A stretch of 64,000 bases of DNA. Source: Devosia chinhatensis. GTDB lineage: Bacteria > Pseudomonadota > Alphaproteobacteria > Rhizobiales > Devosiaceae. Where the stretch lies: positions 1,178,001 through 1,242,000 of the forward strand of contig NZ_JZEY01000054.1 in the NCBI RefSeq assembly GCF_000969445.1, in the 5' to 3' direction. Positions 1 to 64,000 of this stretch are shown piece by piece. The notes beneath the pieces were generated by a model. That model ran no database searches, was not told the origin of the DNA, and saw only the letters and a program-made list of their open reading frames with translations. Within the stretch, counting starts at the first letter, position 1. Every line of letters begins with the position of its first letter. A program made the translations under genes and the position numbers.

Positions 1-96
1 GCTGGCCGATAGCGGATTGTCAGTTCCCAGACTGAGGAAGATACCTGCCAGAAGGCAGATTGGCGCTGCGGCGGCGAGCACGATGAGAGCAATCAT
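1..96 (-). CDS. Partial small membrane or exported protein (N-terminus only)
   Basis: From an ATG at 94-96 the minus strand stays open for 32 codons to the window edge. AAAGGAG sits seven bases before the ATG, a good ribosome binding site. The visible residues are almost entirely hydrophobic (MIALIVLAAAAPICLLAG and on), so the product starts with a membrane helix or signal peptide. The rest of the gene is outside the window and the family cannot be named. It is divergent from the DUF1236 gene and may share the regulatory region between them. Confidence 0.6.
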   Translation of the reverse strand, partial: MIALIVLAAAAPICLLAGIFLSLGTDNPLSAS

Positions 97-155
97 GTGT
101 ATTCTCCTTTCATGCAAGACGCGTGAGAAGCCCGGCGGTTCCCAGAATTGTAAGA

Positions 156-171
156 TTACATTTTGCTTACA
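156..171 (-). promoter_or_regulatory. Direct repeat TGTAA-N6-TGTAA, possible response-regulator site
   Basis: The plus strand reads TTACATTTTGCTTACA, two TTACA half-sites 11 bases apart, so both face the same side of the helix. A second copy with identical spacing lies at 2269-2284. On the minus strand the form resembles the GTAA-N6-GTAA direct repeats bound by OmpR-family regulators such as CpxR. It lies 48 bases upstream of a GGAAC promoter element. The binding protein is unknown. Confidence 0.4.
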
Positions 172-196
172 GGCAATGTAATGCAGTAATAATGTA

Positions 197-216
197 AATT
201 TTATTTCGATAAAATT
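197..216. other. Perfect AT stem with UUCG loop
   Basis: AATTTTAT, TTCG, ATAAAATT form an uninterrupted 8-bp stem closed by a TTCG tetraloop. It lies just upstream of the GGAAC element at 219. It could terminate a transcript coming from either side or be an operator dyad; the sequence does not decide between these. Confidence 0.45.
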
Positions 217-218
217 CG

Positions 219-243
219 GGAACCATTGAATTATGCGCGTGTT
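219..243 (+). promoter_or_regulatory. EcfG-like (general stress response) promoter
   Basis: GGAAC at 219-223 and GTT at 241-243 are 17 bases apart, which fits the alphaproteobacterial EcfG consensus GGAAC-N16-CGTT apart from the base before GTT. The start codon of the DUF1236 gene is 34 bases further on. The same pair with the same spacing precedes the gene at 2381. Confidence 0.45.
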
Positions 244-277
244 CATTTTGCACTAACACAACACGTGCGAGGAAAAA

Positions 278-724
278 ATGAACAAGTTTTTTGTAAGTTC
301 TGTATCTGCAGTGGCCTTGCTCTTGCCGGTTGCTGCCCATGCCCAGATTATAAAAGGTGACGTAGAGGCCAATGCGGCTGTTGGAGGCGCTGCGGGTGGT
401 GCGACGGGCGCCGTCGTTGGTGGCCTGGTCTTTGGACCAATCGGTGCTGTGATCGGCGGGTTTACCGGTGCCACCATTGGTGCGGCAGGCGGCGTTGAAG
501 CCACCTCGGTGGAATATGTTCGGCTGAATCCGACGGAGCCTGTCGTGATCGATAGTACGATTGAAGTCGGTTATGTCGTACCAGCAGAAATCGTAATCCA
601 TCCCATCGAGGGGGATGCCACCCACGGCTATTTCTACACCAATGACCGCGTGTATTTCGTCGACCTCAGCAACCGCGCAGTGGTCTATTCACCCGGCATC
701 GTCGTTGCCGCCGAAGCGCAGTAA
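278..724 (+). CDS. Secreted DUF1236-like glycine-rich protein
   Basis: The 148-residue product has a signal peptide (residues 1-22, ending in AHA before Gln). A glycine/alanine-rich stretch at about 30-75 resembles glycine-zipper segments of envelope proteins. The C-terminal 60 residues, with VVPAEIVIHPIEG and YFYTNDRVYFVDLSNR, look like the DUF1236 domain common in rhizobial periplasmic proteins. AGGAAAAA precedes the ATG. The gene stands alone: a stress-type promoter is in front and a clear terminator follows at 733. Molecular function is unknown; a role in the envelope under stress is an inference from promoter and localisation. Confidence 0.75.
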   Translation: MNKFFVSSVSAVALLLPVAAHAQIIKGDVEANAAVGGAAGGATGAVVGGLVFGPIGAVIGGFTGATIGAAGGVEATSVEYVRLNPTEPVVIDSTIEVGYVVPAEIVIHPIEGDATHGYFYTNDRVYFVDLSNRAVVYSPGIVVAAEAQ

Positions 725-732
725 ATACCTCA

Positions 733-761
733 AGGCAGCCGTTCAAGCGGCTGCCTTTTTG
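733..761 (+). terminator. Rho-independent terminator after the DUF1236 gene
   Basis: AGGCAGCCG (733-741) pairs perfectly with CGGCTGCCT (748-756) across a 6-base loop and is followed by a T run. Confidence 0.85.
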
Positions 762-786
762 TTTCCATTCATCATCGAGAACGATC

Positions 787-2223
787 ATGTCCAGATCCCG
801 CCTTCTGGCCGGTGTGGCGCTCGCCGCGCTGTGCCTGCCCGTTGCCGCGCTTGCACCAGTGAACCCCTTCGGGGCGGCGCCCGTACAAGCGCAAACTGTC
901 AATGTCAGCTTTCAGCTATTTTTCGAGCAGCTGGAGCCCCATGGCGTGTGGGTGCACCATTCCCGTTACCAGTACGTATTCTGCCCCACCGGCATTGATG
1001 CTGACTGGCGCCCTTACACCGATGGCCGGTGGCTCTATATGGAAGGCCGCGGCTGGTATTTCGCCTCTGACGAACCACATGCCTGGGCGACATATCATTA
1101 CGGTCGCTGGTTCCCCGATAGCCGGCTGGGCTGGTGCTGGGTCCCGGGCACGAAATGGGCACCGGCATGGGTGAGTTGGCGCCGCAGCGACAATGTTGTC
1201 GGATGGGCCCCGCTCCCGCCCGAACGAAATGGCGTGGCGGTCTCGCTGGAAGTCAGCAACCGCGATCTGCCCGCAGGCTACTGGGTCTATGTACCCACCG
1301 CCCAATTCGTCGAGCCAGATCTGCGCCTCAGTGTCGTAATCGGCAATACCCAGCCGCAATACTACACCGAGACCCGCTTCCTTGGCCCCGTTGTCGTCGA
1401 AGGCGACGTCGTGGTCAACAATGTCATTGACGTCACCTATATCGAACAGACCATCAATCAGGAGGTGATCGTCTATCAGCCGGAGACGGCGTCCAGCCCG
1501 GACGAGCAGTCAGTGACGGCAGACAATCAGATCATCGTCTTCGATCAGGACGTGGCCGAGGCTGCCGCCGAAGTGATGCCGTCAGAGGCGGTTGAAGAGG
1601 AGCAGGCGCTCGAAACCATCGAAGCCGAGGGCGGCACAGCCGGCGCAACGGCGGAAATCGCAGCGGAAGGCGAGGCGGTGGGAGTAGAAGCGCCTGGCGT
1701 GGACGCCGGGGCTATGCCAGAGGAAGACGCCGGGGCTATGCCAGCCGAAGACGACAGTCACGTCAATGCCGGCGCCGCGGCGGAAGTCGAAACCCCTGTC
1801 GATGAAGGCCAGGCGGCGCAGAGCTCTGAGGCGCCGGCCGCTGAGGCTACGCCCAGCGGTTCTGCGTCCTCCGACAAACCTGCAGCGAAAGGCCAGACGA
1901 CCGAAGCGGCGGAGCCGCCTTGCCCGCCGGAAACCATGCAAGACGGTGTCTGCCCCATAATCCCCGCGGACCGCAAGCAGCCTGATGCAGTCGATGCAGC
2001 GCCGGCTGAAACTGCCACCCCGGTTGAAGAGCCGCCTGCGGAAGGATCGGTGCCCGAGCCTGTTCCTGCGGCTGACGCAGAGCCGACTCCGGGCGCCCCC
2101 GATGTGCCAGATGGCGACGCTGCCACAGCACAAGACGAGGTCCCAGCCGACGAACTGCCTTGTCCCATCGAAGTGCGGGTAGATGGCAAGTGTCCGCCTC
2201 TGGCCCCTGAAACTAACCAGTAA
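787..2223 (+). CDS. DUF6600-type secreted protein with long acidic low-complexity tail
   Basis: The 478-residue protein begins with a signal peptide (about 1-36). Residues 45-150 are rich in Trp and Tyr, with WATYHYGRWF, GWCWVPGTKWAPAWVSWR and GWAPLPP, the pattern of DUF6600. Residues from about 230 on are acidic and Ala/Pro/Glu-rich, hence probably disordered. Two 18-residue Cys-pair motifs of the form PCP...DG.CP sit near 375-395 and at the very C-terminus. A 24-bp unit is duplicated at 1702-1749. The protein probably spans or sits in the periplasm or outer envelope; function is unknown. A terminator follows directly. Confidence 0.75.
   Translation: MSRSRLLAGVALAALCLPVAALAPVNPFGAAPVQAQTVNVSFQLFFEQLEPHGVWVHHSRYQYVFCPTGIDADWRPYTDGRWLYMEGRGWYFASDEPHAWATYHYGRWFPDSRLGWCWVPGTKWAPAWVSWRRSDNVVGWAPLPPERNGVAVSLEVSNRDLPAGYWVYVPTAQFVEPDLRLSVVIGNTQPQYYTETRFLGPVVVEGDVVVNNVIDVTYIEQTINQEVIVYQPETASSPDEQSVTADNQIIVFDQDVAEAAAEVMPSEAVEEEQALETIEAEGGTAGATAEIAAEGEAVGVEAPGVDAGAMPEEDAGAMPAEDDSHVNAGAAAEVETPVDEGQAAQSSEAPAAEATPSGSASSDKPAAKGQTTEAAEPPCPPETMQDGVCPIIPADRKQPDAVDAAPAETATPVEEPPAEGSVPEPVPAADAEPTPGAPDVPDGDAATAQDEVPADELPCPIEVRVDGKCPPLAPETNQ
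1702..1749 (+). repeat. Two-copy 24-bp in-frame tandem repeat
   Basis: The unit starting GACGCCGGGGCTATGCCAG occurs twice in a row with two mismatches and encodes DAGAMPEE followed by DAGAMPAE. It lies in the low-complexity tail of the DUF6600 gene and looks like a slippage duplication. Confidence 0.8.
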
Positions 2224-2231
2224 CTGCTTTC

Positions 2232-2256
2232 AAGGGCGGCTTATGCCGCCCTTCTC
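2232..2256 (+). terminator. Terminator after the DUF6600 gene
   Basis: AAGGGCGGC (2232-2240) pairs perfectly with GCCGCCCTT (2245-2253) across TTAT. The following T run is short. Confidence 0.75.
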
Positions 2257-2268
2257 CCATCCATAAAC

Positions 2269-2284
2269 TTACATTTCCATTACA
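2269..2284 (-). promoter_or_regulatory. Second TGTAA-N6-TGTAA direct repeat
   Basis: The plus strand reads TTACATTTCCATTACA, the same half-sites and spacing as at 156-171. It lies 43 bases upstream of the GGAAC element at 2327. Shared placement before two envelope-type genes supports a common regulator. Confidence 0.4.
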
Positions 2285-2326
2285 CACGGCGTAACTTAAA
2301 TATTACAATGTTTTCAATCACTTATT

Positions 2327-2351
2327 GGAACGTGAGGCGCTTCTCTCGGTT
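2327..2351 (+). promoter_or_regulatory. EcfG-like promoter of the one-helix protein gene
   Basis: GGAAC at 2327-2331 and CGGTT at 2347-2351 give GGAAC-N17-GTT, identical in spacing to the element at 219-243. The start codon is 29 bases downstream. Confidence 0.45.
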
Positions 2352-2380
2352 ATGTCTTCACGTTAACAACGGAGGCAATA

Positions 2381-2584
2381 ATGCCCATCGAACGTGAAAC
2401 TATCGTGGAACGTCCAGCGACAACGGAAACAGTCGTAACGGGCGGTAGCCCCTTTGGCATCATCGGCGGCATCATTGTTGCTGTTGTCGCCGTGTTGCTG
2501 ATCTTCTGGCTCGTCAACGGGGGCACTTCGAGCAACGGTAGCTCGGTCAATGTCGACCTGCCCAATGTGACGGTCACCGAGTAG
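2381..2584 (+). CDS. Small single-helix membrane protein
   Basis: The product has 67 residues. Residues 25-46 (FGIIGGIIVAVVAVLLIFWL) form one membrane helix; the N-terminus is charged and the C-terminus short and polar. CGGAGG precedes the ATG at good distance. The family is not recognised, but small one-helix proteins under EcfG-type promoters are common among alphaproteobacterial stress genes. Its promoter region shares two elements with that of the DUF1236 gene, so the two are probably co-regulated. Confidence 0.65.
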   Translation: MPIERETIVERPATTETVVTGGSPFGIIGGIIVAVVAVLLIFWLVNGGTSSNGSSVNVDLPNVTVTE

Positions 2585-2615
2585 CCGCCAGTCCTTCGGA
2601 CGGAGAACCTGTTTC

Positions 2616-2852
2616 ATGAAAAAGCCAATTATGTTGGCGCCTGCGGACCAGGCGTTGCTTGCTGCAATCGTCTCTCTGGCGACGCGCATGGGAAAGCTTA
2701 CGATTGCCGAGGGCATCGAGGACGAAGCCACGGCCTTGCGCCTGGCCAGTCTTGGGTGTTCGTTCGGCCAGGGATATCATTTCAGCCGACCAATCTCCGG
2801 AGCCGATCTCGTCGCCCTCATGCTCCCCCGAGAGCGGCTGAAATCTGGCTAG
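2616..2852 (+). pseudogene. C-terminal remnant of an EAL-domain phosphodiesterase
   Basis: The 78-codon frame encodes the end of an EAL domain: KLTIAEGIEDEATALRLASL, then GCSFGQGYHFSRPIS. This matches the final helices and strand of c-di-GMP phosphodiesterases, where IAEGVE and QGY.FS.P are conserved. The EAL signature itself and all upstream metal ligands are absent, so it cannot be an enzyme. The frame has an ATG 31 bases after the preceding gene and might be translated, but the simplest reading is a gene fragment in a decayed accessory stretch. Confidence 0.7.
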
Positions 2853-3034
2853 CGCAGCGGTTGGTCATCTGTATCTTCAGCAATTGTACCAGCTTCGACA
2901 CGAGCGATTAACCCTTGCGACCGTTGTGACACTCAGCCTCCGCCAAAGCGCCATCCGGTAAGGCCCAGTTAAGGGGTTGCGCTCCTAGTGTCCACGTAGA
3001 GCGGGCATCGGCCGGCAATTGAGGAATAAAGAGC

Positions 3035-4051
3035 ATGCGGATGGGCAAATCGGCGATACTGGCGGTGATGCTGGCAGCAATCAGCACATCGACACTTGCC
3101 CAGGACTGGGTCGCAGAACGCCTTCGCGGCACGGTGCTGCAACTCGAAGGGGGCGAGTGGACGTCCATGGAGCGAGGCGCGATCGTTCCGGACGGGCAGA
3201 CAATCAAGACTGCAGCAGATGGACGTGCAGAACTGGTGCGTGGACAAGAACGCATTTCCCTTGCCGGCAATACGCAAATCTCAATACGCGATAGTGCCGG
3301 GCAGAAAATGACCACAGTTCTGCAGACCCTTGGTAGTGTGACCATCGAAGCAGAGCGCCGCAATGTGCAACATTTTTCGGTCCAGACACCCGTCTTGGCC
3401 GCAGTGGTCAAGGGGACCAGCTTCACCGTTACTTACAGCAACGGCAGAGCACGCGTTGATGTCGAGCGTGGAATAGTTCAGGTGCAGGATCGTGGCCATG
3501 AAATGGTCGTTGATGTCAGTGCGGGTCAGTCCGCGGAGGCAAGTCAAAGCCGCCCTGTCGACGTGACCGGCCCCGGATCAGACAAGACTGTGTTTCTGAT
3601 CGAAGGCAATGTGGTCCCTGCGGCGGCGCGCAGCGCCGTGCTGAAGGGAGATCTGGCCGCAGCAGAGGCGCTAGGCGCTTTGGGCAATGGCAATTCCCGA
3701 AACACTGCCTCCAATAGGAATGACGCTGCAAGCAATGCCGGCGGCAACAACGGCAACGGCAATGCCGGCGGCAACAATGGCAACGGCAATGCCGGTGGCA
3801 ACAACGGCAACGGCAATGCCGGTGGCAACAGCGGCAACAGCAATGCCGGCGGCAACAACGGCAACGGCAATGCCAGTGGCAACAACGGCAACGGCAATGC
3901 CGGCGGCAACAACGGCAACGGCAATGCCAGTGGCAACAACGGCAACGGCAATGCTGGTGGCAACAACGGCAACGGCAATGCTGGCGGCAACAATGGCAAC
4001 AGCAATGCCGACGGCAACAATGGCAACAGCAATGCCGGTAGAAATCATTGA
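3035..4051 (+). CDS. Secreted FecR-domain protein with Asn/Gly repeat tail
   Basis: The 338-residue product has a signal peptide (1-22, ending in LAQ). Residues 30-175 form a FecR-like domain: QLEGGEWTSMERGAIVPDG, then KTAADGRAELVRG, and VKGTSFTVTYSNGRARVDV, as in secreted proteins that share the FecR fold without a membrane anchor. Residues about 234-332 are eleven copies of a nine-residue unit NAGGNNGNG. No sigma factor or TonB receptor is adjacent, so a classical iron-signalling role is not supported. A surface or matrix role is possible but is an inference. Starts at 3035 and 3041 are both plausible. Confidence 0.75.
   Translation: MRMGKSAILAVMLAAISTSTLAQDWVAERLRGTVLQLEGGEWTSMERGAIVPDGQTIKTAADGRAELVRGQERISLAGNTQISIRDSAGQKMTTVLQTLGSVTIEAERRNVQHFSVQTPVLAAVVKGTSFTVTYSNGRARVDVERGIVQVQDRGHEMVVDVSAGQSAEASQSRPVDVTGPGSDKTVFLIEGNVVPAAARSAVLKGDLAAAEALGALGNGNSRNTASNRNDAASNAGGNNGNGNAGGNNGNGNAGGNNGNGNAGGNSGNSNAGGNNGNGNASGNNGNGNAGGNNGNGNASGNNGNGNAGGNNGNGNAGGNNGNSNADGNNGNSNAGRNH
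3734..4030 (+). repeat. Eleven tandem 27-bp coding repeats
   Basis: The unit encodes NAGGNNGNG and repeats eleven times in frame, followed by a partial twelfth copy (NAGRNH). Copies differ mainly at residue 3 (G, S or D), residue 6 and residue 9 (G or S), mostly through single base changes. Copy number is likely to vary between strains by slippage or recombination. Confidence 0.9.
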
Positions 4052-4349
4052 TGTGATCGCCCGGCGCTGAGCTGAAGTCAGTGCCATCGAATCCTTGCGT
4101 GCGGCTGTGGGTCTGGCGATGCTGTCGCGCGCATCGTCCGGCAAAGCCTTACTGAGAGCCCCTTCTCGATCCAGCCATCTGATGGCCCCAGTCCGCTGAG
4201 CATTGTCGGGGCGCTTGGCCGTGACGTCGGCAAGTTAAATAGAAACTGCAATTTCGTGGATGACAACCGTTGAGCGGCACCAGAGATCCATTTCGGAGCA
4301 CGCCACGAAAGGTCTCGCCTGTACACTTTAGACGGCGAAAGACAACCCT
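4052..4349. other. About 300 bases without a recognisable gene
   Basis: No open frame with a plausible ribosome binding site or family resemblance is visible on either strand. The stretch lies between the FecR-domain gene and two gene fragments and is probably decayed sequence. Confidence 0.5.
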
Positions 4350-4505
4350 GTGCAGATAGGTGAGGAAGCTCGGCTCAAAACTCTCAGGGGGTACCGCATA
4401 CTCGGTACCGAGCCCGATGAGAGCTTTGAGCGAATTATAAGAATTGTATCAGCTGCGCTCCGTGTTCCTATGGCCGCCATCACGCTGGTTGATGCAGATC
4501 GGCTA
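4350..4505 (+). pseudogene. N-terminal GAF-domain sensor fragment
   Basis: From 4350 the frame encodes EEARLKTLRGYRILGTEPDE, followed by SFERIIRIVSAALRVPMAAI and TLVDADRLW. This is the usual opening of GAF-domain sensor kinases and diguanylate cyclases, which read E.R...L..Y.ILDT.PE..FD.I. The resemblance stops abruptly near 4505, where sequence coding for part of a LysR regulator begins in another frame. It is a truncated gene start fused to an unrelated fragment. Confidence 0.65.
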
Positions 4506-4827
4506 TGGTCATGCTGCGATACGCTACCGGCTCCCCTCAGGCCCGATGCTGGCGTGGCGATTGCAGCAGGACGTTGACATAGTGACGGTGGAGCCACGGT
4601 CCGCGCTCGTCATCAGCGTCAACGCCTTCAGCGGCGGTCTTGCCTATGCCCGCGCCGGAACCGGGATCATCGGCGCCTTTCGCAACTGGTGCGAAGCTGA
4701 CTTCGCGGCCGGCACCCTGGTGCCTATCCTCGAGCCCTTCTGGGTAACACTCGACGGCCCGCGCCTTTACTATCCCAGTCGCTTCGCCGGACCACCTCTT
4801 CGGGCCTTCATCGATGTGTGCCAGTGA
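4506..4827 (+). pseudogene. C-terminal fragment of a LysR-family regulator
   Basis: The frame ending at 4827 encodes AIRYRLPSGPMLAWRLQQD, then GGLAYARAGTGIIGAFRNWC and LYYPSRFAGPPLRAFIDVC. These are typical of the second half of a LysR substrate-binding domain. The helix-turn-helix and first half are missing, and the 5' side runs straight into the GAF fragment. The join marks a deletion or illegitimate recombination between two lost genes. Confidence 0.65.
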
Positions 4828-4921
4828 AATGGCTGATAGACGACCGCTTTCGGGAAATGAAAAGAGCGACATGGACGACCGCAATGGGGCGCTAAGCTGC
4901 CAATCGCATTAAGTCCTAACG

Positions 4922-5344
4922 TTAGCACCAAAACTCATGGCCGTTGGGCCAACGGCGGGCTAAGCCTTCGGAAATGAGGATATCACCTACGTCTCGGCCA
5001 GCGATCCAAAGCGTGCCTAGGTTCCGGCCGTAGCGGTCTTTACCGTTGAGCGTCAGCGTGGCGACATTTTCGTTCAGCAGTTGAACGAGACGGTTTGCCG
5101 CCTGCCGGCCAAGACTGGCCTCAGCCTGACCACCGCAGAGGTTGCCACGCGTTTCCGGCGCGTCAATGGTTTCAAGGCGGACGGACTTATCCAGCCCACC
5201 GGCCCATAGTGTGTCGCCATCCACTACGCAGCGTTTTTCAGGGCCATTGCGCTCGTTATCACGGCATAGGCGCCAGTCGGCTGCAATTGATGGCACAGGG
5301 GCTATTAGGGCAGTAATTAGGATAATCGAAAGCAGACGTTTCAT
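4922..5344 (-). CDS. Secreted thermonuclease (SNase) family protein
   Basis: The 140-residue protein has a signal peptide (1-21). It carries the staphylococcal-nuclease-like core: VVDGDTLW, VRLETIDAPE with the Arg and Glu expected at the active site, and KDRYGRNLG with the second Arg. EGLARR near the end is also usual. It probably cuts nucleic acids outside the cytoplasmic membrane. The family is common on plasmids, prophages and islands, and this copy sits beside an integrase remnant and tRNA-Cys, which suggests acquisition by transfer. The ATG lacks a strong ribosome binding site. Confidence 0.8.
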   Translation of the reverse strand: MKRLLSIILITALIAPVPSIAADWRLCRDNERNGPEKRCVVDGDTLWAGGLDKSVRLETIDAPETRGNLCGGQAEASLGRQAANRLVQLLNENVATLTLNGKDRYGRNLGTLWIAGRDVGDILISEGLARRWPNGHEFWC

Positions 5345-5610
5345 GCGGTCGCATCGTCGTCCTTCTTAAAGCTGGCTCAGATTGCCCTTATGCCCGCTTT
5401 CTTTCCAACTCGGCAACCTGGCGGTCGAAGCGGCGGAGATGAAGGTCGGTTCGGCTATAGGACGTAGCTTCGCATCGGACGCCCAAGCCACAGCCATCTC
5501 CATTGCAGAAGCGGCTAAAGCCGTAAACAGGTGCGGGGCAGGGCGCGAATCGACAACTAAAATTAAAGGCCCGAAAGACAACTTGGTGCGGGCGCCCATC
5601 ACTAGAATCA
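5345..5610. other. Intergenic remnant without a clear gene
   Basis: Frames exist on both strands but none has a convincing start or family resemblance. It lies between the thermonuclease gene and the integrase fragment and is best read as decayed mobile DNA. Confidence 0.4.
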
Positions 5611-5919
5611 TCACGCTTTATGCATTTCTAGTGATCCCGTCGGGATCTCGCCTGCGCGACACCTCTGGATTTCTAGCGCCAGAGACGCCCACTTGGCGCT
5701 CGCCTTATAGCGCTCCACCAGCCAGGCAAATGTGCCGTTCGCTGTTGGTGCGGTCAGGGCCAAGCCGCCAAGTGCAGCCTCATAAGCCGCGAGCCATTCA
5801 GAGCTTTCGTAAGAAGCGGGGATAAGCGTAACCAGCGGACGGCACTCGAGTTCTGCCAATCCTGTCAGTCGGAACGCCTCGTGAACCAATTTTGCACACA
5901 CAACGAATGGTGTGTGCAA
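5611..5919 (-). pseudogene. N-terminal fragment of a phage-type integrase
   Basis: The frame encodes about 100 residues including ASYESSEWLAAYEAALGG and GTFAWLVERYKASAKWASLA. This is the opening of the N-terminal core-binding region of alphaproteobacterial tyrosine recombinases, where P.F..AY.AAL and G....L...Y..S..W are typical. The match ends after about residue 87 and a stop follows. The catalytic domain with its Arg, His and Tyr is missing. It is transcribed away from tRNA-Cys, whose 5' end is 47 bases off, and probably marks an element that once integrated here. Confidence 0.6.
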
Positions 5920-5965
5920 CTTGGTCTTGACGGAAAACTCGAAACCCCAGATAAGCCGGGCCAGA

Positions 5966-6039
5966 GGCCGCGTGGCGGAATGGTTACGCAGCGGATTGCA
6001 AATCCGTGTATTCCGGTTCGATTCCGGACGCGGCCTCCA
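5966..6039 (+). tRNA. tRNA-Cys (GCA)
   Basis: Acceptor arms GGCCGCG (5966-5972) and CGCGGCC (6029-6035) pair fully. The anticodon loop TTGCAAA has GCA at 5998-6000, and the T arm contains GGTTCGATTCC. The 3' CCA is encoded (6037-6039). All parts of a functional cysteine tRNA are present. Confidence 0.95.
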
Positions 6040-6122
6040 ATTGCTCCCCGATATAAGCCTGGCATCGCGTGGAACATCCGCGGCGCCGGCAAGTTGCTCC
6101 CTCTCACGAGAGAGGAGCCGTC

Positions 6123-6287
6123 ATGAGCCCGAGCAAGCAGGAATCCCGTCCCGCGCCCACCGAAACCGAGCCCGGTCAGCAGCGCGACGATAATCTCGAC
6201 GATATGGGGCGACGTCCCGATGGCAGCGAGCAGGACCAGCCCGGTGCTGGGCGGCCCGACGATCGGAACGATACAAAGCGCAAATAG
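6123..6287 (+). CDS. Small hydrophilic, probably disordered protein
   Basis: The 54-residue product is almost entirely polar and charged (MSPSKQESRPAPTETEPG at the start, DDRNDTKRK at the end), with no helix-forming hydrophobic stretch. AGAGGAG lies seven bases before the ATG, which supports translation. No family is recognised. It stands alone 83 bases after tRNA-Cys. Coding potential rests on the ribosome binding site and composition only. Confidence 0.45.
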   Translation: MSPSKQESRPAPTETEPGQQRDDNLDDMGRRPDGSEQDQPGAGRPDDRNDTKRK

Positions 6288-6575
6288 CGTTCTTCGCGAC
6301 AAATTCGTGCGCTCATGTGCTCCGCCATTGCCAACGGCAGTCGCGGAGCATATTCACGTCCAGCATATGGCCGGCATCCGATAGGCCCGGCCGTCATCGT
6401 CCTGCGCTGACGCCTCCCAGGCTGTCCGCGCAGGATAACCGAACCATTGTCCACCTTCTGTTGCGAAGCGGTGACGCTTGTACATGAAGAAGCAATTAAA
6501 GTTTGGTAGGGATGGGTGAGTTTGATTGTGCAGCCCATCGGCGTGGCGTTAGTATTTGGGCTCTGGAGGCGGCGT

Positions 6576-7943
6576 ATGAAGTTTGGCGCATTGTTGGGGG
6601 CAAGTGTTCTTGCCGTTGCCCTGTCTTGGGGTGGAACGGCACAGGTCCATGCCCAGTCCATCTCCGAAGCCCTTGCGGCAGCTTATGATCATTCACCGGA
6701 CCTGCAGGCGGCAGTGCTGGATGCCAAGGTGTCCGCCGAGCGGATCGTACAGGCCAAGTCCGGCATGTTGCCCAACATTTCCGCTTCGGTCAGTGGCGGC
6801 TATGGCAGCAGCCTGATCGGCGGCAGCTGGACGCCCGGCGCGTCCTCGCTCAGCACCAGCCTAGATTACGCCCAGAACATTTTTGACAGCGGCGCGACGG
6901 CTGCGCAGATTGAGGCGGCCCGTGCCGGCGCCGAAGTTGCCGAGCTTCAGATCCGGACGGCGGAGCAGAGCGTGCTCTACCAGGTCGTTCAGGCCTATAT
7001 GAACGTGCTCACTGGTCGCCAGCTACTGGCTCTGCGCCAGGAAAACATCAACTTCTTCCGCGCGCAGCTGCAGTCCGCACAGGATCGGCTCGATGTGGGC
7101 GAGGGCACTCGTATTGATGTGGCCCAGGCCCAGGCGCGTCTGGCACAGGTGCAGGCTGCATTCCAGGCATCGAGCGGCAGCGTGCAGAGCGCCGAGGCAA
7201 CTTTTGAACGGCTCGTCGGTCGCAGGCCGCAGGCATTGTCCACCAGCCACAATTATGGACGGTTGATCCCGGGCAATCTTGACGTCGCAATTTCTGAAGC
7301 CGAGGTCGACCATCCGGGCATCCTGCTGGCCAAGGCCGCCATTCGTGCCGCCCAGGCCGGTGTCGATCAGGCATCGGCTGGCTTTGGGCCCACGGCCGGC
7401 ATTTCCGGCTCGCTCGGAACGTCCTGGACCGGCCCTGCCGGTGGTGCGCGTGACGGTATCACGGCGCAGGTGGGGTTCCGCATTTCGGTTCCGATCTATT
7501 CCGGCGGGCGTACCGGTTCGGCTGTGCGCCAGGCCAATCTTGGTCAGATTCGCTCCGAGGTCGATGCGCTCTCTGCCTATGATCAGATTCGTGAAGCCGT
7601 CATTGCAGCCTGGACCGGCATTCAGAGCGCTGACGCCCAGATCAATGCCGCTCAGGCCGGCGTTTCTTCCAGCAATACCGTGCTTGAAGGTGTCATCCAG
7701 GAGCGCGACCTGGGCACCCGGACCACGCTTGACGTGCTCAATGCCCAGGCCGACCTGACCACGGCGCGCGAGAGCCTCATTAACGCGTCGAGCAACAAGG
7801 TTCTGGCGACCTTCGCGCTGCTCAGCGCAACCGGGCGCCTGACCGCCGCCGAGCTGGCCCTGCCTGTTCAGGTCAAGACGGCCGTGCCCTATACCCAGGC
7901 CGTCGAGGACGTCTGGCAGGAATTGCGCACGATACCGGAATAA
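6576..7943 (+). CDS. tolC: TolC-family outer membrane channel protein
   Basis: The start at 6576 is chosen because GGAGG lies six bases upstream and the frame then opens with a signal peptide (MKFGALLGASVLAVALSWGG, cleaved near AQVHAQ). The 455-residue protein has the two-fold repeat of outer membrane factors: long amphipathic helices rich in Ala, Gln and Glu, and DLGTRTTLDVLNAQADL in the second half, matching the conserved TolC segment. It would form the trimeric channel for tripartite efflux pumps and type I secretion. No pump or adaptor gene is adjacent. A hairpin terminator follows, and popZ and valS come next. Confidence 0.9.
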   Translation: MKFGALLGASVLAVALSWGGTAQVHAQSISEALAAAYDHSPDLQAAVLDAKVSAERIVQAKSGMLPNISASVSGGYGSSLIGGSWTPGASSLSTSLDYAQNIFDSGATAAQIEAARAGAEVAELQIRTAEQSVLYQVVQAYMNVLTGRQLLALRQENINFFRAQLQSAQDRLDVGEGTRIDVAQAQARLAQVQAAFQASSGSVQSAEATFERLVGRRPQALSTSHNYGRLIPGNLDVAISEAEVDHPGILLAKAAIRAAQAGVDQASAGFGPTAGISGSLGTSWTGPAGGARDGITAQVGFRISVPIYSGGRTGSAVRQANLGQIRSEVDALSAYDQIREAVIAAWTGIQSADAQINAAQAGVSSSNTVLEGVIQERDLGTRTTLDVLNAQADLTTARESLINASSNKVLATFALLSATGRLTAAELALPVQVKTAVPYTQAVEDVWQELRTIPE

Positions 7944-7964
7944 TCCGGAGATTGGTGTCATCCC

Positions 7965-7996
7965 TTGTGGCTGGGTAGCTCCCGGCCACAACTTTT
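7965..7996 (+). terminator. Terminator after tolC
   Basis: TTGTGGCTGGG (7965-7975) pairs with CCCGGCCACAA (7981-7991), ten Watson-Crick pairs plus one G-U, and is followed by CTTTT. Confidence 0.75.
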
Positions 7997-8129
7997 AGTG
8001 GAAGACGCGATTGATCGGCCTTGGGATGATTCCTTATCGCAAGCCTTGGCGCTAAGCTGTTATTTACGAATCAGGGCGTGGCGGCTGCGGACGCTTTGGC
8101 TCGATCGGGCGCATGAGTAAGAGGCACTG

Positions 8130-8867
8130 ATGAACAAGCCGGCACCAAAAGAACCGTCCATGGACGAAATCTTGTCGTCCATTCGACAGATCATAGCCGA
8201 CGACGATGCGGCCGCCACTCCGCGCCGCCCGGCTTTCCAGGCTGCTCCGCCCATGCAGGCCGCGCCCGCCAAGGCGCTCAGCGATCAGGCCGAGCGTGAC
8301 CTTTCCGACATGCTGGACGATATCGAACCTTTGGCGCTGTCGCCCTCGCAGATTGTCGAGGACGAGGACGATGTGGTGGAAGGCCTGAGCTTCGATTCCA
8401 TCCTCGCGGACACCGAAACCAAGGACGATGGCCCGAGCCTTGTTGAAGCTGAAGACGTGGCTTTCGATATGGACGACGATTTGCCCAGCTTCGACCCCGC
8501 CCCGACGGCCCGCGCATCTGCGCCGGTGGTCGAGCCGGAGCCCGTGGCCGAGTTCCGGCCCGCGCCAAAACCCGAGCCGGAACCTGTGGCTCCAGAGCCG
8601 GTGATGGCCAGGCCCTCGCCGCTCCCTGATCCGACATTGACAGCCGATATGACCGAAGAATTGCTTGAACCCGCCACCAGAGCTGCCGTCCGTGGCTCGA
8701 TCGGCAAGCTCAACGCCTTGGGTATCGGCAATCCCGGCCTCACCATCGAGGCCATGATGCGCGATATGCTGCGCCCCATGCTCAAGGAATGGCTGGATGA
8801 AAATCTGCCATCCGTCGTCGAGCGCATGGTGGAAAAGGAGCTCTCCCGCATTTCGCGCGGCGAGTGA
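8130..8867 (+). CDS. popZ: PopZ pole-organising protein (DUF2497)
   Basis: The 245-residue protein has the PopZ architecture. Residues 8-26 (EPSMDEILSSIRQIIADDD) form the conserved N-terminal helix that binds partners. A long acidic, Pro-rich disordered linker follows (about 30-175). The C-terminal oligomerisation helices include EAMMRDMLRPMLKEWLDEN and LPSVVERMVEKEL. PopZ builds a polymeric matrix at the cell pole that anchors ParB-bound centromeres and recruits cell-cycle regulators. Its position before valS matches other Hyphomicrobiales. The mipZ gene at 37.8 kb belongs to the same division-positioning network. Confidence 0.9.
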   Translation: MNKPAPKEPSMDEILSSIRQIIADDDAAATPRRPAFQAAPPMQAAPAKALSDQAERDLSDMLDDIEPLALSPSQIVEDEDDVVEGLSFDSILADTETKDDGPSLVEAEDVAFDMDDDLPSFDPAPTARASAPVVEPEPVAEFRPAPKPEPEPVAPEPVMARPSPLPDPTLTADMTEELLEPATRAAVRGSIGKLNALGIGNPGLTIEAMMRDMLRPMLKEWLDENLPSVVERMVEKELSRISRGE

Positions 8868-8991
8868 CCTTTTGGGGCTGCGGGCCATCCAGCCCTGTTG
8901 ACCCCGCCCATCGCATTTGCTTGAAGTCTGCCAACCTATTTCGACCCGCCACGGTCTCACCGGGCGGGTCGCTGCTGTTGCGAGTGACGTG

Positions 8992-11745
8992 ATGCTTGAA
9001 AAGACCTATGAACCCGCCGCCGTCGAGAGCCGCATCTATGATGCCTGGCTGGAAGCGCAGGCATTCGCGGCGGGGGCAGGGGCCAAGCCCGGCGCCGAGC
9101 CGTTCACCATTGTCATTCCGCCGCCCAACGTCACCGGGTCGCTCCATATCGGCCATGCCCTCAACAATACGGTTCAGGATATTCTGGTCCGCTTCAACCG
9201 TATGCTGAAAAAGGACGTGCTCTGGCAGCCCGGCACCGACCATGCCGGCATTGCCACCCAGATGATCGTCGAGCGCCAGCTGGCCGAAAAGCAGCTCAAC
9301 CGCCGCGACATGGGCCGCGAGGCATTCATCGAGCGCGTCTGGGAATGGAAGGCCGAGAGTGGCGGCACCATCATGAACCAGCTCAAGCGCCTCGGCGCTT
9401 CGGCGGACTTTTCCCGCGAGCGCTTCACCATGGGCGCGGCCGGTGAGCCGGACGACCAGATGGTCCGTGCCGTCATCAAGGTCTTTGTGGAACTGCACAA
9501 GCGCGGGCTCATCTACCGCGCCAAGCGGCTGGTGAACTGGCATCCGGGTCTCGAAACCGCCATCTCGGACCTCGAGGTCGAGAATATCGAGGTCAAGGGC
9601 CACATGTGGCACCTGCGCTATCCGCTGGCCGATGGCGTAACCTACGAGTTTCCGGTTCTGGACGAAGACGGCAATGTCGCCGGGACCGAAACGCGCGACT
9701 ACATAATCGTCGCCACGACCCGCCCGGAAACCATGCTGGGCGACGTCGCCGTTGCCGTGCATCCGGAGGACGAGCGCTATGCGGGCCTCGTCGGCAAGTT
9801 CATAGAGCTGCCGCTGGTCGGCCGCCGCATTCCCGTGGTTGCCGACGAATACGCCGATCCGGCTCTGGGAACCGGCGCGGTCAAGATCACCCCGGCCCAC
9901 GACTTCAACGACTTCGAGGTCGGCGTCCGTGCCGGTGTCGAGCCGATCAATGTCTTTACGACGCGCGGCGCCATCGTCGACGACGATTTCGTCCCCGCCA
10001 AATATCGTGGGCTGGACAGGTTCGAAGCGCGCAAGGCGATCGTGGCGGACCTGACGGCCCTGGCCGAGGAAAACCCCATCCGTGGCCTCAGCCATATCGA
10101 AGACAAGAAAATCATGGTGCCGCATGACGAGAAGAGCAAACTCGTCGTCATCGAGCCCTTCCTGACCGATCAATGGTGGGTCAAGGCCGACGTGCTGGCC
10201 CAGCCCGCGCTCGCCTCCGTGCGCGAAGGGCGCACCAAATTCGTGCCGCAGCAATACGAGAACACCTATTTCGCCTGGCTCGAAAACATCAAGCCCTGGT
10301 GCATTTCGCGCCAGCTGTGGTGGGGCCATCAGATCCCGGCCTGGTACGGCCCGGACAACCACGCCTTCGTCGCCTATGACGAGGCCGAAGCGCAGAAAAT
10401 GGCGGATGCGCATTATATGCAGCCGACCCAGCTGACCCGCGATCCGGACGTGCTCGACACCTGGTTCTCGTCGGCCCTCTGGCCGTTCTCTACCCTGGGC
10501 TGGCCCGACGATACGCCGGAGCTCAAGCGCTACTACCCCACCCAGGTGCTGGTCACCGGCTTCGACATCATCTTCTTCTGGGTCGCCCGCATGATGATGA
10601 TGGGCCTCGAATTCCTAGACAAGGAACCGTTCCACACCGTCTACATGCACGCCCTGGTCCGTGACGAAAAGGGCCAGAAGATGAGCAAGACCAAGGGGAA
10701 CGTGATCGACCCCCTCAAGCTCATCGACGAATACGGCGCTGACGCCACGCGCTTCACCCTTGCCGCCATGGCGGCACAGGGCCGCGACCTCAAGCTGGCG
10801 ATTTCGCGCGTCGAAGGTTATCGCAACTTCGTCACCAAGATCTGGAATGCCGCGCGCTTCCTCGAAATGAACGAAGCGCGTCGCGTCGATGGCTATGACC
10901 CGCGCGCCAACAGCTTGCCGCTCAACCGCTGGATCGTCGGCTCGACGGCGCGGGCTCTGGCAGCCGTGCGCGCCGGTATCGAGGATTATAAGTTCAACGA
11001 GGCCGCCAACAGCGCCTACGATTTCGTCTGGGGCACGTTCTGCGACTGGTATGTCGAGTTCGCCAAGCCCGTCTTCATGGGCGCTGACGAAGCAGCGAAG
11101 GCCGAGACCCGCGCCACCGCGGCATGGGCGCTCGACCAGATCCTGATCATGCTGCATCCGATGATGCCCTTTGTCACCGAAGAGCTCTGGGAAAAGACCG
11201 GCGAATTCGGCCCCAAGCGCGAAAGCCTGCTGATCCTGACCGAATGGCCGGATCTGGCCGGCCTCGAAGACGCCGATGCGGATGCCGAGCTTGCCTGGCT
11301 TGTCGACGTCATTTCCAACGTCCGCTCTGTTCGGGCCGAAATGAACGTGCCGGCCAGCGCCAAGCTGCAATTGGTGGTATCCGGCGCCGATGAAAGGACA
11401 CTCGCGCGTCTGGTGGCCGGAACCTCCCTCATCACGCGCCTTGCGCGTCTCGAGGAAATCTCGCCGCGCAACGAAGTCCCGGGAGAATCGGCGCAATTCG
11501 TGGTGGGTGACGCAACCTACGCGCTGCCTCTGGCTGGTGTTATCGATCTTGCGGTCGAAAAAGCCCGTCTCGAAAAGGAAATCGGCAAGCTCGATGCAGA
11601 GGTCGTCCAGATCGACAAGAAGCTGGGCAACGAGCAATTCGTCGCCAAGGCGCCCGAAGAGGTGATCGAGGAGCAGAAATCCCGACGCGACGCCGCCATC
11701 GACAGGCGAACGCGGATCGGTGACGCGCTCGAACGACTGAAATAG
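8992..11745 (+). CDS. valS: Valyl-tRNA synthetase
   Basis: The enzyme charges tRNA-Val. Starting at the ATG at 8992 gives 917 residues, usual for the family, with the standard opening LEKTYEPAAVESRIYDAW. The class I signatures are present as GSLHIGHAL and KMSKTKGN. An editing domain lies between them, followed by anticodon-binding helices and a C-terminal coiled coil (about 850-917, AVEKARLEKEIGKLDAEV and on). The ribosome binding site is weak. A strong terminator follows the stop codon. Confidence 0.97.
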   Translation: MLEKTYEPAAVESRIYDAWLEAQAFAAGAGAKPGAEPFTIVIPPPNVTGSLHIGHALNNTVQDILVRFNRMLKKDVLWQPGTDHAGIATQMIVERQLAEKQLNRRDMGREAFIERVWEWKAESGGTIMNQLKRLGASADFSRERFTMGAAGEPDDQMVRAVIKVFVELHKRGLIYRAKRLVNWHPGLETAISDLEVENIEVKGHMWHLRYPLADGVTYEFPVLDEDGNVAGTETRDYIIVATTRPETMLGDVAVAVHPEDERYAGLVGKFIELPLVGRRIPVVADEYADPALGTGAVKITPAHDFNDFEVGVRAGVEPINVFTTRGAIVDDDFVPAKYRGLDRFEARKAIVADLTALAEENPIRGLSHIEDKKIMVPHDEKSKLVVIEPFLTDQWWVKADVLAQPALASVREGRTKFVPQQYENTYFAWLENIKPWCISRQLWWGHQIPAWYGPDNHAFVAYDEAEAQKMADAHYMQPTQLTRDPDVLDTWFSSALWPFSTLGWPDDTPELKRYYPTQVLVTGFDIIFFWVARMMMMGLEFLDKEPFHTVYMHALVRDEKGQKMSKTKGNVIDPLKLIDEYGADATRFTLAAMAAQGRDLKLAISRVEGYRNFVTKIWNAARFLEMNEARRVDGYDPRANSLPLNRWIVGSTARALAAVRAGIEDYKFNEAANSAYDFVWGTFCDWYVEFAKPVFMGADEAAKAETRATAAWALDQILIMLHPMMPFVTEELWEKTGEFGPKRESLLILTEWPDLAGLEDADADAELAWLVDVISNVRSVRAEMNVPASAKLQLVVSGADERTLARLVAGTSLITRLARLEEISPRNEVPGESAQFVVGDATYALPLAGVIDLAVEKARLEKEIGKLDAEVVQIDKKLGNEQFVAKAPEEVIEEQKSRRDAAIDRRTRIGDALERLK

Positions 11746-11750
11746 TCCAC

Positions 11751-11776
11751 AAAGCCCGGCGCGAGTCGGGCTTTTT
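11751..11776 (+). terminator. Terminator after valS
   Basis: AAAGCCCG (11751-11758) pairs perfectly with CGGGCTTT (11767-11774) and runs into TTTTT. Confidence 0.9.
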
Positions 11777-12030
11777 CTTGCGCCGGGGTCTCTGGCAAGT
11801 CTGTGACGATTCCGCAACAAGGCGCCGGATTTGCGCGGATGCCTTGGCATGGCAACGATTTGGCGATGTTTCCTGCCACATTCTCGCTCTAAACAATCGC
11901 CGACTGACGATGATTGGCAAATGGGCGTTCCATTGGTCGGCCGGCGTCGAGACGAGACATTCGGGGGCGGATGTCGGGCATTGGGGCTGCGGGCACGCTC
12001 GCGGAGCCAGCTTATCTTCACGCACCCCTG

Positions 12031-12056
12031 AAAAAAAACGGCGAAAGAACTTCGCC
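12031..12056 (-). terminator. Minus-strand intrinsic terminator
   Basis: The stem GGCGAA/TTCGCC with a T8 run reads as a terminator only on the minus strand. It has no protein gene to serve, which is the main argument for an RNA gene here. Confidence 0.75.
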
Positions 12057-12240
12057 TGAGGTGACGATGGACGCAGATATCCTTCGGGCGGAGGCAAGCG
12101 TGTGTGGCAAAAGAGCCACGACGACACCGCGTGTGATGCTGCGCCGGAACTTTGGCCGAATGCGGCCACAAATCCCGTTTACCTGTTGTTCAGATTTGAG
12201 TTTGCCCCGGCCTCGGGCTGAGGCAGATGTCCTTGGAAAT
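12031..12240 (-). ncRNA. Candidate structured small RNA ending at an intrinsic terminator
   Basis: Read on the minus strand, GGCGAA, a five-base loop, TTCGCC and then a run of eight T form a textbook terminator (stem 12040-12056). No minus-strand gene lies upstream of it before exoR, which is on the plus strand. Three more perfect stems precede it: GCCTC/GAGGC (12210-12224), TGGCCG/CGGCCA around a CATT loop (12153-12168) and GTGGC/GCCAC (12104-12119). A row of hairpins ending in a terminator is the usual form of a trans-acting small RNA. The 5' end is a guess and no known RNA family is recognised. Confidence 0.45.
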
Positions 12241-12339
12241 TTCTGCGGCGCCTACGATTTTTCGAGCGTCGATGCGGGGCCGGAACGCTGGCGCCCGACT
12301 GGTGTGTCCGCCCATCTCGTCATGGGCGAAAGGAGTATC

Positions 12340-13146
12340 ATGCGGACTTTGTCCCATGCAGCGACGACGTTTATTCTGGCCTTCTGCGCCATTGTGCCCG
12401 CTCAGGCCCAAACCGCTGTGGACGCTGCCTCCGATTTTGCACGCTCCATGGACGGCATCACCTCCATGGATAATGTTGGCCTGCCAAACGACACCTTCAT
12501 TTCAGCACTCGAAAGCGACGCGGAGGCGGGACGGCCGCTGGCGCTCTGGCAGCTGGGCACGATGTATGAGAATGGCGAAGGCGTCGACAAGGACCCCGTC
12601 AAGGCCTTCGGCTATTTCTCGCAGATCGCCATCCAGCATGCTGATACCGCGCCGCGCGGGCTCGAGGCTGATATTGTCGCCCGTTCATTCGTCAAGCTGG
12701 GCGACTATTTTCTGGAGGGCGCGCCCGAAGTCGGCCTCAAGCAGGACCCCGGCGAGTCCCATCGCATGCTCATGCATGCCGCCAGTTATTTCGGCGATGC
12801 CGAGGCGCAATATCGTGTCGGTATGCTCTATCAGCAGGAAGACGGCCTTGGGCTGAGCCCCACGCTCAGTGCTCGTTGGCTTCAGGCTGCTGCCAGCAAG
12901 GGCCATTGCCTCGCCCAGGCCGGTCTCGGCGACCTGCTGTTCAATGGCATGGACAATTATCCGCCCCGTCCCGCTGAAGGTCTGATGTGGCTGGAACAGG
13001 CGCACGACACCTGCCTCGGCACCTCCGACCAGGCGGCCGCCGACGAGATGCTGGGTCGCGCCATGTCCATCGCATCGCCAGACGATCGAGCCGCCGCTCA
13101 GGCCATGGCCACCAACAGCAGCATCGAGATCGGCATCGAGTTCTGA
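12340..13146 (+). CDS. exoR: ExoR-like periplasmic Sel1-repeat protein
   Basis: The start at 12340 has AAAGGAG four bases upstream and gives 268 residues with a signal peptide ending at AQA (residue 23). Sel1-type repeats follow: ALWQLGTMYENGEGVDKDP, AEAQYRVGMLYQQEDGLG and AQAGLGDLLFNG. The order, the segment AASYFGDAEAQY and the length agree with rhizobial ExoR, which binds the sensor kinase ExoS in the periplasm and holds the ExoS/ChvI system off until it is proteolysed. Sel1 proteins are common, so orthology rests on overall resemblance. Neither exoS nor chvI is in the window. Confidence 0.65.
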   Translation: MRTLSHAATTFILAFCAIVPAQAQTAVDAASDFARSMDGITSMDNVGLPNDTFISALESDAEAGRPLALWQLGTMYENGEGVDKDPVKAFGYFSQIAIQHADTAPRGLEADIVARSFVKLGDYFLEGAPEVGLKQDPGESHRMLMHAASYFGDAEAQYRVGMLYQQEDGLGLSPTLSARWLQAAASKGHCLAQAGLGDLLFNGMDNYPPRPAEGLMWLEQAHDTCLGTSDQAAADEMLGRAMSIASPDDRAAAQAMATNSSIEIGIEF

Positions 13147-13153
13147 TTAGCGA

Positions 13154-13939
13154 TCAGAAGCTGAACACGCCTTCTACCGGCACGTGATCGCTGGGCTTGT
13201 CCCACCCGCGCACGTCCTTGTGCACCGAGACATCGTCCAGTCGGTCTGCCGCCAGCGGCGATAACATGAGGTGGTCGATGCGGATGCCCGCATTGCGCCG
13301 CCACGCCCCCGCCTGGAAATCCCAGAACGTATAGGCCTCTTCCGAATTGACCGCCCGCAAGGCGTCGGTCATCCCCATATTGCGCAGGATACGGAAGCGC
13401 TCGAGACTCTCGGGCCGATAAAGTGCGTCGCCCCACCATGCATCGGGATCATGCGCATCGAGCGGGGCAGGGATCAGGTTGAAATCGCCCATGAGCACGA
13501 AGGGTTCTTCGAACTGCAGCCGGCCTTCCACGAAGCGGTTGAGCCGGTCCATCCAGCGCAGCTTGTACGGGAATTTTTCCGTATCCACCGGGTTACCGTT
13601 CGGCAAGTAGATATTGCAGACGCGCACCACGCCGCCTTCGACAGAGAAGACGCCTTCGATCAGCCGCGCCTGCTCGTCCGCATCCTCGCCGGGCAATCCG
13701 CGATGCACTTCGTCGAAGGGAAGCTTTGACAGCAGCGCCACACCGTTCCAGCTTTTCTGGCCATGGGTTTCGATATTATAGCCCAGCGCCTCGATCTCGC
13801 TGCGCGGAAAGCCTTCGTCCACGGTCTTGATTTCCTGCAGGCCCACGATGTCGGGCTTTTCCTCCTCGAGCCAGCGCAGCAACAGCTCGATGCGAGCCTT
13901 TATGCCGTTGATGTTCCAGGTTGCAATGCGCAGGGCCAT
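13154..13939 (-). CDS. xthA: Exodeoxyribonuclease III (AP endonuclease)
   Basis: The 261-residue protein starts at 13939, with AGGAG seven bases upstream. It has the ExoIII fold signatures: LRIATWNINGIKAR, LQEIK with the metal-binding Glu, MGDFNL with Asp and Asn, and the C-terminal PSDHVPV with the catalytic His. It cleaves DNA 5' of abasic sites and removes blocked 3' ends in base excision repair. It is convergent with the ExoR-like gene (7 bases apart) and follows the serine hydrolase gene by 10 bases, probably in one transcript. Confidence 0.95.
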   Translation of the reverse strand: MALRIATWNINGIKARIELLLRWLEEEKPDIVGLQEIKTVDEGFPRSEIEALGYNIETHGQKSWNGVALLSKLPFDEVHRGLPGEDADEQARLIEGVFSVEGGVVRVCNIYLPNGNPVDTEKFPYKLRWMDRLNRFVEGRLQFEEPFVLMGDFNLIPAPLDAHDPDAWWGDALYRPESLERFRILRNMGMTDALRAVNSEEAYTFWDFQAGAWRRNAGIRIDHLMLSPLAADRLDDVSVHKDVRGWDKPSDHVPVEGVFSF

Positions 13940-13949
13940 GCTCGGCTCC

Positions 13950-15050
13950 TCAGGTGAAATCGGCATAGACGGCACGGATGAGGTCCTTGGGATACCGTCC
14001 CGTGCACCCCTCGAGCGCCGTATTGCTCATCGACACTATCGTAAGCCCGTTCGCCGGATCGACAAGCCAGGAATGGCCATAGACCCCGCCCCAATTCACC
14101 GTGCCCACAGCCGATGGCGAATTGGCTGCGGCGGGATCCTCGATCACGGCGCCGAGATAGCCGAAGCGCTGCCCCGCATCCTCGCGATGCACTTTGCCGA
14201 TGCGATTGGAAAAGGCCAGGGCCACGCTGTCCTTGTGAATGGCGCCACCGCCGCCGTTCCGCAGCGCTTCGAGAAACCGTGCGATGTCTCCCGGCGTCCC
14301 GGCCATGCCGGCGCCGCCGGATTGAAAGGCGTTCTCGTTGAAGATTCGCGATGGTGAAAAAGTCGGGCCCGTGCCCGTTTCGTTGGGCACCATTTGTGGA
14401 TCGCCCATCGGCATGGCTGGCGTACCATCCGCATAGGGCTTGGCCAGACGGCTGGTGTCGGCCACGAAAAATCCCGTCTCGTTCATGCCTAGCGGCCCGG
14501 TAATATGGGTGCGCACTGCCTCTTCCAGCGTGCCACCATGCACCTCTGCCAGCACCGCGCCCAAGACATCGATGGCCACCGAATAGAGCCATGCCGTTCC
14601 CGGCGCATAGAGCAGGGGCTGCTGCGCCACGCGCGAGAAGTTTTCTTCAAGGCTCTTGTCGGTACGGCCGAGCCCTGTCGTGATTTCAGGATCGTCAGGA
14701 TAGGTATAGGCCAGTCCTGCCGTGTGCGTCAGCAAATGGTGGATGGTGATCTCGGCCGGCTGGCCGTCGGCGCCGCGTGGTGCAAACCAGGGGAGATGAC
14801 GTGACACCGGATCGTCGAGCCCGATCAAATCCTTGTCGACCATGGCCAGCGCCGTCGCAGCAACGATTGGCTTGGTCACGGACGCCAGCCGATAGATCGC
14901 ATTGTCGATCATCGGCACGCCCGCCTCTCGATCGAACCAGCCCGCCGTACGCCGGCAGACGATGTCGCCATGTCGCACGACTACCAGTTCCGCGCCTACG
15001 ATCGATTGCTTTTCGATTGCGGCATCCATCACCGCCTCGACGTTCGACAT
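13950..15050 (-). CDS. Serine hydrolase of the beta-lactamase/EstB type
   Basis: The 366-residue protein has the penicillin-binding-like fold. The nucleophile motif is SVTK (about residue 57), the second motif is a Tyr in LYSVAIDVLGAV, and YGHSWLVDP fills the place of the third (KTG-like) motif. HLLTHTAGLAY is the usual family segment. No signal peptide is visible, so it is probably a cytoplasmic esterase of the EstB/class C group rather than a cell-wall enzyme. GGGAGG precedes the ATG. The substrate cannot be told from sequence. Confidence 0.85.
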   Translation of the reverse strand: MSNVEAVMDAAIEKQSIVGAELVVVRHGDIVCRRTAGWFDREAGVPMIDNAIYRLASVTKPIVAATALAMVDKDLIGLDDPVSRHLPWFAPRGADGQPAEITIHHLLTHTAGLAYTYPDDPEITTGLGRTDKSLEENFSRVAQQPLLYAPGTAWLYSVAIDVLGAVLAEVHGGTLEEAVRTHITGPLGMNETGFFVADTSRLAKPYADGTPAMPMGDPQMVPNETGTGPTFSPSRIFNENAFQSGGAGMAGTPGDIARFLEALRNGGGGAIHKDSVALAFSNRIGKVHREDAGQRFGYLGAVIEDPAAANSPSAVGTVNWGGVYGHSWLVDPANGLTIVSMSNTALEGCTGRYPKDLIRAVYADFT

Positions 15051-15104
15051 GTCGATTCCTCCCTGAGAGCGAAGACCTTAGCGTTCCCGGGAAGGCGGAT
15101 AAAG

Positions 15105-15458
15105 CTAAACGGCGAAACTCGTGCCGCAACCGCAGGACGCGACGGCGTTCGGATTCTTGATCTGGAACGACTGGCCGATCAGGTCATCGACGAAATCGAT
15201 CTCCGATCCGCCCATGAATTCGAGGCTAAGGGAATCGATCAGCACGATTGCCTCCCCCTTTTGCAAAACGAGGTCATCCGCGTTCGGCGTCTCCTGCACG
15301 AGGTTATATTCGTACTGGAACCCCGAGCACCCGCCGCCGGCCACTGACACCCGAAGCACGGTGCCGGGGGCTTCTTTGCCGATGATGCGCGCGACACGCT
15401 TGGCGGCGCGGTCCGAAAGGGTTACGGCGGGGCGATCGGCGAGGGCAGCGTCTGTCAT
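15105..15458 (-). CDS. erpA: Iron-sulphur cluster insertion protein ErpA (HesB/IscA family)
   Basis: The 117-residue protein has the A-type carrier pattern: GGGCSGFQYEY with the first Cys, and SCGCGTSF with the C-terminal pair. It takes up a nascent Fe-S cluster and passes it to target apoproteins. It faces the dgt gene across an 84-base divergent gap, an arrangement common in Hyphomicrobiales. The other A-type carriers of this bacterium are not in view, so erpA rather than iscA or sufA is a reasoned choice. Confidence 0.9.
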   Translation of the reverse strand: MTDAALADRPAVTLSDRAAKRVARIIGKEAPGTVLRVSVAGGGCSGFQYEYNLVQETPNADDLVLQKGEAIVLIDSLSLEFMGGSEIDFVDDLIGQSFQIKNPNAVASCGCGTSFAV

Positions 15459-15542
15459 GGAAAGGTCCGGACGGTCGTAATGTCATAACACTGTCGCTAA
15501 GATAGGCGCTCCAAGCGCCGTTGCAAAGGCCCGCAAGCACAC

Positions 15543-16733
15543 ATGAGCGAGACCGCCTCCTACGCCAGCAAGCCCGAAATGTCCCTCGGGCGTCTTTACG
15601 ACACCGGCCCGAGCCCGACGCGCAACGAATTCCAGCGCGACCGCGACCGCATTATTCATTCGACGGCTTTTCGCCGCCTGCAGCACAAGACCCAGGTGTT
15701 TCTTGCCCATGAGGGGCGCCATTTCCGCAATCGGCTGACCCACACGCTCGAAGTCAGCCAGATCGCCCGGTCCATCGCGCGGTCACTGCAGCTCAACGAA
15801 GACCTCGCCGAGGCCTTGGCGCTCAGTCATGATCTCGGCCATACGCCCTTCGGACATGCGGGCGAGCGGGCCCTGCATCGCGCCATGCATGCCTATGGCG
15901 GCTTCGATCACAATGTGCAGGCGCTTCGTGTCGTCACCCTGCTCGAGAATCGCTATGCCGAGCATGATGGCCTGAACCTCACCTGGGAAACACTTGAGGG
16001 CATCCTCAAGCATAATGGTCCGCTGCTCGATGCCGAGGGGCGTCCGGCGGGCCGATATGTGGAGGAGGGGCTGCCCGCCGGCCTCGACCTCATCGCCATC
16101 CCGGCCGACCTTCGGCTGTCCACTTACGCGAGCCTTGAGGCCCAGGTCGCCGCCATCGCCGACGATATCGCCTACAATGCCCATGACATCGACGACGCAC
16201 TGCGCGCCGAACTGGTCACACTTGATGATTTTCTCGGCGTCCCCATGGTCGGGCCGATCGTCGCAGAGGTGCAGGCGCTCTATCCTTCGATCGCCGTCAA
16301 CCGGCAGACGCACGAAGTCCAGCGCCGCATGATCACCCGCTCGGTGGAAGACGTCATCCGCACCAGCGCGGACAATATCGCCGCCTCCGGCGTGCAAAGT
16401 GCCGAAGATGTGCGGCTGGCGGGCCGGAGCCTCGTGACGTTTTCCCAGCCCGTCGGCGAGGCCGAAAAGGGGCTCAAGCACTTTCTCTTCACCCGTGTCT
16501 ATCGCCATGGCTCGGTCATGGAACCGGTGCTCGAAAGCGAGGCTGTCGTCGAACGCCTCTTTGCCCGTTACATGGCCGATCCGGACATGCCGGGACGCTG
16601 GGGCAAAGCGGGCAGGGCGGTGGAGGGGGAGCGACGCGCCCGCATCATTGCCGATTTCATCGCCGGCATGACCGATCCTTACGCGCTCGACGAGCATCAG
16701 CGCCTGTTTGACGCTCGTCCGGATTTCCGTTAA
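15543..16733 (+). CDS. dgt: Deoxyguanosinetriphosphate triphosphohydrolase-like protein
   Basis: The 396-residue protein has the HD-domain dNTPase motifs: [15 protein letters not shown] with the first metal His, [15 protein letters not shown] with the HD pair, and [12 protein letters not shown] at the start. These enzymes split dNTPs into nucleoside and triphosphate and help balance precursor pools. Some relatives restrict phage by dNTP depletion, but this is the housekeeping member found beside argS. It begins the long plus-strand run of core genes. Confidence 0.93.
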
Positions 16734-16858
16734 CCCGGCCCGACTGGAGCGTTTCGGGCAAAAAAGGCGATATTCTCGCCGCCCGACATGCCGCCATAGA
16801 CTGTTTGCAGCGTCGTTCGTCGGTCAGCGACGACTGGCGCTCTTCCCATAGGTTTGCC

Positions 16859-18604
16859 ATGGATATCTTCGCCCTCTTCACCACCCGGGTCATCGAAGCC
16901 CTGCGTGCCGACCATCCGGAGCTGGAGGACAGCCTGCTCGCGCGCGTCGTGGTCGAGCCCCCGCGAGATGCGTCCCACGGCGATCTCTCCACCAATGCGG
17001 CCATGGTCGTGGCCAAGCCTCTCGGCAAGAATCCTCGTGAGCTGGCCACCGCGTTGGCTGGCCGCTTCGCCCAGGCTCCGGACGTCGAATCGGTGGAAGT
17101 GGCGGGCCCCGGCTTCATCAATTTCCGTCTCTCCAACGCCATCTGGCATCAGGTGCTCAAGGCCGTCGGCGCTCAGGGCGAAAGCTATGGCCGCAGCGAT
17201 GTGGGCCAGGGTGAGCGGGTCAATGTCGAATATGTTTCGGCCAATCCCACCGGTCCGATGCATGTGGGCCATACGCGTGGCGCGGTGTTCGGCGATGCGC
17301 TGGCGTCGCTCATGGCCTGGTCCGGCTATGACGTCACGCGCGAATATTACATCAACGACACTGGCGGGCAGACACTCATCCTCGGACGCTCCGCCCTCTT
17401 GCGTTATCGCGAGGCCCTGGGCGAAACCATCGAAATTCCATCGGGCTTCTACCCGGGCGATTATCTGATCCCGGTCGGTGAAGCGCTCAAGGCCGAGTGG
17501 GGAGCCTCGCTGCTCGATAAGCCCGAGGAAGAGGCCGTGCTGATTGCGCGCGAAGCTGCTCTGGGCGCCATGATGGTGCTGATCAAGGCCGATCTGGCCC
17601 AGCTCAATATCCATCACGACGTCTTCTTCTCCGAGCGCCAGCTTCATGGCGCCGGCGGCGACATCGAAAAGACGCTCGCCTGGCTGCGCGAGGAGGGCAT
17701 GGTCTATGAGGGGCGGCTCGATGCCCCCAAGGGCAAGACCCCCGAGGACTGGGAAGATCGCGAACAGACCCTGTTCCGCGCCAAGGACTACGGTGATGAC
17801 ACCGACAGGGCGCTGATCAAGTCCGATGGCTCCTACACCTATTTCGCCGCCGACATCGCCTATCACCGCAACAAATATCTGCGCGGCTTCAAACACATGG
17901 TCAATGTGCTGGGCGCTGATCACTCCGGCTACGTCAAGCGCCTGCAGGCTGCCGTCAAGGCTGTGTCCCATGGCGAAGCCGAGATCGACGTGCGCATCTG
18001 CCAGCTCGTGCGCCTGCTCAAGAACGGCGAGCCGTTCAAGATGTCCAAGCGCTCTGGCGACCTGGTCACGCTTTCCGACGTGGTCGAGGAAGTCGGTTCC
18101 GACGCAACGCGCTTCATGCTGCTGTTCCGCCGCAACGACGCTTCGATGGATTTCGACTTCGCGCTGGTCAAGGAACAGACCCGCGATAACCCGGTCTTTT
18201 ACGTGCAATATGCCTATGCCCGAGCCTGTTCGATCTTCCGTACAGCCGAGCGCGACATGGCCGGCCTCGACATTTCCCCTGCGGCATTAAGCGCAGCAGA
18301 GGTCGAACGTCTGTCGAGCGCCGCCGATATCGAGCTCATCCGCCTCATCGGCGCCTGGCCCCGCACCGTCGCTGCTGCGGCGCTGGCCCACGAGCCGCAT
18401 CGCATCGCCTTCTATGTTCATGACCTGGCCGCAGCCTTCCACGGCTTCTGGGCCAAGGGTAAGGATGACGTCGATTTACGATTTGTTAACGCATCTGACC
18501 CGACTTTGACGCTGGCTCGACTCGCACTTGTGGACGCTGTACGGCAAGTCATCCGCAACGGCCTAGGCATCCTGGGAGTGAGCGCGCCCGAGGAGCTTTC
18601 ATAA
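16859..18604 (+). CDS. argS: Arginyl-tRNA synthetase
   Basis: The start at 16859 ([20 protein letters not shown]) gives 581 residues. Class I signatures are [11 protein letters not shown] and the KMSK-type FKMSKRSG. The N-terminal additional domain for the tRNA D-loop occupies the first 110 residues, and a C-terminal helical domain recognises the anticodon. It follows dgt by 125 bases and precedes the SPOR gene, the usual alphaproteobacterial order. Confidence 0.96.
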
Positions 18605-18699
18605 TTCGGGCGCAATAATGTGAACACTCGCGGGCAGGCCTCTGGGGCCTTTCCGTATCAAAGGGGCGCTGTCGGCTGACGTCAGCGAAACCGCAACCG

Positions 18700-20700
18700 A
18701 TGGCCGCACAGAGCGACGCACAGGACGATCTCATTGCCGAACTGGCTCGGCTCATGGCCGACGATGCCCGTTCGGATCAGGCACCGCGCCCGCAGCGCCC
18801 GCCTGAAGCTGAAAAAGCGCCGCTGATCCGTATTCCGGGCGGCGATGCGCCTTCCGTCCAGTCGACTGGTATCAACAAGATCCGTATCCCGGGTGCCGCA
18901 AACGCAGCCGAGCCGGGACCGTTCAATTTTGATTTCGGCGTAGCGCCGAAGCGCCCCGCGCCTGCCCAGGTCGAACCAAGCTTTGCACGCGAAGAGCCCA
19001 AGCCTTCCGCGGCCGCACCCGTACCGGCCGATGACGGCCTCGACCATGACGGTCTCGCCGACCTCATCGCCGCCGAGCTGGCAAACGAGCTGACCGCTGA
19101 ACCGGCGCCGCCCACGACTTCGCGCACCGAAGACAATTTTGGCACGCCGCCGGTCTTTGGCCTCGGTGCGCCACCGCCCACGCCGAGCCCGGCGCCCGAA
19201 CTGCCGCAACAGCCGGCGCCGGTCGCCATTCAGCCCGCTGCGCCGGTTGTCCCGGTTCAACACGATCCGGTCGCAGAAGTGCAGCCGGTGTCCGAACCGC
19301 TCATCGAGACGCCGGTCGAGCCGCAATTGCGCGACACGCCGCCCTCCAGCGACGCCCTGCGCGACATCGAGCAATTGATTGCCCCTGTCGTTCAGAAGGC
19401 GCAAAAGGACGCTGAAACCAATCGTGCGCCAAGCCCCGCGCTGCGCAGCCTTGCCACCCCGACCCTGCCGGTTGTCGGTAAGACCGAACCCGTGCGTCCG
19501 CGCAAATCATCCGAAGTGGGTTCCGTCGACGATGCAATACTGGCTGCCGCAGCTGCCAGCGGCGCGCGGGTCGAATGGGTGAACCCCGAAATCGATCAGC
19601 AGGACGTTGAGACTGCCGAGGTCCCGGTTGCGCCGCGCCGCCGCGGCTTCCGTCTGTCGCGCTCCGTTGCCGGGCCGCTCGTCGCCGTTAGCCTTCTGGG
19701 CATTGCCGGTTTCGGCCTCTACTGGCTGCTGGGGCAGGGTGGTGCGCCCTCTGGCCCTGCGCCGCTTCTGGTCGCCGATACCACTCCGGTCAAGGACGTG
19801 CCGGAGCCGACCGAGCCCACCACGCAGCAATCGGTGGTATTCAACGAAATCTCGGGCGCCAACAATCCCGCTGACGAACAGCTCGTGCCGCGCGATCAGG
19901 CCGATCAGGCCGCTCTGGATGAGGCCGTTTCCGGCACGTCCGCGGGCAATGTGATTTCGTCCGGCGATACCGGTGGTGTCGACCCGAACCAGGAAGGCTT
20001 GGTCAACCGCAAGGTGCGTACCGTCACCGTTCGCCCGGATGGCACCATCATCAGCGGCACCAGCGGTATGGCAGGCTCCGCCATCCTGCCCGTCGAGCGC
20101 CCCAATGTTCCCGAGGTTCCGGGCGCCACTTCAACTGCGCCCGATCTCATTGCCGATACTATCGCAGCGACCGAAGATGCGGCGGCAACAGCCGCATTGC
20201 CCGCCGCCGAGGCTACGCCGACGCCTGCTGCCACTCCTGCGACCACACCTGTAACGCCGGGCTCCGTCGTGCCCGTGGTCGATGCCACAGGGGCCGCCAT
20301 TTCGGGCCGCACCGTCACCATTCCATCGACACGTCCGGCCGATTTTGCTCAGACGGCGGCAGGTGCTCTGGCGGCCTCGTCCGTTCCCGCAACCCCACCG
20401 GCTCAAGCTGCCACGACAACCCCTGCCGCAGCCACGCCCATCAGTGATACAACGAGTGGCGCTGCTGCCTATGTCCAGCTGGCCTCCCAGCGCAGCGAGG
20501 ATGCTGCCCGTCAATCCGCTCAGGCGATGAACACCCGCTATGGCGTGCTCTTCGCCGGCGTCGCGCCCGAAATCCAGCGGGTCGATCTTGGCGAGCGCGG
20601 CATCTATTATCGCGTACTCGTCGGTGCCCCGTCCCGCGAGGCGGCCGCTAACATTTGCACCAATATCCGCGCTGCCGGCGGCGACTGCCTCTTGCCCTGA
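18700..20700 (+). CDS. SPOR-domain cell-division/envelope protein
   Basis: The 666-residue protein is largely Pro/Ala-rich and disordered. One membrane helix (about 325-345, GPLVAVSLLGIAGFGLYWLL) separates a long cytoplasmic N-terminal part from a periplasmic part. The last 80 residues form a SPOR domain, with AYVQLASQRSEDAARQSAQ and GIYYRVLVGAPSREAAANIC. SPOR domains bind peptidoglycan denuded of stem peptides at the septum, so the protein probably gathers at the division site. In many relatives nagZ comes next; here scpA follows directly. Confidence 0.9.
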   Translation: MAAQSDAQDDLIAELARLMADDARSDQAPRPQRPPEAEKAPLIRIPGGDAPSVQSTGINKIRIPGAANAAEPGPFNFDFGVAPKRPAPAQVEPSFAREEPKPSAAAPVPADDGLDHDGLADLIAAELANELTAEPAPPTTSRTEDNFGTPPVFGLGAPPPTPSPAPELPQQPAPVAIQPAAPVVPVQHDPVAEVQPVSEPLIETPVEPQLRDTPPSSDALRDIEQLIAPVVQKAQKDAETNRAPSPALRSLATPTLPVVGKTEPVRPRKSSEVGSVDDAILAAAAASGARVEWVNPEIDQQDVETAEVPVAPRRRGFRLSRSVAGPLVAVSLLGIAGFGLYWLLGQGGAPSGPAPLLVADTTPVKDVPEPTEPTTQQSVVFNEISGANNPADEQLVPRDQADQAALDEAVSGTSAGNVISSGDTGGVDPNQEGLVNRKVRTVTVRPDGTIISGTSGMAGSAILPVERPNVPEVPGATSTAPDLIADTIAATEDAAATAALPAAEATPTPAATPATTPVTPGSVVPVVDATGAAISGRTVTIPSTRPADFAQTAAGALAASSVPATPPAQAATTTPAAATPISDTTSGAAAYVQLASQRSEDAARQSAQAMNTRYGVLFAGVAPEIQRVDLGERGIYYRVLVGAPSREAAANICTNIRAAGGDCLLP

Positions 20701-20782
20701 TCCTGCCCGGGGTGGTCTTGCTTGACGCTTGGCTGGCCAGCGTCCAAGGATGACTTATGTTGCCGACTGCCCCGGATCACAG

Positions 20783-21571
20783 ATGACGAGCGCCCAGACC
20801 GAGTGGTTCGACGTGCCGCAGCCAGCGCTTGCCGCCGATGTGCTGCATGTGGACGTGGACGGCTATGAAGGGCCACTGGATCTTCTCTTGGACTTGGCCC
20901 GGCGCCAGAAGGTTGATCTGGCCGGAATTTCCGTTCTGTCGCTGGCGCGGCAATATCTCGCCTTCATAGATCGGGTGCGCGAGGGCCGGATCGAGGTTGC
21001 TGCCGATTACCTGGTGATGGCGGCTTGGCTGGCCTATCTCAAAAGCCGGCTCATGGTGCCGCAGGCGGCTGACGATGATGAGCCGAGCGGGGAAATGCTC
21101 GCTGCAATGCTGCAATTCCGTTTGCAGCGGCTCGAGGCCATGCGCGGCGCAGCCGCGAGGTTGATGGCCCGCTCCCGGCTCGGCATCCACATATTTGGAC
21201 GCGGCGCTCCGGAACCGCTCGAAATTGCCAGGCGCTCTATCTGGGACGCCAGCCTCTATGACGTGCTCAAGGCCTATTCCAGCCAGCGCGAGCGCGGCAT
21301 CGCTACCGATTACGCCCCGTTCGTGCGCAAGGTCTGGTCGCTTCAGGATGCGCGCGACATTCTGCAAAGGCTGATCGGCGACAGCGCTGACTGGGTTTCC
21401 CTTGATGCTTACCTGGCGCAATACCTGGCCAGCCCTGCCGATCGGGCCACCGTTCGGGCCTCCACCTTCGCTTCGAGCCTGGAATTGGTGCGGCAGGGTG
21501 AGATCGACATGCGCCAGGGCCAGACCTTCGGGCCCTTGCTCGTCCGCCGCAGGCAGCGGGACGAAACCTGA
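20783..21571 (+). CDS. scpA: Segregation and condensation protein A (kleisin)
   Basis: ScpA is the kleisin that bridges the SMC heads in bacterial condensin. The protein has the family pattern EGPLDLLLDLARRQKVDLAG, then ADYLVMAAWLAYLKSRLM in the N-terminal SMC-binding part, and a winged helix at the end. The start is uncertain: 20783 (MTSAQTEWF) is taken, giving 262 residues; 20750 is also possible, and neither has a clear ribosome binding site. The stop overlaps the scpB start (TGATG). Confidence 0.93.
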   Translation: MTSAQTEWFDVPQPALAADVLHVDVDGYEGPLDLLLDLARRQKVDLAGISVLSLARQYLAFIDRVREGRIEVAADYLVMAAWLAYLKSRLMVPQAADDDEPSGEMLAAMLQFRLQRLEAMRGAAARLMARSRLGIHIFGRGAPEPLEIARRSIWDASLYDVLKAYSSQRERGIATDYAPFVRKVWSLQDARDILQRLIGDSADWVSLDAYLAQYLASPADRATVRASTFASSLELVRQGEIDMRQGQTFGPLLVRRRQRDET

Positions 21572-22236
21572 TGAACCAGCAAAGCGACGACCAGACCGGA
21601 GAAGTGTTCGCCCGACACGTCCGGATCGTGGAGGCGCTGCTTTTTGCCTCCGCCAATCCGCTCCGACAGACCGATATCGCGCCCTATCTGGGCGAAGGTG
21701 CGGATGTGCGCGCTGTTCTGGAACAGCTGCGCGCCCAGTATGCCGGCCGGGGCGTCAACCTGGTGCGCCGCGGCGATGGCTGGGCCTTCCGCACGGCAGA
21801 GGACCTCGCCTTCCTCCTGCGCCGCGAGGAACAGGAATCCCGGCCTCTGTCCCGGGCAGCGCTTGAGACCCTGTCGATCATCGCCTATCACCAGCCCTGC
21901 ACACGTGCAGAAATCGAGGATGTGCGCGGCGTTGCCACAGGCAAGGGCACGCTGGATTTGCTTATGGAAGCCGGTTGGGTCCGCATGCGCGGCCGGCGCC
22001 GGAGCCCGGGTCGTCCGGTGACCTATGGTACGACCGAGGCTTTTCTCGACCATTTTGGGCTCGAAGCGCTGACCGACTTGCCGGGCCTTGATGAACTGAA
22101 AGGCGCGGGCCTGTTATCCGGTCAATTGCCGGCCGACATGCAGATCCCGCTGCCCTTCTCCGGCGCTCTCCGGGAGGATGAAGACCCCCTTCACCCCTCC
22201 GATCAGGGCGAAGACGAAGATGAGGACGGCCGATGA
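21571..22236 (+). CDS. scpB: Segregation and condensation protein B
   Basis: The 221-residue protein has the two winged-helix domains of ScpB: RIVEALLFASANPLRQTDIA at the start and ETLSIIAYHQPCTRAEIEDV with GRRRSPGRPVTYGTTEAFL in the second. It dimerises on ScpA and regulates the SMC ATPase. Its start overlaps scpA by one base and its stop overlaps the next gene (ATGA), so the three are translationally coupled. The last 40 residues are acidic and variable. Confidence 0.93.
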   Translation: MNQQSDDQTGEVFARHVRIVEALLFASANPLRQTDIAPYLGEGADVRAVLEQLRAQYAGRGVNLVRRGDGWAFRTAEDLAFLLRREEQESRPLSRAALETLSIIAYHQPCTRAEIEDVRGVATGKGTLDLLMEAGWVRMRGRRRSPGRPVTYGTTEAFLDHFGLEALTDLPGLDELKGAGLLSGQLPADMQIPLPFSGALREDEDPLHPSDQGEDEDEDGR

Positions 22237-23342
22237 ACGCAGCATTGAAGGCGAGCGAATCGCAGAACTGGGGACCCCGCGGCACCGCGGGTGTTTCCTT
22301 TGCCGCCTCGCTTGAATTTGACAGCGTCGAGGTCGAGTTGGGCGGGCGTCCGGTTCTTGATCGTTTTGAACTGACTTTGCGGCCTGGCGAGATCGTCTGC
22401 CTGCTGGGCGAATCGGGGTCTGGCAAATCCACCGCCCTGCGCGTTGCTGCAGGGATCCAGCCCATCCAGTCAGGCGCACTGCGCATCAATGGCGAACTGA
22501 TGTCGGCCGCGGGGCTGACCACGCCGCCCAATCGGCGCGGTATTGGCCTCATGTTTCAGGACTACGCGCTTTTTCCCCATCTTTCGGTCCTGAAGAACGT
22601 GCTGTTCGGCCTGACCAATCTTGGCCGTGCCGCAGCGCTTGAGCAGGCGCGTGCGGCCCTCCGCCGGGTGGGTCTGGCGGGACGGGAAAACGACTACCCG
22701 CACCAATTGTCGGGGGGGCAGCAGCAACGCCTGGCCCTGGCCCGCAGCGTTGCGCCGCGGCCGGGTCTCCTGCTGCTCGATGAGCCGTTTTCGAGCCTTG
22801 ATGCGCGCCTGCGCGAGACCGTGCGAGATGAAACTTTGGCCGTCCTGCGGGAAACCAATGCCACGAGCCTCATCGTCACCCACGATCCCGAAGAGGCCAT
22901 GATAATGGGGGACCGTGTCGCTCTGCTCCGACAGGGCCGCATCGCCCAGATCGGCAGCGCTGCGGAAATCTACCGCCGGCCGGTCGACCTGGCCGCAGCC
23001 CGCTTTCTGTCTCCGCTGGGTGAGATCGAGACCGAAGTGCGATCTGGCGCGGCGTCGACGCCGTTCGGGGCAGTACCTGCGCCGGGCTTTGTCGATGGTG
23101 CCCCCGTCACGATAGCAATCAGGCCCGTCGGCGGCGCCGAGATACGGGTCGCGGGGCAGGGGACGCCGGGGCGTATTGTCGCGCGTCGCGAGGCTATCGG
23201 TGTCGATCTGTTCGAGGTCAAGGTCGAAGGGCTTGAGGCGCCCCTTGCCGTCCGCCAATCTGCCAATGCAGGCCTTGTCCCCGGAAAGGACGTCTTCGTT
23301 TCGCTGAATATGGAACACGTTCTTGTGTTTGGGCGCGATTAA
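22233..23342 (+). CDS. Lone ABC transporter ATPase (FbpC/PotA type)
   Basis: The 369-residue protein has a full nucleotide-binding domain: Walker A GESGSGKST, signature LSGGQQQR, Walker B LLLLDEPFSSLD and a switch His in IVTHDPEEA. Residues about 255-369 form a TOBE-like regulatory extension, as in iron(III), spermidine or sulphate importers. No permease or binding-protein gene is adjacent. It overlaps scpB by four bases and precedes tatA, an unusual place for a transport ATPase. Either the permease genes are elsewhere or the ATPase serves another role. Its substrate cannot be assigned. Confidence 0.85.
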   Translation: MNAALKASESQNWGPRGTAGVSFAASLEFDSVEVELGGRPVLDRFELTLRPGEIVCLLGESGSGKSTALRVAAGIQPIQSGALRINGELMSAAGLTTPPNRRGIGLMFQDYALFPHLSVLKNVLFGLTNLGRAAALEQARAALRRVGLAGRENDYPHQLSGGQQQRLALARSVAPRPGLLLLDEPFSSLDARLRETVRDETLAVLRETNATSLIVTHDPEEAMIMGDRVALLRQGRIAQIGSAAEIYRRPVDLAAARFLSPLGEIETEVRSGAASTPFGAVPAPGFVDGAPVTIAIRPVGGAEIRVAGQGTPGRIVARREAIGVDLFEVKVEGLEAPLAVRQSANAGLVPGKDVFVSLNMEHVLVFGRD

Positions 23343-23402
23343 ACCTATTTCTCGGTCTATCTATAGCGCGTAAAGCGTATCTGGAATTGTAGGGAGACCA
23401 TC

Positions 23403-23615
23403 ATGCACGCGCCGTCTATTTGGGGCATTCTCGTTGTCGCCGTCGTCGTTATCCTGCTCTTCGGCCGCGGGAAGATTTCCGGTATGATGGGTGAAGTGGC
23501 ATCCGGCATCAAAGCCTTCCAGAAAGGCATGAAGGACGACGACAAGCCGGCTGAGCGCATCCAGACCAGTGCTGAAGTCGAAGCGCGCGAAGTCGACAAG
23601 AGCAAGGACGCCTGA
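23403..23615 (+). CDS. tatA: Twin-arginine translocase subunit TatA
   Basis: The 70-residue protein has the TatA form: a short N-terminal membrane helix ([20 protein letters not shown]) with the FGRGK hinge, an amphipathic helix ([17 protein letters not shown]) and a charged tail. TatA oligomers form the conducting part of the Tat exporter for folded proteins. AGGGAG precedes the ATG. tatB and tatC follow. Confidence 0.95.
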
Positions 23616-23682
23616 TCGCGCGCCCTCTCGACCCTTCCTGCATAATTAAGGGTGGCGACGCCGCCCTGCGGAGACGAATGCG

Positions 23683-24450
23683 ATGCTCGGCCTAAGCTGG
23701 ACAGAGTTAATGGTGGTTGGCGTGGTTGCGCTGATCGTCATCGGTCCGAAAGACCTGCCGGTGGTGATGGGGCGCATCGGCAAGTTCGTGGGGCAGATCC
23801 AGCGCATGGGCCGCGAGTTTCAGCGCGAAATCAACAAGACCACCGGCCTAGATGAAGTGCGCAACCTGCGCAGCTCCATTACCGATCCCCTGCGCAAGAC
23901 CGCCGACGAAATTCGTCGCGAATTCAACGCCATCGGCAAGGATGGTCAGCAATCCCCGACCGGCGCTCTCAAGCCGACCGATCCAAAGGTCGAGAGCGTG
24001 GCCGACGCTATCAAGGAACAGGCCGGCATGGCTCCCGCCAAGTCCAGCACCGAACTGGCGGGCGAATATGGCTTCAAGCCGACTGCCGCCAAGCCTGTTG
24101 CCGGCACACGCACAACGCCTCCGACCTTCGAGGACACTGCGGCCGCCAAGGCCGCCAAGGCATCCACGGATCTGTCGAGCCAGATCGCGGTGACGCCACC
24201 GACCACGCTCGAAGAGGCGGCGCCCGTCATGGTCCCGGTCGAGCCGGTCAAGGCCAAGCGGCCACGGGCGCCCCGCAAGACGGCATCGCCCCCACTCGAG
24301 GTGACGGGCGCAATCCCCGCCAAGCCTGCGCCAAAGCCGCGCAAGAAGGCTTCCGCCGGGCCCGCTGCCGCTGAAACGCCTGTCGAGCCAGCGCCGAAAA
24401 AGCCCCGCGCCCCCCGCAAAAAGCCCGCCGACACGGCCGGGGAGAGCTGA
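23683..24450 (+). CDS. tatB: Twin-arginine translocase subunit TatB
   Basis: TatB binds Tat signal peptides together with TatC. Residues 1-24 (LGLSWTELMVVGVVALIVIG) form the membrane helix with the conserved Glu, followed by the GPKDLP hinge and the amphipathic helix VMGRIGKFVGQIQRMGREF. The rest of the 255 residues is a long Lys/Ala/Pro-rich cytoplasmic tail, longer than in enterobacteria but normal for alphaproteobacteria. tatC starts three bases after the stop. Confidence 0.95.
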   Translation: MLGLSWTELMVVGVVALIVIGPKDLPVVMGRIGKFVGQIQRMGREFQREINKTTGLDEVRNLRSSITDPLRKTADEIRREFNAIGKDGQQSPTGALKPTDPKVESVADAIKEQAGMAPAKSSTELAGEYGFKPTAAKPVAGTRTTPPTFEDTAAAKAAKASTDLSSQIAVTPPTTLEEAAPVMVPVEPVKAKRPRAPRKTASPPLEVTGAIPAKPAPKPRKKASAGPAAAETPVEPAPKKPRAPRKKPADTAGES

Positions 24451-24453
24451 TCC

Positions 24454-25281
24454 ATGGCCGACGATACCAAGCAGATTGACGATAAGACCAAGGTCGAGGA
24501 CGAGCTGGCCGGCAGCGAAGCCCCGCTGATGGAACACCTGATCGAGCTGCGCAAGCGGCTCATCAACAGCGCCATCGCCATCGTCGTGCTGATGATCTTC
24601 TGTTTCCTGTTCGCGGGGCAGATCTTCGATATCCTGCTCAATCCCTATCGCACGCTCTACCCCAATCCGGGCGACATGGAGCTGATCTATACCGCGCCGC
24701 AGGAATTCTTCTTCACTCAGCTGAACCTCGCCTTCTTCGGCGCGATTTTCCTCGGCTTTCCCTATCTGGCGACGCAAATCTATCGTTTCGTCGCGCCGGG
24801 CTTATATAAGCATGAGCGCCGTGCTCTCGTGCCCTATCTCGTAGCGACGCCGGTCTTCTTCCTCCTCGGCGCCGGTATGGTCTACTTCGTCGTCCTGCCT
24901 CTGGCCCTTGGCTTTTTCAGCGGCATGCAGACCGAGGAAATCAAGCTCCTGCCGCGCGTCTCGGAATATCTGGGCCTTGCCACCACCCTGATCCTGGCCT
25001 TCGGCATCTGCTTCCAGCTTCCGGTCGTGCTGACGCTCCTGGCGCAGATCGACCTGATCAATGTCGACCAGCTCAAGAAGGGTCGCCGCTACGCCATCGT
25101 GGGCATTCTCGCCGTGGCCGCCTTCGTGTCGCCGCCCGATCCGATCTCGCAGATCGGCCTTGCCATCCCGATGTATGCTCTCTACGAACTCGCCATCATC
25201 TCGGTGCGCATGGTGCAAAAGCGTCGCGAAGACGCCCTGGCCGCCCAACAGGCTGACCTCTCCAGCTCATCGTCCGAATAG
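24454..25281 (+). CDS. tatC: Twin-arginine translocase subunit TatC
   Basis: The 275-residue polytopic protein has the cytoplasmic signal-peptide-binding segment MEHLIELRKRLINS, followed by six membrane helices and the conserved FVAPGLYKHERR loop. It is the primary receptor for twin-arginine signal peptides. The gene follows tatB by three bases. The short acidic N-terminal extension (TKQIDDKTKVEDELAG) is of the kind seen in relatives. Confidence 0.96.
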   Translation: MADDTKQIDDKTKVEDELAGSEAPLMEHLIELRKRLINSAIAIVVLMIFCFLFAGQIFDILLNPYRTLYPNPGDMELIYTAPQEFFFTQLNLAFFGAIFLGFPYLATQIYRFVAPGLYKHERRALVPYLVATPVFFLLGAGMVYFVVLPLALGFFSGMQTEEIKLLPRVSEYLGLATTLILAFGICFQLPVVLTLLAQIDLINVDQLKKGRRYAIVGILAVAAFVSPPDPISQIGLAIPMYALYELAIISVRMVQKRREDALAAQQADLSSSSSE

Positions 25282-25384
25282 CCGCGCTCCCTCCGGGCGC
25301 GATTAGCGTGCCCGGGCCATGCAGGCGCGTCCGGGACCTGTCCAGCCTGCATGTTCAAAGAGGCGGGCGCGCCCCGTAGCAACG

Positions 25385-26713
25385 ATGTTCGATATCAAGT
25401 GGATCAGAGACAATCCTGACGCCTTCGACAAGGCCATGTCGCAGCGCAAGAACGTGTCCGTCCGCTCCTCCGATCTCATCGCCATCGACGAGCGCCGCCG
25501 TCAGATCATCGTGCGCCTCAATGAAGCGCAGGAAAAGCGCAATGCCCTGTCCAAGCAGATCGGTCAGGCCAAGGCGCAAAAGGACGAGGCCAAGGCCGGC
25601 GCGCTGATGGCCGAAGTCGCGCGCCTCAAGGAATTCATTCCCGGCGGCGAAGCCGAAGAGCGTGCCGTCGAAAAGCAATTGCGCGACATCCTCTCGTCCA
25701 TCCCCAACATGGCCTTCGACGATGTGCCGATGGGCGAAGACGAAAGCGGTAATGTCGAATATTTCGGTCCAAACGGTTCGCCGGAAACGGCTGCCAGGGC
25801 CCGTCCGCCCAAGCCTAGCTTTTCCTTTGCGCCTAAGGAGCATTTCGACATCGGCGTCGCCGAAAAGGACATGGACTTCGAAGTCGCCGCCAAGCTGTCG
25901 GGCAGCCGCTTCGTCGTCCTCAAGGGCCAGATCGCCCGCCTTGAACGCGCCCTCGGCCAGTTCATGCTCGATTTGCACACCACCGAGCACGGCTATCTCG
26001 AAGTCCAGCCACCTTATCTGGTTCGGGACGAGGCCATGTTCGGCACAGGCCAATTGCCCAAGTTCGACGGCGATTTCTTCTTCACCGCCCATGGTGACAA
26101 CCGTCTGGCGCTGATTCCCACCGCGGAAGTTCCGATGACCAATTTCGTCCGCGAGACCATCCTCGCCGAGGAGGAACTTCCCCTGCGCCTGACCGCGCTC
26201 ACGCCCTGCTTCCGGTCCGAAGCCGGTTCGGCTGGCCGGGATACGCGCGGCATGCTGCGCCAGCATCAGTTCAATAAGGTCGAGATGGTGTCCATCGTCA
26301 CTCCCGAAGAGGCGGTGACCGAGCATGAGCGCATGCTGTCCTGCGCAGAGGCCGTGATGCAAAGGCTCGGCCTGCATTACCGCGTGATGAACCTGTGTAC
26401 CGGCGATCTCGGCTTCGGCGCGCGCAAGACCTATGACATCGAAGTCTGGCTGCCGGGGCAGGACACCTATCGCGAAATTTCCTCCGTCTCGGTCTGCGGC
26501 GATTTCCAGGCCCGCCGCATGGAAGCGCGCTATCGTCCCGCCGGCGAAAAGCAGGCGCCGCGTTACGTCCACACCCTCAATGGTTCGGGCACGGCCGTCG
26601 GTCGCTGCCTCATCGCGGTGCTGGAAAACTACCAGCAGGAAGATGGCTCGGTGCTGATTCCAGAGGCGCTCCAGCCCTATATGGGTGGCCTCACCTCGAT
26701 CGGCGGGCGCTGA
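25385..26713 (+). CDS. serS: Seryl-tRNA synthetase
   Basis: The start at 25385 gives 442 residues. Residues about 25-105 form the long antiparallel coiled-coil arm that grips the variable arm of tRNA-Ser. Class II motifs follow: motif 2 as [15 protein letters not shown] and motif 3 as [10 protein letters not shown]. The enzyme charges tRNA-Ser and supplies Ser-tRNA for selenocysteine where used. surE begins one base after its stop codon, so the two are co-transcribed. Confidence 0.97.
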
Positions 26714-26714
26714 C

Positions 26715-27488
26715 ATGGCCCTGCGCATCCTCCTCACCAATGACGATGGCGTGGATGCGCCGGGCCTGGCCGTGCTTGCCGAAATCGCCCACGAAATTTC
26801 CGACGACGTATGGATCGTAGCCCCCGACGGAAACCAGTCCGGGGCAGGGCACCGGTTCAGTTTCGGCCGGGAACTCTCGCTGGTCGAGCACGGCCCGCGC
26901 CGCTTTGCGGTGCGCGGCGGTTCCCCGGCCGATTGCGTGGTTGCCGGCATGACTCATATTCTGGGCGGCAAGCCCGCAGACCTCGTCCTGTCCGGCGTCA
27001 ATGCCGGCCAGAATCTGGGCGACATCGTCAATTGCTCGGGCACGGCGGCCGGCGCGCGGGAAGGAGCCCTCCAGGGCGCCATCGGCATCGCCATGAGCCA
27101 GTCCATGGATTATGAAGTCACCCGGACCCCGGACTGGTCCAACGCCAGCCGCTTCGGCGCCGAAGTTGTCCGGGCCATTCTGGCGGCACGGGGCGAGGAA
27201 GACGTTTTTTATAACGTCAATTTCCCTTATTGCCGTCCGGACGATGTCGCCGGCTTGTCTGCCGTTCCGCAGCAGCGCTTTTCCCGCTCGCCCATCCGCT
27301 ATTACCCCAGCGACAACGAGGGCGAGTTTTTCATGGCGATTCCCGAAACACCGCTCCCGCTCGATCCTCAAGCCGATTTCGAAGTTCTGCGACGCGGCAA
27401 GTCCATCACAGTCACGCCCTTCGCCCTGCAGCAGACCCATCGTGCCGCCTTGGCGCGCCTGGTCGAAAGCGGTCTCAAGCTGGGCTAG
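26715..27488 (+). CDS. surE: 5'/3'-nucleotidase SurE
   Basis: The 257-residue protein opens with LRILLTNDDGVDAPG, which holds the paired Asp metal ligands of SurE. SGVNAGQNLGDIVNCSGT contains the conserved Asn and Ser. SurE dephosphorylates nucleoside monophosphates and short polyphosphates and is linked to stationary-phase survival. In many proteobacteria pcm (isoaspartyl methyltransferase) follows; here the next gene is the NlpD-like lipoprotein and pcm is absent. Confidence 0.95.
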   Translation: MALRILLTNDDGVDAPGLAVLAEIAHEISDDVWIVAPDGNQSGAGHRFSFGRELSLVEHGPRRFAVRGGSPADCVVAGMTHILGGKPADLVLSGVNAGQNLGDIVNCSGTAAGAREGALQGAIGIAMSQSMDYEVTRTPDWSNASRFGAEVVRAILAARGEEDVFYNVNFPYCRPDDVAGLSAVPQQRFSRSPIRYYPSDNEGEFFMAIPETPLPLDPQADFEVLRRGKSITVTPFALQQTHRAALARLVESGLKLG

Positions 27489-27658
27489 GCGCCTCTCGCG
27501 CACCTGCGCTGCCTGTCCGTCTGCCTCGATCTTAACCTTACCCGTCTCTGAATCGAGTCGTGACGAATTCACGCAAATCGCATCGGCTTTAAACTCGTCT
27601 TTACCTTACTCGCCTAGTCTCACAATCAGTTGTTGAGTATCTGCGTAAGAGTAAGCCG

Positions 27659-28948
27659 ATGAGTATTCGCGTCTATCCGCGGCCCCGCAAAGCGGTCGCC
27701 ATTGCCGGAATTATCGTGGCTGCTGTCGGCCTCTCCGGTTGCAATAGCCTTGGTAGCCGCTCGTTCGGTGACTCGACCGTCACCGGTTCGGTGGCCCAGT
27801 CGCCTCCGGCGACCATGAATCAGCAAATGCCGCCCAGCCTGGGCGCGCCTCCCACACAGGTTGCCGCCTCGCAATATCTGCCGCCCGCGCCCATCGGTGG
27901 CGGTTGGGCCGGTGGCGGCTCCAGCCTCCCGCCTGCGCCGGTCAATAACGGCTTTGCGCAGCCCGGCGGCGTATCCCCGATCGGAATGGGGGCGTCTGCC
28001 CCTGCAGTTCAAACCCAGGCCCTTCCGCCGCTGAATTCGTCGCCTTCCATGGGAGCCACTCAAGCCATGCCCGCTCAGCAGACCCTTGCCCCGCTTCCGG
28101 CTACCCCGCCGGCAATTGCCATGGGCACCCCCGCCAATGCCGCCCTGCCGGTCAATTCCGCCGTGCCGGTTCAGGCAGCGGCCAATTCCAACGGCTATGC
28201 CCATACCATCGCCGCCGGGGAATCGCTCTACACCATCGCCCGCAAATACGATGTGACCACCCAGGCCATCGTTCAGGCCAATGGTCTGTCCTCGCCTGAC
28301 AAGATCGTGGTGGGTCAGCGCATCACCATTCCGGGTCGCGGTGATCTCAACACTGCCGCGCCGGTTGCCGTCGCCAGCGCTGCCCCGGTGTCCGGCACCA
28401 ATGTGCTCCCGGCAACCCGCCCGGAAACGCTCTCGGCTCCTGCGGCCACCGCTCCAGCGCCCGCCAATCTTGCCGCGACGCCGGCTCCGGCTGCAACGCC
28501 TGCTCCCGCCGCCCAGCCGACCCAGGCTGCCCCCGTGCAGCAGGCCGCCGTCCAGCCGGCCGCTGAACCTGCGATGTCTGGCAGCGACAAGTTCCGCTGG
28601 CCCGTCTCGGGCCGCGTCATCACCGACTTCGCCGCCTCGCGCGGCACCGGCATCAATATCGATGTGCCGGAAGGCTCCACCGTCAAGTCGGCGGAAAACG
28701 GCACGGTTATCTATGTGGGCTCGGGCGTGGAGGGCTATGGCAACCTGATCCTGGTGCGCCACCCCAATGGCTATGTTTCCGCCTATGCCCACCTCAAGGA
28801 CATGAGCGTGGCCAAGGGCGCCGTGGTCAGCCGCGGCGATGCGCTCGGTACGGTCGGCCAGACCGGCTCGGTCTCGCGTCCCCAGCTGCATTTCGAACTG
28901 CGCAAGGGTGCCACCCCGGTCGATCCGATGCCGCTGCTCGCCAGCTAG
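27659..28948 (+). CDS. NlpD-like lipoprotein with LysM and degenerate LytM domains
   Basis: The 429-residue protein has a lipoprotein signal (AAVGLSGC, Cys at residue 28). A Pro/Ala/Gln-rich linker leads to one LysM domain (about 180-225, ESLYTIARKYDVTTQAIVQA) that binds peptidoglycan. The C-terminal M23/LytM domain (about 315-425) keeps YAHLKDM and LHFEL, but the first metal ligand is replaced: GTGINIDV stands where catalytic members have H...D. It therefore looks like NlpD/EnvC-type amidase activators rather than an enzyme. A strong terminator follows. Confidence 0.85.
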   Translation: MSIRVYPRPRKAVAIAGIIVAAVGLSGCNSLGSRSFGDSTVTGSVAQSPPATMNQQMPPSLGAPPTQVAASQYLPPAPIGGGWAGGGSSLPPAPVNNGFAQPGGVSPIGMGASAPAVQTQALPPLNSSPSMGATQAMPAQQTLAPLPATPPAIAMGTPANAALPVNSAVPVQAAANSNGYAHTIAAGESLYTIARKYDVTTQAIVQANGLSSPDKIVVGQRITIPGRGDLNTAAPVAVASAAPVSGTNVLPATRPETLSAPAATAPAPANLAATPAPAATPAPAAQPTQAAPVQQAAVQPAAEPAMSGSDKFRWPVSGRVITDFAASRGTGINIDVPEGSTVKSAENGTVIYVGSGVEGYGNLILVRHPNGYVSAYAHLKDMSVAKGAVVSRGDALGTVGQTGSVSRPQLHFELRKGATPVDPMPLLAS

Positions 28949-28970
28949 GTCGTCTAACCTCCAGAATCGA

Positions 28971-29002
28971 AAAGGCCGGGTGTGGTGCCCCGGCCTTTTT
29001 TG
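28971..29002 (+). terminator. Terminator after the NlpD-like gene
   Basis: AAAGGCCGGG (28971-28980) pairs perfectly with CCCGGCCTTT (28989-28998) and continues into TTTTTT. Confidence 0.9.
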
Positions 29003-29075
29003 TTTCTTGGATAGCGCGATGGGTGGCTGAGCCCGACGTCATGCCGGCGAAGATGGGTCTCCGTTCAAGCCCTGC

Positions 29076-29939
29076 CTAGACCGTCTTGCCTTCCTCGCCC
29101 GCCAGCGAGCGCACCAGCTGGATGGCAACCCGGCCCGAGCGCGACCCGCGCGTGGCGGCCCATTCGATGGCTCGGGCCCGCAAGGTGTCGGCATCCAGCG
29201 ACAGGCCGTAGAAATCGGCATACCCCTGGACCATCGACAGATATGTGTCCTGGTCCGAATTGTGAAAGCCCAGCCACAGGCCGAAGCGATCCGACAGGGA
29301 CACCTTTTCCTCCACGGCCTCTCCCGGATTAATGGCGGTCGAGCGTTCGTTTTCGATCATGTCGCGCGGCATCAGGTGGCGCCGGTTCGACGTCGCGTAG
29401 AACAGCACGTTGTCGGGCCGCCCTTCGAGGCCACCATCGAGAATCGTCTTGAGCGATTTGTAGCTGGTCTCCCCCGCATCGAAGCTGAGGTCGTCGCAGA
29501 ATACGATAAACCGCGCATCCTGGCCGGAAATGGCGCGCATCAGCTGGGGCAGGGTCTCGAGATCCTCGCGGGCAATTTCGATCAGCACCAGGCGTTTGAA
29601 ACCCGGCCGCGATTCGATATCGGCGTGGATCGCCTTGACCAGGGACGACTTGCCCATGCCCCGCGCGCCCCAGAGCAGGGCATTGTTGGCGCCGTGACCA
29701 CGCGCGAATTGTTCGCTATTGGCCAGCAGCAGGTCGCGGACATGATCGATGCCCCGAAGCATGGACAGCGGAACGCGGCTGACCTTGGGCACGGGGAGGA
29801 GGGTGCCCGTGTCGCCTTGCCAGTGATAGGCATTTTCCGAGCCCAGGCTGAAGGGGTGCGCCTTCGGGTTGGTGCCCAGTGCATGCGCGATCGTTTCGAG
29901 CGCGTCGGCAATCCTGCCCAGATAGTCCTTGGTCTTCAC
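29076..29939 (-). CDS. DUF815 family P-loop ATPase
   Basis: The family members are AAA+-like proteins of unknown role in Hyphomicrobiales. The 287-residue frame is taken from a GTG at 29939 with AAGGACGAG nine bases upstream; the extension above it does not resemble the family. Walker A is LLWGARGMGKSSLVKA and Walker B is FIVFCDDLSF. GTSNR-like sensor residues appear in FYATSNRRHLMPRDM. It is convergent with the NlpD-like gene and divergent from yajC, as in many relatives. Confidence 0.85.
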   Translation of the reverse strand: MKTKDYLGRIADALETIAHALGTNPKAHPFSLGSENAYHWQGDTGTLLPVPKVSRVPLSMLRGIDHVRDLLLANSEQFARGHGANNALLWGARGMGKSSLVKAIHADIESRPGFKRLVLIEIAREDLETLPQLMRAISGQDARFIVFCDDLSFDAGETSYKSLKTILDGGLEGRPDNVLFYATSNRRHLMPRDMIENERSTAINPGEAVEEKVSLSDRFGLWLGFHNSDQDTYLSMVQGYADFYGLSLDADTLRARAIEWAATRGSRSGRVAIQLVRSLAGEEGKTV

Positions 29940-30141
29940 CGGTCTCGTCCTTGTGTATTCGGTCGCGATTGCCGCACCCCGATTGGCTTTGCAATCATGG
30001 ATACCCAAATGTATAGTCCGCGCGATTTTGGCCGGGGCGCAAGTGCAGGCAAGCCCATTAGCGTCCACCGCCTGAGATGTCAGCGCCGGGCCGCCCCATT
30101 CCACCAGAAACAAAAAACAAAAACACTTAGGAGATCGCTTG

Positions 30142-30489
30142 ATGTTTGTAACGCCCGCCTATGCACAGGATGCGGTTGGGGCCCCTGGCGGCATGGCTGA
30201 CATTTTCATTCAGCTCATGCCGATCGCCCTTCTGGTGCTCATTTTCTGGCTGCTGATCTTCCGTCCGCAGCAGAAGCGCCTCAAGGCCCAGCAGGCCATG
30301 CTGTCCGCTATCCGTCGTGGCGACACCGTGGTGACCACGGGTGGCATCGTCGGCAAGGTCACCAAGGCCGTCGACGGCGAAGATCTCGAAGTCGAGATTG
30401 CCCAGGGCGTCAAGGTGAAGCTCGTGCGCGGCATGGTTGCCGATGTGCGCTCCAAGTCTGAACCCGTAAACGACAACAAGCCCGCCTAA
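30142..30489 (+). CDS. yajC: Sec translocon accessory protein YajC
   Basis: The ATG at 30142 has TAGGAG eight bases upstream; a TTG one codon earlier is a less likely start. The 115-residue protein has one N-terminal membrane helix (about 20-42, IQLMPIALLVLIFWLLIFRP) and a small cytoplasmic domain with VTTGGIVGKVTK. YajC binds SecDF and the holotranslocon. secDF follows 62 bases later, the standard arrangement. Confidence 0.95.
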   Translation: MFVTPAYAQDAVGAPGGMADIFIQLMPIALLVLIFWLLIFRPQQKRLKAQQAMLSAIRRGDTVVTTGGIVGKVTKAVDGEDLEVEIAQGVKVKLVRGMVADVRSKSEPVNDNKPA

Positions 30490-30551
30490 GCGGGGCATGA
30501 ACTGGCCGGGGCCCCGATGCTCCGGCCTTCCGCCTTTTCAGGACGTCTTTT

Positions 30552-33113
30552 ATGAACCAGTCGCCGTTCCGCGTATTCGTCATTCTCTTTGTCGCGATCG
30601 CGGGTATCCTGCTTGCAGCTCCCAATTTCCTGCCCAGGTCCGTTCAGGAAGCGCTTCCTGGCTGGTTGCCGCAGCCGGGGCTGGTTCTGGGTCTGGATTT
30701 GCAGGGCGGCTCCCATCTGCTGCTCGAGGTCAATCGCGAGGGCATCGTCACCCAGCGCCTCAGCGATGTCCGCCGCGATGCCCGCAACGTCCTGGCCACG
30801 CAGAATGGCATCGGCAACATCATCACCACCGATGCGGCGCGCAATTCGATTTCGATCGAGCTGACCGACCCGGCCCAGAAGGCGCAGGCCGAGACCGCCA
30901 TTCGCGGCCTCCAGAACACTCTCAGCGACTTCATGTTCGCCGGTGCCGGCGTTGACGAGCTGAGCTTCGGCGAGACTGCCGATGGCCGGCTGACCATCAC
31001 CCTGACGCCCGAGGGCATCAACCAGCGCATGAGCTCGCTGGTCGCTCAGTCCATGGAAGTCATCCGTTCGCGCATCGACGAACTCGGCACCACCGAGCCG
31101 ACCATCCAGCGTCAGGGCGACACCCGCGTGATGGTGCAGGTCCCCGGCTTCGGCGACAGCGAGCGCCTCAAGAACATCATTTCCCAGACCGCGCGCCTGA
31201 CCTTCCACATGGTCTATCCCGGCCTGACCGCCGACCAGGCCGAGGCCCAGGGGCTGCCCGTGGGCACCATGATCCTGCCCAGCCAGGACGGTGGCCGCGA
31301 GCTGCTTTACGAAGACGTCTCGATCGGCGGAGAATCCCTTATCGACGCGCAGCCGGCCTATGACCAGCAGCGCGGTATCCCGGTGGTCAGCTTCCGCTTC
31401 GATACGCGCGGCGCCATCACGTTCGGCGAGCTGACCTCGCGCAATGTCGGCCAGCGCTTCGCCATCGTCCTCGACGATACCGTCATCACCGCGCCCGTCA
31501 TCCAGCAGCCGATTACCGGCGGCTCGGGGCAGATCAGCGGTTCCTTCACCACTGCTACCGCCAACGACCTCGCCGTCCTCCTGCGTGCCGGCGCGCTGCC
31601 GGCCAGCCTCGACGTCATCGAGGAGCGCACGGTGGACGCGAGCCTGGGCGCCGACTCGATCCAGGCCGGCTTCACCGCCGGTGTCATTGCTGCCGTGCTG
31701 GTGCTGACCTTCATGGTCGTCGCTTATGGCCTCTGGGGTGTCTTCGCCAATGTCTCGCTGGTCCTCAACATCGTCCTGATCTTTGCCGCGCTTTCCACGC
31801 TCGGGGCGACACTGACCTTGCCCGGCATTGCCGGCATCGTGCTGACGATCGGTATGGCGGTCGACGCCAACGTGCTTATCTACGAGCGAATGCGCGAAGA
31901 GCAGGCCTCTGGCAAATCGCCGCTCCAGGCCATCAATGCGGGTTTCCAGCGCGCCTGGGGCACCATCATCGACTCGCACCTGACCCAGCTCGTCGCGGCC
32001 GTGGTGCTCTATTTCATGGGCTCGGGTCCCATCCAGGGCTTCGCCGTGACGCTGGGCCTGGGCATCCTGACCTCGCTTTTCACCTCCTATACGGTCACCT
32101 CGTTCCAGGTGAACCTCTGGTACAAGCGCACCCGTCCCAAGACCCTGAAAATCCAGAAGTTCCGCTTCATTCCTGACGGTACCAAGATCCCGTTCATGAA
32201 GATCTCGCGCTATGTTATCGCGCTCTCGATCATCATGTCGCTGGTCTCTATCGGCGCGGCCTTCACCAAGGGCTTCAATCTGGGCATCGACTTCGTCGGC
32301 GGTACCGCCATCGAAATCCAGCATGTTGGCGGCCCCGCCGATGTGGGCCAGGTCCGCGAATTGCTGAGCGATCTCGACCTCGGCGAAATCCAGGTCCAGG
32401 GCTTCGGCACGCCGCAGGACGTGCTGGTCCGCGTCCAGGCTCAGGAGGGCGGTCAATCTGCCGACCAGGTGGCCGTCCAGCAGGTGCAGGAGGCGCTTGC
32501 CGAAGCCAGCTACGAGGTCCGGCGCGTCGAGGCCGTCAGCGGCACGGTGTCGGGCGAACTGGCGCTGACGGGCACCATCGCGGTCATCATCGCGATGCTC
32601 TGTATCCTGGTCTACATCTGGTTCCGCTTCGAATGGCAGTTCGCCCTCGCGGCGGTCACGACGACGTCTCACGACATCATCATGACCATCGGCCTGTTCT
32701 CGCTCACCGGAATGGAGTTCAATCTCAGTTCCATCGCCGCAGTGCTGACGCTGGTGGGTATTTCGCTCAACGAAACAGTGGTGGTGTCCGACCGTATTCG
32801 CGAAAACCTGCGGAAACACCGCAAGATGCCGCTACCCGAACTGATCGACCTCTCGATCAACCAGACCATCGTGCGCACGTCCTTGACGCAGTTCACCCTG
32901 CTTCTGGCCCTCTTGCCCCTGGTCTTCTTCGGCGGCGAAGCGCTGCGCAGCTTCACCATTGCCATGACCTTCGGCTCGCTCGTAGGCATGTATTCCTCGG
33001 TCATCATCAACGGCCCCATCCTCATCAATTTTGGCCTCAAGCAGAAATCCGACGAGGAGGAAAAGGCCGAGAGCGACAAGAAGAAAAAGCAGATAGACGG
33101 CGCTTCGGTCTGA
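30552..33113 (+). CDS. secDF: Fused SecD-SecF protein-export membrane protein
   Basis: The 853-residue chain carries both RND-like halves in one protein, as in many Hyphomicrobiales and in Bacillus. The SecD half begins with a membrane helix and GLDLQGGSHLLLEV, has a large periplasmic P1 domain and six helices ending near residue 515. The SecF half begins near 550 with GFNLGIDFVGGTAIEI. VDANVLIYERMREE in TM4 of SecD contains the conserved Asp used for proton coupling. SecDF pulls translocating proteins into the periplasm using the proton gradient. Confidence 0.96.
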   Translation: MNQSPFRVFVILFVAIAGILLAAPNFLPRSVQEALPGWLPQPGLVLGLDLQGGSHLLLEVNREGIVTQRLSDVRRDARNVLATQNGIGNIITTDAARNSISIELTDPAQKAQAETAIRGLQNTLSDFMFAGAGVDELSFGETADGRLTITLTPEGINQRMSSLVAQSMEVIRSRIDELGTTEPTIQRQGDTRVMVQVPGFGDSERLKNIISQTARLTFHMVYPGLTADQAEAQGLPVGTMILPSQDGGRELLYEDVSIGGESLIDAQPAYDQQRGIPVVSFRFDTRGAITFGELTSRNVGQRFAIVLDDTVITAPVIQQPITGGSGQISGSFTTATANDLAVLLRAGALPASLDVIEERTVDASLGADSIQAGFTAGVIAAVLVLTFMVVAYGLWGVFANVSLVLNIVLIFAALSTLGATLTLPGIAGIVLTIGMAVDANVLIYERMREEQASGKSPLQAINAGFQRAWGTIIDSHLTQLVAAVVLYFMGSGPIQGFAVTLGLGILTSLFTSYTVTSFQVNLWYKRTRPKTLKIQKFRFIPDGTKIPFMKISRYVIALSIIMSLVSIGAAFTKGFNLGIDFVGGTAIEIQHVGGPADVGQVRELLSDLDLGEIQVQGFGTPQDVLVRVQAQEGGQSADQVAVQQVQEALAEASYEVRRVEAVSGTVSGELALTGTIAVIIAMLCILVYIWFRFEWQFALAAVTTTSHDIIMTIGLFSLTGMEFNLSSIAAVLTLVGISLNETVVVSDRIRENLRKHRKMPLPELIDLSINQTIVRTSLTQFTLLLALLPLVFFGGEALRSFTIAMTFGSLVGMYSSVIINGPILINFGLKQKSDEEEKAESDKKKKQIDGASV

Positions 33114-33130
33114 CGGGGATCGGCCTTGCC

Positions 33131-33213
33131 ACCGGGTTTCCCGCGCAAGCGGGGAGCCCAGACTTCTCCCTTTGCTCTTGATACGGAGGTTCCCGCTCTG
33201 CGGGAATGACGCC
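33131..33213. repeat. REP-like pair of GC hairpins
   Basis: Two inverted units lie back to back: CCCGC-GCAA-GCGGG (33140-33153) and TTCCCGC-TCT-GCGGGAA (33190-33206), the second followed by TGACG. Short dispersed repeats with GCGGGAATGACG-type arms are common between genes in Hyphomicrobiales. The unit may also act as a transcription attenuator or terminator between secDF and the next gene. Confidence 0.5.
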
Positions 33214-33624
33214 GTGGCTGAACTTCCACCCACCGAAACCCCGCAGACATTCCGCCATCTGCCCCAACAGGTCGGCATCGATGCTTATGGCAATGGCGGG
33301 TTTCGGTTCGCCGAGCTCTCGCATCGCGGCTCGCTGCTCTGCCTGCCGGGACGCATGCAGGCCTGGCCCGTATCGAGCCCCGCTGAGCTGACGCTTGCAA
33401 GTCTAGAATCCGTGCTCGACGCGTCCAGTCAGATCGATGTTCTGCTGATCGGCCTGGGGTCTGACATCGTCCTGATCGACCCCGCCATTCGCGCTGCATT
33501 TCGCGAACGCAATGTCATCGTTGAAGCCACCCAGACCGGTGGCGCCATCCGTACCTATAATGTCCTCTTGGCCGAGGATCGCGCTGTCGCCGCCGCCTTG
33601 ATCGCGGTCGAGCACGCCCGCTGA
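33214..33624 (+). CDS. Mth938/DUF498 family protein
   Basis: The 136-residue product has the DUF498 pattern: IDAYGNGGFRFAELSHRGSL, then DVLLIGLGSDI and VIVEATQTGGAIRTYNVLL. Homologues include the mitochondrial assembly factor NDUFAF3. The start is taken as the GTG at 33214, right at the edge of a hairpin repeat; no ATG fits and no clear ribosome binding site is seen. The stop overlaps the following gene by one base (TGATG). That gene resembles NDUFAF6, so the pair may assist respiratory complex I assembly, an inference from the eukaryotic homologues. Confidence 0.8.
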   Translation: MAELPPTETPQTFRHLPQQVGIDAYGNGGFRFAELSHRGSLLCLPGRMQAWPVSSPAELTLASLESVLDASSQIDVLLIGLGSDIVLIDPAIRAAFRERNVIVEATQTGGAIRTYNVLLAEDRAVAAALIAVEHAR

Positions 33625-34469
33625 TGGCTGGTTCCAGCTACGATATCGCCGCTGCGACATTGCGCGAGCTGGATCGGGATCGGTACCTTTCGACGCTCGT
33701 GCTCCCGGCGGATAAACGGCCTCACGTAACCGCCATCCTCGCCTTCGGCGCCGACATCGCCGCCATTCGCGAGCGGGTATCGGGTCCGCAGCCCGGCGAA
33801 ATCCGTCTGCAATGGTGGAATGACGCACTGAGTGGCGAAGGCCACGGCGAGGTCCGCCAGAACCCGCTGGCCGATGCACTGCTCGACACTCTGGAGCGCT
33901 ATGCGCTTCCCGCGGGCACGCTGCTGCGCCTTCTCGGTGCGCGCCGCTTCGATCTTTATGATGACCCCATGCCCGATCTCGAAAGCTTCGAGGGCTACGC
34001 CGGGGAAACCGCCTCGACGCTGTTCCAGCTCAGCGCCATGATCTTGAACGAAGGCAATCCCGTCGAGCCAGGCGACGCTGCCGGTCATCTCGGGGTGGCT
34101 CAGGCGATGATCGGCCACTTGCGGGCCCTGGGCTATGTCTCTGCACAGGGGCGCATCATGCTGCCCTGGAGCATTCTTGAGGCCAATGGCGTGCGCGAAA
34201 CCGAATTGTTCCGCGGCCAGGACAGCGAGGGGCTTCAGTCTGCCTTGGGCCAGATTGCCGAACTGGCGGACGCTCACCTGAAAAAGGCCCGCACCGCAAT
34301 CGCACAGTTGCCGGTCAGGCTGCGGCCCGCCTTTGCCGCACGCGCGCTTCTTGAAAAGCAATTGCCGGGCTGGCGGCAGCACGCAGCCAATCCGTTCACG
34401 CCACCGGCAGACGATCCTGATTGGCGCAAGATTGCCCGTCTCACAATGTGGACCTGGCGAAACCGCTAG
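33624..34469 (+). CDS. Squalene/phytoene synthase family protein (NDUFAF6-like)
   Basis: The 281-residue protein has the all-helical trans-isoprenyl synthase fold by pattern: ILAFGADIAAIRERVS, EIRLQWWNDAL, then FEGYAGETASTLFQLS and GHLGVAQAMIGHLRAL. The two DxxxD motifs needed for prenyl diphosphate chemistry are not intact, as in the mitochondrial complex I assembly factor NDUFAF6. No carotenoid or hopanoid gene is adjacent. Translational coupling with the DUF498 gene supports a shared assembly role over a biosynthetic one. Confidence 0.8.
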   Translation: MAGSSYDIAAATLRELDRDRYLSTLVLPADKRPHVTAILAFGADIAAIRERVSGPQPGEIRLQWWNDALSGEGHGEVRQNPLADALLDTLERYALPAGTLLRLLGARRFDLYDDPMPDLESFEGYAGETASTLFQLSAMILNEGNPVEPGDAAGHLGVAQAMIGHLRALGYVSAQGRIMLPWSILEANGVRETELFRGQDSEGLQSALGQIAELADAHLKKARTAIAQLPVRLRPAFAARALLEKQLPGWRQHAANPFTPPADDPDWRKIARLTMWTWRNR

Positions 34470-34471
34470 GC

Positions 34472-34939
34472 CTATTGCCTGCTCTTGTCCTCGTTTTGCC
34501 GCTCTGCAATGGCGACAAATTCGCCAGTGAGCCGCGCGACCACCAGCCCGTCGCAGATGATTTCGGCCACGACCGTGAGCCGCGCCTTGCTCCGCCGCTC
34601 CAGCATGTGCCGGAAACTGTCCCAATCTGTCGCGTCGAGGCTGGAAAGCGCCTGTGCCGTGCCGGTCACCGGCAGCAGGTATTCCACATCGGTCTTGTGG
34701 ATCACCAGTCGATTGGCGATGCCCTCGGCCTCCAGTCGGAGATGCAGAACCGACCAGGCGGCCAAGAGGCCCAGCGTGGAGACGCTGCCGCCAAACATGG
34801 TCCCATGCACGTTGATGTTGGGGCCAAGCGGCGCTTCAAGCGCCACTTCTGCGGCACTGGCCCGCAGCACCGACACGGCCATCCCCCTCGAAATCGGGAT
34901 ATGCTCGTGCAGATAAGCTGCCAGCGTCACCGGATTCAT
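34472..34939 (-). CDS. YiiD-C type thioesterase-like protein
   Basis: The 155-residue protein matches the YiiD C-terminal domain (hot-dog fold): [20 protein letters not shown] has the helix-start pattern of PaaI-like thioesterases, and [19 protein letters not shown] lies in the following strands. It probably hydrolyses an acyl thioester, but the substrate is unknown. Its ATG overlaps the trmFO stop (ATGA), so it is translated from the trmFO transcript. It is convergent with the phytoene-synthase-like gene, two bases apart. Confidence 0.75.
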
Positions 34940-36318
34940 GCCCAGGCCTTGAGGTCCTCGAGCGCCCGGCTGGTTATGGCCTTGCGCTTGGCAATGGTCT
35001 TTTCCGGCCCACGCCAGCGCTTGACGCCTTCGGGCTTGCTGATGCTCACTTCCGGGAAGAGGCCGAAATTGACGTTCATCGGCTGGAAGCTGCGTGCCCC
35101 GCTATAGCTTTCGGCCTCGAGATGCCCCCCGGTGATGTGACCGATCAGGGCGCCAAAGGCCGTCGTGGCGGGGGGAATGGCCAGCGATCCGCCGAGCGCC
35201 TCGGCAGCTGTCATGCGCCCGGTGATCAGCCCGCAAGCGGCGCTTTCCACATAGCCCTCCACCCCGGTCACCTGTCCGGCAAAGCGGATGCGCGGATCGA
35301 CCTTCAGTTTAAGATCGCCCGTGAGCACTTTGGGAGAGTTGATGAACGTGTTTCGGTGCAGACCGCCCAGGCGCGCGAACTGGGCGTTCTCCAGCCCGGG
35401 GATCATGCGGAAGATATCGGTCTGGATGCCATAGCGCATCTTGGTCTGGAACCCGACCATGTTCCACAGCGTGCCCAGGGCGTTGTCCTGCCGCAACTGC
35501 ACGATGGCATAGGGCTTGACGGTCGGGTCGCGCGGATTTGTCAGCCCCACCGGCTTCATCGGTCCATGCCGCAGCGTTTCGGGGCCGCGCTCGGCCATCA
35601 CTTCGATGGGCAGGCAGCCGTCGAAATAGGGGACCTTTTCCCAGTCTTTGAATTCGTGCAGTGGTGCGGTCTTCAGTGCCTCGACAAAGGCATAATACTG
35701 GTCGCGGTCCATCGGCAGGTTAAGGTAGTCGGCCCCCGTGCCGCCGGGCCCCGCCTTGTCGTAGCGCGACTGTTTCCAGGCGATGTCGTGATCGATGCTG
35801 TCATAATGCACGATGGGCGCGATGGCATCGAAAAAGGCCAGCGAATCCTCGCCGGTCTTTTCCAGCACCGCCTCGGCCAGGGCTGGGGAGGTCAGGGGCC
35901 CCGTAGCGATGATCACGTGCTTCCAGTCGCCCGGTGGCCAGCCGGCGATTTCCTCGCGCACCACTGTGATATTGGGATGATTGCAAATCGCTTCCGTCAC
36001 CGCAGCGGAAAATCCATTGCGGTCCACGGCCAGCGCGCCGCCGGCGGGCAGCTTGTGCTGGTCGGCCGCCCGCATGATCAGGGAATTGCATCGCCGCATT
36101 TCCTCGTGCAGCAACCCGACCGCGTTCTGTTCGTGATCGTCCGAGCGGAACGAGTTGGAACAGACCAGTTCGGCAAAGTCCGTGGTGTGATGAGCGTCGG
36201 TCTCCTTGACGCCCCGCATTTCGTGCAGCACGACCTTGACGCCGGCTTCGGCGGCCTGCCATGCGGCTTCGGAGCCGGCGAGGCCGCCTCCGATGATGTG
36301 AATGACTTCGTTTGACAT
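34936..36318 (-). CDS. trmFO: Methylenetetrahydrofolate-tRNA-(uracil-5-)-methyltransferase
   Basis: TrmFO makes 5-methyluridine at position 54 of tRNA with methylene-tetrahydrofolate and FAD. The start at 36318 opens directly with [20 protein letters not shown], the FAD-binding Rossmann motif; 460 residues is the family length. [20 protein letters not shown] contains the catalytic Cys expected in TrmFO rather than MnmG. Conserved [16 protein letters not shown] and [13 protein letters not shown] lie towards the end. Confidence 0.95.
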
Positions 36319-36362
36319 GGCGAGCGAGATACCAAGCCCGCCATGCCGTCGCAAATGCTTTG

Positions 36363-36923
36363 TTATGCGGCCCGGCGTTCGTGACGCCCTTCATTGATTT
36401 CTTCGGCGATTTTCTCGCAGAAGGCATCGAGGTCATCGGGGTTGCGGCTGGTGATCAAACCCTGGTCGGTGACGACCTTGCTGTCTTCCCAGAGACCGCC
36501 GGCATTGATGACGTCGGTCTTGACCGAAGGATAGGACGTGACCTTGCGGCCCTTGACGATGCCGGTTTCCACCAGAAGCCAGGGCGCGTGACAGATGGCT
36601 GCGACCACCTTCTTCTGTTCCCAGAAGGCCTTGATGAAATCGAGAGCATCGGTCTCGACGCGCAGAAGGTCGGGGTTGATCTGCCCGCCGGGAAGCACCA
36701 GCGCGTCGTAATCATTGGCAGAGGTGCTGGAAAGAACCTTGTCGACGGGCACTGAATTGCCCCAGTCGTCCTTGTCCCAGCCCTTGATCGCGCCGCCTTC
36801 GAGCGACACCACATGCACTTTGGCACCAGCCTCGCGCAGCGTGTTCAGCGGCACTTCGAGTTCGGATTGTTCAAACCCATTGGTGGCCAGAATGGCGATC
36901 GATTTTCCATTGAGGTCCTGCAT
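36363..36923 (-). CDS. DJ-1/PfpI family protein
   Basis: The 186-residue protein has the PfpI/YhbO pattern: [20 protein letters not shown] at the start with the conserved Glu, and [16 protein letters not shown] with the nucleophilic Cys followed by His. It belongs to the subgroup that repairs glyoxal-modified proteins and nucleotides or acts as a stress chaperone; intrinsic protease activity is disputed. AAGGAG precedes the ATG. It stands alone behind trmFO. Confidence 0.88.
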
Positions 36924-37004
36924 GGTCTTTCTCCTTGCTGTTGCATTTGGGCTGGCAACGGCAGGGGGCCATGATCGTTCCGGCCGGGCTCATCACAACC
37001 GCCG

Positions 37005-37047
37005 GAAAACAAAACGCCCGCGTCTCAGAGAGAAGCGAGCGTTCGGT
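37005..37047 (-). terminator. Minus-strand terminator after the DUF1127 gene
   Basis: On the minus strand AACGCTCGC pairs with GCGGGCGTT (one mismatch) and runs into TTTGTTTT. It follows the DUF1127 stop at 37071. Confidence 0.7.
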
Positions 37048-37070
37048 TCGAAGTATTGATGCCGTCGATC

Positions 37071-37220
37071 TTAGAGCGTGTTGGCATGATCGCGAGCAAC
37101 ACGGCTGATGTCGGTGCGTGCGATGCCCAGGTCGTTGAGCTGACGATTGTCGAGAGCGGCGAGCTCACGGACGGTCTGCTGGTATGCGGCCCACTTCTTG
37201 AAAGTCTTGCGAATGTCCAT
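37071..37220 (-). CDS. DUF1127 small basic protein
   Basis: The 49-residue protein (start at 37220, AAAGGAG seven bases upstream) is a typical DUF1127 member: FKKWAAYQQTVRELAALDNR, then QLNDLGIARTDISRVA. Members are short, Arg-rich, RNA-associated or metabolic regulators in alphaproteobacteria, several of them under stress or LysR control. It ends in a good terminator and is probably monocistronic. A more divergent small gene lies 199 bases upstream on the same strand. Confidence 0.85.
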   Translation of the reverse strand: MDIRKTFKKWAAYQQTVRELAALDNRQLNDLGIARTDISRVARDHANTL

Positions 37221-37363
37221 CGGAAATCTCCTTTGCTTACGAGGATGAAGATAGGTGAGGCACTCGGGATTGAGCAGATGGAGATTGGTCAAACAAGCTA
37301 TGCATTCTGTGCAAGACTGAGGCAGTGCCCGTTCATTGTGCATTCATGCATCGGGCAAGATTT

Positions 37364-37391
37364 GGGCCGCCGGTGGCAAAGCCGGCGGCCC
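37364..37391 (-). terminator. Perfect 10-bp hairpin downstream of a small gene
   Basis: GGGCCGCCGG (37364-37373) and CCGGCGGCCC (37382-37391) pair completely. It lies 28 bases after the stop of the small gene at 37420-37572 on the minus strand. The following T content is low, so termination efficiency is uncertain. Confidence 0.6.
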
Positions 37392-37419
37392 GCGAATTTG
37401 GTTAGCGACATCTTAAGGC

Positions 37420-37572
37420 TTACCGGTCGAACAGCGAGCGGGTCATTTTCGAAAAGTCTGGGCCTGAAATCCCCAGAGTGTCGGCATCTCGCGAGGTGGG
37501 AACTTCCATTTCCCGCAAAGTCTGCTTGATGTCGACCAGGCGCCGGAAGCGCCAGACGGCACGCACGAACAT
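37420..37572 (-). CDS. Small DUF1127-like protein
   Basis: The minus-strand frame encodes 50 residues: MFVRAVWRFRRLVDIKQTLR at the start and DTLGISGPDFSKMTRSLFDR at the end. GGGGAT lies nine bases before the ATG. The basic N-terminus and the C-terminal G-I-S...D motif echo the DUF1127 organisation, so it is probably a divergent relative of the neighbouring 49-residue protein. A hairpin follows the stop codon. It is short enough to be missed by automatic gene calling. Confidence 0.55.
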   Translation of the reverse strand: MFVRAVWRFRRLVDIKQTLREMEVPTSRDADTLGISGPDFSKMTRSLFDR

Positions 37573-37788
37573 GGGCAGATCCCCTGTGTTTCATTGCAGA
37601 ACGAGTGAGAGGATGAACCGATTTGACCAGGCTCGCCATGGCCGATCCGACAGGCTTTGCATGCGTCTCCTGCATGGCAGTTTCATCGATCTGTCGCATT
37701 TTGCGCATTCCCCTGCATTCACGATGTTTTCCCTTGTGTGCCGAAGCGGGACGAAAGAAACTCCGGCCAACTGATTTGGGGAATCGAC

Positions 37789-38685
37789 TTGCGGCAAGGC
37801 GCGCACGTCATCGTTGTTGGCAATGAGAAGGGTGGCTCGGGGAAATCGACCACGGCCTTCCACTTGGCTATTTTCCTGCTTTATCAGGGACACAAGGTCG
37901 CCTCGATCGATGTGGACAGCCGCCAGCAGACGCTCACGCATTATGTCCGCAACCGGCGCGACTGGGCCCGTAGCCACGGCCTCAATGTACCGCATACGAC
38001 GCATTTCCATCTGCCGCTGGCGCGCGGGGATTCGATGCGCGAAAATCATCGCATCGAGTTCGACCTCTTTCGCCAGGCCATTGGTGAAGTCGAGTCCAAG
38101 GTCGATTTCATCGTCATCGACACGCCGGGCTTCGATACCAATCTCAGTCGCCTTGCCCATTCGCTGGCCGACACGCTGATTACGCCGGTCAATGACAGCC
38201 TCATCGATCTCAGCGTCATGGCGCAGGTCGATGCGGTGACCGGCGAGCCACGCGACCTCAGCCATTATGCCCGGCTGGTTCAGCGCGCACGTTCCGAGCG
38301 CCTCGCCATCGATGGCCGCAACATCGATTGGGTTCTGGTGCGCAACCGCATCTCGATGCTGTCCTCGCGCAATATGCGCCAGGTCCAGTCCATGCTGGAG
38401 CGCATCGCCATGCGTCTGGGCTGTCGCGTTGCCGACGGCATCGCCGAGCGGGTGATCTTCCGCTCGCTGTTCGCGTCTGGCATGACCGTGTTCGATCCGC
38501 TCGACGAAGACCTGCTGGGGGGCGTGCCCTCCATGTCCCATATGAGCGCGCGCCAGGAATATCGGGCGCTCGTCACCGCACTCAATCTGCCGGACAATTC
38601 CCGCACCGAAGCCCGCCGCGCCGTGCTCGCCGCGCAGCCCACGGACGTCAACCGCTTCGCTCACATGGCCCGCAGCGAGACCTGA
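37789..38685 (+). CDS. mipZ: MipZ-type ParA ATPase, division-site regulator
   Basis: The TTG at 37789 has GGGGA six bases upstream and gives 298 residues opening as MRQGAHVIVVGNEKGGSGKS, the standard MipZ start with a deviant Walker A. VDFIVIDTPGFDTNLSRLAH is the Walker B region. MipZ forms gradients from the ParB-bound poles and blocks FtsZ polymerisation there, placing the septum at midcell in alphaproteobacteria. PopZ, which anchors ParB at the pole, is encoded at 8.1 kb. Confidence 0.9.
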   Translation: MRQGAHVIVVGNEKGGSGKSTTAFHLAIFLLYQGHKVASIDVDSRQQTLTHYVRNRRDWARSHGLNVPHTTHFHLPLARGDSMRENHRIEFDLFRQAIGEVESKVDFIVIDTPGFDTNLSRLAHSLADTLITPVNDSLIDLSVMAQVDAVTGEPRDLSHYARLVQRARSERLAIDGRNIDWVLVRNRISMLSSRNMRQVQSMLERIAMRLGCRVADGIAERVIFRSLFASGMTVFDPLDEDLLGGVPSMSHMSARQEYRALVTALNLPDNSRTEARRAVLAAQPTDVNRFAHMARSET

Positions 38686-38691
38686 CGCGGC

Positions 38692-39108
38692 TCAGCCGCG
38701 TGCGTAGGCGATCTTGCGCGGTTCGGCTGCTGTCATCGCGCTTTCACGGCTATCGTAGATCGCCCGCGCCTCGACGATGGCGTGGTGATTTTCCGCCGAC
38801 CAGTCCCACAGTGCGCTGATCGGCTCCTGCAGGGTCTTGCCCAGCTCGGTCAGGCTGTATTCGACGCGCGGCGGCACCTCGGGATAGATCGTGCGGGTCA
38901 CGAGACCATCGCGCTCGAGATTGCGCAGCGTCAGCGTCAGCATGCGCTGCGACACCCCGTTGATCAGCCGCTTCAGTTCATTGAAGCGCAGCGTTCCATT
39001 GCGGCCCAGCATACCCACCACCATGACGCTCCACTTGTCGCCGATGCGATTGAGAACGTCGGACATGGCCGAACAATTCGATTGCTGCGACGTGTCGGTC
39101 AGGGACAT
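38692..39108 (-). CDS. HxlR-family transcriptional regulator
   Basis: The 138-residue protein is a winged-helix HxlR member: CSAMSDVLNRIGDKWSVMVV with the near N-terminal Cys, then GTLRFNELKRLINGVSQRML in the DNA-binding helix region and VEYSLTELGKTLQEP in the wing. Members often sense electrophiles or thiol oxidation through a Cys. It is convergent with mipZ and has a candidate operator in front of its own start, so autoregulation is likely. Its other targets are not evident here. Confidence 0.88.
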   Translation of the reverse strand: MSLTDTSQQSNCSAMSDVLNRIGDKWSVMVVGMLGRNGTLRFNELKRLINGVSQRMLTLTLRNLERDGLVTRTIYPEVPPRVEYSLTELGKTLQEPISALWDWSAENHHAIVEARAIYDSRESAMTAAEPRKIAYARG

Positions 39109-39142
39109 GGAGACCTCCTTGGCTGTAACTCAGGCACAAATA

Positions 39143-39167
39143 TAGTGACAGTTACTTCTTGTGACTA
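39143..39167. promoter_or_regulatory. Imperfect inverted repeat, candidate HxlR operator
   Basis: TAGTGACA (39143-39150) and TTGTGACTA (39159-39167) are inverted with one mismatch across eight bases. It lies 35-59 bases upstream of the HxlR start, in the region shared with the divergent carboxypeptidase gene. GTGAC/GTNAC arms are usual for this family. Confidence 0.4.
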
Positions 39168-39291
39168 GGGGGTGCCGCGCCGGCGACGGCTTGGCGGTTT
39201 CACATGCCTGTCAGCGGCCGCGCCCTTCCTTGAGCTTGCCTTAACCCGCTGTTAAGAGGGCGCAGATCGTTCTCAAACGGAGTCTTTCGGT

Positions 39292-40452
39292 TTGATCTTT
39301 GCTCGCCGTGTCGTGTTGGTCTTGCTCGTGTCCCTTGCCAGCCTGCTGCCCGCCTGGGCGCAGCCGCTGCTGCTGGTGGATCGCACCAACCTGCAGGTCC
39401 TTTATGCGGAGGATGCCGGCAAGCCCTGGCACCCGGCGTCGCTGACCAAGCTGATGACCGCCTATGTCGTCTTCGAGGAGCTCGCCAAGGGCACCGTGAC
39501 GCTCGACACGCCGGTGACGATTTCGCGCAACGCCTTCAATCAGGCGCCCAGCAAATCCGGCCTTGCCGTAGACAGCTCCGTGTCGCTCAAGGACGCGCTG
39601 TATATCCTCATCGTCAAGTCGGCCAACGACATCGCTGTCGCCATCGCCGAAACCGTCGGCGGTTCCGAGGCCAATTTCGTTGCCAAGATGAACGACGTCG
39701 CCTCCCGCATGGGTCTCACCGGCAGCCATTTCGTCAATCCGCATGGCCTGCACGATCCCGCCCAGGTGACGACGGCCCGCGATCTGGCTGTCCTTGCGCT
39801 CTATATCGAGCAGAGCTTTCCCCAATACATGCCCATGTTCTCCACCGGCGTGGTGACGCTGGGCAAGGCGCGCATGGAATCCAATAACGGCCTGCTGGAA
39901 GGCTTTGCCGGCGCCACCGGCATGAAGACGGGCTATGTCTGCGCCTCCGGCCTCAACATCGTGGCGACGGTGGATCGCGGCGGGCGTCAGCTTCTGGCCG
40001 TCGTCCTGGGCGGCTCCTCGGGCCGCGAGCGCAATGAGCGTGCGGCCGAGCTTTTCCTCAATGGCCTCAACGGTCGCGTCAATCCCACGGGCCAGACCCT
40101 GCTGGCCATGGCCAATAGCGGCGGCGCGCCGACCGACATGCGCCCCAATATCTGCGGCCCGAACGCCGCTGCCTATGTGAAGGCGCAGGAAGCCTTGTTC
40201 CCCATGGGCCTCAAGGACCAGCCGAGTTATCTGACCGATAAGGTCGCCGTTCGGGAATATACCGCTGTCGATCTGGGGCGCGTGCGCAACAACATTGCCT
40301 TGCCGCGGCCGCGTCCGGCGCATGTGCCGATGTTCCCATCCCAGGCCGTCAACGTCGAGAGTGCGGCGATTGGCGATGTGCTGCGGCCCGGGCTGGCCAC
40401 GGCGGCCAGTGGCTCGGTCCCAATGCCACGGCCCCGACCGGCCGACCTCTGA
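39292..40452 (+). CDS. D-alanyl-D-alanine carboxypeptidase (low-molecular-weight PBP)
   Basis: The 386-residue protein starts with a signal peptide (1-23). All three penicillin-binding motifs are intact: SLTK, SAN in VKSANDIAVAIAE, and KTG in GATGMKTGYVCASG. It would trim terminal D-Ala from peptidoglycan stems in the periplasm. The C-terminus is Pro/Arg-rich and unlike the beta domain of E. coli DacA. The start is a TTG at 39292 with GGAG ten bases upstream; no ATG fits the signal peptide. Confidence 0.9.
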   Translation: MIFARRVVLVLLVSLASLLPAWAQPLLLVDRTNLQVLYAEDAGKPWHPASLTKLMTAYVVFEELAKGTVTLDTPVTISRNAFNQAPSKSGLAVDSSVSLKDALYILIVKSANDIAVAIAETVGGSEANFVAKMNDVASRMGLTGSHFVNPHGLHDPAQVTTARDLAVLALYIEQSFPQYMPMFSTGVVTLGKARMESNNGLLEGFAGATGMKTGYVCASGLNIVATVDRGGRQLLAVVLGGSSGRERNERAAELFLNGLNGRVNPTGQTLLAMANSGGAPTDMRPNICGPNAAAYVKAQEALFPMGLKDQPSYLTDKVAVREYTAVDLGRVRNNIALPRPRPAHVPMFPSQAVNVESAAIGDVLRPGLATAASGSVPMPRPRPADL

Positions 40453-40454
40453 GA

Positions 40455-40688
40455 TCAGGCTGCGCCGCCTGTAACGGTGAAGCGCAGCGTTCCGTCCAGC
40501 TCGTCCATCCGGCATTCATGTCCGCGCTGCCGGCAATAGAGCGGAATATCCACCTTCGCCATAGGATCGGTGGCCAGCACGACCAGCACCTGGCCCGGTC
40601 GTGCTTGGCTCAGCTGCTTTTCGAGCTTGAGGACGGGCAGGGGGCATTTGAGCCCCCTGGCGTCGATGATGTCCGGCTCAGTTGCCAA
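40455..40688 (-). CDS. TusA-family sulphur carrier protein
   Basis: The 77-residue protein has the TusA signature: IDARGLKCPLPVLKLEKQL with the persulphide Cys in CPxP. It may pass sulphur to tRNA 2-thiolation or molybdenum cofactor enzymes, but TusA-like proteins have several roles and no tus or dsr partner is present. Its ATG lies inside the end of the CAP-domain gene (11-base overlap), so the two are translationally coupled. Confidence 0.85.
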   Translation of the reverse strand: MATEPDIIDARGLKCPLPVLKLEKQLSQARPGQVLVVLATDPMAKVDIPLYCRQRGHECRMDELDGTLRFTVTGGAA

Positions 40689-41154
40689 TCACCAGGACCC
40701 AATAGGTGCCGTAGCTCGACGAGGGATTATAGGCCACGGCGACGCCGGCCTTCGTCGCCTGCGCCGTCAGCGCCACCGCGTCCGCCGCATTGTTGCGCCA
40801 GCCCGAAAAGGTTTCGGCAAAGGTCGAATAGCCGGCGGACAGCTTCATCTGCACCAGGGCCTGCGGCTTGGTGGGCGCGATATTGGTCTGGGCATATTGG
40901 CTGGCCAATGCCTGCGCCGTGCCGTTCAGCCCCGCATCGGCGGTCAGCGGCGGCATGTTACGGGTCGCGCGATAGGCGTTGATCAGGTTCACCGCCTGCA
41001 CGCTGTCCAGCGAAGCGTTCGGCTGGTCCATTCGCGCCGAGAGGGCAGGTGCGAGCGCGCCGGGCGAAGCCGTTCCGCCGCCGAACGAAGAACAGCCGGC
41101 GACAACGAGTGCCGAGGCCAGCGCGGCGGTCAACAGAAGCGGGCGAAGAGTCAT
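40678..41154 (-). CDS. CAP-domain lipoprotein
   Basis: The 158-residue protein has a lipoprotein signal (ALVVAGC, Cys near 21). A compact CAP/SCP-like domain follows (AVNLINAYRATRNMPPLTAD, then FAETFSGWRNNAADAVAL and YGTYWVLVIG). The His residues used for metal binding in some CAP proteins are not present at the usual places. Such proteins are exported and of unknown function in alphaproteobacteria. It is upstream of and overlaps the tusA-like gene. Confidence 0.8.
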   Translation of the reverse strand: MTLRPLLLTAALASALVVAGCSSFGGGTASPGALAPALSARMDQPNASLDSVQAVNLINAYRATRNMPPLTADAGLNGTAQALASQYAQTNIAPTKPQALVQMKLSAGYSTFAETFSGWRNNAADAVALTAQATKAGVAVAYNPSSSYGTYWVLVIGN

Positions 41155-41519
41155 GTCATTCCTTCCAGGGGGCGACGTCCATGCGGCTCCATAGCATCGG
41201 ACATCTTATTGCGCGTTAACGACGCCGACGATCCCGCCTTCGTGATTGTAGCGTTTTCCGGAGAGCCCTTGCGTCGGTTGACGGCAAGAGAGCGCCGAAA
41301 AGGGGCAGTATTGTGGGCGACAAACCCGCCGGCTGCGCCAGGTCATGGCTGCGTCACGCGCGCGGTCTCAGGCGCCAACCTGGCATCGCCATGACGCAGA
41401 CGAAGCTGACTCGCCGGCCCGGGTGACCGCCGTTTCTGCATATTGAGGGCAAACAGGGCTTGTGGCCGAAAGGTCAATCGGGCATTGGGTAAAGCGGACA
41501 TATCTAGTCAGCTTTGCGA
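41155..41519. other. 365-base divergent gap with no gene seen
   Basis: The region separates the minus-strand CAP lipoprotein gene from the plus-strand ABC transporter gene and must hold both promoters. No ribosome binding site, RNA structure or family-like frame was recognised. Confidence 0.5.
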
Positions 41520-43259
41520 ATGATCAGACGGTTTTTCTCATATTACGCGCCCTACAAAGGGCTCTTCGCCCTCGATTTCGGCAGCGCGGTCGTCGCAGGC
41601 CTGCTTGAACTCGCCTTTCCGCTGGCCGTCGCCTATTTCATCGACAGCCTGCTGCCCCAGGGCAATTTCAACATCATCGTGCTGGCGGGGCTGGTCTTGC
41701 TGGCCATCTACGCCATCAATTCGGTGCTGCATGCCATCGTCAATTATTTCGGTCATGTGCTGGGCGTTTCCATCGAGACCGACATGCGCCGACAGGTCTT
41801 CGATCACCTGCAGAAGCTGAGCTTCCGGTTCTTCGACAACCATAAGACCGGGCACCTCATCACGCATGTGACCAAGGATCTCGAGGATGTGGGGGAAGTG
41901 GCCCATCACGGTCCTGAGGACATGTTCCTGGCGGTGATGACCTTTATCGGCGCCTTCATCCTCATGTTCCTCACCAATTGGCAATTGGCCGCGATCACCG
42001 TCGTCCTGGTGCCGATCATGACCTGGCTGGTCAGCCGCTACGGATCGCGCATGACGCTGAACTGGCAGGAATTGTTCGGCCGCGTCGGGGAATTCAACAC
42101 GCGCGTCGAGGATTCCATCGGTGGCATCCGCGTGGTGAAGGCCTTCGCCAATGAAGGCCATGAATCCCGTCTCTTCGAGGGCAATAACCAGGCCTATCGG
42201 CGCACCAAGTTGCAGGCCTATGCCATCATGACCGCCAGCATCACCATCACCTATCTCAGCACCAGGCTTGTGCAGCTTGTGGTCATGCTGGCCGGAGCCT
42301 GGCTCGTCGTCGGTGGCGAGATGACCTATGGCGGCTTCGTCAGCTTCCTGCTGCTTGTCGATGTGTTCATGCGGCCAATCGACAAGATCACCAGCGTGCT
42401 CGAAAGCTATCCTAAGGGCATTGCCGGCTTTCGCCGCTTCACTACGCTGATCGATACCGCGCCCGATATTGCCGATCGCCCCAATTCCAGGACCGTTTCC
42501 GGCCTGCGCGGCGATATCGAGTTCCGCGACGTCAGCTTCGCCTATGACAGCGACCGACCGATCCTTTCCGGTCTGGACCTCAGCGTCAGGGCAGGGGAGA
42601 CAATTGCCATTGTCGGCCCCTCTGGCGCCGGCAAGACCACGCTTTGCGCACTACTGCCGCGCTTCTACGAAATCGGCTCGGGCTCGATTTCCATCGATGG
42701 CATCGACATCCGCGACATGACCCAGGCGAGCCTTCGCAGCCAGATCGGCATCGTGCAGCAGGACGTGTTTCTGTTCGGCGGCACCTTGCGCGAAAACATC
42801 GCCTATGGCCGGCTCGATGCATCTGAAGAGGATATCTGGGCGGCCGCACGCCAGGCACGGCTGGAATCGGTCATCGATCGGCTCCCCGATGGTCTCGACA
42901 CCATGGTGGGCGAACGCGGCGTCAAGCTCTCCGGCGGACAGAAGCAGCGTGTCGCCATTGCCCGCATCTTCCTCAAGAACCCGCCGATCCTGGTGCTCGA
43001 CGAGGCCACCTCCGCCCTCGATACCGCGACCGAACTGGCCATCCAGCAATCCCTAACCGAGCTGTCGCGCGGGCGCACCACCCTGGTCATTGCCCATCGC
43101 CTCGCTACCATCCAGCATGCCGATCGCATCGTCGTGGTGGACGAAACCGGCATTGTCGAGCAGGGCCCGCATGCCGAGCTGCTCGACCGCAAGGGAGCAT
43201 ACGCCCATCTTCACGCCGCCCAGTTCGGGGGCCTCGCCAGTCCCGGGGCGCGGGCATGA
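41520..43259 (+). CDS. Exporter-fold ABC transporter (MsbA/IrtAB-like half-transporter)
   Basis: The 579-residue protein has a six-helix type I exporter domain (about 1-310) fused to an ATPase domain. Walker A is IVGPSGAGKTTL, the signature is KLSGGQKQR and Walker B is PILVLDEATSALD. It would act as a homodimer. The next gene, overlapping by four bases, encodes a siderophore-interacting reductase. This pairing resembles the mycobacterial siderophore importer IrtAB, in which a siderophore-interaction domain is fused to an exporter-fold ABC protein. Iron-siderophore or haem transport is an inference from that context. Confidence 0.88.
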   Translation: MIRRFFSYYAPYKGLFALDFGSAVVAGLLELAFPLAVAYFIDSLLPQGNFNIIVLAGLVLLAIYAINSVLHAIVNYFGHVLGVSIETDMRRQVFDHLQKLSFRFFDNHKTGHLITHVTKDLEDVGEVAHHGPEDMFLAVMTFIGAFILMFLTNWQLAAITVVLVPIMTWLVSRYGSRMTLNWQELFGRVGEFNTRVEDSIGGIRVVKAFANEGHESRLFEGNNQAYRRTKLQAYAIMTASITITYLSTRLVQLVVMLAGAWLVVGGEMTYGGFVSFLLLVDVFMRPIDKITSVLESYPKGIAGFRRFTTLIDTAPDIADRPNSRTVSGLRGDIEFRDVSFAYDSDRPILSGLDLSVRAGETIAIVGPSGAGKTTLCALLPRFYEIGSGSISIDGIDIRDMTQASLRSQIGIVQQDVFLFGGTLRENIAYGRLDASEEDIWAAARQARLESVIDRLPDGLDTMVGERGVKLSGGQKQRVAIARIFLKNPPILVLDEATSALDTATELAIQQSLTELSRGRTTLVIAHRLATIQHADRIVVVDETGIVEQGPHAELLDRKGAYAHLHAAQFGGLASPGARA

Positions 43260-44143
43260 GCCAGATGTTCTTTCAAGCCAGTGTGCTGCATCGCCAGTCC
43301 CTCACCCCGGGCATGATCCGCCTCACCCTCGGCGGTGAAGGCCTTGCCGGCTTCGTCGGCTCGCAGATGCCCGACGAATATCTGCGTCTCTTCTTCCCCA
43401 ACGAACAGACCGGTCGCCTGCATCTGCCCGTGATCACCGAGGATGGTCGCTGGACCTATCCCGACGGACAGGACGCCATTCGCTATTCCACCTATACCGT
43501 GCGCCAGCATCGGGTGGAGACAGGCGAGATCGACATCGATTTCGTCGTGCATGAAGGCGGCAGGGCCAGCGAATGGGCCCAGAATGCCAGGCCTGGCGAG
43601 ACCATCACCATCAATCGCCCGCGCGGCCTCTACGCGCCCCCTTCCGACATCGCCTGGCAGCTTCTTGTCTGCGATGCCACTGGCCTGCCGGCGCTGTCAC
43701 GCATTCTCGAGCAGACCCCGCAGAACGTGCAGTCGCGCATTTTTATCGAAGTGGCCGCGCCCGATCACGAACAGGCTTTGCCCCACCACGATTTTGCCAC
43801 CGCGACCTGGCTGCATCGCAGCGGCAACGGCGTTGCGCCCAGCCGCATGGCCGACGTGGTCCGTGCCATGCCCCTGCCGCCCACGCCCGGCTATATCTGG
43901 GTTGCCGGGGAGCAGAGGGTGGTTCGCGCCATCCGCAAATATGTTCGCCAGGACCTGCGCCTGCCGCCCGAACGCTACGAGCTTGTGGGCTATTGGACCG
44001 AGGATGGCGAAGCCTGGAAGGCGCGCTGGGCGGAAATTCCCGACGAGATCAAGGCCGCCCTTGACGCCTCCTGGTCGTCCGGCCGCGACATTGAGGACCT
44101 GCGCGACGAATATTACGCCACGCTCGAGAAATACGGCCTTTAA
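43256..44143 (+). CDS. Siderophore-interacting protein (FAD/NAD(P)H ferric reductase family)
   Basis: The 295-residue protein has the SIP family layout. An FAD-binding barrel contains RYSTYTVRQHRVETGEIDID, matching the R.YT.R FAD motif. GRASEWAQNARPGETI follows, then the reductase domain with LLVCDATGLPALSRILE and GYIWVAGEQRVVRAIRKYV. Relatives such as ViuB and SidE release iron from ferric siderophores by reduction in the cytoplasm. Its ATG overlaps the ABC transporter stop (ATGA). No Fur box or siderophore synthesis gene was noticed nearby. Confidence 0.88.
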   Translation: MSQMFFQASVLHRQSLTPGMIRLTLGGEGLAGFVGSQMPDEYLRLFFPNEQTGRLHLPVITEDGRWTYPDGQDAIRYSTYTVRQHRVETGEIDIDFVVHEGGRASEWAQNARPGETITINRPRGLYAPPSDIAWQLLVCDATGLPALSRILEQTPQNVQSRIFIEVAAPDHEQALPHHDFATATWLHRSGNGVAPSRMADVVRAMPLPPTPGYIWVAGEQRVVRAIRKYVRQDLRLPPERYELVGYWTEDGEAWKARWAEIPDEIKAALDASWSSGRDIEDLRDEYYATLEKYGL

Positions 44144-44213
44144 GCCCGAGCGAGCTGTGCCTCCTGGTGCTGCCCCGCTTGCCGCCAATTGCGCCGCCCG
44201 CTACCACTGCCTC

Positions 44214-45224
44214 ATGAAAAGACTGGCCTTTCTCGGCGCCATGAACCGTGACCTCGTCGCGGAAATTTCCGGCGACATCGTGCTGCAAAAGCTCGATCTC
44301 GACGCGCGCCCGCTCGTCGAAACGCCCGTTTCCGATGCCATCGCCGCCGCCGGCGCTCGCCTGCTCGCCGGCTTGGGCGCGCACGACTACCTCGGCGGTT
44401 CCGCGTTCAACGCCGCCCGCGTCGCCGCCCTTCTGAATGGAGACGAGCGCAAACTCGACCTCGTCTTCTTTGGCATAGCCGGGCAGGTGGGGGCGTCCAG
44501 GCCCCATCTCGACGCTCTCGCGGCTTGGAACGTCGCCGGCGCCGGCATCACGCAAAGCCTGCTCTCGCCCGCAACCTGTCTTGCCATGGTGGAGCCGGCC
44601 GGCCGCACCCTCCTCACCGCCATCGGCGCCAATGCCGACATTGCCGATTATCTGCGCGACGAAGCAGGCAACCTCGCGGCGGACCTGGCCCGCTGCACTC
44701 TTGTCCACGTCACATCCTATCTCGATCCGTCCGCGCCGGGCCTTGTGGCCGACCTGCTCCAGCGCGCCCGTCGCCTCAATCCGGCGCTTCTGGTCTCGCT
44801 CGATCCGGGCATGGCCTGGATCGCCTCTGGCAGCCCCGACCTGCCGCGGCTCTTCGCCGAGGCCGACATTCTCCACCTCAATGCCGAGGAAAGCGCCCAT
44901 CTCTGCGGCGCCGACGCCGAGGCAATCGGGGCGCTCGCCGAAAAGCTGCATGGCTCGGCTGCAATGATCGTCGCGCGCAATCATTCCACTATTGCCATCC
45001 ACGAGGCCCAGCTCAGTCGGACCTTGCCGGATCGCGCCTTGCCGGCAACGGTCGTCGATTCCAACGGTGCAGGAGATACGTTTTGCGGCGCCTTTCTCTG
45101 GCGCCTGCTGGCCGATGATCCCGACCCGCTGGAGGCCGCGCGCTTCGCCTTTGACCTCGCCCGCCACAAGATCGGCACGAGCGGGCCCCTGACCAGCGAC
45201 AGCATCCGGCAATTGTTGAACTGA
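44214..45224 (+). CDS. PfkB-family carbohydrate kinase
   Basis: The 336-residue protein opens with KRLAFLGAMNRDLVAEISGD, and the ribokinase fold is marked by YLGGSAFNAARVAALL near the N-terminus and VVDSNGAGDTFCGAFLWRLL with the catalytic Asp near the C-terminus. The substrate (ribose, ketogluconate, nucleoside or other) cannot be told. It is the last chromosomal gene before the transposon: the likely transposon end begins seven bases after its stop codon, so its 3' end may be the target site recognised by the transposon. Confidence 0.88.
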   Translation: MKRLAFLGAMNRDLVAEISGDIVLQKLDLDARPLVETPVSDAIAAAGARLLAGLGAHDYLGGSAFNAARVAALLNGDERKLDLVFFGIAGQVGASRPHLDALAAWNVAGAGITQSLLSPATCLAMVEPAGRTLLTAIGANADIADYLRDEAGNLAADLARCTLVHVTSYLDPSAPGLVADLLQRARRLNPALLVSLDPGMAWIASGSPDLPRLFAEADILHLNAEESAHLCGADAEAIGALAEKLHGSAAMIVARNHSTIAIHEAQLSRTLPDRALPATVVDSNGAGDTFCGAFLWRLLADDPDPLEAARFAFDLARHKIGTSGPLTSDSIRQLLN

Positions 45225-45225
45225 G

Positions 45226-45314
45226 GTCCGATGTTCCAGTTTTCACTGAAATCATTGAGAAATCTGGATCGGTTTGATGTCCGATTTTCCCATCCTGCGG
45301 ATCACTTTTCCCTT
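45226..45314. other. Probable terminal region of the Tn7-like element
   Basis: A TGT start, as in Tn7-family ends, occurs at 45232 (TGTTCCAGTTTTCACTG), preceded by TCCGA as a possible 5-bp target duplicate. GTCCGATGTTCC (45226-45237) recurs as GTCCGATTTTCC at 45279-45290. A looser motif C..TTTTC.C appears three times (45236, 45281, 45301), as expected of multiple TnsB-binding sites. The partner end is outside the window, so the exact boundary is unproven. Confidence 0.4.
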
Positions 45315-45332
45315 TTTTCGCGCATCTAGCCA

Positions 45333-45361
45333 TAAAAAAAAAGACCACCGGAAAGGTGGCC
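45333..45361 (-). terminator. Terminator of the tns operon
   Basis: On the minus strand GGCCACC and GGTGGTC form a 7-bp stem (one G-U) with loop TTTCC, followed by nine T. It lies 31 bases after the tniQ stop and just inside the element. Confidence 0.88.
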
Positions 45362-45391
45362 TGTAATCGCTCATGAAGGTTAGATTTTAGA

Positions 45392-47218
45392 CTACACCGC
45401 TGCGGCCAGATCGGACCTGAGGAACAGGGTGATCGGCGCGTCACCGGTGTCCTGCGGGTGGACGCCTCGTTCGGCGAGTACGGCAATGACGTCGCGCGGT
45501 TGTACGCGTAAGGTCCGGGCCAGCTTGGTTCCGGTGATGTATTCGGCCTCGAAGCGATCGACCTCGGATGCGGGAATGGACCTGCGCCTCAGTCCTGTTT
45601 CGCGGTTGAGCCGAGTTTCGGACCGGAACATTCCCATCTCTACCAGCGCATGACCAGCACTGGATCCGATGCCGCAGCGCCGTGCGAACTGGGCAGGTGA
45701 AAGGAACTCCATCGAGTTGCTCTCGCCCGGAGACAACAGCCCAAAGACAGCATCGAGTTCGACCACGATGGAGGGATAGGGTTTCTCGTTGATCAGGCGC
45801 CAGACTTTGATGCGACCTTGAACGATGGCATCGTGCAAGGCAGGGAGAGCGCCCGGGACGCGGCTTGGAATGTCAACGATGGACAATCTGCCCTCATCAG
45901 TGGCGTTGCACGGCTGGGCCGACGCCAGCATGCTGGAGAACAGGTCCTTAACTTGCTGACGTCTGAGCCAGGGGAAGGCACCTTGCCTCGGACGCACTTC
46001 TCCAACAGGCACCAGGTGCCCGCCGGCGATCAACGATGCCATCGCCTGGGGAGATGCGCCAACATCGCGCCCGGCCTGCCAAGACGGCACCAAGCCGGCG
46101 TCCAATGCCATCCAACGCTCAAAGACGTCCGCGTCGACCCACGTGCCATGCTGGGGATGGAAGGCGCCAGCCAGCCGAGCAAAGGTTCGCGCCGTTGACC
46201 GACCGATGCCATGCTGCTGTTGAATGGTGAGGAGGGACTGCCAGCGACGCGACTTGGCCGATCCACCGAGCATGCGCCATGGATACTGGCCAAAGAGACT
46301 CCGCGATGCCGCCCCGGACATCGCATCGCGGATGGGGCCGTATGCGTCGTCATGGGTGCAGCGCTCCAGAAGGCCCCATACCTTGGGCATCAAGACCTTG
46401 GGCGAAACGGTGCTCCCCGCCGGGATGCGCGCGCCAAGCTCCTCCATCAACGCGGCCAAGGCATCCTCGCCGCCATCGAGCACGGTCAGGCCGGCGTTAT
46501 AGAGGCGATTAAGTTCAGGGCGCAGCAATCTGCGCTGGTTAGGGAGGCCATGGTTCAGGACGGCGTTCCCGACACGCCCGCATAACTGGATCGCGGGCAT
46601 CAAGGGGATGGCTCCGAGCAGAGGATGATCGGTGCCGCCACCTTCCATCCGGAGGCGTACGAATGCATCGAACGGCGAGGCGCCTGTCTGCAGCGACATC
46701 GCCGTCAACTCGGGCAAGCGGGCCGGGATATCGATGGTAGTCAGTGAGGTGTCGTGGTTGCCGGCGCGCCAGGGGCTGCGCCCGGCATGGACAAAGCTGC
46801 GACCATGAATGTGACAGCTACCGATCGCCGTTACGACATTATCGCGTCGAACTGCGATCGTCGCCTCTGGTGGCAGATGCGGTGCTGCCGCCATGTCTTC
46901 TGCAACGCATTCGGGGCAAACCCAAAGGTCGACGCGGTCCAGAAAGGCCGTGGACAACAACTGTCCGTCGATGAGGAAGCGTCGACCTGAGCGTACCGGC
47001 CCGTGCCCTAAGTCCTCGACGACCTGGCCGGTCAGATCGGCCAGCCCCTGCAGCTGATCCGGCCGGCCCGCCGAGATACCCTCGAATTCAAGACCGAAAT
47101 CGGTGCAGAACAGTTTGGCATTGGTGTACCGCAACCATGCGGCGAGCCTCGAAACGAAGCTGGCCGGAATCTCCATGTGCCGCAACCGCGGAGCGTTATG
47201 GCTTCGAAAGATGCTCAT
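45392..47218 (-). CDS. tniQ: TniQ/TnsD-family target selector
   Basis: The start at 47218 overlaps the tnsC stop (ATGA), giving 608 residues; the frame above it has no TniQ similarity. The N-terminal TniQ domain has IPASFVSRLAAWLRYTNAKL and a zinc site built from CPEC (101-104) and CHIH (134-137). The long C-terminal half has several helix-turn-helix-like segments, e.g. SPAQFARRCGIGSSAGHALV. The length exceeds that of short TniQ proteins and fits TnsD-type selectors that bind one chromosomal site. Its probable site is the PfkB kinase 3' end. Confidence 0.88.
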   Translation of the reverse strand: MSIFRSHNAPRLRHMEIPASFVSRLAAWLRYTNAKLFCTDFGLEFEGISAGRPDQLQGLADLTGQVVEDLGHGPVRSGRRFLIDGQLLSTAFLDRVDLWVCPECVAEDMAAAPHLPPEATIAVRRDNVVTAIGSCHIHGRSFVHAGRSPWRAGNHDTSLTTIDIPARLPELTAMSLQTGASPFDAFVRLRMEGGGTDHPLLGAIPLMPAIQLCGRVGNAVLNHGLPNQRRLLRPELNRLYNAGLTVLDGGEDALAALMEELGARIPAGSTVSPKVLMPKVWGLLERCTHDDAYGPIRDAMSGAASRSLFGQYPWRMLGGSAKSRRWQSLLTIQQQHGIGRSTARTFARLAGAFHPQHGTWVDADVFERWMALDAGLVPSWQAGRDVGASPQAMASLIAGGHLVPVGEVRPRQGAFPWLRRQQVKDLFSSMLASAQPCNATDEGRLSIVDIPSRVPGALPALHDAIVQGRIKVWRLINEKPYPSIVVELDAVFGLLSPGESNSMEFLSPAQFARRCGIGSSAGHALVEMGMFRSETRLNRETGLRRRSIPASEVDRFEAEYITGTKLARTLRVQPRDVIAVLAERGVHPQDTGDAPITLFLRSDLAAAV

Positions 47219-48246
47219 CGGTTCGCCGCCTTCCAGCTGGCCAAATCCATCGAGAGCGTCTCCTGCATCAACCGTGTCCGATCGGTCGTGTGCCAACTCC
47301 CGATGATAAATGGGTTCTGGTCGTCGACGGCCTTGGTGGCCAATCGGTAGCGTGCTGCGAAGTCTGCCTCTGCCACAGGACGGCGTCCGTCGTACCAAGC
47401 GCGCATGACGCTGGCCTGGCACAACTCGAAGGCAAGGCCCCTCGCGTGATCGGTGGCATGGATCAGCCTCTTGTAGAAGTCGTCGCCGGTGATGGCGTTA
47501 TCGATGCCGGCGTCGGCGCAGTATGAATTCACGGCAGTTTTCAACCGCTCGATCTCGCCGGGACTTCCCTGCACCATGGGAGCGATGTGCACGGGCGTGA
47601 TTTTCTCGTTGAGGAAAGCGTGGGCTGGTTCGTTCATACGTCGGTCAAGCTCGGGCAAGCCCATCAGGAGGATCGGTACCGGCCAGGCAACGTGATCAAG
47701 GAGATGACGGACAAACCCCAGCGTCGAGATCACCACTTCGGAACTTCGCGCGGCGGATACCCCGCTGGGCGCGAAAGCGTATTGGAACTCGTCCAAGATG
47801 ATCAGGGTCGGCCTGTGCACCGGCAGCTGGGTGTCCACGCGATTGTACGCCGCAGCCACCGGAAGAAGGCGCTTGGTGCCTTGGCCACCCATCATCGCCT
47901 TGAGAATGGAGTTGAACAGGAGGCCGTTGTTGAAGACGGAAGGGCATTCGACATAGATCGGTTTCGGGCGGATGACCTGGCCATCTACGGTTTGAACGTC
48001 TTCCAATCCGTTAGCCACTTGCTGCGCCAGTTCGGTCTTGCCGTGGCGCGTGAGCCCGGTGAGCATGACTGCTCGGCACTTGGCCCGGTTGCCTTCATCC
48101 CAAGGCTCGTCCGCGTCCTGTCGCACAGCTACGTTACGCGTGATTTCGCTCACGGCGTCCGCTGCCGCCGTAAGTTCGGGTGTGGGAAAGAAGTGCTGGC
48201 CCATAGCTTCGAGGACAGCGAGGTCGGAATTGCGGTCGTGCGTCAT
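47215..48246 (-). CDS. tnsC: TnsC/TniB-family AAA+ regulator
   Basis: The 343-residue ATPase has Walker A GLTRHGKTELAQQV (64-71 core) and Walker B TLIILDEFQYAFAP, where the DEFQ form is typical of TniB/TnsC. FNSILKAMMGGQGTKRLL lies between them. TnsC oligomers on DNA link the target selector to the transposase and enforce target immunity. The ATG at 48246 overlaps the tnsB stop (TGATG); a GTG one codon earlier is an alternative. Its stop overlaps tniQ. Confidence 0.9.
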   Translation of the reverse strand: MTHDRNSDLAVLEAMGQHFFPTPELTAAADAVSEITRNVAVRQDADEPWDEGNRAKCRAVMLTGLTRHGKTELAQQVANGLEDVQTVDGQVIRPKPIYVECPSVFNNGLLFNSILKAMMGGQGTKRLLPVAAAYNRVDTQLPVHRPTLIILDEFQYAFAPSGVSAARSSEVVISTLGFVRHLLDHVAWPVPILLMGLPELDRRMNEPAHAFLNEKITPVHIAPMVQGSPGEIERLKTAVNSYCADAGIDNAITGDDFYKRLIHATDHARGLAFELCQASVMRAWYDGRRPVAEADFAARYRLATKAVDDQNPFIIGSWHTTDRTRLMQETLSMDLASWKAANR

Positions 48247-50456
48247 CACTTGCGGTCCTTCTTCGGGCGATTACGTTTGAGGGGGGTGATCACCTCCACC
48301 GCCTCGGAGGTCGGCGGCTGAGGATCGGCCGCGGGCGGGCTGAGGGCCAAGCCGGATGTCGGGCTAGAGGCCGCTGTCGAGCGGGTGTAGACGGAGCCAA
48401 GCACGGCCGAGTTGCGGGTCAGCGCTGCCTCATCCCCAACGGGGTCGCGGTCGTAAAGCACGAACATCCGCAGATCGACTTCGAGTTTGTCGATCATGTC
48501 GGCCGTCCAATTGACGTCCTCGAGTTTGAAGAACTCTTCGGCCTGCTTGGCTTCGCGCTCGATGTCCAGCATCGCCGGCGCGATATAGGTGCGGAAATCG
48601 AGCCGGGCCTGGTCGCCGTGCCGGCGAGCGAGCTCATGGTTCTTTTCGACCCATTCGTCGAGCGTTACGCCCGCCATCTCGCGCGGACCGGGAACGGTGG
48701 TCCAGTCTTGGCCGAGCAGTACGCTGATATGGCCGAGATCCTGTTCGTCTACCTTGATCGGCAGATCCTTTTGCGGACCGTTCGCCGCCATATAGATGTC
48801 GAGCCAACCGGAATGGTAGATGAGGTTCATGAACCGGATGCCGGACCGGTTGAGGTCGCGCAGGAGCACCGTTCCGAAAGCCACGCGCATCTCGTCAGGT
48901 GTCGGCGCCGCCTTGGTTTGGATACGGCTCTGGATCTCCTGGAATTTGCGGGCAGGGGACATCTGCCCCTTCTGCCGCGCACGGAAGTGATAGACATCGA
49001 CGATGTAGCGGATCAGAAGCTTCATGAACTGCTCGACGAAAAGGCTCGCCCTCTGTTCCGGATCCTGCTCGTCGCGTCCCCTGGAATGTACATTGCTGCC
49101 TGTCCGGCCGGTCACCTGCGTGATGAAGCCCACGTCCATGGTCCGTAACAGGCGCTCGATCTGGCCGCGAAGGTTCGCTCGACCGGCCGCCGTGTAGGTG
49201 AGGCGATCGACGAGCGCATATGCAGTGCTCATGAAGGCCGAATTCCGATAGGCGCCGCCGGAGTCCGACTTCACCTCCTCGACACCGATGCGCATGTCCC
49301 AGTTGTCCTGGCAGCCGGCAGCCTTGGCGATGGCGGACTTGTCCGACATGGCCATGCGCAGGGCACTGCGGGTCAGCTCGGAATTTTCGGAAAGGCCTTG
49401 CTTGATGCCGACGATCGCCCCGCTGGCCGCATCCATGACGACGGCCAACGTCAGACGTACCTGAAGCTCCTTCACGTTGAAGAGCTTCTTGGCCTTCTCG
49501 TTGAGCAGGGTGAAGACGTGCGTGCTCCAGCAATCGTGCAGGGTCATCTCCCCGACGCGTTTGTAGCTCGGACCTTTTCCCACATGCTTGAGTTCCTGGA
49601 TCATTCGCTTCTTGCCGAGGCGACCGCCGATGACGACGGCTGCCGGCAGTTCAGCGATGGCCTTCGCGACGCCGTAGACGGTCGCGTCCGGGATCTGCTG
49701 CTCTTCTCCCAAGGCTGAGTTGAGCCCGAGGATATCGATGTTGATCCGCTCGCAGATCCCCCGAAGGGTCGGCTGCTTTTCGCTGGCATACTCCTCCACT
49801 CTCGACTTGATCACCGCCCAAGTGCGTTCGTGGATAGGCTTGCCGCCTTCGGCATGGCAGTTGCTGTGCGGCACCAACTTCCAGAAGTCGCGACCTGACG
49901 CCACCCACTTGTCGTAAAGCTTCATCAGCGTTTTCGCGCAGGGGCGCAGACGATCCGGGTCAACGTCACCGCTTTCGGCTTTCTTGCCCGGCGCCACGCT
50001 TCCGAATTTCTTTTTCTTGCGCGTTTGGCCGTGGTCAAAGCCGCTTTCTTCGCGGTACTGCTTCCAGCGTTCGACTACCTTGGCGTGCTTGCTTTCGATT
50101 AACGTGTCAAACTGGCCGCGGGAAACCTTCGAGATCGTGCCCTGCTCGAGACCCTCATCGACCACCTCCATCCAAAAAGACCTGATGAAGGCGGTATCCC
50201 GCTGGCTGGGCGTCAACGACGCAAGCGCCGCGAAGGACTGGACTTCGGCGATGAGAACCACGCGGTTGGCGTCCTTGAGCGTCTCATACTCTTCAGTCGT
50301 GAGGATGCGCGTCTGATGTGGCCTGCCCTTGCTCCGCAGCTCCCATCCAATGTCGGGCAGGGGGTTAGCAGCCCGCCACGGCACTCCATCGATGACCACG
50401 TCGACGTAAGGGGTGATCTCGCGGAAACGGATCGGGTTGAACTTGCTGGCCTTCAT
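48246..50456 (-). CDS. tnsB: TnsB-family DDE transposase
   Basis: The 736-residue protein is a Mu/TnsB-type integrase-fold transposase. The DDE triad is visible as AVVMDAASGAIVG (Asp 342), VKSDSGGAYRN (Asp 398) and GQIERLLRTMD (Glu 434), with the classical 35 residues between the last two. N-terminal helix-turn-helix domains (about 170-290) would bind the transposon ends. It cuts and joins the 3' ends. The gene begins 92 bases inside the end of tnsA, a long overlap, and is coupled to tnsC. Confidence 0.92.
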   Translation of the reverse strand: MKASKFNPIRFREITPYVDVVIDGVPWRAANPLPDIGWELRSKGRPHQTRILTTEEYETLKDANRVVLIAEVQSFAALASLTPSQRDTAFIRSFWMEVVDEGLEQGTISKVSRGQFDTLIESKHAKVVERWKQYREESGFDHGQTRKKKKFGSVAPGKKAESGDVDPDRLRPCAKTLMKLYDKWVASGRDFWKLVPHSNCHAEGGKPIHERTWAVIKSRVEEYASEKQPTLRGICERINIDILGLNSALGEEQQIPDATVYGVAKAIAELPAAVVIGGRLGKKRMIQELKHVGKGPSYKRVGEMTLHDCWSTHVFTLLNEKAKKLFNVKELQVRLTLAVVMDAASGAIVGIKQGLSENSELTRSALRMAMSDKSAIAKAAGCQDNWDMRIGVEEVKSDSGGAYRNSAFMSTAYALVDRLTYTAAGRANLRGQIERLLRTMDVGFITQVTGRTGSNVHSRGRDEQDPEQRASLFVEQFMKLLIRYIVDVYHFRARQKGQMSPARKFQEIQSRIQTKAAPTPDEMRVAFGTVLLRDLNRSGIRFMNLIYHSGWLDIYMAANGPQKDLPIKVDEQDLGHISVLLGQDWTTVPGPREMAGVTLDEWVEKNHELARRHGDQARLDFRTYIAPAMLDIEREAKQAEEFFKLEDVNWTADMIDKLEVDLRMFVLYDRDPVGDEAALTRNSAVLGSVYTRSTAASSPTSGLALSPPAADPQPPTSEAVEVITPLKRNRPKKDRK

Positions 50457-51270
50457 TCTCGATCTCTTCTGTCAGGGCATTGGCGATGATGGTGGCGTCG
50501 TCGATTTCTCCGGGCTCGACTTGTTGTAGGACGCCCTCGAAAATGAGCATGACCACTGTCCTGAAGACGGTCTTCGAGCCGCCCCAAGGCTTGGCGAACT
50601 CATCGATCGATGCCGGCTCCTTCATTGCTGCCGCAGCCCCAGCCATCTCGGCGTAGCACCGCCAATGGTGGTCGTTCCTCACCGACTGGATCAGGCGGTT
50701 ATTGGCGTTTGCCCATTGGGGAAGATCCTGTTCGGTGACCAGCTGGACCCGATCGGCGTCCTCGACCGGCATCTGATCGAGGATCAAACGATTGAGGGCT
50801 TCCGTTCCTTGTTTCGCGGCTCGACCTAACGGCTTCACGGAGACCACGCTTTTCGTGTGATCATCGAAAGACGCGCGCTGATCGAACACCTTGTAAGTGA
50901 GAAGACCTTCGGCATTCACGTAGTGGACCGGCCCGAACTGCGGTTCGAGACGGGTCACGGATCGGTCCGCCATGAAGCGGAGCGAAGCATTGAATTCGAG
51001 CTGGCTCTCGGCGACCTTGATCAGGCCATCGATCGGATCCAGGTAATAACAGGTCGACCGCCCGGTTGACTTTTCCGGCGCGATGGGGATGTCACGCGCC
51101 GGCGCATAAGACACTGGTGTTTCCGTGCGGGTATGCAAAGGGGGCGTCGCCATCGTAATGGTCGATCTGTCCGGTCCGAGTGCCGGATCCCATACGTGGG
51201 TGTCGGTCGTACCCGAACGCGTGACCTTCTTACTGCCGCGGGTGTTTCCCGGAAGGAGGTAGACGTTCAT
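50365..51270 (-). CDS. tnsA: TnsA-like endonuclease
   Basis: The 301-residue protein begins at 51270 with GGGAGG six bases upstream. Residues 80-150 follow the TnsA N-terminal nuclease pattern: VAESQLEFNASLRFMADRSV with the first Glu, then GLLTYKVFDQRASF with the Asp, and SVVSVKPLGR with the Lys, preceded by QFGPVHYVN. This restriction-like fold nicks the 5' ends so that the element leaves by cut and paste. The C-terminal part is unassigned and would contact TnsC. Sequence similarity to Tn7 TnsA is limited to the catalytic pattern. Confidence 0.78.
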   Translation of the reverse strand: MNVYLLPGNTRGSKKVTRSGTTDTHVWDPALGPDRSTITMATPPLHTRTETPVSYAPARDIPIAPEKSTGRSTCYYLDPIDGLIKVAESQLEFNASLRFMADRSVTRLEPQFGPVHYVNAEGLLTYKVFDQRASFDDHTKSVVSVKPLGRAAKQGTEALNRLILDQMPVEDADRVQLVTEQDLPQWANANNRLIQSVRNDHHWRCYAEMAGAAAAMKEPASIDEFAKPWGGSKTVFRTVVMLIFEGVLQQVEPGEIDDATIIANALTEEIENEGQQVQPDPFPRDHPLRRRGHRWSAVAGC

Positions 51271-51349
51271 GACCGCCTCCCTGAAGGATGGCAGGGCACT
51301 CGGTCATGGATTGTCGGGGCAGCGGATCGCAGATCCGCTCCCGCATGCC

Positions 51350-51481
51350 TTAAAACGCTTCCGGACGAACCCGTATCGACAAGCTCCGTCCGTTGACGGC
51401 AGCGGTGATCACCACAACGTCGGTGAGCCTGGTGACGGGGACCGAAATTTTGACCTTGGGATAATTACGCGTGGCGTTCAT
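51350..51481 (-). CDS. Very small protein upstream of tnsA
   Basis: The 43-residue frame starts at 51481 with TGGAG six bases upstream and ends 79 bases before tnsA. The sequence (MNATRNYPKVKISVPVTRLT, then DVVVITAAVNGRSLSIRVR) looks like one small beta sheet. No family is recognised. Co-orientation and a good ribosome binding site favour a real gene of the tns operon, possibly a regulator. Confidence 0.45.
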   Translation of the reverse strand: MNATRNYPKVKISVPVTRLTDVVVITAAVNGRSLSIRVRPEAF

Positions 51482-51488
51482 CAGTAAC

Positions 51489-51757
51489 TCCATTCCGACT
51501 GCGTGCGCTTGAGTGAGGCATGACGTGGCCGCCGTCCAATTGTGGCCAGCGGCGAGTGCATGGGCAGCACGGAATGGAGGTGAGCTAAATCGCCAGGAAC
51601 ATCGCCTGTACGACGGTCGTAACCCCACGGTCATTCCGTGCGCCGCCTAGCGATATGGTTTCCAAAGAGCTCATGCTCACCATCCTGCTTTCAGGGTCCT
51701 GTGAAACGTTGAAAGCCCACGTGCAATTTTTCTTAAAATGCCTAACCCACCCAACGG
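51489..51757. other. Gap in the tns strand without a gene
   Basis: About 270 bases between the 76-residue gene and the 43-residue gene show no convincing frame. The stretch probably contains the promoter for the tns operon on the minus strand. Confidence 0.4.
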
Positions 51758-51988
51758 TCACAGTTTTTCGAGCTGGTGGGCGTTCTTTCGTTCGTTTGGC
51801 AGAGGAAACGGCAGTACGCCGTCTCCGAGGCTCGGCTGCTCCAGCCCGGCCTTTCTTCCAGCCTCCACCTGGACGGTCCGAGCGATGGCGACCAGGGATC
51901 GTTGTGCCGCGTCTTCGAAACACTTCTGCCCCATTTCGTCGTGTACGCGAACGAGCCTAGTGATAATGCGGATCAGAAGATCATCCAT
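51758..51988 (-). CDS. 76-residue protein coupled to the FtsH-like protease
   Basis: The ATG at 51988 lies eight bases inside the protease gene's end (ATGGATGA), a typical translational coupling. The product starts DDLLIRIITRLVRVHDEMGQ and continues KCFEDAAQRSLVAIARTVQV, an amphipathic helical stretch, then a polar tail. No family is recognised. The coupling suggests it works with the protease, for example as an adaptor, inhibitor or substrate. Confidence 0.5.
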   Translation of the reverse strand: MDDLLIRIITRLVRVHDEMGQKCFEDAAQRSLVAIARTVQVEAGRKAGLEQPSLGDGVLPFPLPNERKNAHQLEKL

Positions 51989-53927
51989 GGCTGGCCACTC
52001 CCGACTTCGCGCCTGATCGGGTTTCGGCGACGATCTCGAGATACCGCTCGCCATCGAGGTACCTACGTTCGGCCAGCTCTTTGGCAACCGCTTTGATGAC
52101 CGGAATCTCGCCATGGCAGATTTCCAGGGCCCGAGCGTAGAGACGCTGAAGATCGGCCTCGACCTTTGCGGCCACGGCAGGATTCAACGCCAGCAGTTGA
52201 GGCACCTCTTCCGCGTTGCCATGGTAGCGGAGCGTTGCGCCCATCCCGATGCCGAGATGGACGAGTCCCAACACCTGCGTAGCTCGAGCGAGATCGCTGC
52301 GCGCGTCTCCGCCGGATCCGCTGCCGACGCTGCCGAGAACGGCTTCCTCCGCCGCGCGTCCGCCCAGGACGTGACACACGTAGCGTTCGATCGAGGCAAG
52401 AGTGATGGACCATTCTTCGCTGTCCATCCGCGTCAGCCCGCCCGTGATACCCCTCTCAATAACCGTCAAGCTGGTCACCGTGCCCAGTTTGACCGAGGTG
52501 CCAACGACGGCATGGCCCGCTTCATGTACGGCGATGCGGTGAAGCAGTTCCGGATTTCGGTTGTCGTCCGGCACCACGGCTTGCATCAGGTCCCGGAGAA
52601 GCATGCCGCGCTTGGCGGATCGAGCTGCCCTACGAGCAGCCTTGACCCAGGCGGCAACCTGCGCTCCGGAATTTCCGACAGCCAGGCGCGCGATCTGCGA
52701 GAGATCTTCGCCCGCAAGATCGTCACCAAGATGCTGACGGAAGATGCCCGCAAGGGCCTCGCTATCAGGTGCAGGGATCGTGATCACCCGGTTGAGACGC
52801 CCAGGCCTTACGATGGCTGGGTCTAATTTTTCAGCGTAGTTGGTAGCGCCGACAACGACGAGATTGCTCGTGTCGGAGGTGGCGCCGTCCAGAACGGTGA
52901 GCAGGTGGCCAATCACCGGCAACCACCAATCGGCGCCTCTAGGAGAGATAGTCTCTCTTGAAGGAATACCGTCGCACTCGTCTAAAAATAAGATCGCCGG
53001 AGCTACGGCGCGTGCCGAAGCGAAGACCTCATCGATCTGCTTGATGATGCTGTCGAGATATCCCGGCGAATTCGCAAACCAGGCACCCACCGACGTGGTG
53101 ATCAAAGGCAATCCGGTGCTGCGTGCAAGCGAGCGGGCGAACGTGGTCTTTCCCAAGCCGGGAGCTGAAGCCAGCACCACGTTGCGGTCGATGTCATGCA
53201 GCGAGATTTCGCCCCGACGCCAAGCATCGAGGTCTTCAACCAAGTTCAGCGCCCAGGTCTGCGCCTCTCCGTAACCGTGAAGCTCATGAACGTAGGGAAC
53301 GTCCTGCCCCATGTGCTCGACGCGGCGCTTCGATGCCGACGCCCTCTGGAGACGCTCGACGCATTCCGCCGGCGTCGAGTTCTGGCGGATGCATGTCGCG
53401 ATCTCGTCGAAGCCCAAGCCGGCGGCGAGCGTAGGAGGCAAGCTCTCCGGCAGTTTACCCGTCACCGCCTCGATCGTCTTACCGATGACGTTGGCGGTGG
53501 GGGCCGGGAGCGACACGATCATGTCCGCGGCCGAAATCAGCGCCGGGGGCAGTACCGCTTTGGGCGATTGAGAAATAGCGACGGCCCGTCCACCGGAACC
53601 CAGCGCCTTGACCAAGCCTTCTACGGTGGATTCGTCCTGGGCCTTACCGCGGCTGGCGACACTTCTGCAGATGCTGAAGTCCCATTCGCCCATTTCGTTG
53701 ATCGATTTCCAAAGAGGCACCACCCAGTCTGCGGCCGGCGCTTCCACCACCAGACACAACGTTTTATGGGCCGAGATCTTCGCGATCCCCTCGGCACCGA
53801 TGATGGTTTCGATCAAAGTTCGCGGCAGGATGTCGTGGGCCTGCGCGGCCGCCTTTTTGAATTTGTTCCTGTTTCTTGCGGGCTTGCTGTCTTCCAGCCC
53901 CACCAGGAAGTCGTCGGATTTAGCCAT
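51981..53927 (-). CDS. Soluble FtsH-like AAA+ zinc metalloprotease
   Basis: The 648-residue protein has a complete FtsH-type C-terminal half: Walker A SAPGLGKTT (254-262), Walker B AILFLDECDG (311-320), the second region of homology IVRPGRLNR, and a peptidase domain with HEAGH (468-472) and a third ligand in RSDLARAT about 77 residues later, the spacing of FtsH. It lacks the N-terminal membrane helices of FtsH. Residues 50-200 look like a second, degenerate AAA module (LPPALISAADMIVSLPAP without a P-loop). It lies upstream of tnsABC-tniQ on the same strand. Confidence 0.85.
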   Translation of the reverse strand: MAKSDDFLVGLEDSKPARNRNKFKKAAAQAHDILPRTLIETIIGAEGIAKISAHKTLCLVVEAPAADWVVPLWKSINEMGEWDFSICRSVASRGKAQDESTVEGLVKALGSGGRAVAISQSPKAVLPPALISAADMIVSLPAPTANVIGKTIEAVTGKLPESLPPTLAAGLGFDEIATCIRQNSTPAECVERLQRASASKRRVEHMGQDVPYVHELHGYGEAQTWALNLVEDLDAWRRGEISLHDIDRNVVLASAPGLGKTTFARSLARSTGLPLITTSVGAWFANSPGYLDSIIKQIDEVFASARAVAPAILFLDECDGIPSRETISPRGADWWLPVIGHLLTVLDGATSDTSNLVVVGATNYAEKLDPAIVRPGRLNRVITIPAPDSEALAGIFRQHLGDDLAGEDLSQIARLAVGNSGAQVAAWVKAARRAARSAKRGMLLRDLMQAVVPDDNRNPELLHRIAVHEAGHAVVGTSVKLGTVTSLTVIERGITGGLTRMDSEEWSITLASIERYVCHVLGGRAAEEAVLGSVGSGSGGDARSDLARATQVLGLVHLGIGMGATLRYHGNAEEVPQLLALNPAVAAKVEADLQRLYARALEICHGEIPVIKAVAKELAERRYLDGERYLEIVAETRSGAKSGVASHG

Positions 53928-54481
53928 GTCCTATCATCCGGCGGCCAAACGCGAACGCGCTCAGCTCGATGCCGGTCCTCAATGCCCGTTCCGGGCAGAT
54001 TTAGGGATGTCGGTTCGGTCGCTCAGTTCGAGCGTATGAGACCGGATAGGAGATGGCAGTTCGTGCGAACGCGATCTGCCGCCCCGATGGGGGCGGGTGT
54101 CATGCCGGCGATGTGCGCGTGGCGGGACATAGGCGTTCTCTCTTGGTATGCTGAACAGATAGTGAACGAGATGGTTCGTGTCAACACGCCGAAAAACTGA
54201 AATCTACCCAAGCGTCAAGAATGGGTAACCCCGAGGTAGGCTACCTCGAGGCCTGGATGGCCCATTGTGTCGGCAGCCCGTCCACCAGATTGGATGTCGC
54301 TTACGAAAAGCCCTGACAACATCATCTAGATTCTTAGCCGAAAATCCAAAGGCAAAAAAAGTCCAGCAATACAAAACCGACGATGTTAGACTTTTCCAAA
54401 CAGGCTCCGCTCCTTGCGATTTCCCGATGACCTTGGCGGCAGGAACTTGAGTTATCGATAGATGATCTTGGAGGGCGAAGT
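53928..54481. other. 554-base divergent intergenic region between protease and TerB operon
   Basis: No convincing gene is seen. The region must drive both the leftward protease and the rightward TerB operon. It contains CCGCCCC-GATG-GGGGCGG (54079-54096), the short inverted arms GTTCG-TG-CGAAC near 54059, and the hairpin at 54232. These dyads could be operators or transcript boundaries. Confidence 0.5.
54232..54248. other. Perfect inverted repeat in the divergent region
   Basis: CGAGGTA, GGC, TACCTCG form a perfect 7-bp dyad. No T run follows, so an operator is more likely than a terminator. It lies 234 bases before the TerB start. Confidence 0.4.
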
Positions 54482-56746
54482 TTGGAGTGGGTACTGATCG
54501 CTGGCGTCGTCCTTTTTCTACTGTCCAAGTTCGGCAAGAAAAATAAGCAGAAGGCCGCATCGTCGAAGAAGGCGAAGCGGGAACCCATCTTCATATCGGA
54601 CGTCGCTTCGGCCGCTCGACAAGGTTACGATCGTGGCCGCCGCAAAGCGCCAACCCCGGCACGGTGGGTCAAGTCTGGGGAAGCGGTCAAGGTTGGAAAC
54701 TGCGATATTGAAGCCGGCATGTTCTATGTTGGCGGCGTCCTTCCGGGCCAGGCTGAAGGGCGAAGTGGAAATTGCGTTGTCGATCCAACCTTGAAAGTAG
54801 CCTCGGTTGGGGGGGATCCAACCGGCGCATCGCTTTCGTACTGGCCTTCATACTTCAATGCCTCTCCCGCTTCACGGCGGACCTACTTGGAATGGTTGGC
54901 AGGCGGGCGCGACGAAGCCGAAATCGGAATCGGCTACGTCTTCTTGTTCTTCTATGGTTTGGAGCAACGACTATTCCATGACCGCGCTGTCGCGGAGGCA
55001 CCAGAGTTGATCGCGGAGGTTCAGCGCCTCCTGCACCTGCACGGGCACAACGGATCCTTTAAGCTGTACGCCACGAGATTCCTCGATGCCGCAGCACTGT
55101 GGGCTTCAGCTGCACCCGTTAAGCCGGATCTGTCTCCGGAACTGAAGAGCGGATACGAAATCCCTATGGCGGTCAGGGTGCATCTGGGCAGGAAGATCGC
55201 GGCCAAGACGCCTCTCGACGCCGGCGACGCTTTGATGTGGGTGCTTAGTCTACCGGACACCAACCTCAGAACCGCTGCGACGAGGTGTTTCGCGGAACTG
55301 GTACAGCTTTGGGAATATCGGTTCGCCGAAAAATACCCCGATGGACTAAAGGTAAATCCTCCGAAGACCCGCTTGAAGTTCGAATACCGAGCAGCCAGCG
55401 GCGGTTTCACGGCACAGATCGATGTGTCCGATACCTCGGGGCCTTTGCCCGACATCGCGGCCATTTCCGCACCCATCAGCAGATTACGCGACTTGTTAAG
55501 TGCTACGACCGAGGAACTGGCGCCGTACAGCAGGTTGTTGGGCAGAAAACCGGATGCTCTTGGGACATTAGATGCGGCGCTGCTCCTTCCGAAGGAGCTT
55601 GCAGTTACCTTCGCTGAGACAGAAGTGGGTCGGCGCGTCGAGCATATGCTTGGCGGCCGGAATGTCATCAGCGTGACCGTCGCGGAGCTTTCCAGCGCGC
55701 TGGCGCTGGACATTGAGGGGTTGGACAAAATCCCCACTACGATCAGCAATCAGATCGGCGGGTATCTAGATCACTTGGGCATCGGATACGAGCCAGATCG
55801 CCGGTATGGGTCAAGTCCTCTTCGTTCAGACGGGCAGGTTGTCATGTTCAGGGCCGCCGGTGGTGGGCAGGTGGACGGAGAGGCGGCAGCTTTTGTATCT
55901 GCGAGGGCTATGGTTGACGTCGCCGCACTGGCAGCAAGCGCTGACGAGAAGATCGATGGCAGCGAAATTGAAGCGATCACTACGGAAATCCGGAATGTAC
56001 CCGGTCTAGGAAAGGTGGAACGCGCACGTTTGATTGCGTACGCCAGCACCTTGCTCAAGGATACCTCCTCTCACCGTTTCGCTCTGAACAAGCTCAAGAC
56101 GCTTGACGCTGCGGCCAAACAGTCCGTCGTCCGATCTGCCACCGCGGCTATCATGGCCGATGGTCACGCCAGTCCCGCCGAGGTCAAATTCCTCGAGCGC
56201 TTGTACAAGTCCATGGGGCTTCCGGTGGACGACGTCTACTCGATGCTGCATCGTGGAGCGGTTGTGCTCGATGAACCGGTTACCGTGGCCCAGGAGCAGC
56301 GGACGCCGGGCATCGCCATTCCTCAAGAGCCTTCCGCAGCAAGATCGTCGAGCTCCATCCAGATCGACCACTTCCGGCTGGAGCGCCTGCGATCGGAGAC
56401 CTCGGCAGTGTCCGAACTGCTTGCCGGCATTTTCGTCGAAGAGGAAGCCGCCTCAGCACCGTCGACCGTCGTCGTGGCTGCAGCGCAAACAGCGGCCAGC
56501 CGGTTCACCGGGCTTGACGCTGCCCATGCCGGCCTCCTGGAGGAAGTGCTGCGGGATGGGAAGCTGAGCAGGGATCAGTTCGACACTGCAGCACGTACCC
56601 TGCGCCTACTGCCCGATGGTGCCATCGAGCGAATAAATGATTGGGGCTTTGACCAGTTCGAAGAGCCGATCATCGAAGGCGACGAAGAACTTACTATCGC
56701 CTCTCATATCTTGTCCGAACTCAGCGAAGCGGAAGTTGCAGCATGA
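54482..56746 (+). CDS. Membrane-anchored TerB-N/TerB/TerB-C protein
   Basis: The TTG at 54482 has GGAGG eight bases upstream and gives 754 residues. Residues 3-16 (WVLIAGVVLFLLSK) form one membrane helix, followed by a basic linker. The TerB-N domain (about 75-290) has YWPSYFNASPASRRTYLEWL and GIGYVFLFFYGLEQRL. A TerB domain (about 470-600) has two acidic helices, ASADEKIDGSEIEAITTEIR and MADGHASPAEVKFLERL, the metal-sensing type. The end (about 640-754) fits TerB-C. Such proteins are linked to helicases and ATPases in Ter-type DNA-processing systems. The stop overlaps the next gene (ATGA). Confidence 0.85.
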   Translation: MEWVLIAGVVLFLLSKFGKKNKQKAASSKKAKREPIFISDVASAARQGYDRGRRKAPTPARWVKSGEAVKVGNCDIEAGMFYVGGVLPGQAEGRSGNCVVDPTLKVASVGGDPTGASLSYWPSYFNASPASRRTYLEWLAGGRDEAEIGIGYVFLFFYGLEQRLFHDRAVAEAPELIAEVQRLLHLHGHNGSFKLYATRFLDAAALWASAAPVKPDLSPELKSGYEIPMAVRVHLGRKIAAKTPLDAGDALMWVLSLPDTNLRTAATRCFAELVQLWEYRFAEKYPDGLKVNPPKTRLKFEYRAASGGFTAQIDVSDTSGPLPDIAAISAPISRLRDLLSATTEELAPYSRLLGRKPDALGTLDAALLLPKELAVTFAETEVGRRVEHMLGGRNVISVTVAELSSALALDIEGLDKIPTTISNQIGGYLDHLGIGYEPDRRYGSSPLRSDGQVVMFRAAGGGQVDGEAAAFVSARAMVDVAALAASADEKIDGSEIEAITTEIRNVPGLGKVERARLIAYASTLLKDTSSHRFALNKLKTLDAAAKQSVVRSATAAIMADGHASPAEVKFLERLYKSMGLPVDDVYSMLHRGAVVLDEPVTVAQEQRTPGIAIPQEPSAARSSSSIQIDHFRLERLRSETSAVSELLAGIFVEEEAASAPSTVVVAAAQTAASRFTGLDAAHAGLLEEVLRDGKLSRDQFDTAARTLRLLPDGAIERINDWGFDQFEEPIIEGDEELTIASHILSELSEAEVAA

Positions 56747-58062
56747 GCACCTCGACACCTATCAAGCCGCGTGAGCGCGACGTAATTCTCCAGGCGCTGT
56801 CTGCTGGCGTCGTTCCGCGCGCGGGTCTTCGACATGTCCAGGTCGGTCGCGCCGCCGAGATCGGCGCCATGGTCCGCGACATCGACCGCATTGGCGACAG
56901 TGGCTCCGCCATTCGCTTCGTCATCGGTGAATACGGCGCCGGCAAAACCTTCTTCCTAAATCTGGTGCGCCTGATCGCACTCGAGCGCAAGTTCGTCACT
57001 ATCCACGCGGACCTTGCCCCCGACCGCCGCGTGCATGCGTCTGCCGGTCAGGCCCGCGGCCTCTACGCCGAGGCGATACGGAATATGGCGACCAGGACCA
57101 AACCGGATGGCGGTGCCTTGGGCAGCGTGGTCGAACGCTTTGTCACCGACTGCATGAACGATTCCGCTCAACGCTCGGTGCCGGTGGAAACCGTCATCGA
57201 CGAGCGCCTGGCTGGGCTTCAGGAGCACGTTGGCGGCTACGACTATGCCACGGTGCTCAAGGCCTACTGGCGCGGTAGCGAGGCCGGCGACGAGGTGCTG
57301 AAGGCCGCCGCTCTGCGTTGGTTGCGCGGTGAGTACTCGACCAAGACCGAAGCTCGGCAGGCGCTCGGCGTTCGGAACATCATCGACGACGGCGACGTCT
57401 ACGATGCCCTCAAACTCATGGCGGCGTTCGTGAAGCTGGTCGGGTACTCCGGCCTGCTGATCGTGTTCGACGAGATGGTGAACATCTACAAGCTCCAGAG
57501 CAGCCAGGCCCGCAACCAGAACTACGAACAGATCCTGCGCATGGTCAACGACGTTCTGCAGGGCAACTTTGGTGGAATCGGGTTCGTGTTCGGCGGGACA
57601 CCGGAATTCCTCATGGACACGCGCCGGGGGCTCTACAGCTATGCCGCGTTGCAGTCTCGCCTTGCTGAGAACTCATTTGCCCGGAACGGCCTGGTCGATC
57701 TATCGGGCCCGGTTCTGCGCCTGCAGAGCCTAACACCCGAGGACCTGTTGATCCTCTTGTCCAACATTCGAACCGTTTTCGCTTCCGGAGATGCCCAAAG
57801 GCATCTGGTTCCCGACGAGGCGCTTCCCGCGTTTATGGAGCATTGCAATCGTCACGTTGGCGAAGCGTATTTCCGCACGCCGCGCAACACCATCAAGGCC
57901 TTCGTGCAGTTCCTGGCGGTGCTGGAGCAGAACCCCGGGACGCAGTGGACAGATCTGATCAACGCCATCGAGATCGGCGCCGACATCGAGGCCGCAAACG
58001 ACGTCGCGGATGAAGGCGAACAGGGGGCCGGGGATGACGAACTCGCCTCCATCCGTCTCTGA
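56743..58062 (+). CDS. BrxD-like P-loop ATPase (DUF2791)
   Basis: The 439-residue protein has Walker A GEYGAGKTFFLN (about 62-73) and Walker B LLIVFDEMVNIYKL (about 238-251). FGGTPEFLMDTRRGLYSYAA is the conserved segment after the second strand. This is the DUF2791 family, known as BrxD in type 2 BREX loci and found beside Lhr-like helicases in other defence loci. It begins at an ATGA overlap with the TerB gene, and the helicase start lies inside its end, so the three are made together. Confidence 0.87.
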   Translation: MSTSTPIKPRERDVILQALSAGVVPRAGLRHVQVGRAAEIGAMVRDIDRIGDSGSAIRFVIGEYGAGKTFFLNLVRLIALERKFVTIHADLAPDRRVHASAGQARGLYAEAIRNMATRTKPDGGALGSVVERFVTDCMNDSAQRSVPVETVIDERLAGLQEHVGGYDYATVLKAYWRGSEAGDEVLKAAALRWLRGEYSTKTEARQALGVRNIIDDGDVYDALKLMAAFVKLVGYSGLLIVFDEMVNIYKLQSSQARNQNYEQILRMVNDVLQGNFGGIGFVFGGTPEFLMDTRRGLYSYAALQSRLAENSFARNGLVDLSGPVLRLQSLTPEDLLILLSNIRTVFASGDAQRHLVPDEALPAFMEHCNRHVGEAYFRTPRNTIKAFVQFLAVLEQNPGTQWTDLINAIEIGADIEAANDVADEGEQGAGDDELASIRL

Positions 58063-60265
58063 TACCCTGACCAGCTTCGACCGGCTGCATCCCGAAATCC
58101 GTCGCTGGATATGGGAGCAGAAGTGGGAGGAGCTTCGGGACGTTCAAGATCGCGCCATCTCCGCAGTGCTGGGTGGGGATGGCGATGTCCTGATCGCCGC
58201 CGCTACTGCAGCCGGGAAGACCGAGGCCGCGTTTCTGCCGGTGCTGACCGCCGTGGCCGATCGAAAGGAACGCGGGTTCTCCGTGCTTTACGTCAGCCCT
58301 CTCAAGGCACTGATCAACGACCAGTTTCGGCGACTCGATCAGCTGTGCGAGCGCCTTGAGATCGAGACGGTGCGCTGGCACGGCGATGCGCCGCAGTCCG
58401 CGAAAGATCGCGCTCGAAAAATCCCGCGCGGGGCTATCCTGATCACCCCGGAATCCATCGAAGCCATGCTGATCCGGCGTCCAGGCGATGCGCTCAAGAT
58501 GCTCGGAACGCTGGACTTCGTCGTCATCGACGAACTGCATGCCTTCATGAAGGGGCCGCGTGGGCTGCATCTGGCAAGCCTGCTCCGGCGGTTGGACGCG
58601 CTCACCGGCAAGCGAGCGAGACGGGTGGGCCTGTCTGCGACCATCGGGGACCTCAAGTTGGCGGCCGCCTGGATCAACCCGGAGCAGCCGGACACCGTCA
58701 GCATAGTGGAGTCCGCATCGGATGCTCCCGAACTGCGATTGCAGATCCGGGCATATTCCGACCCAGTCGATACGGATGATATTGATGGCCTGGAAGTCGA
58801 CGGCAAGCCGATCGCGCTCGATTACATAGCCGACCACATCTTCAAGAACCTGCGTGGCTCCAACAACCTTGTATTCGCTGGATCCCGCAGACGGGTCGAA
58901 GCGGTTGCCGACCGGCTTCGCACTCGATCCGAGAATGCCGACGTGCCCAACGAGTTCTTTCCGCACCATGGCAGCCTGTCCAAAGAGCTGCGAGAGGAGC
59001 TTGAGGCCAGGCTCAAGAAAGCCGAACTTCCAACTACCGGCGTAGCCACTACCACCTTGGAGCTGGGCATCGACATAGGGTCCGTCACATCCGTGGCTCA
59101 GATCGGCGCGCCCCGCTCGATCGCTTCGCTTCGGCAGCGGCTTGGTCGCAGCGGCCGCCGCCGTGGCGTTCCTGCGATCCTGCGCATCTACGTTCGGGAG
59201 CGCAACCTGGGGTTGGATTCGTCTCCGCTGGACCATTTGCGCCTTGAGGTCGTGCGGGCCGTGGCTGCCGTACGTCTGATGATCGAAAAGTTCGTGGAGC
59301 CGCCAGTCGCCGAGACGGCTGTAGCTACGGTCGTTCTACACCAGACGCTTTCGGTCATTACCCAACTCGGTGGCTCGCGAGCGGACCGACTCTATGCGAT
59401 GGTATGCGGCAGTGGCCCGCTCTCGGCATTCTCGAGGTCCGACTATGCCGGCCTGCTACGCGCCATGGCGACGCCAGAGCTTGCTCTGATCGAACAGGCC
59501 CCGGATGGCACTATCATGCTGGGCGAGCAGGGCGAACGGTTGACGGCCGGCCGAGATTTCTACGCCATTTTCGCGACCGACCAAGAGTGGAAGCTGATTG
59601 CCGGTGGCCGGACGCTGGGTACAATTCCGATCTCGAACCCAGTGGGGGTGGGCGGAATTGTTTCGTTCGCCGGTCAGCGCTGGAAGATCACCACAGTTGA
59701 TGATCCGGCCAAAGTGCTCGAGGTGGCGCGACACGCCTCAGGAAAAATCCCAAAGTTCGATAGCCTCGCCAACGAGCCCGTCCATGACAGGCTTGCTGTG
59801 ATGATGCGGAGCGTTTTGGTCGACGGCGATGCACCTTCATACTTGGATGCGCAGGCAGCAGAATACCTGTTCTCGGCTCGGGAGACTTTTCAGCAACTCG
59901 GTCTGCGCGATGCAAGCCTCCTGGCCGATGGCCGCAACACGCACGTGTTGACATGGACCGGAACCGAGATGAACTCGGTGCTGGCGTTCGCCCTAACCGC
60001 TGCTGGCTTGGACTGCGAGGTGCTGGATATCGGGTTAACGGTGCTGGAAACCACGCCTGATACCGTGGCGGCCTTCCTTGAGCAGATCGGGCACGCATCA
60101 CCCCCGATCCAGGACATCGCCGATTTTGTCGAAAATCTTCGGACGGATAAGTTCGACGAACTTATCCCAGAGGAAATGCTGCGTCGACTTTGGGCGAATG
60201 CTCACGTCGCACAGTCATCGAGGCTCGCCGGCGTAGCTCGCCGACTCATCGGTTTGAGTACATAA
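58034..60265 (+). CDS. BrxHI/Lhr-like SF2 DEAD-box-type helicase
   Basis: The start at 58034 overlaps the ATPase gene by 29 bases, with GGGGG upstream, and gives 743 residues. Helicase motifs are AATAAGKTEAAF (I), VSPLKALINDQF (Ia), VVIDELHAF (II, DELH), GLSATIGD (III) and QRLGRSGRRRG (VI). The C-terminal 300 residues lack the full Lhr extension and match the shorter BrxHI type. It would translocate on DNA using ATP and probably supplies the nucleic-acid-acting step of the cargo system. No nuclease domain is seen in it. Confidence 0.88.
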   Translation: MTNSPPSVSDTLTSFDRLHPEIRRWIWEQKWEELRDVQDRAISAVLGGDGDVLIAAATAAGKTEAAFLPVLTAVADRKERGFSVLYVSPLKALINDQFRRLDQLCERLEIETVRWHGDAPQSAKDRARKIPRGAILITPESIEAMLIRRPGDALKMLGTLDFVVIDELHAFMKGPRGLHLASLLRRLDALTGKRARRVGLSATIGDLKLAAAWINPEQPDTVSIVESASDAPELRLQIRAYSDPVDTDDIDGLEVDGKPIALDYIADHIFKNLRGSNNLVFAGSRRRVEAVADRLRTRSENADVPNEFFPHHGSLSKELREELEARLKKAELPTTGVATTTLELGIDIGSVTSVAQIGAPRSIASLRQRLGRSGRRRGVPAILRIYVRERNLGLDSSPLDHLRLEVVRAVAAVRLMIEKFVEPPVAETAVATVVLHQTLSVITQLGGSRADRLYAMVCGSGPLSAFSRSDYAGLLRAMATPELALIEQAPDGTIMLGEQGERLTAGRDFYAIFATDQEWKLIAGGRTLGTIPISNPVGVGGIVSFAGQRWKITTVDDPAKVLEVARHASGKIPKFDSLANEPVHDRLAVMMRSVLVDGDAPSYLDAQAAEYLFSARETFQQLGLRDASLLADGRNTHVLTWTGTEMNSVLAFALTAAGLDCEVLDIGLTVLETTPDTVAAFLEQIGHASPPIQDIADFVENLRTDKFDELIPEEMLRRLWANAHVAQSSRLAGVARRLIGLST

Positions 60266-60452
60266 CCGGATTGGCGGTCGCCTCCCAATTCTATGAAATT
60301 GACTCATGGACAGTTTTGTCTGACATGTCGGAACCGATGACTTTTCCATGTCGACCAAGTCTGTGATCTTGCTCAACACACCAAATTTTCTTGGGTGTCT
60401 CATCCAAAGAATTCGAGGTCGGTTTTGTCGATTTCCGGTAATCCGGGTGGGC
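60266..60452. other. Convergent gap with IS-end-like repeats
   Basis: Between the helicase and the DUF5677-like gene, GACAGTTTTGTC (60309-60320) and GACATGTC (60322-60329) form two adjacent palindromes, and CATGTCG recurs at 60347. This looks like a remnant end of an insertion sequence or a bidirectional terminator region. No gene is visible. Confidence 0.35.
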
Positions 60453-61247
60453 CTAAGTTTGGCCATGTTGAGAAGTACGCGCTTCAAGCAGTTGTGTCAT
60501 CCGGGCCGTCGTTCTTTCCAACGTCTCTGCCACAGCATTGAGCGCGAATCCGCATAGATCATATTGGAACTCAGAAATTGTCGCGAAATCGATGCCATGC
60601 ATCTCGGCTCGCAGAAAGCTCATCGGCATCGAGTGCACGTACCCTGAAAAATAGGCCTCGTAAAAATCGTATTCCGCCTTGTCCCAGCCGATAAGCTTTA
60701 AGGCTCCCCGAACGCCACCAACATAGAAGTCGCGGCCCTCTAGAAGGCGCGAGCGCACCTCTGTAGCTAGTGCTGCGAACGCGGGCATCGAATCGAGTTC
60801 CGTTCGAAGCTCGGCGATCTTTTGCCGATAAAGGTCACGCATTTCCTTGACGTCTGGTGCGTGAGCCTCATGGTGTTTGAACATTCTAGAGCGGTGACAG
60901 GTATCGTGGAGCTGAAACACCTTCCTGCGCATATCGAACTCAGCTTCGCTCAAGTTGGGATCGCTTACGTAAAGCATCATCACACCTGCCTCGACCGCAG
61001 TTCGCGCGATTGACGCTACTGAGAAGTGATCTAGAAGTTGCGCTCCCGAACCTGAATCTGTTGCCGCCTCTATGACTTTGATCATGGAGCCACTGTTCAT
61101 AATCACGCGAGCGTGGAGAATTGATCCCCATATGCCCTGCCAGTTCGATAGTTGACCTATCGCCTGTTCAGAGAGTGAAACGGCACTCTGAATTTGTTTC
61201 TCACAATCATGGCGGCCTTCAATAAACATTTCCGTTGGTTGCGACAT
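60453..61247 (-). CDS. DUF5677-like helical protein
   Basis: The start at 61247 has GAGGAG ten bases upstream, giving 264 residues. The protein is helical: SMIKVIEAATDSGSGAQLLD, then VASIARTAVEAGVMMLYVSD and HDTCHRSRMFKHHEAH. The pattern of a family-protein with an R-T-x-x-E helix and a later YFSGYVHSMPMSFL segment resembles DUF5677 and related proteins seen in accessory islands. Function is unknown. It points against the neighbouring cargo genes, so it is its own transcription unit. Confidence 0.5.
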   Translation of the reverse strand: MSQPTEMFIEGRHDCEKQIQSAVSLSEQAIGQLSNWQGIWGSILHARVIMNSGSMIKVIEAATDSGSGAQLLDHFSVASIARTAVEAGVMMLYVSDPNLSEAEFDMRRKVFQLHDTCHRSRMFKHHEAHAPDVKEMRDLYRQKIAELRTELDSMPAFAALATEVRSRLLEGRDFYVGGVRGALKLIGWDKAEYDFYEAYFSGYVHSMPMSFLRAEMHGIDFATISEFQYDLCGFALNAVAETLERTTARMTQLLEARTSQHGQT

Positions 61248-61367
61248 CCGAATACAACTCCTCAATCGCCCACCCACGAAGATCCCGGGGATCCATTCCG
61301 AAAGCAAGACCTCAGGAACGCCGACTAAGCTCCGGACGGATCAGCGGTATTGATCGCTTGCTTTTCG

Positions 61368-64000
61368 ATGGATCAACGGACAAATTCTCTGGATCAGAAC
61401 GTCGTGGGGGCGACCATCCATATGGCAACAAGACCATATTCGCAGAAGTCGGTCTTCGACCTGGAAGCGATCTTCGAGCGTTCGGCCAACGATGCCAATG
61501 AACTCGGACGGCTTGCCAACGAATTGGCGTTCCGCAACACGGCGAAGGCACGGTCCTTGGCCATGAAGATTGACGAAGCGCTGGCCGTGCTTGCCAAGCA
61601 GAAGGTCGTGCTAATCACCGGCTCAGGCGCTGCCGCAAAACACGCATCTCCACCGCCGGCTGCTCCCAACCCTCCATCAGCAAAGCCAAGCGCGCCACAA
61701 TTGAAGGTCGTGCCCCCAGCCCAACCCGCGGAAACAAAGCAGGTTGCGCCGGCAGGTAATCGCATAGATCTCGGCCCGCTGCCCACCTTCGAGCCCACGG
61801 GCAGGACCAATGATCCTCAGGCCATATTGGCTGCTTGGACCGCCTTGGAGGCGCTCTCGCCACAGGGCTACAAGCGCCCTGAAGACATGGCCTCGGGAGA
61901 CAGATCTCGGGTCACGCTGCTCGAGCGCGGAATACCTTGGGGGCCAGACGCCCGCAGCAAGCCCAATCACCGGCTCTACTTCGAGGTCGTCCTTGGCGCG
62001 ATCGCTCTCGACAAGGCCACAGACGAGCTGGTGAAAGTCTTCGGCGAGGACGAGGAGCGGTCGCGGCCCGATGGCAAGCGCGCGGCCATCGCCTCGATCC
62101 TGATCGACAAGGAGGGCTTCGTCCTCGAGGAGAATGGCGTCGCTGTCTCGAGCTTCGCGTGGGCCTTGAAGCCGGCACTGGAGTTGAAGCTGGGCAGCCT
62201 GGGGGCCTGGCCCAAGGTCGAGCAACGCATTCTAGAGCGCCTGGATCGCATGGTCAGGCGCCACGACGAAGACGGAAATCCGATCGCCATCGACCTCGAT
62301 GTCGTCCATTCGGCGCATAGCTGGCTGGTTTCGCAGTTCGAGGTGCCGGTGCATCTCGTCGAACCGCCAACGTTCGCATTGAAGGTGTTTCACCACTTCA
62401 AGGCGAAGACGCCACCCGAGCCATCGCTGTTGAACTCCTTCTACCTCGAGGATCTTGCCAAGGCCTCGGAGATGATCGGAGCGAACGGGGCAGGGGTCGG
62501 GCTGCAGCGCTATCTCGGCATCGGCAGGCCCGAAGATCGAGTGGACGTCCTGTCGCCAGCCTCTGCGGTGGAACCGTTCGTGGCGCCTTCGCTGATGCCG
62601 CAGGCGCGTTGGCCATCGGCCGGCGGTCATCCGCTCGTCCTGCTACAGCAGGCGGCAGTCAATGCCGCGCGCGAAGAGCTGGGCGACGACGCTGGCATCA
62701 TGGGGGTCAATGGACCGCCCGGCACCGGGAAGACGACTTTGCTCAGGGATGTGGTGGTTGGGTGCGTGCTCGACCGAGCCACCGCCATGGCGGGATTCCA
62801 GAATCCACAGGATGCGTTCTCGACGACTGGAGAGAAGCTGGCGTTTGGTTCCAATGCCTTCCTCCACTTCTATCGACTCGACGCCTCGCTCAAGGGCCAT
62901 GAGATCGTCGTGGCTTCGTCCAACAACAAGGCCGTCGAGAACGTCAGCAAGGAACTGCCTCTCAAGGAAGCCAATGGCCAAAACGGCGAGATGGCCTATT
63001 TCCGATCGATCAGCGATCTCATCGCCAATCCCAAGCGGGCTGGATATTTCGAGGCCGAGGAGGAAGCGAATGCCGTCACGGTGGAGACATGGGGGCTGAT
63101 CGCCGCGGTTCTCGGCAATGGCCGCAATCGTGGCGCTTTCCAGCAAGGCTTTTGGTGGAACGAGGACGGCGGCTTCCTAACCTATCTGAAGGCCGCGCGC
63201 GGCAACAACGTCATGCGCGAGATCAAGGACGAGCGCACGGGCGAGGTCATCAGGCGCGAGATGCCGAGCGTGGTGATCAATGAGAAGCCGACAACCAATG
63301 AGGCCGATGCGGCGGCCCAATGGCGGAAGGCTCGCTCGGCCTTCCTGAAACAGAAGAAGGCCGTCGATGCCGAGCTCGCTGCTATCGAAGGGATGCGTCG
63401 CGACATTCACGCCCGGAAGGAAGCGATCTCCGAATTGCAGCGGCTGAACGAATTGCGTCCGCGGTTCGACCAGGCGGTCGCCAATGCCCGGCAGGCGGGT
63501 GAAGCAAGGCGGCAGGAGCACGCCACCGCGAATGCTCAGGCCGAGCGCGACAACACAATGTTCGACAGCCATCTGGCCGGCCGCCCAGGATTCTTTGCCA
63601 GATTGTTCGGCACTGCGTCGTGGAAAGCCTGGAGTGCCAGCCAGCAGCGTCTGGCCGGTGCGATGCGGCAGTCCGTGCAGCGTGCCCAAGAGGCCAGCAA
63701 TGCCCTCGAGGCGGCGCGCGCCGAGTGGAGCAAGGCCCAAGGTCAACTCCAGCAGCTTGATCGAGCAGTGGCGGGCAAGCAGCAGGATGTCATGCGGCTC
63801 GACACTGCTTCGTCTGCGGCGCGAAGCCGCCTTGGCGATCGCGTCATCGACGACATCTTCTTCCAGAAGGATCACGAAACCATCCAACTGACGGCACCGT
63901 GGCTGCCCGACGACGTGCATCGAATGCGCGAGGATCTGTTCGCTGCCGCATTGGCAGTTCACAAGGCTTTCATCGATGCTTCGGCCAACCGGCTGCAGCA
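61368..64000 (+). CDS. Large SF1 helicase with N-terminal extension (3' end outside window)
   Basis: The frame is open for 877 codons to the window edge. The start may be 61368 or the ATG at 61422, which has a GGGGG sequence upstream. Residues 1-130 have a helical start and a Pro/Ala-rich linker. Residues about 150-420 are an unassigned domain. Walker A is GVNGPPGTGKTTLLRDVVVG (P-loop at 449-456), the form found in UvrD/Dna2-like SF1 helicases, with motif Ia in IVVASSNNKAVENV. A long charged coiled coil follows (about 645-815) before motif II, which is not reached. The full protein is probably over 1,100 residues. Confidence 0.8.
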   Translation, partial: MDQRTNSLDQNVVGATIHMATRPYSQKSVFDLEAIFERSANDANELGRLANELAFRNTAKARSLAMKIDEALAVLAKQKVVLITGSGAAAKHASPPPAAPNPPSAKPSAPQLKVVPPAQPAETKQVAPAGNRIDLGPLPTFEPTGRTNDPQAILAAWTALEALSPQGYKRPEDMASGDRSRVTLLERGIPWGPDARSKPNHRLYFEVVLGAIALDKATDELVKVFGEDEERSRPDGKRAAIASILIDKEGFVLEENGVAVSSFAWALKPALELKLGSLGAWPKVEQRILERLDRMVRRHDEDGNPIAIDLDVVHSAHSWLVSQFEVPVHLVEPPTFALKVFHHFKAKTPPEPSLLNSFYLEDLAKASEMIGANGAGVGLQRYLGIGRPEDRVDVLSPASAVEPFVAPSLMPQARWPSAGGHPLVLLQQAAVNAAREELGDDAGIMGVNGPPGTGKTTLLRDVVVGCVLDRATAMAGFQNPQDAFSTTGEKLAFGSNAFLHFYRLDASLKGHEIVVASSNNKAVENVSKELPLKEANGQNGEMAYFRSISDLIANPKRAGYFEAEEEANAVTVETWGLIAAVLGNGRNRGAFQQGFWWNEDGGFLTYLKAARGNNVMREIKDERTGEVIRREMPSVVINEKPTTNEADAAAQWRKARSAFLKQKKAVDAELAAIEGMRRDIHARKEAISELQRLNELRPRFDQAVANARQAGEARRQEHATANAQAERDNTMFDSHLAGRPGFFARLFGTASWKAWSASQQRLAGAMRQSVQRAQEASNALEAARAEWSKAQGQLQQLDRAVAGKQQDVMRLDTASSAARSRLGDRVIDDIFFQKDHETIQLTAPWLPDDVHRMREDLFAAALAVHKAFIDASANRLQ

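Follow-up and report, generated by a model that had tools for sequence, protein, structure and literature searches.

A soluble tandem-AAA+ M41 metalloprotease is encoded on a Tn7-like transposon of Devosia chinhatensis, and the association of this protease with Tn7-like elements is real and much stronger than could be shown by one window (here the whole 64,000-nucleotide stretch of DNA that was analysed). The reading we favour, held with a confidence somewhat short of even, is that the gene is a swappable mobility accessory, whose product would unfold or degrade a protein that controls the movement of the element. The transposon and its genes, numbered from the first letter of the window, are as follows.

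45214-69764 (window part 45214-64000), no strand assigned: Tn7-like transposon, 24,551 bp (genome coordinates G000:C54 1223214-1247764)
45214-45310, plus strand: left end with repeated transposase-site-like motifs at 45222-45237 and 45275-45290 (direct repeats TGAGGTCCGATGTTCC / TGATGTCCGATTTTCC)
45392-47422, minus strand: tniQ, target selector, long form, ORF of 676 aa (Pfam TniQ, E = 1.9e-07, above cut-off)
47215-48249, minus strand: tnsC, AAA regulator (Pfam AAA_22, TniB)
48246-50456, minus strand: tnsB, DDE transposase (PADLOC TnsB, E = 6.5e-12)
50365-51270, minus strand: tnsA-like gene, directly before tnsB, no Pfam match
51758-51988, minus strand: small partner ORF, 76 aa, its first 8 nt shared with the 3' end of the protease gene
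51981-53927, minus strand: soluble tandem-AAA+ M41 metalloprotease, ORF of 648 aa
54482-60265, plus strand: Shango cargo (sngA 54482-56746, sngB 56743-58062, sngC 58010-60265)

The protease gene lies inside a transposon with defined ends. The inverted ends, TGTTGAA...CCGATGTTCC, are of the TGT...ACA form found in Tn7-like elements, are situated at 45214 and 69764, and are flanked on both sides by GCAAT, ie a 5-bp target duplication. Between the left and right ends (TGTTGAACTGAGGTCCGATGTTCC and TGTTGAAACGGATACCGATGTTCC) 18 of the 24 terminal bases match. The repeat motif alone did not locate the far end, which was found via the empty site and the duplication. The empty site, with pfkB next to tRNA-Arg(CCT) and the insert absent, is present in six Devosia relatives, the tRNA being identified by ARAGORN in five and by alignment in one. 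The target tRNA-Arg(CCT) at 69787-69863 starts 22 bp past the right end and, as judged from this one insertion, integration appears to be site-specific. At 45200-45224 the neighbouring pfkB gene runs into the transposon, whose end provides its final codons and its stop; the target duplication is at 45209-45213. Inside the right end (about 69527-69600; L172:5527-5600), the minus strand carries a degenerate tRNA gene copy with a CCA end, approximately 190 bp from the intact target.

The genes for TnsA, TnsB, TnsC and TniQ are all present, TnsA being assigned by position and family profile only. An alignment of 20 sequences shows no variation at the DDE residues of TnsB (D308, D398 and E434), and an iterative HMM of the tnsA-like family recovers members in the equivalent position of other elements. 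Through a winged-helix domain at the C terminus, that iterative profile also drifted to other proteins encoded before the protease, and TnsA counts were therefore not used as evidence. The protease gene is on the tns strand, as the initial annotation had it, and lies upstream of tnsA. The 76-aa ORF matched no Pfam family; it accompanies the protease in 35 loci, some with and some without tns genes. The Shango genes were recognised by PADLOC (SngA, E = 9e-86; SngB, E = 9e-175; SngC, E = 1e-247), and the remaining cargo includes a Mokosh-like helicase and the PADLOC candidate system PDC-M23.

The protease consists of a degenerate AAA module (residues 28-206), an active AAA module (about 210-455) and a protease domain (about 460-645), and its matches to Pfam AAA (251-385, E = 2.5e-24) and Peptidase_M41 (464-627, E = 1.9e-15) both exceed the curated cut-offs. 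The initial annotation described an intact Walker A and B, second region of homology, HEAGH motif and third zinc ligand; all of these residues are indeed present and nearly fully conserved in 109 non-redundant relatives. The Walker A lysine (K260, in GxGKT), Walker B D316-E317, sensor N363 and arginine fingers R374 and R377 are invariant in 109/109, the HEXXH motif (here HEAGH; H468, E469 and H472) is intact in 106/109, and the third zinc ligand, D545, is found in 105/109, the other four having an alignment gap at that position. Conservation of this order would point to selection for ATP-driven unfolding and proteolysis. Three members (L146:7129-9147, L150:4497-6566 and L089:8870-11374) have lost HEXXH and kept every ATPase residue, which suggests that they may be unfoldase-only versions. 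No membrane helix was found in the protease, again as first described: its best 19-residue hydropathy is 1.57, versus 2.26 in the housekeeping FtsH of the same genome. That membrane FtsH is 31% identical to the transposon protease, over the core.

The AlphaFold2 model of the protease has a mean pLDDT of 87.7 and a pTM of 0.73. Residues 205-635 of the model match FtsH (3kds) with Z = 22.8, and residues 31-453 align to the tandem-AAA proteins Rix7 and p97 over about 400 residues (Z about 21). When residues 28-206 were folded alone with AlphaFold2 the pLDDT was 95 and the pTM 0.88, and the best 50 matches in each of two aligners (Foldseek and VIA-align) were AAA+ proteins; the top VIA-align match was the AAA domain of Bcs1 (Z = 8.5, rmsd 3.5, 161/179 residues). 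This module has no Walker A motif and no P-loop lysine. Since it combines a predicted AAA+ fold with the loss of Walker A, its original description as a degenerate second AAA module was correct. The order predicted by the models is degenerate AAA, active AAA, M41 protease.

The link to Tn7-like elements, proposed from this one window together with a search for the gene beside tnsABC-tniQ in other genomes, could be measured across the genus. A TnsB profile scan of 61 Devosia genomes gave 37 places with a long-type TnsB, three of them cut by contig ends. The protease or a remnant of it lies within about 10 kb of 28 of the 34 testable loci, where chance would give about 0.3 (some 90 protease copies in about 240 Mb). 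The genome scan for the protease was seeded by a set of 10 sequences, an alignment of 29 relatives being too diverse as a seed. The usual order is protease first, then tnsA-B-C-tniQ on the same strand, with some loci divergent. Most of the testable full-length TnsB loci in the wider order also have the protease (exceptions L152 and L153). An ordinary passenger, performing stress proteolysis for the host and having no function in the element, is a very improbable description of such a gene. General quality-control roles are common among AAA+ proteases and the family is seen in several contexts, but the association with tns genes is far above chance and the genome keeps its own membrane FtsH. 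Counting against a mobility accessory, the six remaining Devosia loci do without the protease; five of these six have a short or partial TniQ match. The protease is also absent from all four TnsB relatives of about 547 aa found in Devosia. Classical Tn7, too, does without such a protease.

The protease gene also lies within three further elements whose ends score above background (21,054 bp with CTGAT; 24,355 bp with TCCAC; 44,368 bp with a 4-of-5 duplication). Besides the present element ten were searched for ends, and most of them showed no convincing ends against the background (best chance score 21). The D. chinhatensis genome has a second copy of the protease gene, 46% identical to the first, in a second Tn7-like locus (L099, G000:C54 about 305,000-314,000) with a small ORF and a full tnsA-B-C-tniQ set; the ends of this locus were looked for and not found.

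The protease is not confined to Tn7-like elements. In the 6 kb that follow the protease gene on its own strand, TnsB is encoded at 36 of 110 loci, a tyrosine recombinase at 18 and both at none; upstream on the same strand the corresponding numbers are one for TnsB and two for tyrosine recombinases. In loci with no tns genes nearby, a tyrosine recombinase often takes the tns position. The R-HxxR-Y signature is conserved in these recombinases, and in several loci of one clade the recombinase start overlaps the protease stop (-3 to -22 nt). Because the gene also stands in front of an unrelated DNA-moving enzyme, it probably helps to control the movement of mobile DNA and is not random baggage. 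By parsimony the 53 labelled tips require seven switches between TnsB and tyrosine recombinase, whereas shuffling gives about 16; some of the nodes are weakly supported. At another 50 of the 110 loci the downstream sequence extends for 6 kb and no recombinase was recognised there on the protease strand; the protease gene can thus live without one, a point against the mobility reading. At L045:12642-18101 the protease and small ORF are followed by three adjacent large ORFs that resemble recombinase trios, the first being a weak tyrosine-recombinase match. Tandem protease pairs with a TnsA-profile (winged-helix) protein between them are present at L056, L106, L108 and L109, and no tnsB was found at these four loci.

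The protease has been exchanged between elements as a module. In 32 complete loci its tree distances correlate with those of TnsA, TnsB, TnsC and TniQ at a Spearman coefficient of only 0.06-0.19, values that shuffling also reaches; for the Tns proteins among themselves the coefficient is 0.77-0.94. In three Bradyrhizobium loci the proteases are 0.13-0.14 apart and the TnsB proteins 2.6-3.8 apart; the large tree distances are saturated, the close protease pairs are not. These data bear on the suggestion in the initial annotation that the protease does for TnsB what ClpX does for the Mu strand-transfer complex. As an element-borne replacement for ClpX, it would take the TnsA/TnsB/TnsC strand-transfer complex apart once insertion is over and thereby allow gap repair. 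The position 5' of tnsA in most elements of the lineage and the predicted tandem-AAA unfoldase fold are in keeping with this, and there is a precedent in E. coli, where PseCAST-dependent phage propagation falls about 200-fold when clpX is deleted and where disassembly of the post-transposition complex has been proposed as the task of ClpX (PMC12326709). Nevertheless, closely similar proteases occur with TnsB proteins that differ extremely from one another, the trees show no correlation, the same gene precedes tyrosine recombinases, which form no strand-transfer complex of that kind, and host ClpX would normally be at hand. A role dedicated to TnsB is weakened by the lack of co-divergence, itself a weak proxy, and by the tyrosine-recombinase loci, and we consider it improbable. 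The fixed place before two chemically different recombination systems, together with the exchange, fits better with a general mobility accessory, for instance one that governs a repressor, the level of the recombinase or a host barrier.

The initial annotation had also reckoned that occurrence in unrelated contexts would speak against its proposal. The Tn7 link stands, but it is not exclusive: plasmid relatives, with about 31-42% identity, lie in island-like surroundings beside metallophosphoesterase or GIY-YIG genes on the plasmids examined, and such neighbours would also suit a defence module. According to that explanation the protease is an effector, or a remover of host defence proteins, and the nearby recombinases mark a hot spot for cargo acquisition. 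Defence genes typically are swapped, as this module is, among plasmids and different kinds of element, the neighbours include relatives of PADLOC candidate-defence proteins (GIY-YIG-like PDC-S14 and phosphoesterase PDC-S10), Shango is cargo in the same transposon, and there is a weak AAA similarity to IetA and TRIP13. That similarity is limited to the AAA core (NF042959, 67.9 bits against an NCBIfam cut-off of 510, so that the protein does not reach the curated score for the IetA-class ATPase of the IetAS system), and a function shared with these defence ATPases was dropped from consideration. The fixed position and strand 5' of recombinase genes (54/110 loci) and the frequency at Devosia TnsB loci would not be expected of interchangeable cargo, and we regard a defence or counter-defence role, including the anti-restriction function suggested in the initial annotation, as rather unlikely.

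Several other proteins adjoin the protease. A calcineurin-like metallophosphoesterase does so at 18 loci of the main set (for example L041:8780-9712) and on three of five plasmids examined (L204, L206 and L207). In a protease clade without tns genes, the protease is preceded by a protein with a winged-helix-like start, a GIY-YIG-like middle and a weak DUF4357 end (L128:15055-16404 and about 23 further loci). Small proteins of the DUF6634 family are direct neighbours in several clades (L052:9378-9701, L112:15081-15422 and others). In a loose first look at 349 genomes sampled from the phylum, the N-terminal module did not turn up outside this order. Phage FtsH-like matches were rejected as relatives, their 26-28% identity, which extends over no more than about two thirds of the query, being judged ordinary AAA/M41 similarity.

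A mobility accessory of the kind we favour might work as follows. The architecture would be p97-like, with an FtsH protease attached and the membrane anchor absent: the inactive D1 (residues 28-206) precedes the active D2, which would feed the M41 zinc protease chamber, presumably in a hexamer capable of proteolysis. Protease and small partner belong to an exchangeable accessory module, sometimes with a winged-helix protein, a DUF6634 protein or a phosphoesterase, and the module sits 5' of the recombination genes, ie tnsABC-tniQ in Tn7-like elements and tyrosine recombinases in others. The partner may choose or deliver the substrate, acting as an adaptor, and the target would most likely be a protein that restrains the element or sets the timing of its movement, for instance a repressor of the element, the recombinase or a host factor. 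More tentatively, the protease could be a common unfoldase or licensing protease for both DDE Tn7-like and tyrosine recombinase machines, spread by module exchange in the Hyphomicrobiales. If that were so, which we put no higher than a reasonable possibility, an element-encoded tandem-AAA+ metalloprotease would be a new class of mobility factor.

Mu and Tn7-like CASTs rely on a host unfoldase to complete transposition. With an AAA+ protease supplied by the element itself, this dependence and its control would become directly testable. Should the protease help Tn7-like insertion, it might be a natural accessory for the DNA-insertion tools whose activity is at present raised with ClpX. That a single protease module has been swapped between recombinases of two unrelated types also points to an undescribed shared control step in mobility. 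A full-text search of the open-licence literature, which is not proof of absence, gave no paper linking an FtsH-like protease with Tn7-like elements.

Compared to FtsH and the i-AAA and m-AAA proteases, the transposon protease has the same AAA core with the second region of homology, the same HEXXH and third Asp ligand, and a matching predicted structure (3kds, as above). It differs in having no N-terminal membrane anchor and no extracytoplasmic domain, and in its extra N-terminal degenerate AAA; its score of 153 bits is well below the FtsH equivalog cut-off of 600 (TIGR01241). Two AAA modules in tandem are shared with p97/Cdc48, Rix7 and NVL, but in the transposon protein the first module has no Walker A and the second is followed by a fused protease domain. 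ICEBs1 is controlled by ImmR and ImmA, the latter a HEXXH metalloprotease that is carried on a mobile element and governs its mobility. ImmA is not AAA+, and for the protease described here any repressor partner would be putative. ClpX is likewise an AAA+ unfoldase linked to DDE transposons, in Mu and the type I-F CAST (PMC12326709). The host supplies ClpX, which has one AAA module and ClpP as its partner, whereas the present gene is on the element and its product carries its own M41 protease domain. Finally, the element has the features of Tn7-like transposons, ie tnsA-tnsB-tnsC-tniQ, the DDE residues, a 5-bp duplication, insertion beside a tRNA gene and defence cargo, and is distinguished from them by the AAA+ protease gene and small partner ORF ahead of tnsA.
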